This document shows positions 1 through 46,907 of a DNA stretch of 46,907 bases, piece by piece. Position 1 is the first letter of the stretch; every line of letters starts with the position of its first letter. Origin of the DNA: a virus; IMG/VR virus record IMGVR_UViG_3300046092_000171, positions 1 to 46,907 of that record; one strand, 5' to 3'. A program made the translations under genes and the position numbers. The notes under the pieces were generated by a model that was not told where the DNA came from, searched no databases, and was given only the letters and a program-made list of their open reading frames with translations.

Positions 1-19
1 CGACTATACGTTTGTTGTT

Positions 20-157
20 TTATATTTTACCACTGTCTAAAAACACGACTCTGTCTACCTTCCCGCTTGTCTTTAGAATATATGACGGAGATGGGACTTC
101 GTCAGCGACACCAAGATAAGTAAAAAACATCAATGCGAATAGTATAATACATCTCAT
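20..157 (-). CDS. possible small secreted or membrane protein (45 aa)
   Basis: A short ATG-started frame encodes 45 residues. It begins with a positively charged start and a hydrophobic run (MRCIILFALMFFTYLGVADE), which looks like a signal peptide or single membrane anchor, followed by about 25 polar residues. It would be divergent from the nuclease gene to its right. I see no clear Shine-Dalgarno sequence, and the frame is short enough to be chance. It is the only credible content of the first 155 bases. No family recognised. Confidence 0.25.
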   Translation of the reverse strand: MRCIILFALMFFTYLGVADEVPSPSYILKTSGKVDRVVFLDSGKI

Positions 158-1097
158 GTGTATAAGTAGTGGACTTTCATCAAAAACCACTTACAGTGGG
201 TATATGGACGAATCCGTTCCCGTTATAAAAAAGAAGAGAGTAAGTTACTCACAATATGCAACTTGGTTCCGTTGCCCGCGGAAGTGGCAACATGATTATT
301 TGCAGAATCTTCGTAAATTTGAGGGGTCCATAAATACGTGTTTCGGAACCGCTATTCACGAAGCACTTCAATTGTATCTTGAACTTCTCTACACAAAGGG
401 TCACGTTGAGGCCGATTCAGTGAAGTTATTCGATATTTTTAAAACGGCGTTTGACAGAGAATTGTTAGATGGTTCCACCAAAACCCTAAAGTATACCGAA
501 GATGAGTATACCGAATTTTGTTTCGACGCTCAAGACGTCTTAGGTGAGTTCTCCAAACCATCGAATAGGTTGAGAAACTTTCCAAGTAAGAAATATGAAT
601 TCATAGGATCGGAAGTTCCCCTTGAGATAGACATCAAATACAATGTTCAATTTGTAGGATTTTTGGATATAGTTCTCAGGGACAAATCTACAGGAAAATA
701 CAAAATCATAGACTTCAAGACATCGTCAAGTGGCTGGAACAGCTATATGAAAGAGGATGAGAGCAAATACAGTCAATTGATCATCTACAAGGCATTTTAT
801 AGCAAGAAACTTCAGGTACCGCTGGAAGATATTGAAGTGGAATTTTTCATCTTAAAACGAAAGTTGTTCAGTGACGTCAAATTTCCACAGAGTCGAATTC
901 AATTGTTTTCCCCATGCAGCAACAGACCAGCCGTGGTGGATTCGCTGAAGGGATTTACTTCATTCGTTGAGGAGTGTTTCGTTGAAGATGGTTCTTTCAA
1001 GGTAGACGGTTCATTTCCTAAAGTTCCCGGCAAAGGAAAGAAGAACTGCAAGTACTGCCCACATAAGAAAGTCATATGTGATGCTAAGGAAGATTAA
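156..1097 (+). CDS. RecB/Cas4-like PD-(D/E)XK nuclease
   Basis: This is a 313-residue nuclease of the RecB/AddB/Cas4-like PD-(D/E)XK superfamily. Visible motifs in order are Cys40 in FRCPRKW, His68 in GTAIHEAL, Asp171 in GFLDIV, and Asp186-x-Lys188 in IIDFKTSS. A C-terminal cysteine set follows (Cys298, Cys301, Cys308). The one-plus-three cysteine layout is that of the iron-sulfur clamp of Cas4 and AddB nucleases; cluster binding is inferred. The role is probably DNA end processing in replication or recombination, or host DNA degradation. An in-frame ATG at 204 is an alternative start: a TATAAT box at 143-148 would place transcription very near the first ATG, and the conserved region starts after residue 17. 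It is one of only three plus-strand genes and converges, with a 4-base overlap, on the next gene. Confidence 0.8.
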   Translation: MCISSGLSSKTTYSGYMDESVPVIKKKRVSYSQYATWFRCPRKWQHDYLQNLRKFEGSINTCFGTAIHEALQLYLELLYTKGHVEADSVKLFDIFKTAFDRELLDGSTKTLKYTEDEYTEFCFDAQDVLGEFSKPSNRLRNFPSKKYEFIGSEVPLEIDIKYNVQFVGFLDIVLRDKSTGKYKIIDFKTSSSGWNSYMKEDESKYSQLIIYKAFYSKKLQVPLEDIEVEFFILKRKLFSDVKFPQSRIQLFSPCSNRPAVVDSLKGFTSFVEECFVEDGSFKVDGSFPKVPGKGKKNCKYCPHKKVICDAKED

Positions 1098-1378
1098 TAC
1101 TTAATCACTAACTTACCGTCTTCAAAAAAACTAATCGACTTCACATTCCGTTTTGATTTTATCATCTGAACGTGTTGTTGTATTTCGTTACGTATCAAAG
1201 AAGAATACAATCTCCTCGCGTCAACGGCGGCCTGATTTCTCTCTGCTGCTCTATCACACCCACACAACGAAACGTATCGACTCACGGTTCTGTCGAAGTT
1301 ATCGAACGGTGGAGTGTTCGACAATCCAACCGAACTAAGTAGATTAAATAAGTCGGTGAAGTGGTTGATATTTATCAT
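1094..1378 (-). CDS. hypothetical protein (94 aa)
   Basis: The family is not recognised. The protein is 94 residues, starts MININHFTDLFNLLSS and ends with a short strand-like tail (FFEDGKLVIKY). The start is chosen because its ATG overlaps the stop of the upstream membrane-protein gene in an ATGA junction. A longer reading frame exists but would overlap that gene heavily. The middle is rich in Arg and Ala (CDRAAERNQAAVDARRLY) and is probably helical. Its stop overlaps the stop of the nuclease on the opposite strand. Confidence 0.6.
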   Translation of the reverse strand: MININHFTDLFNLLSSVGLSNTPPFDNFDRTVSRYVSLCGCDRAAERNQAAVDARRLYSSLIRNEIQQHVQMIKSKRNVKSISFFEDGKLVIKY

Positions 1379-1713
1379 TTCATTGCCTTTACCAATAAAT
1401 AGTAAAGAAACAACGTTATCAACACATCTGCGGAATATGAGGGTAAACCGCATAAAATTATAGCAGGCGTCGCCAACCAACACATTAGACAAATTGGGCA
1501 CGTTATAAGTCTGATCCAGAAATTATTGTGGAATTTCCGGAGGTAGAGAATGTAGTCCAGCTCAAAGTCGGAGAGCTTCTTCTCATCATAGTCATCAATC
1601 TTTAGAAATTTAGAAAGCCCAAAAATTCTACCATATTCAACAACCGCCTCCGTTCTCAACCATATTAACAGCACCAATACGTGAATTGAAATAAACCCCC
1701 AATGTATAATCAC
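1375..1713 (-). CDS. small membrane protein with CPxCxxCW motif
   Basis: This 112-residue protein starts with GTG at 1713 in a GTGA junction with the stop of the EF-hand gene upstream. A longer frame from 1812 would run through that gene. Residues about 3-20 are a hydrophobic segment (IHWGFISIHVLVLLIWL), followed by an acidic and charged loop. Two closely spaced hydrophobic segments end the protein, the first containing TCPICLMCWLATP. A Cys-Pro-x-Cys motif at the edge of a membrane helix is common in small uncharacterised phage membrane proteins. Co-translation with the EF-hand membrane protein suggests that the two act together at the membrane. Function unknown. Confidence 0.65.
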   Translation of the reverse strand: MIIHWGFISIHVLVLLIWLRTEAVVEYGRIFGLSKFLKIDDYDEKKLSDFELDYILYLRKFHNNFWIRLITCPICLMCWLATPAIILCGLPSYSADVLITLFLYYLLVKAMK

Positions 1714-1874
1714 AAAATCCCCTTTATGAGATCGTATAGAAAGTTTGCAACAATTCCAGCTACTATTTCGAAAATTAACAGCACGGTGAGTGGGTATAAG
1801 ATCTCCGACCACTCCAACTTTCCATTTTCATTCGTGTCAAGGCACTTAATCAACAGTTTTTTAAATCCGTTCAT
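1710..1874 (-). CDS. 54-aa membrane protein with EF-hand calcium loop
   Basis: This small gene overlaps both neighbours. Its ATG overlaps the stop of the glycosyltransferase upstream (ATGA), and its stop overlaps the GTG of the next gene (GTGA). Residues 13-24 read DTNENGKLEWSE, a canonical 12-residue EF-hand loop with Asp1, Asn3, Asn5, Gly6, a hydrophobic residue at position 8 and Glu12. It is followed at once by one transmembrane helix (about residues 28-48). Calcium binding is inferred from the motif only. Both perfect overlap junctions support it being a real gene. It could be an accessory membrane or lysis-type protein. Confidence 0.7.
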   Translation of the reverse strand: MNGFKKLLIKCLDTNENGKLEWSEILYPLTVLLIFEIVAGIVANFLYDLIKGIL

Positions 1875-3043
1875 AATTTTATCAATCCGAGTTCTCGGGA
1901 AACAAGAGAATTGATTGTTACTCTGAATATAGAGTATTCAAATGTCCCCAACTCAGCCGCTTCGGACACGACCTCTGAAAGATTTGATATAAAATTAAAG
2001 TGACTGTTGCCAAACTCACGTGCATCAAATTCAACTGTTACATCATCAGCGCCGGCTTCCGATAACTTCTTTAACCTAGAACGTAAGTTGAATTTCGTAT
2101 TAGGTTGTTCCGATTCAATATACTTGTTGTAATTGGCGTCGGAATATAAAGTTCCACACCAAGGTTCGAGCGCAGACAACACCGAATCGTTTACGTTTCG
2201 TATCACGAATCCAACTTTGTATAGTTTTGGAACTATGGGTTTCATATAGGCATCGTGCTGTACGAAATGCCCCCACTTTCTCAGAAAATTCCTAGCACTA
2301 CGGTTATTCTGTTTCAACCACTCTTGACTTTCCTTACCGACCTCCGTGAGAGTTGGGTTAAATCTGCTTCCCCGGCATGTCATGTGATACACGCATCCTT
2401 CCCAGGTTTGAATGAACTTGTATCCATTTAATAGAAATCGATTGAATATGTCACTATCCTCCTTGGATTGTGGGGCGAAGAGTGAATCGTGCCCACCGAT
2501 GGATTGGAAGTCTTCCTTGTATATAGCCCAGGGAGCAAATATACCTTCAGTCGTCTTGTCTTTATAAGATGTAACGGCTAACTTAAACCATTTTAGAAAT
2601 TTCTCCTCGTCAAAATCTTCCGGTTCCTCTCCAAATCCCGCCGTTATCTTCTCCGAACCAGGTGGATGAAGCGGAGGTTCGATGCGGGTGAGACTTACAA
2701 CCACTCCACGTTTTATGTGCTTCTCTATCTGGGTGTCTATTCCAGGACACGCATACATATCCGCGTGCCAAATCATAACAACGTCATTGGTCGCAACGTC
2801 ATTGATCAATCTGTCATACAGTATCGTGTGACCCAATCGAGTCGGTCCATTATTTCGTATAAACTTAAAATATGGATCTATCTTTACCATTTCTTTACAC
2901 CATTCCTCTGTGCCATCGTGACTAAAGTCGTCGGCGACGCATATCTCATGTTCCTTATTGGCGAGATTCTTTCGTATAGAAGCGTAGGACCACTTCAGGT
3001 ATTTCAAATTGTCCCGCGATGGTTGGATGAAGCTTATATTCAT
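1871..3043 (-). CDS. glycosyltransferase family 2 (GT-A)
   Basis: A 390-residue protein whose first 230 residues form a GT2-type GT-A domain. A Rossmann-like start (MNISFIQPSRDN) is followed by the nucleotide-sugar loop ADDFSHDGT (37-45) and a DxD-equivalent metal site HADMY near residue 95. An acceptor-site region comes next (GIFAPWAIYKEDFQSIGGHD, then KEDSDIFNRFLLNGY). The C-terminal 130 residues are family-specific. It should transfer a sugar from a nucleotide-activated donor in the cytoplasm; donor and acceptor cannot be read from the sequence. The start codon follows the upstream stop in a TAATATG junction, so it is translationally coupled within the glycan island. Confidence 0.8.
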   Translation of the reverse strand: MNISFIQPSRDNLKYLKWSYASIRKNLANKEHEICVADDFSHDGTEEWCKEMVKIDPYFKFIRNNGPTRLGHTILYDRLINDVATNDVVMIWHADMYACPGIDTQIEKHIKRGVVVSLTRIEPPLHPPGSEKITAGFGEEPEDFDEEKFLKWFKLAVTSYKDKTTEGIFAPWAIYKEDFQSIGGHDSLFAPQSKEDSDIFNRFLLNGYKFIQTWEGCVYHMTCRGSRFNPTLTEVGKESQEWLKQNNRSARNFLRKWGHFVQHDAYMKPIVPKLYKVGFVIRNVNDSVLSALEPWCGTLYSDANYNKYIESEQPNTKFNLRSRLKKLSEAGADDVTVEFDAREFGNSHFNFISNLSEVVSEAAELGTFEYSIFRVTINSLVSRELGLIKL

Positions 3044-3044
3044 A

Positions 3045-3989
3045 TTAGAAATTAGTTAGTATAGCTGATTTAAGGCTTGAGTAATTGTGAATGCCGGTTT
3101 TCATAACGTCCGAATCTATTACGGGGATGACATTTGCTCCGGACAGCTTCCGGAAATAACTGTTCTCACCAAAGTAATTTTTTCTCAATTCCTTACCCTT
3201 GTGAATGTAACTTATCACAGTTCCCCCAAACATGGAAGATAATATAGAATTGCCTCCACAGACACTTATGAATTTATCACAGTTTGCCATTATTCTAAGT
3301 TGAGTTTCGTTATATGATAACTGAGATTTACTGACCAAATCATCCACCAAAATAACATCGTCAAAATGTCTTGTTAATTGGAAATCCGTCATAACACCGA
3401 CTCCATCGACATCGGCTTGTATATCCAAGTAACCGTCTCTGAGAGACATCTCCTCATTGGAATCCAAAGAAAATTCCTTCTCACGATTAGTGGCTCTTTT
3501 ATAAACAACGGTATATCCCTTCTCAGTGAGATACTTGAACATCTCATATAAACATTCTATATCAAAATATCCCATCGGAGGTTCGCCGTGTTCTATGTTG
3601 AACTTATTGGTTATAAAAACAGTAGGTTTCTTAAACTTAAACTCCTCGTTTTTGTAATGTTCTCGGAATGGGACTGGTGACCACTTGGAATAATCTATGA
3701 CGCCATTCACCGATGACTGTTCATCGGAGGTCATATCACTATAATCTTTTCCTGTTATAGCCATAGCATTGTGGTGTATCCACTGATTTGGCACATTCTG
3801 TAATGCGGCTACGTTATCAATGCTTCTTGTCTGATAATCTTCCCGGACGTCATTGCAGAAGTAATAGAAGGGACGCATTCCACGGGACGTCGTTACAGAT
3901 TCAAGTTCACCGTTTTGGTGTAACCAGTAAGCGTAAGGAACTGCTAGGGCTAGTTCTATTCCGAACTCAGGATTTACATTCAGTTTCAC
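3045..3989 (-). CDS. putative GT-B-like glycosyltransferase
   Basis: A 314-residue protein, apparently starting with GTG inside the end of the radical SAM gene (23-base overlap); no other start is near. The first half carries the Tyr/Trp-rich stretch AVPYAYWLHQNGELES and a strand-helix pattern. The second half has a nucleotide-sugar-site-like turn (KFISVCGGNSILSSMFGG) resembling the C-terminal lobe of GT-B enzymes. Family assignment is tentative. The position inside a dense sugar cluster supports a glycosyltransferase role. Confidence 0.55.
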   Translation of the reverse strand: MKLNVNPEFGIELALAVPYAYWLHQNGELESVTTSRGMRPFYYFCNDVREDYQTRSIDNVAALQNVPNQWIHHNAMAITGKDYSDMTSDEQSSVNGVIDYSKWSPVPFREHYKNEEFKFKKPTVFITNKFNIEHGEPPMGYFDIECLYEMFKYLTEKGYTVVYKRATNREKEFSLDSNEEMSLRDGYLDIQADVDGVGVMTDFQLTRHFDDVILVDDLVSKSQLSYNETQLRIMANCDKFISVCGGNSILSSMFGGTVISYIHKGKELRKNYFGENSYFRKLSGANVIPVIDSDVMKTGIHNYSSLKSAILTNF

Positions 3990-5046
3990 ACTTTTCTAAG
4001 TATATCGACGTGGCTAGATTTTTCTTATGACTTGGAACAACGTGGGGAGACAATGGCTTTGAATCTCCCTCTATACCCAATGCCTTCCTATAACTTATGG
4101 ATATCGGTCTGCCATGGTCTTTCTCTAACATCTTGGTTTTTGCAGACAGTTGACAGTGTTTGCACAATTCCCACATATTTGACTTCGAGTTTACAATAGC
4201 ATTTCCTTTAGAATCAACATCTCCCCAATCCTCAAACTTCGTCGGTATGTCTTTTCGATTATATTGAGTGAGATTGAACATCCTAGCTATAGCGGCACCT
4301 TGCGAACACGGCCAGTATCCATCGAATGAATAATTTGTCCCACATTTATTTGGTATGTTACACAGCGGAATCATTTCTTGACCGGAGTCATATGGAGATA
4401 CAAGGGAACATCTGTGAACGTCTGATTTATCAGCTAACATCGTGAAGTTAGAAACTAGCATCCCCCTGAACATCTTTACAGTAGACAATACATCATGGAC
4501 TGTTGTCTTTTTATTGGGGTCTTCCTGAACGACCAACTCCGATAATTTATCAGATAAAACGTCAGTTGTCATCCCCGTGGATTTCAACAAATCAGCCAAA
4601 GATTTCATTAAAACGGGCAAGAACTGTGGTGTATATCCCCACTGTATGGCGTCGATTCTATCAAATGGAAAGTTTTGAACAATTTGTTTTGGGGTATCCA
4701 ATGTTCCCGCTTTTATCATTTTCGGGTGGAGATTTGAAATAATGACAATGTCGGGAACATACAACCCCAACAATTCATCACGAAGCTTGTCCACTATCTT
4801 GTCTATCTCGGGGTGTGTCAACGGTTCTCCTCCGATGACGTGGATTCTTTTTATACCTCCGTGCAATTTAACGTCAGAAATTAACTTATCTACCGCGTTC
4901 ATTGATACGTTTGTATTGTCGTAATAGTTGAGGCCGGCTGACTTGGTGTGGTCATGTGGATTTTCAAGCGAATTGAAATTACTATGCCGATTACAATTCA
5001 AACAACTGAAATTGCAGTTTAATGTGACGTCGAATTCTATGTTCAT
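3967..5046 (-). CDS. radical SAM enzyme
   Basis: A 359-residue radical SAM protein. The N-terminal CNFSCLNC (Cys11, Cys15, Cys18) is the CxxxCxxC ligand set for the [4Fe-4S] cluster that cleaves S-adenosylmethionine. IGGEP (71-75) is the SAM-binding GGE motif. The C-terminal third has further cysteines (HRCSL, PLCNIPNKC, WPCSQG, LCKHC) that could hold an auxiliary cluster of the SPASM or twitch type; this is inferred. Flanked by sugar enzymes, it may carry out a radical modification such as dehydration, epimerisation or C-methylation on a sugar or peptide. The substrate is unknown. It starts in a TAATATG junction after the deacetylase. Confidence 0.85.
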   Translation of the reverse strand: MNIEFDVTLNCNFSCLNCNRHSNFNSLENPHDHTKSAGLNYYDNTNVSMNAVDKLISDVKLHGGIKRIHVIGGEPLTHPEIDKIVDKLRDELLGLYVPDIVIISNLHPKMIKAGTLDTPKQIVQNFPFDRIDAIQWGYTPQFLPVLMKSLADLLKSTGMTTDVLSDKLSELVVQEDPNKKTTVHDVLSTVKMFRGMLVSNFTMLADKSDVHRCSLVSPYDSGQEMIPLCNIPNKCGTNYSFDGYWPCSQGAAIARMFNLTQYNRKDIPTKFEDWGDVDSKGNAIVNSKSNMWELCKHCQLSAKTKMLEKDHGRPISISYRKALGIEGDSKPLSPHVVPSHKKNLATSIYLEKCETECKS

Positions 5047-5047
5047 A

Positions 5048-5704
5048 TTATGATTTCACCATTTTAATGATGTGAAATGCTTCTGCATACTTACATCTTG
5101 CTTGTATACCTCTAAATTTAGCCAACGTTTCCAAATTCTCTTTAACGTCCAAACCATGTTTTTCGTATTTATCTATCTGACTCTTGTGTTTCATGGAAGC
5201 CGAAATCTTTGTTGAAAATTGGTCGGTTATATTCACGTAATATGTCGTTTCCATTTGATTTTCCGACATCCTTGATATGGGAATCTGTTCATAACACACC
5301 ACGTCAGGAACATACCTAGCAGCGGCCATCGTCGTTCTAAACGTAGAAATATGATCTTGATTTGCATCACCGGCCCAGTGAGTATAAATCATATCTATGT
5401 CATATTTTTTTATGAGCTTCTCAAGCATACTCACCGAGTCAAATGAGAATGGAACGTGAAGATCTTTAAACGGGAGAAAATCCACAAAATCACAACCAAT
5501 CACCGACGCGGCAGCTAGTGTCTCTTCTCGGTTCTGTTCTAACGTCCGCAGAAGTTCACCGGTCGTTCCGTCAGTCGATTCGGTATCCGTCATACACACA
5601 TATGAAACGAAGTCACCGTCGGCTTTGTGTCGAACGAGTGTCCCCGAACAGCCGAATTCCACATCATCAGGATGTGCTCCTATTGCCATTATTTTTCTAG
5701 CCAT
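5048..5704 (-). CDS. PIG-L/LmbE-family N-deacetylase
   Basis: A 218-residue protein of the PIG-L/LmbE family of zinc-dependent de-N-acetylases. It opens with the zinc and catalytic motif AHPDDVEFG (residues 10-18). The second zinc region is THWAGDANQDH. Family members remove the acetyl group from N-acetylglucosamine-type sugars or related conjugates, giving a free amine. Here it probably tailors a sugar made by the neighbouring aminotransferase and SDR enzymes. Length is typical of the family. It lies one base from its upstream neighbour (TAACATG). Confidence 0.88.
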   Translation of the reverse strand: MARKIMAIGAHPDDVEFGCSGTLVRHKADGDFVSYVCMTDTESTDGTTGELLRTLEQNREETLAAASVIGCDFVDFLPFKDLHVPFSFDSVSMLEKLIKKYDIDMIYTHWAGDANQDHISTFRTTMAAARYVPDVVCYEQIPISRMSENQMETTYYVNITDQFSTKISASMKHKSQIDKYEKHGLDVKENLETLAKFRGIQARCKYAEAFHIIKMVKS

Positions 5705-5705
5705 G

Positions 5706-6401
5706 TTAATTTTCTAAAATGTCACGGCAATATGGACCGTGATTGAACAACAAATCAATCACAGATAAATTTGGTACAAAATCACCGTATAACTGCTTAT
5801 ACATAGGATGTGAATAGTTCTGCCATATTAATTCTATTCCATTATCCTTAAATTCCTGTTCGTTGATGTATTTTACTGACCCTGGGCCTGTTCCTGATAT
5901 ATAATGGGTCGCATTCAATTTCTTTAATAGGAACATGATTCTGTCAGCACCGGATACGTCCGTCCCACATACCTCCGAACATAGAATCACCTCCGCGTCA
6001 ATGTGCAATGAAGCCAGTAGAAACTTTATCAATTCCACATTTAAATCGGACAAAGTGACGTGAGGTTTCTTTAAAATAGTCTCCAACTCTGGATAATATT
6101 TGCTGAAATACGGCGATTTGGAGTAAAAGGATTTGATTAGATTTAAGTGATCTAGGTTCCATCCGTTGTGATTGATTTCAATCTCATTGAAGTTTTTCAT
6201 ATCACTCTTTCCAATAAGAGGGACCGTTAACCACCGGCCCTCTCCATTGGGAGATTTTATCAAATTTCTATGCCCGAAGTGTTGTTTTCCGCGTGGGAAT
6301 TGAACGTTATCGAAGACAACGAACGTGTCGCTCTTGACCACCTTATCGAAGAAGCCCATCCACGGTAGATAGTTAGGTTGATGAATACTTACAGTCTTCA
6401 T
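5706..6401 (-). CDS. WbqC-family protein
   Basis: A 231-residue WbqC-like protein. The diagnostic N-terminus HQPNYLPWMGFFDK is followed by FDNVQFPRGKQHFGHRN and a trailing TVPL strand, all hallmarks of the family. WbqC proteins occur in O-antigen and capsule clusters and are thought to act on activated amino-sugars, but the biochemical role is poorly defined. The ATG overlaps the stop of the DegT aminotransferase (ATGA), so the two are coupled, which fits a shared nucleotide-amino-sugar pathway. Confidence 0.87.
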   Translation of the reverse strand: MKTVSIHQPNYLPWMGFFDKVVKSDTFVVFDNVQFPRGKQHFGHRNLIKSPNGEGRWLTVPLIGKSDMKNFNEIEINHNGWNLDHLNLIKSFYSKSPYFSKYYPELETILKKPHVTLSDLNVELIKFLLASLHIDAEVILCSEVCGTDVSGADRIMFLLKKLNATHYISGTGPGSVKYINEQEFKDNGIELIWQNYSHPMYKQLYGDFVPNLSVIDLLFNHGPYCRDILEN

Positions 6402-7561
6402 ACAATTTTATTAATTACGTCGGAAACAAATTTCACTTGTTCCAAATCCATTTCTACGTATAGAGGAAGTGCGAGGTGGCGCTTAAGGAGACTATCGGTT
6501 ACATCATATTTCTGGCCGTTTACGTACTTTAAAAACGCGGGTTGTTCGTGACATGGCGGCCAGTAAGCGTTCGCCGTGGATATTCCATGATCCCTCAACA
6601 ACGTCGTGCAGAGTTCAGTTCTCGCGTCCAATGTAGTTCCGCGTGGTAAGGAAATGATGTATTGCCACCATGTCATCACCGTGTTGGGTGGTATGGAAGG
6701 TTTGGTAACTCTTGGGTTTGTAATATGTAAATTGTAGGCGGTGGCTAGGACATTCCGTTGCAACACAAATCTATCTATCCACGGAACTTGACTTACACCT
6801 ACGACCGCCGATAGTTCCGGCATCCTATAATTTGAAGATGCGTATGTGCAATTAACACCGAAGTCAATTCCCTCATAGGGTGCTGGATTTCTGATACATC
6901 CGTGGTTCCGTATAACCTTACATTTCTCAGCAAACTCAGCGTCATTTGTAGTTATGATTCCGCCCTCTCCACTTGTTATTATCTTCGTGGCAAACAAGGA
7001 AAAACAACCAGCAAATCCCAGATTACCGGCTTTTATACCATCGATAGATGCACCGACGGCGTGAGAAGCGTCCTCTATCAACAAAATGCCCCTGTCATCA
7101 CAGACCTTCTTGATTCTATAGTAGTCGGGGGTTATGAATCCCGCCAAATGAATCCACATGACAGCAAACACATCATCTGTGAGATTTTCCAAAATTGAGT
7201 CAGCGCTCAAACTCTGAGTCTCCTCGTCTATATCAAGAATGACTGGTATGTTATTAGATCTGACGATTGCACTCACCGAGGCGACGAATGTTTGAGTTGG
7301 GACAATCACTTTCTTATTCTCTACGCCGGTTGCTCTCAACGCAACTTCCAACGCGGTGGCACCGGAGTTAGTGGCAATAGCATACTTAGTCCCACAGTAT
7401 TCCGCAAACGATTTCTCCAATTGACCTACGTATTTTCCCTGTATAAACATACCACTGCGGACGACATCTTCGAGATTTTTCATAATCTCAGAAACATCTG
7501 ATTCTGGAATGTAGGGCTTGGATCTTAACAACTTATTCATATTTAATCCCAGTGTAATCAC
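6398..7561 (-). CDS. DegT/DnrJ/EryC1/StrS sugar aminotransferase
   Basis: A PLP-dependent sugar aminotransferase of 387 residues. The N-terminal signature SKPYIPESDV is followed by ATNSGATALEVAL and the PLP-contacting EDASHAVGAS. The Schiff-base lysine is in SLFATKIITSGEGG (Lys193). It should convert a keto-sugar nucleotide, such as the product of a 4,6-dehydratase, to an amino-sugar nucleotide. The first start (GTG at 7561) has AGGAG four bases upstream. The alternative ATG at 7540 overlaps the upstream stop more modestly and has a weaker GGGA. The nearby PseB/CapD-like SDR is a plausible supplier of substrate. Confidence 0.9.
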   Translation of the reverse strand: MITLGLNMNKLLRSKPYIPESDVSEIMKNLEDVVRSGMFIQGKYVGQLEKSFAEYCGTKYAIATNSGATALEVALRATGVENKKVIVPTQTFVASVSAIVRSNNIPVILDIDEETQSLSADSILENLTDDVFAVMWIHLAGFITPDYYRIKKVCDDRGILLIEDASHAVGASIDGIKAGNLGFAGCFSLFATKIITSGEGGIITTNDAEFAEKCKVIRNHGCIRNPAPYEGIDFGVNCTYASSNYRMPELSAVVGVSQVPWIDRFVLQRNVLATAYNLHITNPRVTKPSIPPNTVMTWWQYIISLPRGTTLDARTELCTTLLRDHGISTANAYWPPCHEQPAFLKYVNGQKYDVTDSLLKRHLALPLYVEMDLEQVKFVSDVINKIV

Positions 7562-8393
7562 AAAACTCCTCTAGTCTATATTTTATTGGCATGAACCTTT
7601 TTCCGAGTTTAGTGGGAGAGATAATGAAGTTCTCATTGAGAAACGGCGTGTCCTTTGACTCATATACAATCTCTACCTTCTTGTTTAGGAACTGTGAGAT
7701 TTCGTTGACCAATCCTATATGGCTATATACATCATGTCCAGTAATATTAAAATCTCTATTTGTGGATCTCGCATCGACACGAGTCGCAAAACTATGGATT
7801 GTATCCACCACATCATCCACCCAGACTAAACTAAATAAAGCTTTTCCATCACCAGGCACAAATGCTTTGCCCTCTGACAAAATGCTGTTGATGTAGTACC
7901 GTAATCGGGGTCTTGGACAGTCATTACCAACTATATAAGATGGTCGGAATACTATGTGGTTTACGTTTCTCTCCAGAATGACATCCTCACATAGAGACTT
8001 TTCTCTACCATACTCTCCAAAAGCACTTCTGCCGCCAAGCGACATACCTTCGTTATACAATTGTGAGTGAGAATCAGCATAAGCAGCAGCGCTACTGATG
8101 AATGTGTATTTCTGTCGCGGCGAAAACTTCGTAAAGAGACTTGTCGCTTGGTCTGGCTTAAAAAGACAGAAATCTATTATGTCGTCGAACCACGGAGATT
8201 CTCCCGGCGGTCGATTCCAGTCATTGAACTTTGGGTCGGAAAATCCAAGATTTCGGTCATGTTTTATTATCTCACAACCAGATGGGCCGGTGCCGGATCG
8301 ATTCAAAACGGTTACACAGTGTCCCTCCGAAACCAATCTTGTTGCTAATTTCTTCCCAACGAATCGATTTCCGCCTAATATAAGAAAATTCAT
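7533..8393 (-). CDS. NAD-dependent epimerase/dehydratase (extended SDR)
   Basis: A 286-residue protein from the ATG at 8393, beginning MNFLILGGNRFVGKKLA, a Rossmann start with glycine motif GGxxFxG. Later SSAAAYADS and the Tyr/Lys region EYGREK fit the SDR active site, and FRPSYIVG is typical of sugar-nucleotide epimerases. It probably epimerises, dehydrates or reduces a nucleotide sugar. A longer frame from 8456 has AGGA upstream, but it would run over the short methyltransferase-like remnant. The shorter start gives TAATATG after that remnant and puts the Rossmann fold at residue 1. Confidence 0.85.
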   Translation of the reverse strand: MNFLILGGNRFVGKKLATRLVSEGHCVTVLNRSGTGPSGCEIIKHDRNLGFSDPKFNDWNRPPGESPWFDDIIDFCLFKPDQATSLFTKFSPRQKYTFISSAAAYADSHSQLYNEGMSLGGRSAFGEYGREKSLCEDVILERNVNHIVFRPSYIVGNDCPRPRLRYYINSILSEGKAFVPGDGKALFSLVWVDDVVDTIHSFATRVDARSTNRDFNITGHDVYSHIGLVNEISQFLNKKVEIVYESKDTPFLNENFIISPTKLGKRFMPIKYRLEEFCDYTGIKYE

Positions 8394-8394
8394 A

Positions 8395-8481
8395 TTACGA
8401 TAATATCCGATTTCGGTAATCATTGACGAAATTTTTACAATGGTCTTTTCCGTCATTCGTTCCTATTTGAAATATTTTCAT
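8395..8481 (-). pseudogene. truncated start of an FkbM-like methyltransferase
   Basis: A 28-codon frame starts in an ATGA overlap with the stop of the upstream SDR gene and ends TAA one base before the start of the next SDR. Its sequence MKIFQIGTNDGKDHCKNF resembles the first strand and glycine loop of FkbM-type SAM methyltransferases, which often open with a (K/R)-x-hydrophobic-Q-I-G-x-x-x-G-x-D pattern. Nothing downstream continues the fold in any frame. I read it as the coupled stump of a gene whose body was deleted. A functional leader peptide is an alternative. Confidence 0.45.
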
Positions 8482-9344
8482 ATTAAATTTTTAATTTCAT
8501 CGATCTCATATTGTTGGACTTGACTGGAATCCGGACCATCCGACACAATCTTTTCATGAAGATTTTCTCCTGGCTGCAATCCGATTATGTTCCACGGAGC
8601 CTTCGTGTGGTTGGATGGATCAGAATATTTTTCTTCCATTGCAATCAGTAGATTTTGTAAACTCATACCTTTCATCTCGGGAACAAAAGGAGTAGAATCC
8701 TTAGCATACATCAGGCATTCATAGATTAGGCTTATTGCCTGATCCACCGTCCAGAAAAACCGCGTTGCAGATGGATCCGTCACTGTTACTTGTTGGTTGT
8801 TCAAAATCGCTTCCCGCCACTTACACAACACCGATCCGGTGGAATATATTACATTTCCATATCTCACGATTCGATAATCACATTTGGTATTCAATTGTTC
8901 GTATTGTTTGAACAACCGTTCCATCAAGAACTTTGATGCACCGTAAACTCCAGATACCTTGGCCGTCTTATCTGTACTTATACCGATGACAAATTCCACG
9001 GGATTTTTGAGTGACTCCTCCAAAATATTCATCGAACCTATTGTATTGGATTTTATACATTCACGGACTTGTTTCTCGGCAATTCCTATATGTTTCGAAG
9101 CAGCGAGGTGAAACACACCGTTTACGCCCAACATGGCTTGTCGGACTTCAAATTCATCGGACACATCTCCCGTCAATATCTCCACAGATGGATACAATTG
9201 TTTTAGTTCGATGAGCTTGCCCTCATCTCTAGCCAGAACACGGACCCTAGCGCCGTCGGCCAGTAATCTAGCAACAAGTGGTTTTCCGAGAAATCCGCTG
9301 CCGCCGGTGACTAAAAAAAGTTTGTCTTTGAATGTGTATTTCAT
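8478..9344 (-). CDS. PseB/CapD-like nucleotide-sugar 4,6-dehydratase-type SDR
   Basis: A 288-residue extended SDR. TGGSGFLG (13-20) binds NAD(P), HLAASKH resembles the HAAALKH of UDP-N-acetylglucosamine 4,6-dehydratases, and STDKT (123-127) leads to Tyr134-x3-Lys138. RYGNV, a GSV turn and TDPSATRFFWT match the CapD/FlaA1/PseB pattern (RYGNV, SRGSV, MTRFW). The reaction is probably 4,6-dehydration, possibly with 5-epimerisation, of UDP-N-acetylglucosamine or a similar sugar. That would feed the DegT aminotransferase two genes downstream. It is somewhat shorter than classical PseB (about 330 residues). Roughly 50 bases separate it from its upstream neighbour, the largest gap in this part of the island. 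Confidence 0.83.
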   Translation of the reverse strand: MKYTFKDKLFLVTGGSGFLGKPLVARLLADGARVRVLARDEGKLIELKQLYPSVEILTGDVSDEFEVRQAMLGVNGVFHLAASKHIGIAEKQVRECIKSNTIGSMNILEESLKNPVEFVIGISTDKTAKVSGVYGASKFLMERLFKQYEQLNTKCDYRIVRYGNVIYSTGSVLCKWREAILNNQQVTVTDPSATRFFWTVDQAISLIYECLMYAKDSTPFVPEMKGMSLQNLLIAMEEKYSDPSNHTKAPWNIIGLQPGENLHEKIVSDGPDSSQVQQYEIDEIKNLI

Positions 9345-9393
9345 AATAATCTCAAATAAATACCTATATTTTTTCCATTGAATTTGTTTTAAT

Positions 9394-10326
9394 TTACTCT
9401 CCTATAATGTTTTTCATGTATTGTAAAAAAACAGTTTCTCTATAGTTCTTTTCATACAGTTCCCTTGATTTTCTCGCCAACATTTCGTATTCTTCCGGGT
9501 CCGACAATCGTTGCATCAATTTCTTAGCCGTCGGTATGTCTGCTAACTCAACTGTCGTGTCGGGGTGACACGTCTCTTGTGTATCCAATCCAGCGTATCC
9601 TATACACGGTATTCCAAGATATGCACAGTTCAAAGCGAATGTCCCCGCCGCATGAGTTCGCATGAGGTGAACTCCGATTTTACTGTTAGATAACTCCATT
9701 ACCCAAGCTGACCACGTTAGGTATGGAAGATATTGAATATCTGGTATAGAATCTTCCTGTGGTTGTTTTCTTCCCATGCTTGGGCACCGTATCGGCCCTG
9801 TTTGTTGACGGGCTACAATATAAGAATCAAATCCACCGTACCAATGACAGAAATTCCCACCGACCATGACTCCATCTCTACCATCTACCGTGAAATTCTT
9901 CACCGAATCCTCTATCATAAGTGACGGTAAAACATGAATCGTCTGATTTTCCAAAACTCCACTATAATACTTCTTGTCCAATTGGTTATGAACGAAAATA
10001 ACGTCTACCGAAGACATAACCGAGTGAAACCAAAACTGCGTCCTTACATCGTAGTCTTGAAAATACCAATGTGGACCCTCTTGCATTATCGCGAGCTTAG
10101 AACAGTGACTCCGCAAGTTCAGCAAAACGTCCAACTGAATCCAGTTGTCCAATCCCTTTTTTGGAAGGATCACCACAATCATGTCATACTTCTTATTTGG
10201 CGAAACGGTGTGGGGATAGTGGTCAGCACCCAGCGCACACATCCACGCAAACTCAACTCTCATGTTGAGATGTTCACGGGGAATCTTTCCAACGAAACCC
10301 ATTTCAGTGACAAACGCTATATTCAC
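9394..10326 (-). CDS. putative GT-B glycosyltransferase
   Basis: A 310-residue protein starting with GTG in a GTGA overlap with the deacetylase-like gene. It opens MNIAFVTEMGFVGK, followed by a GT-B-like N-lobe (AIMQEGPHWYFQDY, then VDVIFVHNQLDKKYY). A C-lobe follows in which THAAGTFALNCAYLGIPCIG and ETCHPDTTVELAD look like the nucleotide-sugar binding region. The end (RKSRELYEKNYRETVF) is a typical GT4-like C-terminal helix. Donor and acceptor are unknown. Confidence 0.65.
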   Translation of the reverse strand: MNIAFVTEMGFVGKIPREHLNMRVEFAWMCALGADHYPHTVSPNKKYDMIVVILPKKGLDNWIQLDVLLNLRSHCSKLAIMQEGPHWYFQDYDVRTQFWFHSVMSSVDVIFVHNQLDKKYYSGVLENQTIHVLPSLMIEDSVKNFTVDGRDGVMVGGNFCHWYGGFDSYIVARQQTGPIRCPSMGRKQPQEDSIPDIQYLPYLTWSAWVMELSNSKIGVHLMRTHAAGTFALNCAYLGIPCIGYAGLDTQETCHPDTTVELADIPTAKKLMQRLSDPEEYEMLARKSRELYEKNYRETVFLQYMKNIIGE

Positions 10327-11000
10327 AGTAATTTTTCGAATGTGGTGAAGTTAACTCTATACTCGTTTCTGATATAGTCAAGGACAAGTCTGAAATTTTC
10401 GTATGTAGAATCTTTCCACGTATTCTTATTCCAATCTCCGCAGATGTGAGACTGAAAGACTACGAGGTTTTCCTTCTGTATGTTTATCTCAGAATTTTCG
10501 TGTATTCCATCACACCCATAAAACGTTTTCGTTGGAAAACTTATGTTAAAGTTTATGTCTCGATGTGCAGCTACAAAGTCGAAAGCTTCGCCGACAGCCT
10601 CGGCGCTACCCTGCGAACATCCCCACCCAGGCATACGAAACCCCCGTGGCCGTAACCCCACTTTATCCCATTCGTTGAGAATAAGTTCCACTCTGTCTTT
10701 TGCGCCGGTGTAATCCAATTCTAAGAATTCCTGTTCGCCCAACATCTTATTTTTACAATCGTGGTAGTGACCATGTGCACAAAGCTCAAAATGACCTTTG
10801 TGATTCAACCACTGCATCCATTCCTTATTCAAACTTATCGCAGTGGCGGAATGATAATAAGAAGGAATAAATAAACTAAACTTAGCGCCGAATTCTTCAT
10901 TGAGAGCGGTCAGATAAGTTTCGGTTTTGTCACCCCGTATCATCCATTCTTTTTGTGGATGAACGTCGTCGATACATATTACAACATTTAGATCATTCAT
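10323..11000 (-). CDS. NodB-like polysaccharide deacetylase-family protein
   Basis: A 225-residue protein resembling the DUF2334/NodB-like polysaccharide deacetylase superfamily. The Asp pair in CIDDVHP (residues 9-15) and the HxxxH zinc motif in CAHGHYHDC (His76, His80) are in place. RGFRMPGWG is the usual arginine motif, and a late VFQSHI could supply the last histidine. The enzyme class removes N- or O-acetyl groups from glycans. It is coupled by ATGA to the gene upstream and by GTGA to the one downstream. Confidence 0.8.
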   Translation of the reverse strand: MNDLNVVICIDDVHPQKEWMIRGDKTETYLTALNEEFGAKFSLFIPSYYHSATAISLNKEWMQWLNHKGHFELCAHGHYHDCKNKMLGEQEFLELDYTGAKDRVELILNEWDKVGLRPRGFRMPGWGCSQGSAEAVGEAFDFVAAHRDINFNISFPTKTFYGCDGIHENSEINIQKENLVVFQSHICGDWNKNTWKDSTYENFRLVLDYIRNEYRVNFTTFEKLL

Positions 11001-11992
11001 GTTTTATTTTTGAAATCTTCAAAGGTTAAAAACTTTCCCTGGTTCCTTATTAATATACCAATGTTATACTGGGACATTTTTATGAACCTGTTCCACCACT
11101 CACCCTTCTTTTCGTTACAAAATCCATTTGGGTTGTCTTCATTTGAGACGTATGTTCTCTTGTTGGGGTGTCGCCTAGCGTGAACTTTCAATATATTCTT
11201 AAAAATGAATTGACAGTAACTATCTCCCATCATCTGCTTGGCAACCAACGATAGACTCTCGTCGTCATTGTGGATAAAACACGGTGGTATGTTTATACCA
11301 GAACGTAAGAAGTCGCTGCTCATAACCAAACACGACCCGTCAATCTTTGGATAATTGATGTGGGCCAGTTCAAGCGGACCGCTGACATCATTTACAGCAT
11401 TCATGTCAGCGACCGACATTTTTGATTTTGCTTGATTCACATTCTCAAAATCAGATTCCACAAATACATGATTAAGATATTTGGGATGGACGGTAGCATC
11501 CCAACTAGAATCCCACATTTTGCGGTCGGCGAAGCATGCAACGTAACGATTCACTCCGTTCTCGCGAGCATAATTGGAAAGAACATCAAGTGCTTGAAAT
11601 GCTTGTTTTGGAAAAAAACTATCAGTTTCACCCCACATAACAAAGTCCACAATCTTGCAAAACTTTGAATTGTATTCCCTACGATAATCAGTTTGAGTGT
11701 AGAAACTGGAGTCGTCGTCAATTATTCTGGAATATAAAGTAGTAGGATCGACATATGGAATAAGTCGGCACAATTGTGACTCGAACTTCTCTATCAAACC
11801 ACGCTTATCTATCTTAGAAGCATCAATCTTCTCGAAGAACTGTGAAACATTGAATGCTATATCAATATGGACGTTCTCCTTGTTATCTACCGACTCCATC
11901 AAATTAATCATTCCGTCGATGAAATCCGAGAACATCTCGATTTCATAGAACATCACATGTGTTCCTATAGAGAATTTGTTAATTACTTTCAT
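10997..11992 (-). CDS. putative glycosyltransferase (GT-A-like)
   Basis: A 331-residue protein without a clear Pfam-type signature that I recognise. DFVMWGETDSFFPKQAFQ looks like a DxD-type strand-turn with an acidic pair (ETD) where GT-A enzymes bind metal and sugar nucleotide. CFIHNDDESL is a plausible catalytic acidic patch. Two genes in tight overlap flank it (ATGA on both sides), and both are sugar-related. The glycosyltransferase call rests largely on context. Confidence 0.45.
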   Translation of the reverse strand: MKVINKFSIGTHVMFYEIEMFSDFIDGMINLMESVDNKENVHIDIAFNVSQFFEKIDASKIDKRGLIEKFESQLCRLIPYVDPTTLYSRIIDDDSSFYTQTDYRREYNSKFCKIVDFVMWGETDSFFPKQAFQALDVLSNYARENGVNRYVACFADRKMWDSSWDATVHPKYLNHVFVESDFENVNQAKSKMSVADMNAVNDVSGPLELAHINYPKIDGSCLVMSSDFLRSGINIPPCFIHNDDESLSLVAKQMMGDSYCQFIFKNILKVHARRHPNKRTYVSNEDNPNGFCNEKKGEWWNRFIKMSQYNIGILIRNQGKFLTFEDFKNKT

Positions 11993-13005
11993 AGATTAGA
12001 AAGAACTTTTACAATTAAGTGTTCCGCCACAGCCTCATTGGAGGCGTCCATTTGAAACCTCTTGTGTTGTTCATACAACATTCCCTCGGCAAAGTTATAG
12101 TAATCCGGCAAATAAGTCTCCACCATCTCAACCAAATCCGAATAATCAGGTTTACAAGTCAATGACATTCCATCACCGTAAATCCAAGGTTTCGTCATTA
12201 CATTTGAAATTGACGGTTTAATTATTACCGTTCCCGTCATGAGAGCTTCTACCTCACGTATGTTAACCTCACCGTAGCCAAATGGAGAGATACAAAATTT
12301 GCTGTTGTGCAATACATCCAAATATTCGTTTCTGTTCAACTTACCGGTCTTCTCAGTTGTAACCACCCGACACTTTAAATCCTTAGCCGCACCAAACAGG
12401 TTTTTTCGAGATTCGTTATAAAGGTCATCTGTTCTGATCTCATGTTCATGATTCTCAGTTGATATTCCTATCATTATCGCAACGTCGTATTTCTTTTGTT
12501 TATTGACGCCGTTAAATGAAAATCCATTTCCGTATGTATTTAACCAATTAACTACACTTAAAATTAACGAGTCTTTCAGAGATTCTATATCATCTATTCC
12601 ATATCCACCGTTACCACATTCCGATTTTCCCCAAAACCATCGTCCGTTTTCATATTTGTTCTTGTAGTCCTCTGTAGAATTCAAGATAACATTTTTTACT
12701 AACTTCAAACCAGAATAGTTTTTACATACATCCCACGTTCCTATCAAACTAGAAGAGTCTTGTCCATCGAACACCACGAACGGTCGATTTATGTTTTTCA
12801 GAAACGCAAGTCCGTTTCGAGCAGATTCCTCCAATGACTTCTTCTTATCTATAATTGACGCTTGTCCGACAAACACAACATCCGCTTCGGATTCGTCATT
12901 AACGAACTGAATGCCGTGCCGCGACAACTCATCGGCTGCCGCTAGATAGGGTCTAAACGTAGTCTCGTTTCTGTGTTTGTTTAGTTCAGCTATATATATC
13001 TTCAT
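11989..13005 (-). CDS. GT-B glycosyltransferase (exostosin/GT1-like C-lobe)
   Basis: A 338-residue protein from the ATG at 13005, chosen because it overlaps the methyltransferase stop in an ATGA junction; the longer frame begins with TTG. The C-lobe pattern FCISPFGYGEVNIREVEALMTGTVIIKP closely fits exostosin-like and GT-B enzymes, with the Glu-x-x-Glu diphosphate-sugar motif in REVEAL. The N-lobe includes DVVFVGQASI and FVVFDGQDSS. It probably transfers a sugar to a growing glycan. Confidence 0.72.
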   Translation of the reverse strand: MKIYIAELNKHRNETTFRPYLAAADELSRHGIQFVNDESEADVVFVGQASIIDKKKSLEESARNGLAFLKNINRPFVVFDGQDSSSLIGTWDVCKNYSGLKLVKNVILNSTEDYKNKYENGRWFWGKSECGNGGYGIDDIESLKDSLILSVVNWLNTYGNGFSFNGVNKQKKYDVAIMIGISTENHEHEIRTDDLYNESRKNLFGAAKDLKCRVVTTEKTGKLNRNEYLDVLHNSKFCISPFGYGEVNIREVEALMTGTVIIKPSISNVMTKPWIYGDGMSLTCKPDYSDLVEMVETYLPDYYNFAEGMLYEQHKRFQMDASNEAVAEHLIVKVLSNL

Positions 13006-13571
13006 ACTTCGGAACAAATGACTCCCTCATAATCGTTGAGGAATCCTACAAATCCCGTTTCAAATGGACTATATCCTATTTTAGTCTCCATTTTCAATAT
13101 GTTATTTCCGATAAGAACATCAACAGCCGATTTTACCTCTGGGTATAATCCTATATCATCAAACACAAAATATTTCTTACCGGAAGAAGTCAATTTTAAT
13201 GAGTTCGATACATCCATGATAACCGCATCGTATGTATGAACCGCGTCCACGAAAATAACGTCTGCTGATTTAACCGGCAGCCCGAGCTTGTAGACATCTT
13301 GTGCAAACAACTCGTAATTCGATCTCCCATGTGACTTCAAAAAATTATCAGGGGCAACAACGGTATCGTAATTTATTCCATAGACCAATTTAAATACACA
13401 CGTCAAGAAGATAGTGGTGTATCCACTCTTACAACCTATCTCAAGGCACGTCTTGTCTTCGAATTCCGGTTTCTTGAAGAAATTATACAGATCGGTTTTA
13501 AACCGATGTGAGGTAGTGGTTCGGTCTTTGGATTTATCCGGTACCAGAGCAAGCAATTCGTTTAGTTCCAT
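13002..13571 (-). CDS. class I SAM-dependent methyltransferase
   Basis: A 189-residue Rossmann-fold methyltransferase. CLEIGCKSGYTT (42-53) is motif I for S-adenosylmethionine, and a strand with acidic end at VIFVDAVHTYDAVIMD (about 105-120) resembles the Methyltransf_24/CmcI-like group. The metal-binding Asp-Ala-x-His (DAVH) pattern is present. It could O-methylate a sugar or a precursor of the island's product. The next gene begins inside its stop. Confidence 0.82.
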   Translation of the reverse strand: MELNELLALVPDKSKDRTTTSHRFKTDLYNFFKKPEFEDKTCLEIGCKSGYTTIFLTCVFKLVYGINYDTVVAPDNFLKSHGRSNYELFAQDVYKLGLPVKSADVIFVDAVHTYDAVIMDVSNSLKLTSSGKKYFVFDDIGLYPEVKSAVDVLIGNNILKMETKIGYSPFETGFVGFLNDYEGVICSEV

Positions 13572-13574
13572 ATT

Positions 13575-15380
13575 TTAAGATTTTAACAACATTTCTTTCA
13601 AATTTTTAGCACAATCGACACAGGAAGTTATTTTTCCAGAAAAGACCGAATATACCTTGTCATTGTGTTGTTTAATAAAGCTGGGACGTGCATCATCATG
13701 ATCCCTCTCAGGCAACACGGTTCTGACCGTGAACATCGATCCTACGTGTTCCATAGCATCCATATCTTTAAAAAATACAGAGGCTGACTTGACGAACCTA
13801 TCCACGTTAGTAACATCCTTCAATTTGTCCGCCGGAACGACTCCGATGTTCATATGGGGAACGTATTTTTTAGGTATTTCTGGGAACTTTCCGACATTGG
13901 TGGCGTGTATAGCATGAACTACATTACCCATCACATGATATCCCGTTGAACCAAACGGGTCGATGCACATAAATGGACCATCCATAATGACCACGCTCAT
14001 GTTCTTATATGAGTCGGGTAGTTTGACCACTGGTTTTTCACACAATTCAAATTGACAATCAAACCGTTCGCTGTCAGATAGGATATGATTTATATTTGCG
14101 TAAGAACAATTAACGACGTAATCGTATTCATCTACCATCGTCCGTTCAAATCGACGCCCCAATATAACCGATAGACTATGTTCTTCTATTTTCTTCCACA
14201 CGTCAGTTTTCAGTTTAGTCGGGTCAAACAATTTTTCATTCACCTTCAAAATAATGCCCAAATTTTCTGATTTTAGTCTGTCGTTGTCAGTGACTTCAAA
14301 TTCCAATCCTGTCTTTTCCAAAAAAGACACATAATCACCTACGGATGTCCTCGAACCATCCTTTGCGATACAATAATAACTACTGACGTCTGAATTCGAT
14401 TTACAGTCAAATGTCTTTTGAAACGAATCATTTCCACTCTTTGATGCGAAAGCGGTGTCCGCGCTCCGCGGGTAATGGTATCCCCGATGAATCCTATACT
14501 GATTTATTGAACTCGCTTTGGTTAAAATGTCCATCTCCGACTCAAAGATAGTCGGAAAGAAGTCGTCCTTTAGTTCCATCGCAGCACTTACACCGAAGAC
14601 ACCAGCGCCTACGATAGCTACTCTTGGTTTGTTATTTTTAAAATGACACTGTAGTATACGTTCGACTTCACGGTGACGTTCCGTGTTCTGTTTGAAATCC
14701 ACACCGCCGAGCAGAACCCGTTCCATCATATCACGTAGGGGATTGTTTTCGGGTGAAGAAAGTTGTATCTCAGAAGAGGTTGATGAAGCGAAATCCAAAG
14801 ACGTTATAGTTTTTCTGGCCGCTCCTTGTGAGAGTCTGTCGTATGACAAGTAAACCGGAACGTTGCCAAACACAAAACCATATTGCTTTTCGTTTATTCT
14901 ATTCTGAACGGTGGAAAAATTAGATATTCGCTGAGGACCTAGTATATCCAATAACAAATAAATGTCATGGTAAACGAGGTTATTTACTATGTTATCACCA
15001 AATGATCCAAATTTATGCCACGAAAAAACCAAAGAATTTGAATCACGAAATTCATCTTTTCGTCTTATATATTCGGAGTTGAAAAGAAAAACATCGTCGA
15101 TGTACAACTTCACACCGAGCCTATAGGCGAGTTCCATCAGAATCAGCGATTCGCTGAAATTTGAAGTCAGTGGCTTTTCGCAGAAAACGTTTATTCCTTT
15201 TAAAAGGAAAGTTTTGACCAACTCTCCATGTGAAGGGGTGCTGCTGGCGATTATCACCCAATCTACATCGTAACTAACCATCATGTCACGACCAGTAAAG
15301 AACACAATCTCATGACTGTCCTTTACTACCTCATAAATCTTCGTTCCGAAGTATCCTCTACCTATTATCCCTATTCTCAT
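13575..15380 (-). CDS. fused Gfo/Idh/MocA oxidoreductase and DAO-type FAD oxidoreductase
   Basis: A 601-residue two-domain protein. Residues 1 to about 245 are a Gfo/Idh/MocA-type NAD(P)-dependent sugar oxidoreductase: IGIIGRGYFG at the start, IIASSTPSH, and the catalytic CEKPLT motif with Lys69. At about 251 a second Rossmann fold begins (RVAIVGAGVFGVSAAMEL), continuing to the end as a D-amino-acid-oxidase-type flavoprotein with YRIHRGYHYPRS. The frame is continuous, with no stop or frameshift at the join. Both halves are redox enzymes, so it may perform two steps on the same sugar. The start overlaps the end of the glycosyltransferase gene upstream by 23 bases. Confidence 0.85.
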   Translation of the reverse strand: MRIGIIGRGYFGTKIYEVVKDSHEIVFFTGRDMMVSYDVDWVIIASSTPSHGELVKTFLLKGINVFCEKPLTSNFSESLILMELAYRLGVKLYIDDVFLFNSEYIRRKDEFRDSNSLVFSWHKFGSFGDNIVNNLVYHDIYLLLDILGPQRISNFSTVQNRINEKQYGFVFGNVPVYLSYDRLSQGAARKTITSLDFASSTSSEIQLSSPENNPLRDMMERVLLGGVDFKQNTERHREVERILQCHFKNNKPRVAIVGAGVFGVSAAMELKDDFFPTIFESEMDILTKASSINQYRIHRGYHYPRSADTAFASKSGNDSFQKTFDCKSNSDVSSYYCIAKDGSRTSVGDYVSFLEKTGLEFEVTDNDRLKSENLGIILKVNEKLFDPTKLKTDVWKKIEEHSLSVILGRRFERTMVDEYDYVVNCSYANINHILSDSERFDCQFELCEKPVVKLPDSYKNMSVVIMDGPFMCIDPFGSTGYHVMGNVVHAIHATNVGKFPEIPKKYVPHMNIGVVPADKLKDVTNVDRFVKSASVFFKDMDAMEHVGSMFTVRTVLPERDHDDARPSFIKQHNDKVYSVFSGKITSCVDCAKNLKEMLLKS

Positions 15381-16113
15381 ACAGATTCTTATATGTCATC
15401 TCCATCCAATAAGGCACACTCTTATCTTTATCCGGCAACCCATTGAAATGCATTACATTCGCTACTTTTGTATGTAACATGTCGGAGTCTAACACCTCTT
15501 TCTTGTTAAGACAAACACAATTGTATTTATATGACAGTTCCTTTATTTCAATCTTCTCCCGTCGCAATAAAAAGTTCAGTGGAGTCTGATCAGTTCCCAC
15601 TCCAAAGGTTTTCTGACACCATTTTATTTCCTCTCTATTTGATATGTAGAAGTTACGCATCGTATCAAAAAAATTACGGTGGGTTCCATTCACAACTTGA
15701 AATCCACTATTATAATACGTCCACCAATCAAACATCGGTTCATCCTTAAAGATGAACTTTCTGTAGTTTTCCATTGACCGTAAAATCCAATCGTAATCAC
15801 CGTCATCCCGAACGAGGGTGTATTTATTATCAGTTAATGAAAATATGTCCGGACAATTCGGGTGAACTACGGTGTCAGCGTCAACTATCAATATCTGATT
15901 GTATTTTATCTGATTGTGATCCAACAAATCAAACAGAAAGTATCTCTGCCAGATGATTCCCATTTCCGACTGTTCTACGATTGGAGTATCCAAGACAAAC
16001 AATTCATGTCCATTTGACTGACAGAAGTGTTTCCAACTCTTTATAGAAAAGTCATATTCTGGCTTCGATTGGCCATCCTTCTTCACGTTTATGATGAATA
16101 CTATGTTATTCAT
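15358..16113 (-). CDS. GT-A glycosyltransferase (DxD), paralogue A
   Basis: A 251-residue protein with ILIVDADTVVHPN near residue 77, the DxD metal and nucleotide-sugar site of GT-A enzymes. YNSGFQVVN follows, and MHFNGLPDK lies near the end, the usual His-containing closing motif of GT8-like enzymes. It is related to the next gene upstream: both share the strand before the DxD, the NSG motif, the gap before a QT(P/L)LN-type segment and a final HF-G-P motif. Tandem duplication is likely. Confidence 0.75.
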   Translation of the reverse strand: MNNIVFIINVKKDGQSKPEYDFSIKSWKHFCQSNGHELFVLDTPIVEQSEMGIIWQRYFLFDLLDHNQIKYNQILIVDADTVVHPNCPDIFSLTDNKYTLVRDDGDYDWILRSMENYRKFIFKDEPMFDWWTYYNSGFQVVNGTHRNFFDTMRNFYISNREEIKWCQKTFGVGTDQTPLNFLLRREKIEIKELSYKYNCVCLNKKEVLDSDMLHTKVANVMHFNGLPDKDKSVPYWMEMTYKNLYENRDNR

Positions 16114-16852
16114 ATAGATGCTTTACCGACTCCCATACATTCTTCATGACATCAGTCCGACTTTCAATTGGAAACCCAGTGAAATGCCAGACGTAGGCGT
16201 ATTTTACAAAGAAAGGGGTCTTATCCTCATTTAATTGCCAGTTATGAACGAACATGTTTTTCTTATGAATGGAAAATAGGTTCCATCTATCATCAAAATA
16301 CTTCTGCTTGACGTGGTTCTTTTTAAGAGAAAGATTTAAGAGAGTTTGTACCTTACCGACCCCTTTTATAGTATCCAACTCGGATTGATTCTTCACATAC
16401 AATTCAATCAATTCATCATAAATATATTTATGATCTCTAGTAAAGAAAACCACGCCGCTGTTTATATATTCATCCAATGGAAGTGTTACGTTTGGATAGA
16501 AATGACCATAAGTTGAAATTGAATTATATATCCATCTCAATGAACTTATCTCCTTAACTCCACAAAATTCATCAGTATACAAATCGAAGGGATTTGGACA
16601 ATCCCACCTAACAATTGTATCGGAGTCGACATATCCTATCTTTTCGTATGTATTTCCAACGAGTTCGAAAATCCTATCCTTGTTCCATACGGGAAACTTA
16701 TATCTAGGGTCATTGTCTCGTATAACAAGAAAGTCGATTCCATTTTTCTTACACCACTTCTCCCAACTCAATATACAATACTGGCTATACAAAGAATTTT
16801 TGAACTTCGATGTATCAGAATCTACCGCTGTTGTGTATATCAAAGTTTTCAC
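16106..16852 (-). CDS. GT-A glycosyltransferase (DxD), paralogue B
   Basis: A 248-residue protein starting with GTG in a GTGA overlap. IGYVDSDTIVRWDCPNPF carries the DxD site, INSGVVFFTRD matches the NSG motif of its neighbour, VQTLLNLSL matches the QT-LN segment, and the end has VWHFTGFP. The paralogy with the downstream gene is visible by eye although sequence identity is limited. It probably uses a different donor or acceptor from its paralogue. Confidence 0.75.
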   Translation of the reverse strand: MKTLIYTTAVDSDTSKFKNSLYSQYCILSWEKWCKKNGIDFLVIRDNDPRYKFPVWNKDRIFELVGNTYEKIGYVDSDTIVRWDCPNPFDLYTDEFCGVKEISSLRWIYNSISTYGHFYPNVTLPLDEYINSGVVFFTRDHKYIYDELIELYVKNQSELDTIKGVGKVQTLLNLSLKKNHVKQKYFDDRWNLFSIHKKNMFVHNWQLNEDKTPFFVKYAYVWHFTGFPIESRTDVMKNVWESVKHLYE

Positions 16853-17319
16853 TTGGAATCGTTCATGTGGTCGCTTATCGTGTTAAGTATAATCCGTTTA
16901 AGTTGGTCGTCTACTTTATATTTCTTACAATTTATCTCAACGGATTTGAGCAAATCACCGTCTTTATACTGTGCTGATGCGGTCTTCCAATCAGCAAGCA
17001 TCTCAAGTATATCCAACAAAGTCATTTCGTTCACACCGTCTCCCCAGTGCTCGGGGTGATGACGATTGTTTGTGTGGTGAATGTCGATTATGACCTTCAT
17101 CTCATTCATCTTCTCACTATGTTCAGTGCTTCCATAGACGATGTTAGATGCGTTATCGACATTTTCTGCAAACCCCGATAGTTCCGGGTCGGAAAACTTC
17201 GATGCATCATGTGATCTCCCGCGTTCTATCAGTTCGGAAGCGAATGAATTCAAATTTTTCTGCACGGCCATCACATGATTCCGAATGTAACGGAGGTATT
17301 TAACTCGTCTCTCGTTCAT
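16849..17319 (-). CDS. DUF5662-family protein (HD-like)
   Basis: A 156-residue protein matching the DUF5662 pattern seen in phages and bacteria. It has KYLRYIRNHVMAVQKNL, RGRSHDASKFSDPE, a histidine cluster around IDIHHTNNRHHPEHWGDGV, then LLDILEMLADWKTAS. The conserved His and Asp residues suggest an HD-like metal-dependent phosphohydrolase fold, but no activity is established. It sits between glycosyltransferase genes with ATGA/GTGA overlaps on both sides, so it is co-translated with them. Confidence 0.78.
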   Translation of the reverse strand: MNERRVKYLRYIRNHVMAVQKNLNSFASELIERGRSHDASKFSDPELSGFAENVDNASNIVYGSTEHSEKMNEMKVIIDIHHTNNRHHPEHWGDGVNEMTLLDILEMLADWKTASAQYKDGDLLKSVEINCKKYKVDDQLKRIILNTISDHMNDSK

Positions 17320-18002
17320 GGTATCTTATGTCCCCTATTCATGGCTTCACTGAAATCTGTGTTGTATCTGACGTTGGTCTGTATTTGTTTTTCTATCGTT
17401 TTGGCATGAATTAACGCAAATTCTTCTTCCTTTGGGAATTTGGAAGACACTTTGTATCCTTCGATTTTCTCATGTAACGGACGTTCCCATCGAAGATGTG
17501 GGAGATTTTTGAAAATTCTTCCCTGGTAATCGCCACCATGCCAATTCACCCACTTGTTAGGGTTATTTATATCCCATCCCCACTGCAATGCATGTTCTTC
17601 CGTTACTCCGTGGAATATATTTATACGGGGAACCCAAAACAATTCTACGTTCTCATTGGAAGATAATATCTCATGTAGGTTAGTCATGAGAGTCTCAGCC
17701 GGCATCTCATCCGCGTCTATTTGAAATATCCAATCACCGGAACATTTTGATTTTCCATAATTCTTGTGTTCGGAGTAGTTTTTGTTTAACTCATGTTTAT
17801 GGATGTTTATGTTTCCTTTTTCGAACCAATCCCAATCGGTCAAATATTTACACGTCTGCACTTCGGTGGAATAGTCGTCTATGATAACTATCTCGTCACG
17901 GGCTGGCAACGAAAATTCTGCAAGATACTCAACTAATTCGGAAAGTTGCTTTCCTTCATTTTTACAAGTAACGAGATAGCTTATTTTTGGAACAGTTGAC
18001 AT
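17316..18002 (-). CDS. glycosyltransferase family 2 (WaaE/KdtX-like)
   Basis: A 228-residue GT2 enzyme. The start ISYLVTCKNEGKQL and the nucleotide-contacting IIDDYSTE (about 40-47) are followed by EHKNYGKSKCSGDWIFQIDADEM with the DxD site at 96-98. RPLHEKIEGYK near the end is typical of LPS-core GT2 proteins of the WaaE/KdtX kind. It should add a hexose or heptose to a glycan. It overlaps the next gene by one base in a TAATG junction. Confidence 0.85.
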   Translation of the reverse strand: MSTVPKISYLVTCKNEGKQLSELVEYLAEFSLPARDEIVIIDDYSTEVQTCKYLTDWDWFEKGNINIHKHELNKNYSEHKNYGKSKCSGDWIFQIDADEMPAETLMTNLHEILSSNENVELFWVPRINIFHGVTEEHALQWGWDINNPNKWVNWHGGDYQGRIFKNLPHLRWERPLHEKIEGYKVSSKFPKEEEFALIHAKTIEKQIQTNVRYNTDFSEAMNRGHKIP

Positions 18003-19327
18003 TATACCTTCTTTAGTGTTGGAAGTTCTACCTTCTTCAGTTTCGGTAATTCTATTCTTTTTAATGAAGGCAAAACTATCTTCTGCTCGGTCGGAAACTC
18101 TGGAACATACTTATCAAGCATACCATGAAATTGATTGTCTATCGTCGACGTGTTAAACTTCTCAGCCAATCCTACACATCCGAGAATAGACTTCTCAGTT
18201 AGAGAATCATAGTTAGTCACCATTCCACGCAATTTCTCTTTTGCTTTTTCATAATTGACGTTAAACCACGAAGATTCCTTTATAATCCACTGATTGGCAG
18301 AGTCTCCCCTCACTTGTTTCAATTCTCCTTTAATTGGATATGAGTTCTCCGTATTAAGGAAATCCAAATGGCCACTCCAATCCGACGCCATAACTGGCTT
18401 ACCACTCAAACCTGCCAACAATAGCGGATGTCCATATCCTTCACCGTGAGTGAAGCTAATGTGAGTTTTTACCTTCTCGTGATTGAACAGAGCATTCATT
18501 TCCACATCGTTCAACTCACCATGTAGTAGGTATACATTAGGCAAATCTCCGCCAACAGATTCTCTGATCTTATTAATCCTATTCAAGCACTCCGCCTTAT
18601 CGACGCTTGAAAAAGAAACTCCGCTTGTCTTCAGTATCAACGCTGGTTTTTCCTTGACACCGACAAAGGCCTCACAGAACGTCTTAATCAACATTCCAAT
18701 ATCCTTACGGTCGCTATACAAGCCATTGCTGTGAGTCCACTGGCCTACAAATAGGAAACAGAAGTTTTCTTTCACACCCGATAGTGCCGCGTCGAGAGTC
18801 TCGTTCTTTTCGGATGTTCTCTTGTATACCGAAGTATCAGCGCCCCAACGGACAACCTCTATGGGCTTCCTCAACTTCAATTCTTCTTTCTTTCCATCCG
18901 GGTGTTGTTTTACGAATGATGCCTGTGAAAAAACTTTCTTAACAAAATCAGACAGAACAAAGTTTACGGACATTCGATTCATTCCTTCAATCCAATCACC
19001 CGGAGGAACCGTAGTTTCTATCCCCGCGGTCATCCCTATGTTAAACTTCGCCGGTGTCTGAAATTCACTTGGAATGGTCATTTGAATGAATACATCCGGT
19101 TGTTTTGATAGTGGTTGACGAAGAATTCGGTTAAATAGTTCCCGTTCAAGTGGGTCGGTTATATCGTTAGACGTAGACTTCGACGGACATCCGCCCCATC
19201 TAGTAGGGACTATTGATAAGTCAAATTTACCATATCGGAGCAAAGACTTTGCCATTGCCATGGACCACTCTCCGTAGCCTGACCGAGTGAATAATGGGGA
19301 TTGAAGTATACAAACTGGTTTATTCAT
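18002..19327 (-). CDS. GT4-type glycosyltransferase with C-terminal octapeptide repeats
   Basis: A 441-residue GT-B enzyme. The N-lobe includes RSGYGEWSMAMAKSLLRYG, and NFCFLFVGQWTHSNGL starts the C-lobe. HGEGYGHPLLLAGLSGKP then ASDWSGHLDFL forms the donor-binding region with its conserved Glu. The last 25 residues are three imperfect 8-residue repeats of the form (V/I)-(x)-LP-x-LK-(R/K), an unusual tail that may be a binding or oligomerisation segment. It follows the dUTPase stop in a TAATATG junction. Confidence 0.82.
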   Translation of the reverse strand: MNKPVCILQSPLFTRSGYGEWSMAMAKSLLRYGKFDLSIVPTRWGGCPSKSTSNDITDPLERELFNRILRQPLSKQPDVFIQMTIPSEFQTPAKFNIGMTAGIETTVPPGDWIEGMNRMSVNFVLSDFVKKVFSQASFVKQHPDGKKEELKLRKPIEVVRWGADTSVYKRTSEKNETLDAALSGVKENFCFLFVGQWTHSNGLYSDRKDIGMLIKTFCEAFVGVKEKPALILKTSGVSFSSVDKAECLNRINKIRESVGGDLPNVYLLHGELNDVEMNALFNHEKVKTHISFTHGEGYGHPLLLAGLSGKPVMASDWSGHLDFLNTENSYPIKGELKQVRGDSANQWIIKESSWFNVNYEKAKEKLRGMVTNYDSLTEKSILGCVGLAEKFNTSTIDNQFHGMLDKYVPEFPTEQKIVLPSLKRIELPKLKKVELPTLKKV

Positions 19328-19328
19328 A

Positions 19329-20018
19329 TTATTTGGAATCTCTTTCTTTAAGAAGGTCTATGTATTTCTTGGGCGTCGGTGAAATGTTGTCTTTTTGATA
19401 TAGGTCGGTTATGACCGACGGTAAGGTTACACGGACATCGGTACTTCCAAATCCACCATCGTTCCGTTCGGTGACATCCAACTGATCTACCAACTTGAAC
19501 TTAACTGGTTCGTTAACCGTGATTTTCAATTGTCCTATGGCATCTCCTTTTTTGTAAATCTTGTCTAAATTAGGTTTCCCCACAATTCTCGAACTTATAG
19601 CAGTGACGTTGCCATCCGCTGTCGGAACGTAAATGAAATCCATTGGCTGCCAGTTGTATTTGAATCGGAGAAGAATTTCCCCCCTATAATCAGCATCTAT
19701 CAATCCCACTGAGTTTGCCAAGGTTAAATTGTATTTCGACACAGATGACCTTGGGTATACCAATACGTCGTATGATACAGCTGAAGAAGTAAACATATCG
19801 CCGAATTTCCGTTCATCTTGAGTTGCTATGAAAATTCCAGTCCGATACTGAATGTAGTCTATAGAATCCCAAAGAGTGTCAGACTTTGCGGTTTTGGTTC
19901 CTACAATTTCCGGATCGGAGATTGCTTTTATGTCAAAACCAGTTGAACGCTTCGTAGCATGCTTAGGCAACTTAGAATCATCGTCAAAATATTCGTTCTT
20001 TACAATTTGTATTTCCAT
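19329..20018 (-). CDS. dut: dUTPase (dUTP diphosphatase)
   Basis: A 229-residue trimeric-type dUTPase. All five motifs can be read: STGFDI (25-30), YPRSSVSKY (about 88-96), GLIDADYRGEI (105-115), KGDAIGQL (157-164, in place of the usual G-x-R-x-AQ) and the P-loop-like RNDGGFGSTD (185-194). It hydrolyses dUTP to dUMP, keeping uracil out of DNA and feeding dTMP synthesis. It is longer than the usual 150 residues because of inserts between motifs 1 and 2 and after motif 3. It probably has its own promoter in the 60-base gap upstream. Confidence 0.92.
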   Translation of the reverse strand: MEIQIVKNEYFDDDSKLPKHATKRSTGFDIKAISDPEIVGTKTAKSDTLWDSIDYIQYRTGIFIATQDERKFGDMFTSSAVSYDVLVYPRSSVSKYNLTLANSVGLIDADYRGEILLRFKYNWQPMDFIYVPTADGNVTAISSRIVGKPNLDKIYKKGDAIGQLKITVNEPVKFKLVDQLDVTERNDGGFGSTDVRVTLPSVITDLYQKDNISPTPKKYIDLLKERDSK

Positions 20019-20056
20019 ATAGGTATATTCTCACATCACATCCAACTAATCAATCT

Positions 20057-20080
20057 ATTATACGAACGTATATAGCGTTC
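20057..20080 (-). promoter_or_regulatory. candidate dUTPase promoter with inverted repeat
   Basis: On the minus strand a perfect TATAAT lies at 20062-20057, about 40 bases before the dUTPase ATG. Just upstream is an inverted repeat GAACG-7-CGTTC (20064-20080) that overlaps the expected -35 to -10 spacer. No good -35 box sits at 17 bases. The repeat could be an operator. Seen by eye only. Confidence 0.4.
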
Positions 20081-21062
20081 AAGTTAATATCGATTTCATG
20101 CCAACCTCTTTCCTCATTTTTTCCACATCTATCTTCGGAATCTCAAACCCCATACTGTTTTCCGGCATCTTATTTCCAATATATTCCGATGAATCATGGA
20201 GGCTAAATCTCGACCGTGGAGTGAAGTTCTCCAATGTGAAATCCATAGCCTTTATAAACTGTTCGGCAAGATTCTTATGATTCAATCCACCTTCGTTTAA
20301 AGCCCACCGTCGGCCCTCCGCTCCACACGATTCACACTTTTCTTTGCCGAGAACATACCAATACATCATAGCCTCGGCCACATCCTCCCACTTACACAAA
20401 TCGTCGAATATATAAGGTGTCGGTGGAGAACCCTGAACGACCCGAGTCACGGGCCACACTGGTTTTGCCCACACTCCGTGCTTTGTATATTTCTTAACGT
20501 TGTTCGAACCAAAATCTCGTGAAAATTCAACTGGCTTTCCATTGTCATCCAACTGACCTATTTGATCTTGCAATCCACCAGTCACATTCACAATGACGGG
20601 AGTTCCCGATACAATCGACTCCGCGACGCTTAATCCAAATCCCTCATTTGAACTCACGTTGATTGTGACGTCGGACATATTGTATAGGAGATTCATTTCT
20701 TCGGGAGAATACCGACTCTCCAATACAAGATAATTGAGGCCTTGTAGAAAAGCTTCTCCGACCGCGTTCAAATCTGTTCCCGCGTCGAGGATTTTCTCGG
20801 TGTGAAGAACGAGAATGCACTTAGACGACTTCTCTTTCGGTAGATTGTCACAAAACGTCCGGAACGCCAACATGATGTTCGCTGTCCGCTTACGATTGAT
20901 GTTACGGCTGTTATAGAAGAATACGAAATCATATTCTCCGTTCTTAAACAAGTTCTTACGAAACTTTGTGAGTTCAGGCGACGTAGCGTCGACTGGTTTA
21001 AATACAGTGGAGTTGATCCCATGTGGGACGTAGTGAAGTAGGTGTTTTCCTTTTACTGGCAT
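20079..21062 (-). CDS. C-terminal half of a split GT4-type glycosyltransferase
   Basis: A 327-residue protein that begins directly at the hinge and C-lobe of a GT-B enzyme. HLLHYVPHGINSTVFKPV is the usual join to the donor-binding lobe. It is followed by DFVFFYNSRNINRKR and SDVTINVSSNEGFGLSVAES, with the conserved Glu-x7-Glu, and GTPVIVNVTGG. It lacks any N-lobe. The gene two places upstream (21451-21999) supplies a matching N-lobe that ends just at the hinge, so the two together would make one enzyme of about 510 residues. Function as a two-chain enzyme is likely but inferred. Confidence 0.8.
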   Translation of the reverse strand: MPVKGKHLLHYVPHGINSTVFKPVDATSPELTKFRKNLFKNGEYDFVFFYNSRNINRKRTANIMLAFRTFCDNLPKEKSSKCILVLHTEKILDAGTDLNAVGEAFLQGLNYLVLESRYSPEEMNLLYNMSDVTINVSSNEGFGLSVAESIVSGTPVIVNVTGGLQDQIGQLDDNGKPVEFSRDFGSNNVKKYTKHGVWAKPVWPVTRVVQGSPPTPYIFDDLCKWEDVAEAMMYWYVLGKEKCESCGAEGRRWALNEGGLNHKNLAEQFIKAMDFTLENFTPRSRFSLHDSSEYIGNKMPENSMGFEIPKIDVEKMRKEVGMKSILT

Positions 21063-21073
21063 AAATTATCTTT

Positions 21074-21424
21074 CTATTTAACTTGATCTAATTGAAATTG
21101 TATATTTTGTTTTAGTTTGAATATGACACGATTCAATCTATTTATCTCATCCAACGAATCTTGGGCCAAAACCATTATAGCCGCGTTATCAAACGTCACT
21201 GCTTTAGAAACTCCGTGTAACTTATCCAAAGAATCTATGGTTGTGGTAGCGATATATTCATCCGACATATCTTCGATATGACGCCGCATCCCCTCATTGT
21301 GAACCACGATGACACCGCCACATGATTTAGCACCTTCGATTACGGCTGTGGTATGTCCGACTTGTCTAAGATGAGTGTAGAGGTCTATGACGGATTTTAA
21401 GTTTTTTTCTGCAACAGTTTCCAT
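21074..21424 (-). CDS. hypothetical protein with GHTTA-type P-loop, between glycosyltransferase halves
   Basis: A 116-residue protein not related to glycosyltransferases. LRQVGHTTAVIEGAKSCGGVIVVHN resembles the first strand-loop-helix of a P-loop NTPase with a variant loop (G-H-T-T). Later TTIDSLDKLHGVSKAVTFDNAA could be a short Walker-B-like strand. The end is a probable coiled helix (DEINRLNRVIFKLKQN). Small proteins of this pattern are found in phages; no function is known. It sits between the two halves of a split glycosyltransferase, 11 bases from one and 26 from the other. Confidence 0.7.
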   Translation of the reverse strand: METVAEKNLKSVIDLYTHLRQVGHTTAVIEGAKSCGGVIVVHNEGMRRHIEDMSDEYIATTTIDSLDKLHGVSKAVTFDNAAIMVLAQDSLDEINRLNRVIFKLKQNIQFQLDQVK

Positions 21425-21450
21425 AAGTTATTTAGGGACTTTCACGTCTT

Positions 21451-21999
21451 TTATTCACTTTTAATCAAGTTTCCGTGTTTATCGAACTCACCATCAATTG
21501 TGCAACAATTCTCGGGCCCCAGCACCCATTTATTTATGTTGAACGTCTGTTTACTTATTGAGAAAAGAGAATCACAACTTTCATAGCTAGGTCGGTTCCA
21601 CATTGGATATGGAATATCATCCCAAATATTAAGATAGGTCAATGGAATGGTTTGTCGGATCTTCCTTTCGATTTGATACAACCATCCCCAAAAACGGGGA
21701 TCCGTGAAGCACATCAACGCGTCTGGTTTCTCAACATCCATAATAGACAACAACATATCTTCATTACCGTATCCATCGGCTGGATACAACTTTAGATACG
21801 CATCCTTGACGCCGGATTGTTCCCTAGCGGCTTGTGACATATCGACCACCTTCCCCGCTTCCGGATGCTTAATCGACCCAGCAATTTGAACCCAGTCATA
21901 GTGATGCAAAGTGTTCAAAACGATTTCACGCGATTGGCAAGCCACCCCGCTGAACATTCTTAAATCATCGCTTAACAGTAGTATTTTTTTCTTTTTCAT
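21451..21999 (-). CDS. N-terminal half of a split GT4-type glycosyltransferase
   Basis: A 182-residue protein with the N-lobe of a GT-B enzyme. The start is KKKILLLSDDLRMFSGVACQ, with the glycine turn that begins GT4 proteins. KPDALMCFTDPRFWGWL and PLTYLNIWDDIPYPMWN follow, then the end of the lobe SCDSLFSISKQTFNI. The protein stops shortly after EFDKHGNLIK, where intact homologues would continue into the LHYVPHG hinge. That hinge is found at the start of the gene at 20079-21062. It overlaps the endonuclease stop in an ATGA junction. Confidence 0.78.
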   Translation of the reverse strand: MKKKKILLLSDDLRMFSGVACQSREIVLNTLHHYDWVQIAGSIKHPEAGKVVDMSQAAREQSGVKDAYLKLYPADGYGNEDMLLSIMDVEKPDALMCFTDPRFWGWLYQIERKIRQTIPLTYLNIWDDIPYPMWNRPSYESCDSLFSISKQTFNINKWVLGPENCCTIDGEFDKHGNLIKSE

Positions 22000-22874
22000 A
22001 AAATTTTGACAACTAACTTCTTTTTGGTATCAAATACCCATATCTCATGGGAAAATCCAGAATTTTTAGAAGCTTCGTGTTTTTTTAATGACTCTTCTTT
22101 TTTGGATTCAAATGTATAAACCGATTTCACTTCCACAATCAAATTTTTAGATTTAACAAAAATATCTGGAAAATATCTATGTGTTTTTTCTTCAAATTCA
22201 TACCATATTTCAGGAACATCTTTTTTGGAGGTAACTATGTCGTCCTCATCATATTTTTTATGTAAAATGTCTAACGCGAGTGGTTCGTATCCTTGACACC
22301 TTACTTTTTTTCCAGAAGGACACGTATAATCTTTAAAATTGAATGCCGACTCTTGTTGTTTTTGGATAATGTCGGGAACTTGATTTACATAACGGACACC
22401 GTATTTTCTTAAACAAGTCAATTGATTCTTCTGTGGGTTATTGTAATTAGCATCACCGTATCTATCAAATTTTGTGGATTTTGACTTTTTCAGACACACA
22501 TCAGATTTATTTGGGTTGTCAAATCCATATTTTTTCTGACAGGTCTTCCGTATCTTCTTCTTAATTTCTTCGGATTGAAAAAGATTCCCAACGCCATATT
22601 TTGAAGCGGTATTCGACTGTTGACATGATTGTGAACAGAAATCTAAGTATCCCTCGATGAAACTTCTAAAAGAGGTAGGTTTAACCTTGCACCAGATACA
22701 CCTATTCGATTCACCGAAAACATATTTGTAGATTTTTTCAGAGAATTTGTTTTTTGAACTAAAATTCTCGTCTATAAATGTGTGAGTTTCTGGATGATTC
22801 TTTTTAAGAAAACGAGAAGCATTCTGTTTATTTGACAGAACTAACTCCTTCACTTTTCTTTTCGATAGAACCAT
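21996..22874 (-). CDS. putative homing endonuclease (treble-clef plus VSR-like PD-(D/E)XK)
   Basis: A 292-residue protein of the phage free-standing endonuclease type. An N-terminal zinc-ribbon-like pair CIWC / FCSQSC is followed by three to four repeats of a (K/R)-x-YG-x-x-N-x-x-(Q/N) motif (KYGVGNLFQ, KYGFDNPNK, RYGDANYNN, KYGVRYVNQ), probably DNA-binding helices. The C-terminal nuclease core shows YFPDIFVKSKNLIVEVKS, an Asp followed by Glu-x-Lys as in VSR-like enzymes. The coding sequence is visibly richer in A/T homopolymers than its neighbours, consistent with recent arrival. It abuts the split glycosyltransferase, a likely former target. Confidence 0.75.
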   Translation of the reverse strand: MVLSKRKVKELVLSNKQNASRFLKKNHPETHTFIDENFSSKNKFSEKIYKYVFGESNRCIWCKVKPTSFRSFIEGYLDFCSQSCQQSNTASKYGVGNLFQSEEIKKKIRKTCQKKYGFDNPNKSDVCLKKSKSTKFDRYGDANYNNPQKNQLTCLRKYGVRYVNQVPDIIQKQQESAFNFKDYTCPSGKKVRCQGYEPLALDILHKKYDEDDIVTSKKDVPEIWYEFEEKTHRYFPDIFVKSKNLIVEVKSVYTFESKKEESLKKHEASKNSGFSHEIWVFDTKKKLVVKIL

Positions 22875-22886
22875 ACTCGTGAGAAC

Positions 22887-23072
22887 TTACGGTTGTGCTG
22901 GCACAGATCCAGCAACATTGTAGTCTTCTATAATGGACTTTATCTCAGATTCAATATCCTTGATCTTTTCCTTGTAGCCAGAGTTAACATCTTTCTGATC
23001 CTTTTTCGTTAGCAACAGTGATTCCGTTAAGACGTAAACTTTTGCTTCAGCTTGTGCTTTTGTCATTTTCAT
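22887..23072 (-). CDS. small coiled-coil-like hypothetical protein (61 aa)
   Basis: A 61-residue, highly charged protein (YKEKIKDIESEIKSIIEDYN) predicted helical and possibly coiled coil. A second in-frame ATG lies two codons in. Its start overlaps the end of the ribbon-helix-helix gene by 26 bases, suggesting co-translation with that DNA-binding protein. No family recognised. Confidence 0.55.
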   Translation of the reverse strand: MKMTKAQAEAKVYVLTESLLLTKKDQKDVNSGYKEKIKDIESEIKSIIEDYNVAGSVPAQP

Positions 23073-23226
23073 AATTTGATATCGGATAACTTCCTGTGAT
23101 TGCCTGTAAGATAGCTAGCTCAACGAATCGATTCATTTTGAATCCCTTCTCGTCGCAGAAATCCCGAAGCAAGTCACGTATTCTCACGGAGACTTGAATC
23201 GAGGTGTTATCTTTTTCAGGAACCAT
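23047..23226 (-). CDS. ribbon-helix-helix-like DNA-binding protein (59 aa)
   Basis: A 59-residue protein, ATG at 23226, stop TGA at 23047. The N-terminal strand TSIQVSVRIRDLLRDF leads into two helices (RDLLRDFCDEKGF, then MNRFVELAILQAI), the pattern of Arc/CopG/MetJ ribbon-helix-helix regulators. A perfect 8-base inverted repeat abuts its start codon (23227-23244), as expected for an autorepressor operator. DNA binding is inferred. It overlaps the following small gene by 26 bases. Confidence 0.65.
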   Translation of the reverse strand: MVPEKDNTSIQVSVRIRDLLRDFCDEKGFKMNRFVELAILQAITGSYPISNYENDKSTS

Positions 23227-23244
23227 TTCTCATACATATGAGAA
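23227..23244 (-). promoter_or_regulatory. candidate operator palindrome at the RHH gene start
   Basis: The sequence TTCTCATA-CA-TATGAGAA is a perfect 8-base inverted repeat with a two-base centre. It lies immediately before the start codon of the ribbon-helix-helix gene and covers the place where the ribosome binding site would be. It could be an operator for autoregulation, or an RNA hairpin with a four-base loop that hides the start. Confidence 0.5.
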
Positions 23245-23250
23245 TGTCAT

Positions 23251-23275
23251 TAGAAAAGATTAGAAAAGATTAGAA
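23251..23275. repeat. tandem 10-base repeat in intergenic gap
   Basis: Two exact copies of TAGAAAAGAT plus a partial third (TAGAA) fill most of the 50-base gap between the glycosyltransferase stop and the palindrome before the RHH gene. This may be part of a regulatory site or simple slippage. Confidence 0.6.
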
Positions 23276-23276
23276 C

Positions 23277-24605
23277 TCAATTCTTATATTGGTAGGCGTT
23301 CTTTAGGAATGTGATTCCAACCTCATCTCGGAGCCTATTTCTATAAGGTGACATGGAAATGTTGACTCCCCACCCCAAAAAGTCCATGAGAGTTTCCTTG
23401 GAAACAGTCCCCTTAGTTTTTATCAGTTCCAATATATCGTTATACCGTGGGGTGTCTTTTGTTAATTTGTCGAATTCAAATACGTTCCACTTGTTGAACC
23501 ACTTTGGAACGGTATTTTCCCACGTCAAATTATTTACCACTTTCAATAAACTCTCGGAATTGTCTTTTCTGAAATCCGGGTTATCAAGTGCTTTTTCCAA
23601 CTTTATTAAAAACTGGTCTGTATTGCTAAAAAATAGAGGATAATCATCACCGACCATTTCGGGATAGCACAACTTCTTTGGCAACAAATACGGGAGTCCC
23701 CGACTCATACCGTCTGTAGCAGAAAGCGACCACGCGCTGTAACTCTTGAAGAAACCCACGCCAACATGCATCTGTTTTAAGAAATTGGAATATCCCTTCC
23801 GTTCCAAACACACCTTCTTTATATATGGACGTTCCTCTTCGGCCAATGTAACATATACAGTGAAATCTTGCCTTACTTTATACAGATTGTCCATAGTCAG
23901 TAGGAATTCATTCCAACCTGTATACTGATTAGGTCTGTGATTAAATAAAATAGACTTCTGGACGACGCTTGTATTATCTCCGACATCAGCATCAGTTCCT
24001 AGATAATGGGGTTGTATTATCTTCTCCAAATCTTCCAAGACATTGTTCGAGTAATATTTGGCAGCCCGTTCTAATACCAGCGATTTAAGCCACTTAGAAT
24101 TCACCCCACACTCTTGCATTTCGAGTGTTCCGGCGATATTGTTCATAAATACGTTCTTGAGATAAGCGGTATTTTCCTCGACTTCGTACCAATGACAATA
24201 TCCTATGAACTTTGGACGTATGTTGGTTTGATTGTTGAATAGGTTTGATAACTGGAGGGTGTGTTCTGGCAAATGACTGTAAACTATGTCATAGTCGTTT
24301 CGCTTCCAATCTATGAGACGCATCACCTTCTTGAAATCGAAGTGAATTCTCATAGAATTTGGGTATGTTGGAAAATCGTAAATAATCTGTTCGGTGTTAG
24401 GGAACTTGAGACTATTGACTTCTTTCGGCGTCACAATTGTCCAAAATACACCCGGTACGATCTTATTTACCTCCCGTATGACATTAGATAACACGACTAC
24501 ATATGAATCCTTTTCCAAATCCTCCGAATAGGTTATGTTTGGCCAAACGAGTATTCTATACTTACATTCTATTTCAGGCGAAGCGTATTCGAAAAATTCA
24601 TTCAT
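23277..24605 (-). CDS. putative GT-B glycosyltransferase with helical C-terminal domain
   Basis: A 442-residue protein from the ATG at 24605, chosen for its ATGA overlap with the upstream gene; the longer frame starts with TTG. The fold looks GT-B. The N-lobe has YDIVYSHLPEHTLQL and KFIGYCHWYEVEE, and the hinge is QKSILFNHRPNQYTGW. The C-lobe holds MHVGVGFFKSYSAWSLSATDGMSRGLPYLLP, where the donor sugar should bind. The last 60 residues (YNDILELIKTKGTVSKETLM onward) resemble a winged-helix or helical add-on and are unusual for a glycosyltransferase. It is the first gene of the glycan island in the reading direction. Confidence 0.65.
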   Translation of the reverse strand: MNEFFEYASPEIECKYRILVWPNITYSEDLEKDSYVVVLSNVIREVNKIVPGVFWTIVTPKEVNSLKFPNTEQIIYDFPTYPNSMRIHFDFKKVMRLIDWKRNDYDIVYSHLPEHTLQLSNLFNNQTNIRPKFIGYCHWYEVEENTAYLKNVFMNNIAGTLEMQECGVNSKWLKSLVLERAAKYYSNNVLEDLEKIIQPHYLGTDADVGDNTSVVQKSILFNHRPNQYTGWNEFLLTMDNLYKVRQDFTVYVTLAEEERPYIKKVCLERKGYSNFLKQMHVGVGFFKSYSAWSLSATDGMSRGLPYLLPKKLCYPEMVGDDYPLFFSNTDQFLIKLEKALDNPDFRKDNSESLLKVVNNLTWENTVPKWFNKWNVFEFDKLTKDTPRYNDILELIKTKGTVSKETLMDFLGWGVNISMSPYRNRLRDEVGITFLKNAYQYKN

Positions 24606-25366
24606 TTTGATATTATGGTTTTCCAATTATGAACCAATGGTTTAACAAACACAATCTTTTTCTTACTCTCAGTGACTTTATATCCACTTCCATTGTGTTC
24701 TCCGAGATACTTTCCGTAGATTTTCAAACACTCGGCTTTATTCTCTCTCGCGAGTCGACCTCGTTCTCCTTTTTCTTTGGCCCATAAAAGAAGTGGAGAT
24801 TTTTGTATGCTCGAGCCGGAAGTCATACCAACTTCTATCCAATTGTCGCTTCTATAACAACACCCATTTCTGCTTTTCTGACCATCCAATTCCTCGTCAC
24901 GGTCAGGTTGAACAAATGTCTCTAATAAAATTAACTCATCTCCGTATCGTTTCTTCCAATCAAGAGCGCCTTCTATACGGAGTTGTTTTAGACACATACT
25001 GGCAGCATTTCTCACCGTTATGTTATCACGTATCAAACAAAACCGACTGTTGTTTGCCAGTTTGTTGAGATGGAGCATCTTTGTTTCATTATCCCACCCC
25101 ATGAAAGCATCTCTACAAGCGACAGCAATTGTAGCACTGCTGAGGCCGACTGCTCCTATCTGGTTCCCGCTCACTCCCTCGTAAACTAAATACCGTATAT
25201 TCCGAGTGGGAGAATCCTTATACTTTACATAAGAATGATGTTTGTCTATGGTATCACGAAATAACTTATTTTGCACGGGTGTCGTGCACTGTATAAGTTG
25301 GATTTGTAATTTAGATTTCTCTATCTCAAAAAACACATCACCGTTATTGTATAAATTATCCTTCAC
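24602..25366 (-). CDS. DUF4338 (DruA-like) protein
   Basis: A 254-residue protein starting with GTG in a GTGA overlap. The order of motifs is that of DUF4338, the family of DruA from Druantia defence systems. DKHHSYVKYK and RYLVYEGVSGNQIGAVGLSSA come first, then ACRDAFMGWDNETK, LANNSRFCLI, NAASMCLKQLRIEGALDWKKRYG, LLETFV and NWIEVGMTSG. The biochemical activity of the family is unsettled. No other Druantia genes are nearby, so this is a stand-alone phage copy, perhaps in DNA modification or counter-defence. Confidence 0.7.
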   Translation of the reverse strand: MKDNLYNNGDVFFEIEKSKLQIQLIQCTTPVQNKLFRDTIDKHHSYVKYKDSPTRNIRYLVYEGVSGNQIGAVGLSSATIAVACRDAFMGWDNETKMLHLNKLANNSRFCLIRDNITVRNAASMCLKQLRIEGALDWKKRYGDELILLETFVQPDRDEELDGQKSRNGCCYRSDNWIEVGMTSGSSIQKSPLLLWAKEKGERGRLARENKAECLKIYGKYLGEHNGSGYKVTESKKKIVFVKPLVHNWKTIISK

Positions 25367-25980
25367 ATCACCTTGTATAATATCTGACGGACATTCTCTC
25401 TGAGAATTAGGTTTTTTCTGGCACCTTCATGTGTTTTGCAGCCGGAATCCTTCCATTGCAATGATGCATCTGATATTCGATTCAACATCGGGTCGTTTCT
25501 TTCCTCGTCGGCCGACGCCGGCGGGGTTACTTCGAACTGACCATCGGGGTTAAATTTATACCGAGACAAGTGGATTAGTTTTCCCGACAGTTCCGTTTGA
25601 ATCCAATGTGCTTCGTCGTCGGTATATGTAGCAAACCGAACATCGCTTACGAAACATACATCAGCTTTACTGGCACGAATCTCCGGATCTAACATGTTTA
25701 TCCAACACCTACCCCTTGAACGATTCCGTTTGACGCCACCGTACCATATCAGGAACGGTCGAAATATAGACTTTTCTTCGGTTACTTCCGACCAAACATT
25801 CAATCCCAACTTTTCTCTCAAAAATATTTCACAGTCACGTTTTAAATAAGTGGCTAACGCAAAGGTTTCCGAAGTCAGGTTGTATTCTTCTCTCAATATG
25901 TCACTAGCAATATCACAGAAGAGGTTCTTCCCCACCCTCGCTACTCCCGACACTCCGATGTATTTATTACGGTTATTCAT
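25363..25980 (-). CDS. P-loop kinase, probably dNMP kinase (T4 gp1-like)
   Basis: A 205-residue protein with Walker A GVARVGKN (residues 12-19), in which Asn replaces the usual Ser/Thr. CFVSDVRFATY could be the Walker B region, and an Arg-rich lid lies between (VKRNRSRGRCW). Its size and layout resemble T4-type deoxynucleoside monophosphate kinases, which raise dNMPs to dNDPs for phage DNA synthesis. The dNMP assignment is by resemblance and context. It overlaps the gp62-like gene upstream by 8 bases. Confidence 0.6.
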   Translation of the reverse strand: MNNRNKYIGVSGVARVGKNLFCDIASDILREEYNLTSETFALATYLKRDCEIFLREKLGLNVWSEVTEEKSIFRPFLIWYGGVKRNRSRGRCWINMLDPEIRASKADVCFVSDVRFATYTDDEAHWIQTELSGKLIHLSRYKFNPDGQFEVTPPASADEERNDPMLNRISDASLQWKDSGCKTHEGARKNLILRENVRQILYKVM

Positions 25981-26473
25981 TTAAAATTTTATCTATCTCC
26001 TTATCCGTCTTACCATATCCCTTACATATCTCTCCGAGTGTTTCTAATCCAGTCGGCAAGTTAATCAAGACTCTGTAATAGTCTTCCGCTTCATGACTAC
26101 CTACATTGAACCTAGAAACAATATATCCCACCAATTCAGAATTTATCTTCTTACGAGAACTCTTTATATACGGTGTATATCTAGCATTTGGAATAATCGC
26201 ACAACAGACCTTGTAAAATGACTTGCTATCCATCTTGTCAAATATCTTGCTTAAATACGATGCTTCGTATATACAAGAAGGGTCCATGCTCAAGAACCTA
26301 CATATCATGTAATGATTAAAACTCTTTTTATCCTGTTCGGTGAGTTTCTCAAAGTAATCAGTCGACTTTGTGTTTCTTATCTGATTTACGTGGTCGAAGA
26401 GGGTTTTGCTTTTCGATACTACGGAGGAACCGTCGTTGTCTTCCGAGGACGTCTTCTTTTTGGGTCGTGCCAT
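25973..26473 (-). CDS. clamp-loader small subunit, T4 gp62-like
   Basis: A 166-residue protein. After a basic, Ser-rich leader (MARPKKKTSSEDNDGSS) it reads TLFDHVNQIRNTKSTDYFEKL, EQDKKSFNHYMICRFLSMDP and later YYRVLI. This is the pattern of the small, non-ATPase clamp-loader subunit in divergent T4-like phages. With the gp44 subunit (not in the window) it would load the sliding clamp. The first 39 codons overlap the end of the membrane-protein gene upstream in another frame, a long overlap for this genome. No clear ribosome binding site precedes the ATG. Confidence 0.75.
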   Translation of the reverse strand: MARPKKKTSSEDNDGSSVVSKSKTLFDHVNQIRNTKSTDYFEKLTEQDKKSFNHYMICRFLSMDPSCIYEASYLSKIFDKMDSKSFYKVCCAIIPNARYTPYIKSSRKKINSELVGYIVSRFNVGSHEAEDYYRVLINLPTGLETLGEICKGYGKTDKEIDKILNE

Positions 26474-26807
26474 GATTGTTGTTAGAGTTAATTCTTGACA
26501 AAGAAGACTGTAACAGACGATGTTCGTTTTTCAAAGAACTTATATCGTCTCTTATCCGTGCAGCTGCATCATGTGTCTTAACTGATAATGCTGTATGCGA
26601 CGCGTTTAATTTGGATTGATTTGCGTTAACTAAATCAATATCAGACCGAAATCTGCCATTATTCTCGTTCTGATTCAGCAGATTGTCCTCCACAGTAGAC
26701 TTCTGGTGTAAAATGAAGTATACCGCCAGTCCTGCGACTAACGGTATACAGTTTGGAAACCAACATACTAACCCAACCGAAATTGAGATTAATAATTTCA
26801 AGCTCAA
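26358..26807 (-). CDS. membrane-anchored coiled-coil protein
   Basis: A 149-residue protein that appears to start with TTG; no ATG precedes the membrane segment. Residues about 3-33 are hydrophobic with Cys and Pro (SVGLVCWFPNCIPLVAGLAVYF). A polar, probably coiled-coil region follows (NANQSKLNASHTALSVKTHD, then IRDDISSLKNEHRLLQSSLS), ending in a basic tail. The last 116 bases overlap the gp62-like gene. The architecture is like a spanin or holin-type accessory protein, but nothing specific identifies it. Confidence 0.5.
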   Translation of the reverse strand: MSLKLLISISVGLVCWFPNCIPLVAGLAVYFILHQKSTVEDNLLNQNENNGRFRSDIDLVNANQSKLNASHTALSVKTHDAAARIRDDISSLKNEHRLLQSSLSRINSNNNHGTTQKEDVLGRQRRFLRSIEKQNPLRPRKSDKKHKVD

Positions 26808-26821
26808 TTTATTCTATTCGA

Positions 26822-27037
26822 TTAGGCCCTCGTAGCGAGACGTGAAGCGCGGTTGAGGACGCGGCGAAGGACGGTCAAGTCTGCTCCTGCGAGATCAACT
26901 CGGTCCGTGGAGGTACGAAGTGTAAGTTGACTCCTCTGTTTTGCACCAGAAAATGTCTGGGATACAAATGCTTCAAAGTCTCCACGTGCGTCATATACGA
27001 ACGCTGTACGGTTTTTCTTGTTCTTTCGTGTTATCAT
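26822..27037 (-). CDS. hypothetical protein (71 aa)
   Basis: A 71-residue basic protein, MITRKNKKNRTAFVYDARG at the start and LRRVLNRASRLATRA at the end. No family recognised. It follows a 118-base gap that holds a TTGACT box and an unusual A-rich leader (AACAAAACAAAACAAAAAAC) in place of a Shine-Dalgarno site. The coding region is noticeably more G/C-rich than the gap around it, supporting a real gene. Confidence 0.6.
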   Translation of the reverse strand: MITRKNKKNRTAFVYDARGDFEAFVSQTFSGAKQRSQLTLRTSTDRVDLAGADLTVLRRVLNRASRLATRA

Positions 27038-27128
27038 GTTTTTTGTTTTGTTTTGTTTTTTTCCGACTCAACTAGTTCGTTAAGTCAGATTTGTATGTAA
27101 ACAATACCATCTATATGAGAGGAGTCAA
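27038..27128 (-). promoter_or_regulatory. candidate promoter and A-rich leader
   Basis: On the minus strand a TTGACT (27128-27123) is followed about 16 bases later by TATTGT, a weak -10. The final 25 bases before the ATG are almost all A with regular C (AAAACAAAACAAAAAAC). Such A-rich leaders can replace a Shine-Dalgarno sequence. The 118-base gap holds nothing else that I can see. Confidence 0.35.
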
Positions 27129-27155
27129 TATCATTTGGCTGATTTGTTTGTTATA

Positions 27156-28010
27156 TTAGAATTTATAAACTACCCACGGCATCGCGAACCCAGCGAACCC
27201 ATCCGATTGTGGGTTGAATTTTTCAAAATTGTCCCCGTAATGAGTGAGAAACATTCTCTCTTTGTAGGATGGGAGGAGTCTGGTAAGTTCTTCGTATGTA
27301 GCGTGAACGGAGCCAGTTCCCGATAACTGACAGTCGTGATATATTGATTCAACACCATTAAATTCAAGATGCTCGAATATAGACAAATCAAATCTGGTGT
27401 CCGATGTGAATATAGCCTTCTTATCTAAGATGAGACCTGTTGACCAGAATGCTTTCTCCCAACTATTTACATCTCCCGGAACATGAAATGTTCTAAAAAT
27501 ATCAAAGTCTAATACACCATTTAACTTGATGTGATATTCTTCACGAGGTTGTCCCGCTACCCAATCCGGTCTTATGACATCGACCAAATCTGTGAATCGT
27601 AGTAATCCGTCTTCATTTATCTCACATCCACCCTTGAGCGTTTCGTTCCATAGAACCTGTTGGTATTCATTTGTTATGATTACCTTGGCCTTTTTCTTTT
27701 TGATATAACGAAGCTGGAGTAGTAGTTGTTCCACGCCTCCGACGTGGTCACTGTGGCTATGTGTGAAATGGTAGTAATCAAAATCTAACCAATCAACTCC
27801 CATCGATTCAAGTGAAGCGGGAACACTCACCCCCAAGTCGACCAACACGGTGACGCCGTCTTTTACTACGATTAGACTTGTATTGGCGTTTTTTCTAGCC
27901 CATGCATTACCGACCCCGGCAAAACACAACACAAGACCGTCTTTACTATGTCGTTTCAGCTGATCCATAACTGGAACAATTTCTTTAGGTTGCAGCTCAA
28001 TGGTTTTCAT
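27156..28010 (-). CDS. metallo-beta-lactamase-fold hydrolase
   Basis: A 284-residue protein from the ATG at 28010 (a TTG start four codons earlier is possible). HSHSDH (84-89) is the metal-binding HxHxDH signature. VLVDLG (55-60), FHVPGD, an acidic IFTSDTR strand and a late LTHYGD supply the remaining ligands. The layout resembles the RNase Z-like and cyclic-nucleotide phosphodiesterase branches of the superfamily. Possible roles are RNA processing or breaking a host signalling nucleotide (as the phage anti-Pycsar protein Apyc1 does). The sequence alone does not decide. Confidence 0.82.
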   Translation of the reverse strand: MKTIELQPKEIVPVMDQLKRHSKDGLVLCFAGVGNAWARKNANTSLIVVKDGVTVLVDLGVSVPASLESMGVDWLDFDYYHFTHSHSDHVGGVEQLLLQLRYIKKKKAKVIITNEYQQVLWNETLKGGCEINEDGLLRFTDLVDVIRPDWVAGQPREEYHIKLNGVLDFDIFRTFHVPGDVNSWEKAFWSTGLILDKKAIFTSDTRFDLSIFEHLEFNGVESIYHDCQLSGTGSVHATYEELTRLLPSYKERMFLTHYGDNFEKFNPQSDGFAGFAMPWVVYKF

Positions 28011-28014
28011 AAAT

Positions 28015-28419
28015 TTATTCAAAAAATTCTCTACTCTTTTCGTTTTCAGTATTCATTTTCAAAACACTCTCGCCGCCCGCCAACTGTAGTTCCAACGGAG
28101 ATATATAAAACATTCCAATCTTATAGTCGGCATATGCCACAGTTCTCATCTGATAGTAGATTTTAACTAGGTTGGCATCACAGCTACGAAACTCTATGTA
28201 GTATATACGAGGGTCAGTCAATCTGAATAACTGATTCTCTGGAATATGAATGTTAGAGTGGACAATGTGCGTCGGGTCAAATTCTATATAAGGGCCCCTC
28301 GCACCGAACACAATTCTATTGTATCCGACAGCTACCGATAAACCAGACGGTGAAATGAAGTTTGTAAATTCATCACCAACCTCTTTTATTTGAATCAATT
28401 TTCTATCTTCCAACTTCAT
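28015..28419 (-). CDS. hypothetical phage protein (134 aa)
   Basis: A 134-residue protein with mostly beta-strand character. Notable segments are FTNFISPSGLSVAVGYNRIVFGARGPYIEF and LFRLTDPRIYYIEFRSCDANLVKIYYQMRTVAYADYKIG. These read like a conserved phage protein, but I cannot name it. It overlaps the DUF4338-like gene upstream by 17 bases and ends a few bases before the hydrolase start. Confidence 0.6.
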   Translation of the reverse strand: MKLEDRKLIQIKEVGDEFTNFISPSGLSVAVGYNRIVFGARGPYIEFDPTHIVHSNIHIPENQLFRLTDPRIYYIEFRSCDANLVKIYYQMRTVAYADYKIGMFYISPLELQLAGGESVLKMNTENEKSREFFE

Positions 28420-29587
28420 TTAAATACTTTCTCTTTGCTTCGTCATATTCCATTCCAATCATGTCATTGTAATAGAGTATATCGCCTTTAATTTTTCCGT
28501 CGGAACGGAGTTTCTTATACCGTTCAATCGCACGCGGTTTCCACCACTCCAAAATCGAATTCTTGTCGCCGATAAACAACGGTTTCATGACTAGTTCCTT
28601 ATCTGTGATTTTATCACACAAAAAATCTCTAGTGTTTTCATAAAATGAAGAATAATACGTTCCCCGTTGAAATCCGTGGGTGTAATCGGACGCCTTTATA
28701 CCCAGTTCCGAGAACACCGTTGAGATTACCCTTTGTTTTGCTCCCGTCACTGGACCCGACACTCCGTCTTTCTGTGTCATCATTTTTTCATATACATCGG
28801 TCTTATTTTTCTGAATCCAGTGGTGCCAAATCTCATAAATTGAATCATCCGGCTTTATTGAGATTTTTCCCGCGCTGGTCCCGCACTTATACCACCACTT
28901 GAGACTATTATACATACTGAAGCTCCCGTATAAACTAGTCGTGGTCATCCCCGCTAAGACTGTGTTGTATTGCATCTCCCATGTTTTTCTGACAACGTCG
29001 GTTGTCACCAAACACGCGGCTAACTTTCCACCCAGGAAATTGTAACCAAATGGTTGAGTGGACATTATACAGCTTCCGATTGAACTGTTATTTATACGCT
29101 TGTTCCCCTTGAGTCGGTTCTCCGATGTCCATCCTATATAATTGTCTCTATCGGTGATTGCTATCACGTCGCTTGATACAGATATTCCTCCCAAATATCT
29201 TTTCTCAACCGAGCCATCGTGAATTAAGAACTTCAGAAATCTACCGGGAGTCTGACTAAATTCCATCGTGTGACAGAACAGCCTAAGCATGAGCCAATGG
29301 ATTTCTTCTGATTCTGTCTTTACTAATTCTATAGTTGGATTCATCGATTCTATCTCTGATATAGTGGATTTTTCATCCAAGATGTCGGAAGCGTTCCAAA
29401 TTTTTGCCTTGGTCAATGTAGAATTGGAAATCAAATTATTGTATGATTGTAACTCGTACCATTTCTTGTAGAATGTCTGTTCGTGGACATCCATGTTTTT
29501 TAGGAAATTAAGGTTGTCAATGAACCGCTTCTTCTCACCATCGTAGTCAAACTCAACAACATCAAAAAAATCGCTAGGTGAACTCAT
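28403..29587 (-). CDS. second DUF4338/DruA-like protein
   Basis: A 394-residue protein with a core like that of the 24602-25366 gene. LGGISVSSDVIAITDRDNYIGWTSENRLKGN corresponds to the G-x3-SS-x-IA-x2-RD-x-(Y/F)-x-GW stretch of the first copy. INNSSIGSCIM corresponds to its LANNSRFCLI, and a Trp/Tyr-rich MYNSLKWWYKCG segment follows. It adds about 110 residues at the N-terminus and a basic C-terminal part (EWWKPRAIERYKKLRSDGKIKG). Similarity is judged by eye and is distant. It starts back to back with the plus-strand gene at 29602. Confidence 0.5.
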   Translation of the reverse strand: MSSPSDFFDVVEFDYDGEKKRFIDNLNFLKNMDVHEQTFYKKWYELQSYNNLISNSTLTKAKIWNASDILDEKSTISEIESMNPTIELVKTESEEIHWLMLRLFCHTMEFSQTPGRFLKFLIHDGSVEKRYLGGISVSSDVIAITDRDNYIGWTSENRLKGNKRINNSSIGSCIMSTQPFGYNFLGGKLAACLVTTDVVRKTWEMQYNTVLAGMTTTSLYGSFSMYNSLKWWYKCGTSAGKISIKPDDSIYEIWHHWIQKNKTDVYEKMMTQKDGVSGPVTGAKQRVISTVFSELGIKASDYTHGFQRGTYYSSFYENTRDFLCDKITDKELVMKPLFIGDKNSILEWWKPRAIERYKKLRSDGKIKGDILYYNDMIGMEYDEAKRKYLNEVGR

Positions 29588-29601
29588 ACTTATATGCTAC
29601 C

Positions 29602-29835
29602 ATGACATTCAAAAAAATCAACGTAAAAGAAACCGTGTTCCATTATATAGAAATCGACACATCTACGTATGTATTATTTGACTCGGAATTGGATTTTCCT
29701 ATAATACAGGGAAGTAAAAACAGAGTAGGTTCTGTGATAAAAAACCTAAGTCCGTTCATACGGATAAACTATTATAAGAATGGTGATGGGTTTATAAAAA
29801 TAGACAAGATTTACGACAAGCGAAAAGGCCGCTAA
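29602..29835 (+). CDS. small hypothetical protein (77 aa), plus strand
   Basis: A 77-residue protein from the ATG at 29602. A GTG start at 29578 would overlap the divergent gene. The sequence is strand-rich (FHYIEIDTSTYVLFDSEL, IRINYYKNGDGFIKIDKIY) with a basic end. A strong hairpin terminator begins inside its last codons. One of three plus-strand genes; no family recognised. Confidence 0.6.
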   Translation: MTFKKINVKETVFHYIEIDTSTYVLFDSELDFPIIQGSKNRVGSVIKNLSPFIRINYYKNGDGFIKIDKIYDKRKGR

Positions 29836-29846
29836 TAAGCGGCCTT
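29825..29846. terminator. bidirectional hairpin terminator
   Basis: AAGGCCGC-TAATAA-GCGGCCTT is a perfect 8-base stem with a six-base loop, placed between two convergent genes. Read on the minus strand it is followed by TTTTCG, giving a short U-tract for the 29869-30288 transcript. On plus it includes the stop codon of the small gene. Confidence 0.75.
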
Positions 29847-29868
29847 AACTCACGTAATTGTTATCGAA

Positions 29869-30288
29869 TTAAGCAGTGACCGTGGATGTGGGAGTCACAC
29901 CGACCCGTGCGGGAACGGAATCCTTGATGTTAAGGAGTGGGATGTTATATTTCTCATTGAACATCACCCCCGCATCGACGGCGGCCTTCATGGTTGCTTC
30001 GGAAACAGGCGAGGTGGCACAGACCAACTTAGGACGTCCCTTGGTCATGTGGAGAGTTCCCAACTCCAACACCTTACCATCGTTGACAAACTTCTTCAGC
30101 CGAACGCGGAGCGTAATTTCGACAAATTCTGGATTAGAACCACACAACTCCTCGATCGTGTAAATACCGGACGCCGGCAACTTTAGCTCCAATCGAGTCT
30201 TGTTCTTCCTACCAGTTTTAGTGGTGGCCGCCGGAGCGTTTGAGGTGGATGTGGTGGATACTGCGTTTGTTTGGTTATCAGTTTTCAT
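29869..30288 (-). CDS. hypothetical protein with Ser/Thr/Ala-rich leader (139 aa)
   Basis: A 139-residue protein. A low-complexity N-terminus (STTSTSNAPAATTKTGRKNK) precedes a compact domain beginning RLELKLPASGIYTIEELCGSNPEF and containing LRVRLKKFVNDGKV, which looks like a small helix-strand DNA- or RNA-binding unit. It is preceded by a well-formed promoter and GAAGG ribosome site, and followed by a hairpin terminator. It is therefore probably a single, strongly expressed gene. Codon use is more G/C-rich than its neighbours, also consistent with high expression. No family recognised. Confidence 0.65.
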   Translation of the reverse strand: MKTDNQTNAVSTTSTSNAPAATTKTGRKNKTRLELKLPASGIYTIEELCGSNPEFVEITLRVRLKKFVNDGKVLELGTLHMTKGRPKLVCATSPVSEATMKAAVDAGVMFNEKYNIPLLNIKDSVPARVGVTPTSTVTA

Positions 30289-30305
30289 ATTTTGTTACCT
30301 TCGTT

Positions 30306-30336
30306 ATAATACTAACACAGTTTTATACCATGTCAA
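30306..30336 (-). promoter_or_regulatory. sigma70-like promoter
   Basis: On the minus strand a perfect -35 TTGACA (30336-30331) is followed by TATTAT (30311-30306). The 19-base spacing is longer than ideal. A GAAGG ribosome site follows and then the ATG at 30288. It serves the 139-residue gene. Confidence 0.5.
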
Positions 30337-30349
30337 CCGCTTTTTTTCG

Positions 30350-32494
30350 TTATTCACTTTTTTCCAAAAACATAGCATTCAACGTGTTGGCAATTTTTAC
30401 AACATTATCTACGTCTATGAAAGAGGCGGATTTTCCATACATTCTCTTAAAATCAACTCGTTGAACATCAGTTGATTCCACATTCGGCTGTTCGATGAAA
30501 TACGATAGGATTTTATATCCCATGCCTCGTATCTTGTTAACTTGTTTTCTGGTATGTTCTGACCCAACGTCGCCGATATATTCAACGTTGGCTGCGGGAA
30601 GGCTTTCTCTGGAACTGTATAAAAAACAAGGTTGTCCGTCGGAGAGATTTAGAAAGTATCGGTCTTCTCCAAAGGTCTTCGGCGGCAAATGTTCCATAAT
30701 AGCCTCAAATGCCAATCCCTCAGGAGTGCCATTATTTGGCATCAGATGCTTAAATTGACTAACTATCTTATTAAACGAATCCGATTTGGAATCGTATGCC
30801 ATAACGACATACGGAGAGTCACCGGCGAACACCGAAGGCACGGTAGTTCTGAAACTCACGGATACCCTTATATTAGAAATCATTGACGCTGCCTTGCAGA
30901 TGGCAACAACTGTTGTTATAGCACGAACCCACTTTGTTCCCGACATGGACAAACTGGCGTCCACGCTTATATGTAAAAACACATCACTGAATTTGTCAGT
31001 TTGAGATGTATAAAATACATTAGCTACGCCGTAACCAAGTTCGGATATGAGTCTCCGGTCGATTTTTCCGGTCGGCTGTCTCATATATTTAGTGACCTTC
31101 ACATCATCTCTCAGCTGAAGTCGACGACCCAACATCCGACCCTTCACAACTCCATCACGAACGGCTTTAGCAACGGAAGATTCATCCCTTTGGCCGAGGG
31201 ATAGTTGAATTCCCCTACTCAGTGGGAATTCCGGGTCTTCAATAAGTTCATTTGTAAGTTTATTCACGACCACACACTCAATTCCACGGAAATCCGGTTT
31301 ATCCGACAGTTCTTTTCCCACCCTCACCAATACCATGCCGCTCTTTTCTATAGCATCAACCGAAGCGGATTGTTTGGGTGTAAGGATTCCTTTTTTTACA
31401 TCACCATCCACAAACCTCCTCTGCCGATTGAAGTTCTTCTCCAACTCTTTTAATTCCGATTCGGTAAGGTCGCTAACGTCTCCCTTTCCCGTATCCTCAT
31501 CAGTTGGACACGAGGAACTTGGCTTCTCCGCTGGTTCTACCTCGGTATCAACGTCATTTCCACCAATTACATCATTATTCTCATCTCCCCTTTCATCTCC
31601 GGCATCCGTTTCGATAGGTTGGGACGTCGAACCTGTCTGTTCGTTTTCTACAACATCCGACTCTTCCGAGTCTTGGTTTTCATCAGAAACAGTTTCGGAT
31701 TTTGATGAATCGGGTGAACTACCGGGGTTGTTTCCCGTGCCGGAGTTGTTTTCGGTCGATTGTTTCCCTATATTTTTCAATATTAACTTACACACATCTA
31801 TTGCTACATTGAGTCTATCGTCCGTCCTTTTTAATCTCAAAACCGTCGGTATGTCAATCAATTCGTAAATTTTTCTCAAATCCGGCAGAGCGTCCAAATC
31901 AGTTCCAACGTTTGTGAAATTTATGATACGAAATTCATAGGCATCAAAACTAGGAAATCTATAAGTCTTAGATTTCAATACCTTTTCATTGCTTTTTACA
32001 TTGAAATATGCATCATATAGGGAAATGTAATATCCACGATAACCAGGAGCGGACGAATATACCAAAGAATCAATGTATCGGTCTTCCACGTAATTTAGCA
32101 TGGTTTTTACCAATTTTACAATCCTAGATTTATCTATGTTCTTTCGAATTCCAACGTCATAAAGTTCGCGGGGAGTTCTCTGCCACAACGTCTTCAAAAT
32201 AACAAAATCACTATAAACTATGTGCGATCCTTCGTGAAGGGCAAGTCCAACTGCAGTATCAAAATCCCTTCTCTTATTGATGTTCGGCGACAAATATACC
32301 GTCTCTCCGTCAGTGGCATTATTATTTTTTGTGTTGAACATAACAGGAACACGACGTTCTGTTAATATGTTCACAAAATTACTTATGGCTCGTCTGTATT
32401 GGGCCATTCGTATCAACTGAATGTATTCCACCGATTCGTTCTGTTGAACTCCGTCGTCGCCCATCCAGAAATCCGAGTAGACTTGCTTTTTCAT
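30350..32494 (-). CDS. metallopeptidase-like/VWA protein (CobT-like)
   Basis: A 714-residue protein in three parts. The N-terminal part has the zinc-peptidase-like motif HEGSH (87-91) and a possible third ligand in YVEDRYIDS, as in the VWA-linked peptidase-like proteins. An acidic Ser/Glu/Asp-rich linker spans about 245-345. The C-terminal VWA domain has the MIDAS motif DASLS (512-516), a Thr in NNGTPEG and an Asp in LSDGQP. It is coupled (TAAATG) to the MoxR-type ATPase upstream. Such AAA+/VWA pairs work as chelatase or remodelling machines; the CobS/CobT cobaltochelatase is the best-known relative, but actual metal chelation is not shown here. Confidence 0.8.
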   Translation of the reverse strand: MKKQVYSDFWMGDDGVQQNESVEYIQLIRMAQYRRAISNFVNILTERRVPVMFNTKNNNATDGETVYLSPNINKRRDFDTAVGLALHEGSHIVYSDFVILKTLWQRTPRELYDVGIRKNIDKSRIVKLVKTMLNYVEDRYIDSLVYSSAPGYRGYYISLYDAYFNVKSNEKVLKSKTYRFPSFDAYEFRIINFTNVGTDLDALPDLRKIYELIDIPTVLRLKRTDDRLNVAIDVCKLILKNIGKQSTENNSGTGNNPGSSPDSSKSETVSDENQDSEESDVVENEQTGSTSQPIETDAGDERGDENNDVIGGNDVDTEVEPAEKPSSSCPTDEDTGKGDVSDLTESELKELEKNFNRQRRFVDGDVKKGILTPKQSASVDAIEKSGMVLVRVGKELSDKPDFRGIECVVVNKLTNELIEDPEFPLSRGIQLSLGQRDESSVAKAVRDGVVKGRMLGRRLQLRDDVKVTKYMRQPTGKIDRRLISELGYGVANVFYTSQTDKFSDVFLHISVDASLSMSGTKWVRAITTVVAICKAASMISNIRVSVSFRTTVPSVFAGDSPYVVMAYDSKSDSFNKIVSQFKHLMPNNGTPEGLAFEAIMEHLPPKTFGEDRYFLNLSDGQPCFLYSSRESLPAANVEYIGDVGSEHTRKQVNKIRGMGYKILSYFIEQPNVESTDVQRVDFKRMYGKSASFIDVDNVVKIANTLNAMFLEKSE

Positions 32495-33457
32495 TTAAAA
32501 TGGCACGTTTGACGCCGTTGGTATCTTATTTACCGTTTGATTAAATAGATTGGATGGGAGAGATACGTCAACGACATATTTCTGCACCAATTGTTTAACA
32601 TAAGTCCGTTCACTCTCAGCCCCACCTTCGCCATTGAAGTTAGGATAAATTACATTTTCCGCAATCTCAGTCAAAGAAAACCCATCGACCACGAGTTCGG
32701 CCATCTCAACGCTATCTCTAGTTGACAGAAAGTTTGAGAGACAGGTATCCTCTTGTTTTACTGACTTTCTTATGTGATCCGATATTTCCACCAACGAAGT
32801 GAGGATAGAAATCTCATCTGAGTTTGTGATTTTGAATCTTTCCAGAAGCAACCTCAGTTCGCTCCCCTTGTCAAGCGGATTCATTTCTATTTTTACACTA
32901 AATCGATTCATTAAAGCCCTATCCATTATTTTCGTGGAAGTGTATTCGTTTCCGACGTTTGCTGTGGCTAGAAACGTCACGTCGTCAGCCACTGCTACAA
33001 CTTCACTATCCCGCTTTTCGTCGAGCCTTAAATATCTTTGAATTGGATCCAAAACTGACATCAGTATGTTCCATGCATCCGGATGCGCTCGACTAATTTC
33101 GTCCAACAGTATTATTGCACCAGGCATTCGGATTGCGGTCACAAATGTTGATTCATTGAAAATTGTCCCCGATTCTTTGTTGAAATGTGTGTTCCCAATC
33201 AAGGAACTACGTGCATCTTGAGTACTTCCGAGGTTGAAGTAGAAGAAATTAGACCCCTTTACATAAGCGTCAGCGACGGATTGAGCAGCCAGAGTTTTTC
33301 CGCACCCAGTGGGACCGACCAACAGTGTGTTTTTTCCACGAAGAACACTTCTACATAGATACCGCCACTTCAAGTCGTCTATCACCAAAGACTTAGGTTT
33401 AAGTGCGGCGCACGATTTCAGTTCATTTCGTATGCAACTGGCAATTGTTTTTTTCAT
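32495..33457 (-). CDS. MoxR/CobS-like AAA+ ATPase
   Basis: A 320-residue AAA+ ATPase of the MoxR/CobS group. Walker A is GPTGCGKT (48-55), Walker B IILLDE (115-120), followed by SRAHPDAWNILMSVLD. Sensor-1-like LATANVGNEYT and an Arg-finger-like RALMNRF come next. It should form a hexameric ring that hydrolyses ATP to drive the partner VWA protein encoded just downstream. A TTGACG-16-TATGAT promoter lies right before the start codon. Confidence 0.88.
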   Translation of the reverse strand: MKKTIASCIRNELKSCAALKPKSLVIDDLKWRYLCRSVLRGKNTLLVGPTGCGKTLAAQSVADAYVKGSNFFYFNLGSTQDARSSLIGNTHFNKESGTIFNESTFVTAIRMPGAIILLDEISRAHPDAWNILMSVLDPIQRYLRLDEKRDSEVVAVADDVTFLATANVGNEYTSTKIMDRALMNRFSVKIEMNPLDKGSELRLLLERFKITNSDEISILTSLVEISDHIRKSVKQEDTCLSNFLSTRDSVEMAELVVDGFSLTEIAENVIYPNFNGEGGAESERTYVKQLVQKYVVDVSLPSNLFNQTVNKIPTASNVPF

Positions 33458-33465
33458 CTCGACAT

Positions 33466-33493
33466 ATCATATCACATGAATAGAATACGTCAA
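33466..33493 (-). promoter_or_regulatory. promoter of the MoxR/VWA pair
   Basis: Minus-strand TTGACG followed after 16 bases by TATGAT, only 8 bases before the ATG at 33457. The position would give a nearly leaderless transcript. Read by eye; coordinates are approximate to a base or two. Confidence 0.45.
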
Positions 33494-33513
33494 TCGAAAT
33501 TAAAATAACCACA

Positions 33514-34593
33514 TTACTTCTTTGGTATTTTCTTTTCGGGGAGTTTCAACTCTTTTCCCTTGCCGCCCTTGAGAACGTGTTTCTTCTCATCCTTGTCTTG
33601 TTTTGGAAATTTATATTTTGCACCAGAGTCATCATCATGGGAATACTGTTTCTTTACGTCGCCGACTTCACGTAAAGGTTTTTCTGGCATATCCGCTTCC
33701 TTCTTCACATCAAGTTCGCTATAATCTTTATTGTCGTTCTTAGTGTCACCGACTTTCTTAATATCGTTTTGTTTAGTCGACGGCAGACCAGCGGTTTTCT
33801 TGGTAACATCCTCAGTAGTGTTCGCTGCCTTATTAAACGATGACTTGGTGTAGTTCTCAAGCTTGCAAGTGAGCTTCGCCTTAATAAACTCCTTTACTCC
33901 CTTCAAATCTAAATTCAACTTCTTTTCACGATCCGTGCCGTCCAGCATAAAAATTACATCATATGAATCCATGTACATCGGACGGACTTCTATCTGAGTG
34001 GGCGAGCATCCAATTACTTCATAATTTCCTGACTTATTTTTTCGGAAAGAGAATTTCTTGTTGTGCTCCTTCAGCATCTTCAACACGGAAAGCATGTCGT
34101 CTTCGACCGACTTATCGTCTTCCGTTTTTACTTCCTCCACGGCCTCTCTTATTAGTTTCTTGAAAGCATTAAGTTTGGATTCACGTAGTTCTCGACTTTC
34201 GTCGGAAGATGATTCTTTCTGTGTCCAAAATGGATGAACCGGTTTCTTTAACTTATCTCCGTATTGTCGGGTGAGGTCTTCGTGCGTTGGTCTACGAATA
34301 AAAAATTCCCCACGCGCATCAGGAAGATACCCAAGCGGTTTTGAAATCGACCCTGCATACTCGATGAGCTCTTCACGCAGCGATTCTGCTTGATCAACGT
34401 CTTTTATATAACTATAGGCAATTTCTTCTATGTCCGTAAAAGATACCACCATACTCCCATTGAACAGTTCCTCGACCTTTTTTTTGGCCTGACCAGATGG
34501 TTCTGTATCAGCAATTTCATCGTTTACATCGCGGCCGGCGAGCGCCTCGTCCAGCAATGTTCGGACGAGATTTTTGAGTTCAGATTGTTTCAT
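33514..34593 (-). CDS. hypothetical charged protein (359 aa)
   Basis: A 359-residue, Lys/Glu/Asp-rich protein. It opens MKQSELKNLVRTLLDEAL, and a similar helix recurs near residue 140 (LNAFKKLIREAVEEVK); such amphipathic helices are common in phage scaffold and internal proteins. A globular part follows with VIGCSPTQIEVRPMYMDSYDVIFML. The last 110 residues are low-complexity and basic/acidic (KGGKGKELKLPEKKIPKK at the end) and are probably disordered. No family recognised. It lies between the MoxR/VWA pair and the Mom-like gene. Confidence 0.6.
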   Translation of the reverse strand: MKQSELKNLVRTLLDEALAGRDVNDEIADTEPSGQAKKKVEELFNGSMVVSFTDIEEIAYSYIKDVDQAESLREELIEYAGSISKPLGYLPDARGEFFIRRPTHEDLTRQYGDKLKKPVHPFWTQKESSSDESRELRESKLNAFKKLIREAVEEVKTEDDKSVEDDMLSVLKMLKEHNKKFSFRKNKSGNYEVIGCSPTQIEVRPMYMDSYDVIFMLDGTDREKKLNLDLKGVKEFIKAKLTCKLENYTKSSFNKAANTTEDVTKKTAGLPSTKQNDIKKVGDTKNDNKDYSELDVKKEADMPEKPLREVGDVKKQYSHDDDSGAKYKFPKQDKDEKKHVLKGGKGKELKLPEKKIPKK

Positions 34594-34608
34594 ATCCTAT
34601 AAATATGG

Positions 34609-35379
34609 TCAGAAAAAGGTTTCGATTGCATTATTTTCCACCACAATTTCCTCTATTTCATCAACATGGTGAGACGACTTTGGATATGGAAGAACGGGAT
34701 GTTTCAGTGATTTTAAGAGTTTTTTCTTCTCAACTCGGTTCCCTATAAAAATTACATATCTGTGCTTCGTTGATTCTTTCTTTCTATAAAAGGTCTTTCC
34801 TATACATCTTTTCAGATGGCCTATGTTACAACTTCCCCACTTAGACGTAACCGATCGACTGTGCATCCACTCGTAATTCGGGGGTCCGACGAGACTTAGA
34901 CTAAAGTTAGGCATGAGAGCAAGTGAGGAATTCCCTTGATAATGAAAACCGGTTGCTTGATATATCACACCGTTATGTCCCTGTTCACCATCCGCGTAAC
35001 TCAAAATTGATTTTATCCACGGGAAATCTCGATTCAGAAGTTTGAATGATTGTGATATGGAATAACTCTCTATATTTCGACCATATCCATCAAAAATGAA
35101 CAATCTAGTGAGTTCAAAAACTTCATCTATTTTCAACAAATTTGACAACGAAGCAGCGGCGCTTCTACCCACCGGTTGACCGTAAATAAGACATCCAATT
35201 AGCTTATCTTCCGTCTCATCAAAAAAGTTACTTTGAGAATCGGTTCTGTAAAAAACCCCATATGCCACCTGACACAATGTCCACTTGTGGCTATAGTGAT
35301 TCTTTACTATTATATCCTTGGCGACGCTTTTGTTAATGGGTCTTAGATAGACCCGTGATGTATTACAGGGAACTTCCAC
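34609..35379 (-). CDS. Mom-like DNA-modification protein
   Basis: A 256-residue protein that appears to start with GTG. It fits the Mu Mom family, whose GNAT-like fold modifies adenine in DNA. Its segments run RPINKSVAKDIIVKNHYSHKW, LIGCLIYGQPVGRSAA, VFELTRLFIFDGYGRNIES, IKSILSYADGEQGHNGVIYQATGF, then a Trp/Tyr-containing tail. Mu Mom converts adenine to N6-(1-acetamido)-type adenine and so blocks host restriction. Whether this homologue has the same chemistry is unknown. No ribosome binding site is obvious before the GTG. Confidence 0.7.
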   Translation of the reverse strand: MEVPCNTSRVYLRPINKSVAKDIIVKNHYSHKWTLCQVAYGVFYRTDSQSNFFDETEDKLIGCLIYGQPVGRSAAASLSNLLKIDEVFELTRLFIFDGYGRNIESYSISQSFKLLNRDFPWIKSILSYADGEQGHNGVIYQATGFHYQGNSSLALMPNFSLSLVGPPNYEWMHSRSVTSKWGSCNIGHLKRCIGKTFYRKKESTKHRYVIFIGNRVEKKKLLKSLKHPVLPYPKSSHHVDEIEEIVVENNAIETFF

Positions 35380-35410
35380 GTTAAAAGTTTAAAACATCAA
35401 CCGACCACAA

Positions 35411-36001
35411 TCAATTTTTTTTATCAACAATTGACAGATATCCTATATAACCACTATTGTTTGAATTTATAGCAGATGCAGCTACGGTTGTAATTTTTCC
35501 GGAAGGAGAAACTATCCTATACTCGTCTTCGTAGGCACGTCCCTCCTTAACAGATGATTCCCAGTTTGATATAACTCTCTGTCTATCATCCTCATGGATA
35601 ATGTTCTTCCAATTATGACCAAGCAATCCATCTCTCTCGCGCTGAACCAATTCGATGAACGGTAGATTGACCCAAACGTATTCACCGGCGCTTGTTGCCT
35701 CAAATATCGGTTCACTTCGACGATCCATTATCCACCGCTGACGATAAAAAATCTTGTTCGTGAGCTTGGTGTTTTCCGTTATTTCACAAGACATGAGATT
35801 GATTTTATCTTTTATCGATCCCCCGCCGTTGGGAGTTATTTCCTTGAATATGGACTCTACTTGCGAATGAACCTTTGTTATGGAAGAGAACTGTTCCGTT
35901 ATCTTCTTACGAAGAAACATTACGACTTTAATGAGAATGCCCACAATAGTTAAAATTGCAATTATTATTTCCAGGCTTAGTTTGGCAGTGACAATCTCCA
36001 T
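35411..36001 (-). CDS. membrane-anchored PAS-domain protein
   Basis: A 196-residue protein. Residues about 8-30 form one transmembrane helix (LEIIIAILTIVGILIKVVMF), followed by a short coiled-coil-like stretch. From about 95 there is a PAS fold of the PAS_3 type: PIFEATSAGEYVWVNLPFIELV, LLGHNWKNIIHEDDRQRVISNW, EDEYRIVSPSGKITTV and GYIGYLSIVDKK. No kinase, cyclase or other output domain is attached. It could sense a ligand or bind a host signalling protein at the membrane. Three exact 20-base repeats precede its start. Confidence 0.8.
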   Translation of the reverse strand: MEIVTAKLSLEIIIAILTIVGILIKVVMFLRKKITEQFSSITKVHSQVESIFKEITPNGGGSIKDKINLMSCEITENTKLTNKIFYRQRWIMDRRSEPIFEATSAGEYVWVNLPFIELVQRERDGLLGHNWKNIIHEDDRQRVISNWESSVKEGRAYEDEYRIVSPSGKITTVAASAINSNNSGYIGYLSIVDKKN

Positions 36002-36016
36002 GTCTCAATAAATATC

Positions 36017-36076
36017 ATCTCTTTTTATAAAAGACAATCTCTTTTTATAAAAGACAATCTCTTTTTATAAAAGACA
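36017..36076. repeat. three exact 20-base tandem repeats
   Basis: The unit ATCTCTTTTTATAAAAGACA occurs three times without a mismatch between the ribonucleotide reductase C-gene and the PAS gene. Each copy holds the self-complementary core TTTTATAAAA. On the minus strand the array ends 16 bases before the PAS start codon and each unit also carries AAAGAGA. It is probably a promoter/operator array or a slippage-prone leader. Confidence 0.9.
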
Positions 36077-36090
36077 CAAATTACAAATGA

Positions 36091-36741
36091 TTACCGTATA
36101 GGACAAGCACCACCCTCACATTCTATTCCCTGTATCATGGCGGTTTCGTCATTGGTCATTACTATCTTCTTTATTTTAGATCTAGCCTCATTATATTCTT
36201 CCTCCGTGATTTCTATATAAGGAGCTTGTTTAAATCCATGTTCCTTATGAAGAAGGAAACTTACGCTCTTAATGTTCTTTTCATAATTCAACTTCAACCA
36301 ATCCTGCAACGTTCCAAGTTCCTCCTCCTTGTAATAAGCAGTGACACTCACTGAATTGTCGCTCCACGAACTCTGAAGAAGTTTTACCATCTCAAGTTGT
36401 TTAATCACATCCATGTCTTTTGCCAACACAGCGCCGTCCGGAGTAATACATGGAAAATATATTACGACGGTGTCATGTTGTTCGCTTCCATCAAGCTTGA
36501 GAAGGAACTCACATCGATAGCCGGCGTCCCTACAAGCTTTTACTAGTTTATCAGAACTAGAGACGCGTATCGTCCTCATGTAATACTTACTGTAAGCGGG
36601 ATGTATTCCCGGAGTTGATCCGCCCAATATGGAAAGTGTGTTATGACTGATCAACCCGTTTTCCAATTGATAACAATGTGTGTCTTCGACTTCACAATCT
36701 ACTGTGAAGTTTTGTTTAATTTCTTTCTTTATTAATCTCAT
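36091..36741 (-). CDS. nrdJ: C-intein plus C-terminal part of class II ribonucleotide reductase
   Basis: A 216-residue protein. Residues 1-34 are a C-terminal intein fragment: CEVEDTHCYQL (block F-like), then ENGLISHN, ending in the His-Asn pair. The next residue is Thr, which starts the C-extein TLSILGGSTPGIHPAYSKYY, the conserved RNR stretch after the KPSG motif. The last residues IECEGGACPIR carry the redox Cys pair that reloads the active site. After trans-splicing with the 36786-38573 product this gives a complete reductase. The gene is 44 bases downstream of its partner in a different frame. Confidence 0.9.
   Translation of the reverse strand: MRLIKKEIKQNFTVDCEVEDTHCYQLENGLISHNTLSILGGSTPGIHPAYSKYYMRTIRVSSSDKLVKACRDAGYRCEFLLKLDGSEQHDTVVIYFPCITPDGAVLAKDMDVIKQLEMVKLLQSSWSDNSVSVTAYYKEEELGTLQDWLKLNYEKNIKSVSFLLHKEHGFKQAPYIEITEEEYNEARSKIKKIVMTNDETAMIQGIECEGGACPIR
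36640..36741 (-). other. C-terminal split-intein fragment (34 aa)
   Basis: The first 34 codons of the C-gene encode the short C-intein. It ends Ser-His-Asn directly before the Thr of the C-extein, as required for asparagine cyclisation and Thr+1-dependent splicing. Length is typical of split C-inteins (about 35 residues). Confidence 0.85.
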
Positions 36742-36785
36742 GTAATATTCTTTCTTTTTCTAAATCTCTCTGTTCATTCCACTTC

Positions 36786-38573
36786 CTAAACAATCTCCAC
36801 ATTGCATCCTCGACTTTTTACAAAAGACTCATCCAATACATCAAATTCGGTTATATCTTTCGCAGATTTCCATTCCCCGGATTTCAACAAAAATTTATGA
36901 TTTGGAGTGCACTCCACCACAAACCCATCATCAAATGTCAATTTAATTGTTTCTCCGAATCCATTCACAAACAATTTATTAACATCTTTATAATCTCCAT
37001 TTTTATCCAACACCTTAATCGGATTTATACATTCATACCACTCTCTCATTTCATTTATTTTCTCACTTAAATTTATTTCGTTTAATTTAAAAATATCCTC
37101 AAATGACAAAATTCCTTTGTCCGTCTTTATTTTTGTGGTTGGAATGACACAACCGCTTGGTTTGATTGTAGTAAGTTTTATGCTTTCCGGATAATTCTTT
37201 TCCTTACTCCATTCACGATCAAACTTACGTAGCTTAACATAACATGCATCCAGCCATTTTATCTTATCCAATGACTGACACACTCCCGTCACGCCAAGTC
37301 CAAGTCGCATGTTCTTGTGAACGATTTTAGTGGTTTCATCGTGGATGAACGGTAGTGAGGCAATAGCTTTCTGTGACTTATATAGCAGTCTAGCAGCATC
37401 ATATAGTTCATTTTCATCTGTGATGTTATTCAGATGTAACTCACACAGATTACAACACTCATAGTTAGCCAATGAAATTTCCCCGCATGGATTCGTGCCC
37501 ACCACATTGTCAAAATCTGTGGGGTAAATATTAGAATTCTTCATTGGACCGTCAATGAGCCTTCCATATTTTTGGGAAAGCGGCAGGTTGAAAAACCCAT
37601 AAGGTTCTCCATTTGCATGTCCCGTTTTCTTGTTTATAACATATCCATTCTCCCACACTTCCTGCATGATATGTTCATAATCATCAACGTAAATAGTGTT
37701 ATTTGACATTGATCTCCAATTTGGGATGTCGCCGGTGTTCCAATTCTTAGCTCTAAGATAAAGTATGTCGTCCGGATCTCCCAATGCAATCTCAGCGGAA
37801 CGACGGACGTTTCCAGCGACTACTACGCTTCCTATGATGTTGCACACATCCAGCACGTCTACGCTTCTCAATTTCTTCCCCTCACGAGATTGAAATATCT
37901 TAGATATTTTTGTTATGCCCTCGACTAAAATGGCAGGACCACTAGCCTTTCCACCGAATCCATTGATTTTTTCGCCAGCTCCCCTAACCAGAATAGTAGA
38001 ATAGGTAAATGATTTGCCGTTAACATAAAAAGAATTCAAAGTATACTCAAGGAGTTTAACCCAACCCTCTCTTGTATCGGGAACAATGAAATCAGCGTCC
38101 TTTGTGTTGATGTGTGCCACTGATACTGATTTCAACACTTTCGGCAATTCATGGACATCTTCCCTACGTATGCTGTATCCAACGCCACCGCCCAACATGA
38201 GGTTCTCAAATAGAAATGTGAACGCTTTCGGTTCATTCATACTCACGTACCAACAATTGAGCAGACTGTTAGCTCCGAATCTATCAACCGTGGACGTTCC
38301 TAATTGCCAAAGCATGCGGCCGGCAAAGTTACACTTTAAATTGAATACCAAGTCATAAAGACGTTCAGCTTCATCTTTTGTATACGATGCTCCTATCTTT
38401 TGTGCTCCGTTTATACATCTAGCAACTGTTTCAAACCACTCTTCCGATTCTCCATTTTCTTTGGTTCTTGAATACGTTCGTTTATAGACGACGTATCCTA
38501 ATTCACCGAATCCCCAATTTGGTTGTTTGTTTTTATACTTTTCCAAAAATGTTTGCGTAATAATATCTGTCAT
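36786..38573 (-). CDS. nrdJ: N-terminal part of class II ribonucleotide reductase plus N-intein
   Basis: A 595-residue protein. Residues 1-474 are the N-extein, an adenosylcobalamin-dependent (class II, RTPR-like monomeric) ribonucleotide reductase: GRMLWQLGT, then SLLNCWYVSM with the active-site Cys107. A glycine-rich GGGVGYSIRR, TNPCGEISLANYECCNLCEL and IKPSG follow. At residue 475 a Cys begins a 121-residue N-intein ending at the stop codon. The enzyme would reduce ribonucleotides to deoxynucleotides once spliced; spliced length is about 656 residues. No clear Shine-Dalgarno site precedes the ATG. Confidence 0.92.
   Translation of the reverse strand: MTDIITQTFLEKYKNKQPNWGFGELGYVVYKRTYSRTKENGESEEWFETVARCINGAQKIGASYTKDEAERLYDLVFNLKCNFAGRMLWQLGTSTVDRFGANSLLNCWYVSMNEPKAFTFLFENLMLGGGVGYSIRREDVHELPKVLKSVSVAHINTKDADFIVPDTREGWVKLLEYTLNSFYVNGKSFTYSTILVRGAGEKINGFGGKASGPAILVEGITKISKIFQSREGKKLRSVDVLDVCNIIGSVVVAGNVRRSAEIALGDPDDILYLRAKNWNTGDIPNWRSMSNNTIYVDDYEHIMQEVWENGYVINKKTGHANGEPYGFFNLPLSQKYGRLIDGPMKNSNIYPTDFDNVVGTNPCGEISLANYECCNLCELHLNNITDENELYDAARLLYKSQKAIASLPFIHDETTKIVHKNMRLGLGVTGVCQSLDKIKWLDACYVKLRKFDREWSKEKNYPESIKLTTIKPSGCVIPTTKIKTDKGILSFEDIFKLNEINLSEKINEMREWYECINPIKVLDKNGDYKDVNKLFVNGFGETIKLTFDDGFVVECTPNHKFLLKSGEWKSAKDITEFDVLDESFVKSRGCNVEIV
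36789..37151 (-). other. N-terminal split-intein fragment (121 aa)
   Basis: The last 121 residues of the N-gene start CVIPTTKIKTDKGILSFEDI (splicing block A with Cys1) and contain VECTPNHKFLLKSGEWKSAKDI (block B with the T-x-x-H motif). The frame then ends; no endonuclease domain is present on either side. The insertion point is between KPSG and TLS, a conserved active-site region. Confidence 0.9.
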
Positions 38574-38693
38574 AAAAAATCTAGTAACTAATTTCCGTGG
38601 GAATAATTATCCTTTACTCCGACTAAAATACTCGTTTGACGAAAAATTTCGACAAAAAAGTTTTGTGTTTTTGGGGAGTTGTCTGATAGTGGA

Positions 38694-40076
38694 TTACTCC
38701 GCGTCACTTTCATTCATATGAGTTTTCCACTTCGTAGAAATCATCTTCTTGACCATGTTCTCACCCTCGCTCATTTCACTTACAGCAGCAGCGCCTTCTC
38801 GGGAATTTTCTGAGAAAATCTGGATGTCGCCACACCCAGCGTTCATCCGACTCGGGAATGTCATTCCGTCTGGACCGAATCGATTCTTAATAATGTGAAA
38901 CCGAGCCGTGTTGCTGACTTTATCATTAACCTTACGTGATAGACTCATGACGAAGTCGGCGGTCATGATCTTTCTATAAGAATCCGATATGTTGTTTGCC
39001 TGGATGATGTCTTCATCGAGTGCAGCTCTATTACTCTGCGAAGCCGTCCATATTGGAATCTGCATTTCGCCAGCAACTCCTCGAATTTCTTCATAGATTC
39101 CTCCGGCCTCGCTATAACTATTACCATTCTTGTCGGAAGCACTTGGTCGTAGAATGTCAGCATAGTCGACGATTATCAGATCAACCCTTGTCCCCAACAT
39201 TTGAATTCTCTCGACGTGAAGTTTTAAACTATGTGCAGATACCGTCTTGATTGGAAAATACTTGATGATTAATTTTCCAGGTATCTCGGCTATTTTAGCC
39301 TTAACGATGTCAATATTCTTTCGGACATTTTGGAAGTCAATTCCGGTGAAGCAAGCGTCATATCTGAGTCCAACGTAATTTTCATTCAATTCAAGTGTAA
39401 AATGAACAACGTTCTTTCCCTGCCTCATTGCCTCGGCGCCGATTCTAGCCAAAACCCAACTTTTTCCAGCGCCAGCACAAGCGGTAATCACACCGAGTTC
39501 GCCCGGCGCCAATCCACCGTCCATAACAGAGTCTACCTCGACCCAATTTGTTTTTAGTGTGTTTCTCGCCATGACACTCATTCGAGAATCAATATCGGAC
39601 ATATAGGTATGTCCTACATTTCGTTCCATTCCAGCCTTCAAAGCATCTTGAACGATGTGAGAAATTTTATCGTATTGACCGTTCTTGATTAAGTCTACGC
39701 TGTCAAGAATAGCGCCCTTCATCTTCTGGTTTTTACAGAATTCCAAATACTGTTCCTTGACGAAGTTTATGTCGCTATCGCTGATTTTTTGATAAACTAC
39801 TCTGAGTTGGTCAGTCACGGCTCTCTTGAGCAATTCCGAGTCAATTGTATCCACTTGAATCTTGAAGACGTTCAACGTAGGAAGGTCTTTGTATTTCATG
39901 AAATAGGAAAGGATTGTCTTTACTATCCATTGGTGGGCATCAGTTTCATAACTCGTTGGGTCTACTATATCCGAAATCCTCTCCAAGAAAGACTTGTCAC
40001 TTAGAAGGCTTGAGATGCATTTTATCTGGAATTCATTTCCAAATTTTTTCAGCTGGTCGATAATTTTTGTTTCCAT
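38694..40076 (-). CDS. replicative DNA helicase, DnaB/T4 gp41-like
   Basis: A 460-residue hexameric helicase from the ATG at 40076 (an upstream ATG at 40115 would add 13 residues). The N-terminal helical domain starts FGNEFQIKCISSLLSDKSFL. The RecA-like motor has Walker A ACAGAGKSW, the strand HFTLELNENYVGLRYDA, Walker B LIIVDYADILRP, motif IPIWTASQSNR and an Arg-finger-like region (IIKNRFGPDG). It should unwind the fork 5'-3' and recruit the primase. It is the main fork helicase in the window; the 120-base gap downstream holds no recognisable gene. Confidence 0.92.
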   Translation of the reverse strand: METKIIDQLKKFGNEFQIKCISSLLSDKSFLERISDIVDPTSYETDAHQWIVKTILSYFMKYKDLPTLNVFKIQVDTIDSELLKRAVTDQLRVVYQKISDSDINFVKEQYLEFCKNQKMKGAILDSVDLIKNGQYDKISHIVQDALKAGMERNVGHTYMSDIDSRMSVMARNTLKTNWVEVDSVMDGGLAPGELGVITACAGAGKSWVLARIGAEAMRQGKNVVHFTLELNENYVGLRYDACFTGIDFQNVRKNIDIVKAKIAEIPGKLIIKYFPIKTVSAHSLKLHVERIQMLGTRVDLIIVDYADILRPSASDKNGNSYSEAGGIYEEIRGVAGEMQIPIWTASQSNRAALDEDIIQANNISDSYRKIMTADFVMSLSRKVNDKVSNTARFHIIKNRFGPDGMTFPSRMNAGCGDIQIFSENSREGAAAVSEMSEGENMVKKMISTKWKTHMNESDAE

Positions 40077-40189
40077 TACAACGATGTTACTGATATAAGA
40101 AGTAAAATACAACATCTTTTCGTCAGTGATACTACTTATACCCGGAATCTGGTGTATGACCAGCTTTCGTAAAAAGAAAGGTAAAAACT

Positions 40190-40984
40190 ATGTTAAATTA
40201 TGCATCATGCGAGGTTTCAATCCTCGTAAATGGGAACTCCGTCAAAACCCACTTCAAGGGCGGAAAGTCATATATCGAAGCCAAAGAAGGCAGCGAATAT
40301 GAGATCCTCATCAAGAACAACGGCGGAGGGCGAGCTTTGGTCGTCGCCAGCGTTGATGGATTAAATGTGCTGACAGGTGAATCGGCATCCACGGTAGATA
40401 GCGGTTACGTTGTGAATGGTTATTCTAACTGCAAGATAAAGGGGTTCAGATATAACAATGACAAGGTTGGTGCTTTTAAGTTCTCAAAGAAATCCGAATC
40501 CTACGCAAAATCCAAGCATGATGGTTCGGAATCAAATTGTGGTATTATCGGTGTCGCAATTTACGGTGAAGATTTCCCCACTCAAACTTGGACGATAACT
40601 AACACTCCCAGTCGGTTTAATACCGACCCACTGTGGTCGACTGTCAATACTTCGGCCCTAGGTGGTAATAATTCAGCTGACGATTATACGTGGCATGACT
40701 CATCCGCAGTAAAATCCGTGAACGCATGTTCTCTTACTTCCACTTTGAGGTCATCTTCACCGGTCCTAGATTTTGACATGGGAACTGGTTGGGGAAAATC
40801 GAAGGATAGCAAAGTGGTGGATACGGAGTTTGTTCGCGGATTGCTTCTCGCGACGACGGACATTTATTATGCTTCGAGGGATTCTCTATTAGAGATGGGC
40901 GTCATAGTCCAAAACACCACACAGGTGTCATTTCCAAAGAGTTTCCCTCGTTACGCCAAACCTCCGGCGGGATGGGTCGCTTAA
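40190..40984 (+). CDS. conserved hypothetical protein with VDGLNV motif
   Basis: A 264-residue plus-strand protein. VSILVNGNSVKTHFKGGKSYIEAKEGSEYEILIKNN, then ALVVASVDGLNVLTGESAS, DSGYVVNGYSNCKIKGFR and an ISNCGIIGVAIYGE-like turn match a widespread uncharacterised protein seen in phages and bacteria. In the known pattern a short strand-rich domain is followed by an SYA...N-GVIG motif. AAAGG lies 8 bases before the ATG. The gene stands alone against the minus-strand replication block, with a divergent helicase gene to its left and a strong terminator to its right. Function unknown; a virion or surface protein is possible. Confidence 0.7.
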   Translation: MLNYASCEVSILVNGNSVKTHFKGGKSYIEAKEGSEYEILIKNNGGGRALVVASVDGLNVLTGESASTVDSGYVVNGYSNCKIKGFRYNNDKVGAFKFSKKSESYAKSKHDGSESNCGIIGVAIYGEDFPTQTWTITNTPSRFNTDPLWSTVNTSALGGNNSADDYTWHDSSAVKSVNACSLTSTLRSSSPVLDFDMGTGWGKSKDSKVVDTEFVRGLLLATTDIYYASRDSLLEMGVIVQNTTQVSFPKSFPRYAKPPAGWVA

Positions 40985-41000
40985 CATCGAATACGAATAA

Positions 41001-41032
41001 CAGAAGGCCCGCTGTAAAGAGCGGGCCTTCTG
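41001..41032. terminator. strong bidirectional hairpin terminator
   Basis: A perfect 13-base stem, CAGAAGGCCCGCT with AGCGGGCCTTCTG around the six-base loop GTAAAG, lies 17 bases after the stop of the plus-strand gene and before the stop of the RNase H gene from the other side. Confidence 0.85.
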
Positions 41033-41087
41033 CTTTACCGATGGGTTGTATAGCCTCCGATTATAAATAGGAAACTCCCAGTTTACA

Positions 41088-42158
41088 TCATGTCTTTTTT
41101 ACAAAATTATCCAATTTTCCAAAATTCTCTGACAGCCATATTTGGTAATTTGGAATATTATTCCATATTTTATCTTGAGTTATAAGTTTGCTAAACTCAA
41201 ATCTATTAAGTTTGGTCACATTCTCATCCACAAGATCACTCACCCTCAACTGCGTGAACGACTGCATCTCACTTGTGTTCAACTGCATCAATCGATAGTT
41301 ACGTTCTAACGTTGTTCGATTATTCAGTATAGTATCATAGAGCTTGTATTTACCTTTGTGGGTGTCGCAATAATTGATAATTTCATCCACTGAGTACTGT
41401 TTGTCATCGGTGAAGATGGGGAAACATTTCTTTATAGTCTTAAGTCCCGCGCCATTAATTCCCGGTATGTTGTCGCTGGTGTCGCCTTCTAGGATTCGAT
41501 AATTTATGAAGTTCTTACAACTTATCCCATACTCCATCAAGAGTTCAGCGCAACCATACAACTTCTTCTTCGTAGGACTCCATATCTTTATTTTGTTGCT
41601 CACGAGCTGGAGGAAATCCTTATCGGAGGACATTATGGTTACATTACTGTCTTTAAATTTGTCTACTGCCAGATATGCAATGACATCATCCGCCTCCACG
41701 TTATCTATCGCCATAGTTGTGACGGGGAGATAATCCAGATAATTGACGGTCCTAATCAATTGTTTTTTAAGATTAACCTCCTCTCCGTCGGGAGTAGAAT
41801 TGTCGGCGTAAGTCCTATTCAAACGGATTTTAGTCCGTCGCTTGTTCTTGTATTCCGGATAAATCTTTCGTCTTTTTTGACTCCCACCTGCGCCGTCGAA
41901 TACAAGAATGCACCTAGTGGGAGAAAACAATCTGATAGCTGCTCCTAGACTCTTTATAAAGCCGGAAACTCCGCCGGTGTGAACACCGTCGTCGTTCATG
42001 TAAGGTAAAACCGAAAATACGCGGATAAATAAATTTAATGCATCCACCACGAGAACATCGGAGGATTGGGTTAAGTTCAGTCCATCAACCTTGGCGTCGT
42101 CCTTTATGTTAGAAAACAATGAGAACAACTTCTTCTTCTCGTCGGCATTGAGATCCAT
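41088..42158 (-). CDS. rnh: 5'-3' exonuclease / RNase H (T4 rnh, FEN-like)
   Basis: A 356-residue FEN-1/T4 RNase H-type nuclease. VVDALNLFIRVF supplies the first acidic residue, CILVFDGAGGSQKRRK the second set, and VEADDVIAYLA with MSSDKDFLQLV the metal-site Asps. EGDTSDNIPGINGAGLKTI forms the helix-hairpin-helix that grips DNA. It should remove RNA primers and trim flaps from lagging-strand fragments. It lies directly downstream of uvsX with a 2-base gap. Confidence 0.9.
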   Translation of the reverse strand: MDLNADEKKKLFSLFSNIKDDAKVDGLNLTQSSDVLVVDALNLFIRVFSVLPYMNDDGVHTGGVSGFIKSLGAAIRLFSPTRCILVFDGAGGSQKRRKIYPEYKNKRRTKIRLNRTYADNSTPDGEEVNLKKQLIRTVNYLDYLPVTTMAIDNVEADDVIAYLAVDKFKDSNVTIMSSDKDFLQLVSNKIKIWSPTKKKLYGCAELLMEYGISCKNFINYRILEGDTSDNIPGINGAGLKTIKKCFPIFTDDKQYSVDEIINYCDTHKGKYKLYDTILNNRTTLERNYRLMQLNTSEMQSFTQLRVSDLVDENVTKLNRFEFSKLITQDKIWNNIPNYQIWLSENFGKLDNFVKKT

Positions 42159-42160
42159 AA

Positions 42161-43321
42161 TTAGTCTTCCGAGGTGGATACTACGCCGTCTTCGTCTTCA
42201 TCCACAGTCACATCCTCTAGGATGCTTGAGTTTGGATCCTTATATTTCATTATAACGGCGGTGCATATCTTACCATAAATCTCCGCTTTCAATGGTAGAT
42301 TCTCCGACATAAGTCGTGGGAAATCCTTTGCAACGAACTTCACCGACTCTCCTGCGTCTTGATGATACGTGTAATTAGGAGCGCTATATTTGACTATATC
42401 GTGGGTCTTCATCACTTCTAACCAACTTCCATAATCGGCAATTCCACTGTCATGATAGATATCAAATGATGCCTGTCGTTGTGGTGGACCCATCCGGTTC
42501 TTCACAACCTTGGCTTTACATTTATTTCCTATCACCATGTCACCTCGTTTCAACATACCCGCATTTGCCAGTCGGACGCGGACGGAACAGTGAAATGCTA
42601 ATGCCTTTCCACCGGAGACAATCCATTTATCACCGAACATTGCCGCGTTTAGATTCTGCCTAAGTTGGTTAGTGAATACAATCAGAACCTCCTGACGACC
42701 TACCATACTAGTTATCTTTCTCATCGCTTTTCCGATAATAATAGCCTTTCCAGTCGACCAACCGTCCTTGCCGTGATCGGATTCCAACTCAGCTTTGGTA
42801 GAAACGCCTGCGACTGAGTCAACGATGATTGTTAGGATTCTTTTCTTGCTCGACTTCCTTACAATCGCAATGATGTTCTCCATCTTCTCAAACACATCTT
42901 CTACAGTGTCCGATTGAATGTATAACAGATTTTTTAGATCTACACCGAGACTCGCCCAAAACTCAGGAGCAGCAGCATTTTCCGTGTCAATTACGACTGC
43001 GATACCACCCTTTTTCTGTGTGTCAGCGACGATGTGTGCGGAAATGAGGCTCTTACCCGTTCCCTCCAAACCGTTAAACTCAACCATGCGCCCCACTGGA
43101 AGTCCTCCGTTTGGACGATTGCTAATTGCGAGGTCTAACATAGAAGAACCAGTTGAAATCCAATCGCTTACAGTGGATGGATCATCTTGTTCATCGAGGA
43201 AGAATGCCCGTTTTCCATCCTTGGATGATTTATTTATTTCAGATTGTAGGTCGGTCAGCAAATCATCTCGTTTGCCTTTAGCGTCGAATTCTACTTTTGT
43301 TGTGCTTTTAGATTTAGCCAT
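42161..43321 (-). CDS. uvsX: RecA-like recombinase UvsX
   Basis: A 386-residue UvsX/RecA recombinase. Walker A is GLEGTGKS (84-91), VIDTENAAAPEFWASLGVDL is the strand after it, and TIIVDSVAGVSTKAELESDH contains Walker B. VFTNQLRQN and SGGKALAFHCSVRVRL belong to the DNA-binding loop region. It forms a filament on ssDNA and drives strand invasion for recombination-dependent replication. The C-terminus is acidic (VTVDEDEDG). A GC-rich hairpin separates it from gp32. Confidence 0.93.
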   Translation of the reverse strand: MAKSKSTTKVEFDAKGKRDDLLTDLQSEINKSSKDGKRAFFLDEQDDPSTVSDWISTGSSMLDLAISNRPNGGLPVGRMVEFNGLEGTGKSLISAHIVADTQKKGGIAVVIDTENAAAPEFWASLGVDLKNLLYIQSDTVEDVFEKMENIIAIVRKSSKKRILTIIVDSVAGVSTKAELESDHGKDGWSTGKAIIIGKAMRKITSMVGRQEVLIVFTNQLRQNLNAAMFGDKWIVSGGKALAFHCSVRVRLANAGMLKRGDMVIGNKCKAKVVKNRMGPPQRQASFDIYHDSGIADYGSWLEVMKTHDIVKYSAPNYTYHQDAGESVKFVAKDFPRLMSENLPLKAEIYGKICTAVIMKYKDPNSSILEDVTVDEDEDGVVSTSED

Positions 43322-43347
43322 AGTAATGCCGTGTGATATAAGAGAAT

Positions 43348-43371
43348 GGGGAGGGGAAAATTCCCCTCCCC
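43348..43371 (-). terminator. GC-rich hairpin between gp32 and uvsX
   Basis: GGGGAGGGG-AAAATT-CCCCTCCCC is a perfect 9-base stem with a six-base loop in the 67-base gap after the gp32 stop codon. No long U-tract follows on the minus strand, so it may attenuate, protect the 3' end or mark a processing site rather than stop all transcription. Confidence 0.65.
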
Positions 43372-43388
43372 GGTTTTCTCACTTTTGG

Positions 43389-44276
43389 TTAGGAGTTGAA
43401 CAGATTGTCGAATGCCTTAGACACGTCATCCGTATTTGACTTGGATGTTGTGGCAGAAGGTGACTTAACCACCGGTGACTTAACCACCGGCCTCGGCGAC
43501 TCATTAGCAACGTCGTTCACCGCGCTGCCAATGCCCGGTTGACCGGATCCCTCGTTCGTCACCGGCGACTCATCTCTGGTGGATGTGTTTCCGGAAACCG
43601 AAGGAATTTCTTCTTCCGTTCCGTTCTGTAGGGATGCCTCCATCACGCCACGGAGCTCGTCGTAGGATAGTTCTGGAAACAATTCCAGGATGTCGGTTTG
43701 ATTAGACAACTTGGAAATCAAATCCTTATCCTTCGGGTCGACCGCATTGGTCGCATTTGGCTTAACTCGGATGGAAGTCTCTGGATACTGCTTTCCACAC
43801 TCTTCCGCCGTCTTAAACTCAACCACGACGTCACGTCCATTCACAACATCGGTGATGTCGCCGTAATCGGGATCGGAGATGATTGAGAGAAGTTCTTGAT
43901 ATACTCCTTTTCCGAATCCCCAGAACCTAACTCCCATCGACTCTTCACCACGGACAATTACAGGAACAAAGGTTCTCATCTTTGGTTCCATCTTCCGTCC
44001 GTAATTCCACTCGTCTTTGTTTCCCGACTTCTTCAGTTTGTTGCTGAACTCTACAATCGGGTCAGGTCGATTGAAACTATCTGGTGACAGATAAGTCTTT
44101 CCGCCGAGTCCATAATGGAACTTCAATTCAATGAATGGATTCTCGATGTTGAACTTATAAGGAACGATTCGAATCACTTGTTTGCCGGGATTCGGTTTCC
44201 AAATGAGGGCGGTTTTTGACTTTGAGTTTGAGAGAGATCCCAAACGCTGTTTGATTCTATCTAGGTTTAGTGCCAT
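43389..44276 (-). CDS. 32: single-stranded DNA-binding protein, T4 gp32-like
   Basis: A 295-residue gp32-type SSB. The N-terminus MALNLDRIKQRLGSLSN is the basic self-association segment. The core shows WKPNPGKQVIRIVPYKFN, FIELKFHYGLGGKTYLSPDSF, TFVPVIVRGEE and VRFWGFGKGVYQELLSI, as in marine T4-like gp32. The linker is Ser/Pro/Val-rich and holds a duplicated VVKSP. The tail ends DDVSKAFDNLFNS, the acidic protein-interaction tip. The zinc-binding cysteines of T4 gp32 are missing (only one Cys in the chain). Confidence 0.92.
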   Translation of the reverse strand: MALNLDRIKQRLGSLSNSKSKTALIWKPNPGKQVIRIVPYKFNIENPFIELKFHYGLGGKTYLSPDSFNRPDPIVEFSNKLKKSGNKDEWNYGRKMEPKMRTFVPVIVRGEESMGVRFWGFGKGVYQELLSIISDPDYGDITDVVNGRDVVVEFKTAEECGKQYPETSIRVKPNATNAVDPKDKDLISKLSNQTDILELFPELSYDELRGVMEASLQNGTEEEIPSVSGNTSTRDESPVTNEGSGQPGIGSAVNDVANESPRPVVKSPVVKSPSATTSKSNTDDVSKAFDNLFNS

Positions 44277-44370
44277 AATTTATCAGTTGTTAATTAGTAA
44301 ATAAGTCAATTGGTAACTAACGTAGTTAACTCTCGTCCTATCACCTAATATAAGTATCACTATACACCCA

Positions 44371-44394
44371 AAAACAACAAAGGAAAGTTGTTTT
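44371..44394 (-). terminator. hairpin upstream of gp32
   Basis: AAAACAAC-8-GTTGTTTT forms an 8-base stem followed on the minus strand by five T. It sits 14 bases after the stop of the 130-residue gene and ahead of a 95-base region with TTGACT and TATATT boxes that may form the gp32 promoter. The stem is A/T-rich, so strength is uncertain. Confidence 0.45.
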
Positions 44395-44407
44395 AACTTA
44401 GAATAAT

Positions 44408-44800
44408 TCAACGAGAAATCACGTCAATTAATTGAAGTTCAACTATACGATAACCACTGGGAGATGTGATGATAAGACAGTTCTTGTATAGCTCCCAATC
44501 GATATTAAACGTCCTATCCAATACTCCCCCATTTTCCTCTTCTATTATCTTGTTCATAGCATTAAGAGTATAGAGAGTTCCTGTTTTTTTCTTTCTGTGA
44601 ATTGATATTGTAGACGGTAGTTTTTTCAAAAATCCATCCGTCACAGCCACGTTGTAGGTTATCACGATTGAATCTCTTTCGTTGCAAATTTCAAATACGA
44701 AAAGTCTCGGGTCTGAAAGATTGTAGAAATCTTTTATCCCATTGATTGTACTGGAACTCGCCAACTTCTTGGCGAATGTGCAAAGAAGTTGTGTTTTCAT
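44408..44800 (-). CDS. hypothetical protein (130 aa)
   Basis: A 130-residue protein of mixed strand and helix character (LSDPRLFVFEICNERDSIV, TFNIDWELYKNCLIITSPSGY). No family recognised. It starts three bases after the stop of the Pro-rich protein gene and is followed by a terminator-like hairpin, so it is probably the last gene of its transcript. Confidence 0.6.
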   Translation of the reverse strand: MKTQLLCTFAKKLASSSTINGIKDFYNLSDPRLFVFEICNERDSIVITYNVAVTDGFLKKLPSTISIHRKKKTGTLYTLNAMNKIIEEENGGVLDRTFNIDWELYKNCLIITSPSGYRIVELQLIDVISR

Positions 44801-44803
44801 CTA

Positions 44804-45535
44804 TTATCCAACGATGAAGCACTCAAATGTATTGGGATCGTAACATGAAATTCCCATATATTCGCCGTCTGGATTATACCAATTCATTCCCTTGTTATAG
44901 AAGTTGAACTGATGAGCTTCTGCCAACGTAAATTTTTTTCTGACCGATTCGGTTGACAGTATCTTCTCCACATAATCCTCTTGAGCTTTATGGACTATTG
45001 CATCTTCCCGTTTCTTTAATTCACCGGGAGGCAAAACTAAAACAGGAATTCCTATTTGAGGTGACGGCGTGGATGGTTTAGATGGTTCCGTTGGAGCAAC
45101 AGGTTCCGGCTTCGGTTCCGGCGGAGCAACGGGTTCCGTTGGAGCAACAGGTTCCGGCTTCGGTTCCGGCTTCGGGGATGTCACAGCAGCGGGCGAAGCC
45201 GTGGCTGATTTAACGTTCGCATCTCCAAATGTGACATTAGGTTCCTTCTGTTTCGGATTCTTTTCAAAATGAGTTCCACGTTGCAACGCTCTTTGTTTGT
45301 AATCCGGTGTAGGAAACGTAACTAATATTCCATTAGCATTGTAAGCCTGTCGATCAGGATACTTCCCCTCGGTCATTTTGTTCCTGGCCTCAAGTGATTC
45401 TTCCACGGTGGCCCCCAATTTTTCAAGGTGTTCCTGAAACACATTCTGGTGTTCTTCGTTCTCAACATTGAAAATTCCGTCAGTTATACGACTGTCGGCT
45501 GATATTCGGTTGATAAAATTCTCTATAGTATTCAT
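44804..45535 (-). CDS. protein with Pro/Glu/Lys-rich repeat linker (243 aa)
   Basis: A 243-residue protein in three parts. The N-terminal 80 residues (TIENFINRISADSRITDG start, then YPDRQAYNANGILVTFPTPDY) look globular. A linker of about 50 residues repeats PEPKPEPVAPTEP twice, and the C-terminal 70 residues end with a compact motif NPDGEYMGISCYDPNTFECF. The PEP-type linker is stiff and extended, as in proteins that span a gap. It resembles nothing that I can name. The DNA for the linker is a 48-base tandem duplication. Confidence 0.6.
   Translation of the reverse strand: MNTIENFINRISADSRITDGIFNVENEEHQNVFQEHLEKLGATVEESLEARNKMTEGKYPDRQAYNANGILVTFPTPDYKQRALQRGTHFEKNPKQKEPNVTFGDANVKSATASPAAVTSPKPEPKPEPVAPTEPVAPPEPKPEPVAPTEPSKPSTPSPQIGIPVLVLPPGELKKREDAIVHKAQEDYVEKILSTESVRKKFTLAEAHQFNFYNKGMNWYNPDGEYMGISCYDPNTFECFIVG
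45084..45170. repeat. 48-base tandem repeat coding for the PEP linker
   Basis: A unit starting GGTTCCGTTGGAGCAACAGG occurs at 45084 and again at 45132. The first 39 bases are identical in both copies; beyond that they diverge. In-frame gain or loss of units would change the linker length by 16 residues. Confidence 0.8.
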
Positions 45536-45541
45536 ATTGAT

Positions 45542-46900
45542 TCACCAGTTTATGTCATAAACCTTTAAATTTTTCCCAACTTGACTCAAATCTCCGACCC
45601 ACTGTGATTTTGTCCATCTGAAATTTATATCAAAATCAAAGGCTCTATTACCGTCTACGAATACCGAAACAAATGACGAGTAATCGGTTACGTTTAATTT
45701 TGGCTCGGTTGTAATCAAAATTTCACGTTCCATCATACTCGCAGCGGACGGTATTGTATACACAGCTCGGCCGGAATCTCCCACATACATATAACTCTTG
45801 TCCGGTTCACACCTAAGAACATATGATAAAAACTTCACAAAGTTTGTATTTGGTGTCTGTTTTGACTCGATGTATTCACCTACGGTTTTGGCAAAATCAA
45901 TATTTTTCAGTCTTTTGTATTCGGTCACAAAATCACGGACACCGGTATCTTGTTTCGCCATCTCGGTTGAAATCGTGGTATAGGCTAGTGGATAGTAAGG
46001 ATTCAACGAAACGATTTTCTTAAACGCCGGATAAGTTATCGTCGTATCGTCGACGAAGAAAGAACTATTCTTGGGTGGATTTATACGATTAATTCCACCG
46101 ATAAAGTATCTAAGCAAATGGTCTATCTTATCAGGGGAAAACTCATACAATGCGTCCATGAAAGAAGACTGTGTAGGGTCTATGCCGAAGAGGTTCTTTA
46201 TTACGGTGTTGCAGTTTAGATTGTTCAACTGTCCCTTTTTGTATTTCAGAGAAATTATCAGCTCCTCGCCGCCCACCTTGACCAATATATCAGCTACCAC
46301 TTTCCTTCCCTTCACACCATCAAACACACGGGTAACATACTCAAAAGATTCGTTCCCATATTCAGATTCCATTTTTTTATAAGCCGCTACAGCACAACGA
46401 TGTGCATCGATCTTTCTATCATTTACATCGGACGGGAATTTTTCTCCGCTGGTGGGGAGAATCGACGAGAACACATTACGAATTTTTTCTTTGTTTAAAA
46501 TGGATATTCTAGTCACGTCAATCAACGCGTTGATTCCAGAAACATCGGTGACATTCATTAATCCTTGAGAATTTCCAGCTGTATCAATTTGTGACGCCAT
46601 CGCTATCACAAAAAAACATTCATGTAAAGCCTCCGTGTCGGTGGATTGTAATTTTGAAGTCTTAGATGCCGATCTCTTCAACAGTCCATTCATATTGTCG
46701 CCGATGGACGCATAAAAAACTACATTTGGCAAATTTTTGATTTTCCAAGAAGTGTCTCCTGGCTTTACGACGATCCGTAGAGATGATGGATTCATCTCAA
46801 CTTTTTCACCGTCTTCTACGGTGGAGGGTTGTCTGATAATTTCATCTCTATCCGACACCACGGACCCCCACTCGGCGTTTAATTTTGACAACTTGTCCAC
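45542..46900 (-). CDS. hypothetical protein, possible PD-(D/E)XK-like core (452 aa, 5' end uncertain)
   Basis: At least 452 residues. The first listed codon is GTG, and the frame remains open to the window edge, so the true start may lie outside. The middle contains KVVADILVKVGGEELIISLKYKKGQ, where an Asp and a Ser-x-Lys six to ten residues apart match the D...(E/S)xK core seen in some restriction-type nucleases. AMASQID and FFVIAM lie upstream. The rest has no known motif. The nuclease idea is weak; a structural protein is equally possible. Confidence 0.5.
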   Translation of the reverse strand: MDKLSKLNAEWGSVVSDRDEIIRQPSTVEDGEKVEMNPSSLRIVVKPGDTSWKIKNLPNVVFYASIGDNMNGLLKRSASKTSKLQSTDTEALHECFFVIAMASQIDTAGNSQGLMNVTDVSGINALIDVTRISILNKEKIRNVFSSILPTSGEKFPSDVNDRKIDAHRCAVAAYKKMESEYGNESFEYVTRVFDGVKGRKVVADILVKVGGEELIISLKYKKGQLNNLNCNTVIKNLFGIDPTQSSFMDALYEFSPDKIDHLLRYFIGGINRINPPKNSSFFVDDTTITYPAFKKIVSLNPYYPLAYTTISTEMAKQDTGVRDFVTEYKRLKNIDFAKTVGEYIESKQTPNTNFVKFLSYVLRCEPDKSYMYVGDSGRAVYTIPSAASMMEREILITTEPKLNVTDYSSFVSVFVDGNRAFDFDINFRWTKSQWVGDLSQVGKNLKVYDINW

Positions 46901-46907
46901 AAAGGAC

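What the first reader, a model, noticed from the sequence alone, without database searches (positions are those of the whole stretch)
36091..38573. Naturally split intein in a phage class II ribonucleotide reductase
The reductase is encoded by two adjacent genes. The first ends with a 121-residue N-intein beginning with Cys after KPSG. The second opens with a 34-residue C-intein ending His-Asn before Thr. The extein pieces fit exactly at the conserved KPSG/TLS junction. No endonuclease remains, and the two genes are in different frames separated by 44 bases, so this is not a sequencing frameshift. Split NrdJ inteins have been described from marine metagenomes; this sequence does not look like the NrdJ-1 intein as I remember it, so it may be a separate allele.
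Basis: partly seen in the sequence, partly recalled or inferred. Interest (0 to 1): 0.85.

Follow-up and report, generated by a model that had tools for sequence, protein, structure and literature searches.

The report
Phage split intein without its endonuclease
In this phage the enzyme that makes DNA building blocks is encoded as two separate genes whose protein products almost certainly weld themselves together through a split self-splicing element; the element is a new member of a known kind, but its relatives suggest that the break can outlive the DNA-cutting gene that probably made it.

Summary
A monomeric-type class II ribonucleotide reductase (RNR) is encoded by two genes (38573-36786 and 36741-36091, minus strand). 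The first ends in a 121-aa N-intein, the second opens with a 34-aa C-intein, and the exteins join exactly at KPSG/TLS to give 656 aa. Curated intein models, a predicted HINT fold, codon-level constraint and a syntenic phage with an empty KPSG-TLS site support a naturally split intein. No single frameshift could join the genes.

NrdJ-1 sits at NPC/SEI, and a relative of it occupies that other site in contig L032, whose RNR is in three pieces carrying both inteins.

Two near relatives carry the same split intein with a free-standing Vsr-like endonuclease gene between the halves, the published 'fractured gene' arrangement. The window pairs with one of them in an intein tree, so its endonuclease was probably lost. 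Of 57 related clusters, 50 are split: 20 with Vsr-like and 12 with other intervening ORFs (HNH or GIY-YIG in the ten scanned), 18 with no room for one (two uncertain).

Verdict: real, functional-looking, a new member of a known kind. Splicing is untested.

The parts
36786..38573 (-). RNR N-terminal gene, 595 aa (N-extein + N-intein), stop TAG included
37152..38573 (-). N-extein, 474 aa of an AdoCbl-dependent ribonucleoside-triphosphate reductase, ending KPSG
   Evidence: TIGR02505 267 bits; 1L1L phmmer 3.1e-67, with NCW, NPCGE and CNL motifs aligned
36789..37151 (-). N-intein (IntN), 121 aa: Cys1 at 37149-37151, block-B-like T82-P-N-H85 at 36897-36908, disordered last 9 residues
   Evidence: TIGR01445 31.5 bits, cut-off 24.5; AlphaFold2 pLDDT 84.9 with residues 113-121 under 50; Foldseek best match Npu DnaE split intein 4qfq E 2e-4
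36742..36785 (-). 44-nt intergenic gap
36719..36817 (-). candidate endonuclease scar: a 33-codon open frame, different from both gene frames, ending in ...WNEQRDLEKERILHEINKERN, in register with the tail of the relatives' Vsr-like endonuclease; it overlaps the first codons of IntC
   Evidence: 31 and 28 of 5000 shuffles reach the score; top of 998 ORF segments, E 0.23; lost when the IntC overlap is removed. Suggestive only.
36091..36741 (-). RNR C-terminal gene, 216 aa (C-intein + C-extein), stop included
36640..36741 (-). C-intein (IntC), 34 aa, ending His33-Asn34 (36640-36645)
   Evidence: TIGR01443 15.6 bits, at the cut-off of 15.6; 85-88% identical to L003, L037 and L032
36094..36639 (-). 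C-extein, 182 aa, Thr +1 (36637-36639) to the C-terminal CEGGACPIR (Cys-x4-Cys)
   Evidence: 1L1L residues 551-739, E 1.5e-14

Best explanation
It is a naturally split intein in a phage class II (monomeric, RTPR-type) ribonucleotide reductase. The two gene products bind through the complementary intein halves, which fold together into a HINT domain. The N-intein Cys1 takes over the KPSG peptide bond, Thr+1 of the C-extein attacks to give the branched ester, Asn34 cyclises, and a native KPSG-TLS bond joins the 474- and 182-residue parts into a working 656-residue enzyme. The break arose in the 'fractured gene' manner: a homing endonuclease gene occupied the split point, as it still does in relatives, and was later deleted, leaving a split, no longer self-mobile element that must splice for the enzyme to work. 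Shown here: anatomy, homology, predicted fold, codon-level constraint, empty-site counterpart, endonuclease-bearing relatives. Inferred: splicing, its chemistry, the loss of the endonuclease, and the need for ligation.
For: Exact junction and lengths; uninterrupted KPSGTLS in 26 of 27 relatives, among them syntenic L002, whose N-extein is 98% identical. Intein models: TIGR01445 above and TIGR01443 at curated cut-off. A 45-member N-intein alignment keeps C1, G13, L60, N63, G64 and H85 invariant and T82 near-invariant. HINT fold: the window IntN model matches Npu DnaE IntN first; a contiguous relative, L085, models at pLDDT 94.5 and matches Npu DnaE at E 9.2e-8. pN/pS is 0.24-0.40 in IntN and 0.05-0.18 in IntC over six pairs of four alleles, in or below the range of the C-extein (0.21-0.42), and the window's IntC is more conserved than the C-extein beside it. 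Same intein plus endonuclease ORF in L003 and L037; nuclease profile matches Vsr, E 0.001. The intein tree pairs the window with endonuclease-bearing L031 (the contig of L037) at 100/89. RNR motifs line up with 1L1L in both halves.
Against: No splicing data exist. The window IntN alone finds no solved intein below E 0.1, Pfam Intein_splicing scores below its cut-off (22.5 of 35.8), the IntC model is only just reached, and only three chains match the IntN model at Foldseek E 0.001 or better. The endonuclease-scar match is weak: it disappears when codons shared with IntC are removed, and the corresponding test in L032 is negative (3124 and 3660 of 5000). On the tree, two losses or one loss and a regain explain the window's group equally well. 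Part of the conservation at the start of IntC may reflect overlap with the endonuclease tail in L003 and L037. dS is saturated in most pairs, so pN/pS is only a rough guide.
Confidence: 0.92

Rival explanations
1. The two RNR pieces work as a non-covalent complex and the intein halves are inert tails, as in split reductases that function in pieces without splicing.
For: Precedents: Pseudomonas aeruginosa NrdJa/NrdJb (PMC4520616, passages) and a reductase split by a homing endonuclease gene that keeps its function as two peptides (stated in PMC10448857, passages). No splicing was tested here.
Against: Both intein halves are conserved in sequence with pN/pS well below 1, keep Cys1, TxxH and His-Asn, and the N half folds as HINT. 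In P. aeruginosa the break lies elsewhere: it separates a 734-residue catalytic part from a 229-residue thiol-exchange part. Here the break falls inside the conserved KPSG/TLS motif.
Confidence: 0.05
2. The gene is a decaying pseudogene or an assembly or sequencing artefact of a contiguous mini-intein.
For: Contiguous members of the family exist (7 of 57 clusters, one of them, L197, in another protein), and the window is a single metagenomic contig whose reads could not be checked.
Against: No single indel can fuse the frames. Both ORFs are intact, with C-terminal RNR residues kept. Seventeen other clusters are split without room for an endonuclease (L109 and L138 uncertain), and some of these clusters hold loci from more than one contig, although only the best locus of each was classified.
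Confidence: 0.02
3. The interruption is an RNA intron, removed before translation.
For: Phage RNR genes often carry group I introns (PMC3653736, passages).
Against: No Rfam family reaches its gathering score anywhere in the window. The insert is coding, under codon-level constraint, and has intein motifs at both ends.
Confidence: 0.01

Closest known systems
'Fractured genes': split inteins with a free-standing, often Vsr-like homing endonuclease between the halves (Dassa et al. 2009, PMID 19264795; paper not held, content recalled; seen here only as cited)
   Same: Conserved phage enzyme broken by a split intein. Near relatives L003 and L037 carry exactly this arrangement, with an endonuclease of 333 and 336-341 aa.
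   Different: In the window the endonuclease gene is gone and only a 44-nt gap remains. Whether the KPSG/TLS allele is among the nine intein-bearing RNRs that PMC3653736 attributes to that study (7 nrdA, 2 nrdJ) could not be checked.
NrdJ-1 split intein
   Same: Split intein in an RNR from environmental sequence; same HINT fold.
   Different: Different insertion site (NPC/SEI, PMC13123727, passages, against KPSG/TLS) and distant sequence (A3 profile against 8ubs only E 6.8e-4). An NrdJ-1-like intein co-occurs at NP|C in the same protein in L032. NrdJ-1 uses Ser+1, the window Thr+1.
Npu DnaE split intein
   Same: Closest solved fold to the window IntN (4qfq, E 2e-4); similar N/C division.
   Different: Cellular (cyanobacterial), with the halves encoded far apart (recalled); no detectable close sequence relation.
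Campylobacter phage NrdA mini-intein (NC_015464, L068)
   Same: 41% identical over 100 residues, at the equivalent APTA|TSG position.
   Different: One continuous 153-aa intein, no split.
Unannotated huge phage LR756500.1 (462 kb, L067)
   Same: RNR-like gene (by eye) split at APTG|TVS by a related split intein with a related endonuclease between the halves.
   Different: More distant RNR; endonuclease still present.

Membership tests
Naturally split intein | Two separate ORFs whose extein parts abut exactly in an intact homologue | tested here: met
   empty site in L002
Naturally split intein | N-terminal Cys/Ser, block B TxxH, C-terminal (His)Asn, +1 Cys/Ser/Thr | tested here: met
   C1, T82..H85, H33-N34, T+1; conserved in the family; motif names recalled
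Naturally split intein | Curated intein family models | tested here: met
   TIGR01445 31.5 against 24.5; TIGR01443 15.6 against 15.6; Pfam PF14890 below cut-off (22.5 against 35.8)
Naturally split intein | HINT fold | tested here: met
   for IntN; for a contiguous relative. The joined IntN-IntC of the window was not folded.
Naturally split intein | Protein trans-splicing | not testable with these tools
   needs expression and mass spectrometry
Fractured gene (split intein plus intervening free-standing endonuclease) | Endonuclease gene between the halves | tested here: not met
   44-nt gap in the window; met in relatives L003 and L037
NrdJ-1 allele | Insertion at NPC/SEI and close sequence relation | tested here: not met
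Class II RNR, monomeric RTPR type | Overall homology and catalytic residues | tested here: met
   TIGR02505 267.3 bits (N) and 91.1 bits (C), each alone below the full-length cut-off of 340; 1L1L 3.1e-67 and 1.5e-14 with NCW, NPCGE, CNL and CEGGACPI aligned; residue roles recalled; monomeric state not tested
Vsr-like / EDxHD homing endonuclease (in relatives, not in the window) | Vsr-like nuclease domain | tested here: met
   A5 profile against Vsr 1odg and 1vsr E 0.0011, 1cw0 0.0015; PHROG matches of L037, among them 3339 'homing endonuclease'; Pfam only sub-threshold for L003. Family name EDxHD from PMC3943268 (passages); not tested against I-Bth0305I; cleavage not tested.

The most novel reading that the evidence does not exclude
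At the KPSG/TLS loop of phage reductases the split is a stable platform that outlives its nucleases: Vsr-like, HNH and GIY-YIG endonuclease genes have come and gone at one fixed break, many phages keep the break with no endonuclease at all, and some contiguous inteins of the family are re-fusions of a split ancestor. Phage reductases would then be a natural system in which gene breaking by a selfish element is fixed long-term, up to three-piece enzymes held together by two different split inteins (L032).
Probability: 0.4. Interest if true: 0.65.

Novelty: new member of a known kind. Interest (0 to 1): 0.52.

Why it matters
It adds a distinct site and sequence family to the split inteins used for joining proteins, with a Thr+1 junction and dozens of natural variants to test. 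The paired states at one site (empty, endonuclease-bearing, endonuclease-less, contiguous) make the origin and persistence of broken genes testable. It is also a practical warning: surveys that accept only full-length reductases may pass over such genes (for instance, PMC12918982 reports eight intein-containing sequences among 18,717 validated viral RNRs; passages; that split genes are missed there is my inference).

Tried and rejected
A frameshift or assembly error joining one gene: rejected as a single event, both frames are closed for 29 nt. RNA intron: no Rfam match in the window. Identity with NrdJ-1: rejected by site and sequence. Presence in bacterial or archaeal genomes: two scans of genome contigs, with A2 and with A6, gave no confirmed relative (89 and 123 candidate stretches). 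A clear endonuclease scar: only partly upheld (negative in L032). Defence-system reading of the endonuclease: no PADLOC match for L003's. A first N-intein scan with a two-member alignment found only one contig; the six-member alignment found 116, of which 80 were kept. The key papers Dassa 2009 and Carvajal-Vallejos 2012 are not held. One search for naturally split inteins in phage metagenomes returned no paper.

The class of the other RNRs in the family was not tested; they are called RNR from their junction motifs. Two of the 12 'other' intervening ORFs (L125, L145) were not scanned.

Full report
WHAT IS THERE. The window is a 46,907-base virus record. On its minus strand lie two adjacent genes. 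The first (38573-36786) encodes 595 aa: 474 aa of reductase ending KPSG, then 121 aa beginning with Cys. The second (36741-36091) encodes 216 aa: 34 aa ending His-Asn, then 182 aa of reductase beginning TLS. The gap is 44 nt and the exteins sum to 656 aa. The N frame stops at 36786-36788 and the C frame opens only at 36759; neither frame is open in the 29 nt between, so no single indel can fuse them. The lengths, junction and spacing given in the finding are confirmed.

THE REDUCTASE. Both parts match the AdoCbl-dependent ribonucleoside-triphosphate reductase model TIGR02505 (267 and 91 bits, each below the full-length cut-off of 340). They also match Lactobacillus RTPR 1L1L at E 3.1e-67 for the N part and 1.5e-14 for the C part, with the C part covering 1L1L residues 551-739 to the last residue. 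The motifs NCW, NPCGE, CNL and the terminal CEGGACPI line up; that these carry the catalytic cysteines is recalled. The best match among phage records is the reductase of Maribacter phage Panino, 48% over 78% of the N gene.

THE INTEIN. The N-intein passes the curated model TIGR01445 (31.5 bits, cut-off 24.5) and the C-intein just reaches TIGR01443 (15.6, cut-off 15.6). Pfam Intein_splicing matches below its cut-off, and the single sequence finds no solved intein better than E 0.1. A six-member profile does: DnaB intein 4.3e-5, gp41-1 1.7e-4, NrdJ-1 6.8e-4. The predicted N-intein (45-member alignment, pLDDT 84.9, last nine residues disordered) matches the Npu DnaE split N-intein best, E 2.0e-4, TM 0.63/0.74; three chains reach E 0.001, all Npu DnaE. 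A contiguous relative, L085 (140 aa, 51-55% identical to the window IntN), was modelled at pLDDT 94.5 and matches Npu DnaE at E 9.2e-8.

SELECTION. For the window, L003, L037 and L032, pN/pS over all six pairs is 0.24-0.40 for the N-intein, 0.05-0.18 for the C-intein and 0.21-0.42 for the C-extein. The window's C-intein is 85-88% identical to the other three while the adjoining C-extein is 54-65%. Synonymous sites are saturated in most pairs. This is what is expected if the intein must keep working.

EMPTY SITES. Of the 28 loci found with the N gene, L003 carries the intein. Of the other 27, 26 read KPSGTLS without interruption and L025 ends before the site. L002 is syntenic with the window (six blocks at 80-95% nucleotide identity within the 13.4 kb held), has a 98% identical N-extein and the empty site. 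In the N-extein tree the four split carriers need four changes (at least three forced by well-supported branches), and the window is sister to empty L002 (support 99); L037 there has a long branch and its place is unsure. The intein is therefore sporadic.

ENDONUCLEASE-BEARING RELATIVES. L003 has the same split intein (IntN 65%, IntC 85% identical) with a 333-aa ORF between the halves, overlapping the C gene by 29 nt. L037 has the same with a 341-aa ORF. A profile of these and two other such proteins finds Vsr endonuclease at E 0.001. This is the arrangement published as 'fractured genes' (Dassa et al. 2009; paper not held, recalled; cited in papers seen as passages). In the intein tree (55 rows) the window is sister to L031, another locus of the L037 contig, with support 100/89, inside a well-supported group of four: two with and two without the endonuclease. 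Two losses, or one loss and a regain, fit that group equally well. I favour loss in the window because the L003 and L037 endonucleases are about as similar (59%) as their N-inteins (64%), as expected if both came down together; that is inference.

THE SCAR. A third frame across the gap reads ...WNEQRDLEKERILHEINKERN-stop, in register with the tail of the L003 endonuclease, WNKNQLIEKEKINYEINKKRN. Using only the part before the IntC start, 31 and 28 of 5000 shuffles reach the scores against L003 and L037; the same test fails for L032 (3124 and 3660 of 5000). Against the endonuclease profile this frame ranks first of 998 ORF segments in the window, but with E 0.23, and it drops out when the IntC overlap is removed. 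I treat it as suggestive.

THE FAMILY. Scans with N- and C-intein alignments (80 of 116 N-intein relatives kept, 56 C-intein loci) brought the set to 201 loci used plus the window, grouped by shared 100-mers into 108 clusters. Both halves were found on one strand within 6 kb in 57 clusters. The other 51 include loci fetched as empty-site reductases or endonuclease relatives, and contigs with only one half in reach. In 55 of the 57 the upstream side is the reductase loop (K/A)P-x-G or a close variant; L197 is another protein and L109 could not be read there. By the best locus of each cluster: 20 split with a Vsr-like endonuclease match, 12 split with another ORF, 18 split with under 300 nt between (the window among them; L109 and L138 uncertain), 7 contiguous. 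Ten of the 12 other ORFs were scanned: six match HNH (L119 below cut-off) and four match GIY-YIG models (L076 and L126 below cut-off). L088 and L112 retain endonuclease matches of about 28 and 67 profile positions. The four states need 18 changes on the tree, against a shuffled mean of 28.6. The set was seeded with split inteins and capped, so the proportions are not a census.

NOT NrdJ-1. In L032, on a 303-kb contig, the reductase is in three genes. The first break, at NP|C, carries an intein that matches NrdJ-1 (8ubs) at E 3.9e-15; the second, at KPSG|TLS, carries the window's type. The NrdJ-1 native junction is NPC/SEI (PMC13123727, passages). The two are distinct elements at distinct sites.

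HOW IT MOST LIKELY WORKS. The two products associate through the intein halves, splice by the standard Cys1 / Thr+1 / Asn34 pathway and yield the intact enzyme. The N-intein tail is acidic (net -4 over residues 91-110) and the C-intein start basic (net +3 over residues 1-12), as in other split inteins (recalled). Because the break falls in a conserved loop, unspliced halves are probably inactive (inference). The main rival is a non-covalent two-piece enzyme, for which P. aeruginosa NrdJab is a precedent (PMC4520616, passages).

NOVELTY. Splits of phage reductases by inteins, introns and endonucleases are on record, among them 7 nrdA and 2 nrdJ genes with inteins in marine metagenomes, credited to Dassa et al. 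(PMC3653736, passages). Fragmented nrdD genes with intein-domain proteins between the pieces are reported in gut Jug phages (PMC12363816, preprint, passages). My full-text searches showed me no paper on a split intein at KPSG/TLS with this range of states. The library lacks the two most relevant papers, some of the earlier nine may be at this site, and I saw listings and passages rather than whole papers, so this is not proof of absence. I file the window as a new member of a known kind.

Noticed in passing
L032 4045-7654 (IMGVR_UViG_3300037042_006844, 303 kb): RNR in three genes carrying two different split inteins (NrdJ-1-like at NP|C, window-like at KPSG|TLS), with an endonuclease-like ORF (5449-6216) only at the first break.
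   Followed up: partly
window 36017-36076: Three 20-bp direct repeats, each nearly palindromic (TCTTTTTATAAAAGA), between the RNR C gene and the next gene; no other copies in the window with up to 3 mismatches. Possibly a promoter or terminator array.
   Followed up: no
L034 3518-7639: An RNR in three genes; by eye the first gene runs from its N-intein straight into a GIY-YIG-like stretch, so an endonuclease may be fused to an N-intein half.
   Followed up: no
L024 5956-8904 and L027 5992-8919: Relatives with a contiguous intein of LAGLIDADG type (by eye) at another site, directly before the Cys of the LLN-CWF motif, with KPSG-TLS empty.
   Followed up: no
L035 4880-8092: A helicase-like gene (by eye) with one contiguous intein and a second, split one, the latter brought in by its C-intein similarity.
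   Followed up: no
window 34609-35379 and L037 9017-9823: Mom-family protein (Pfam Mom, E 2.7e-42 in the window) near the RNR, suggesting DNA base modification; a similar-looking protein sits near the L037 RNR.
   Followed up: no
window 35411-36001: Small protein with a PAS domain (PAS_3 E 2.4e-12) and a hydrophobic N-terminus (by eye) just downstream of the RNR; a similar-looking ORF follows the RNR in L003 (9522-10112).
   Followed up: no
window about 6400-21062: Sugar-related block: aminotransferase, two nucleotide-sugar epimerase-like proteins and two glycosyltransferases by PHROG match.
   Followed up: no
L003 8780-8808 and L037 7986-8011: The endonuclease gene overlaps the start of the C-intein gene by 29 and 26 nt, so the endonuclease tail codons double as the first C-intein codons and cannot be deleted with the rest.
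   Followed up: partly
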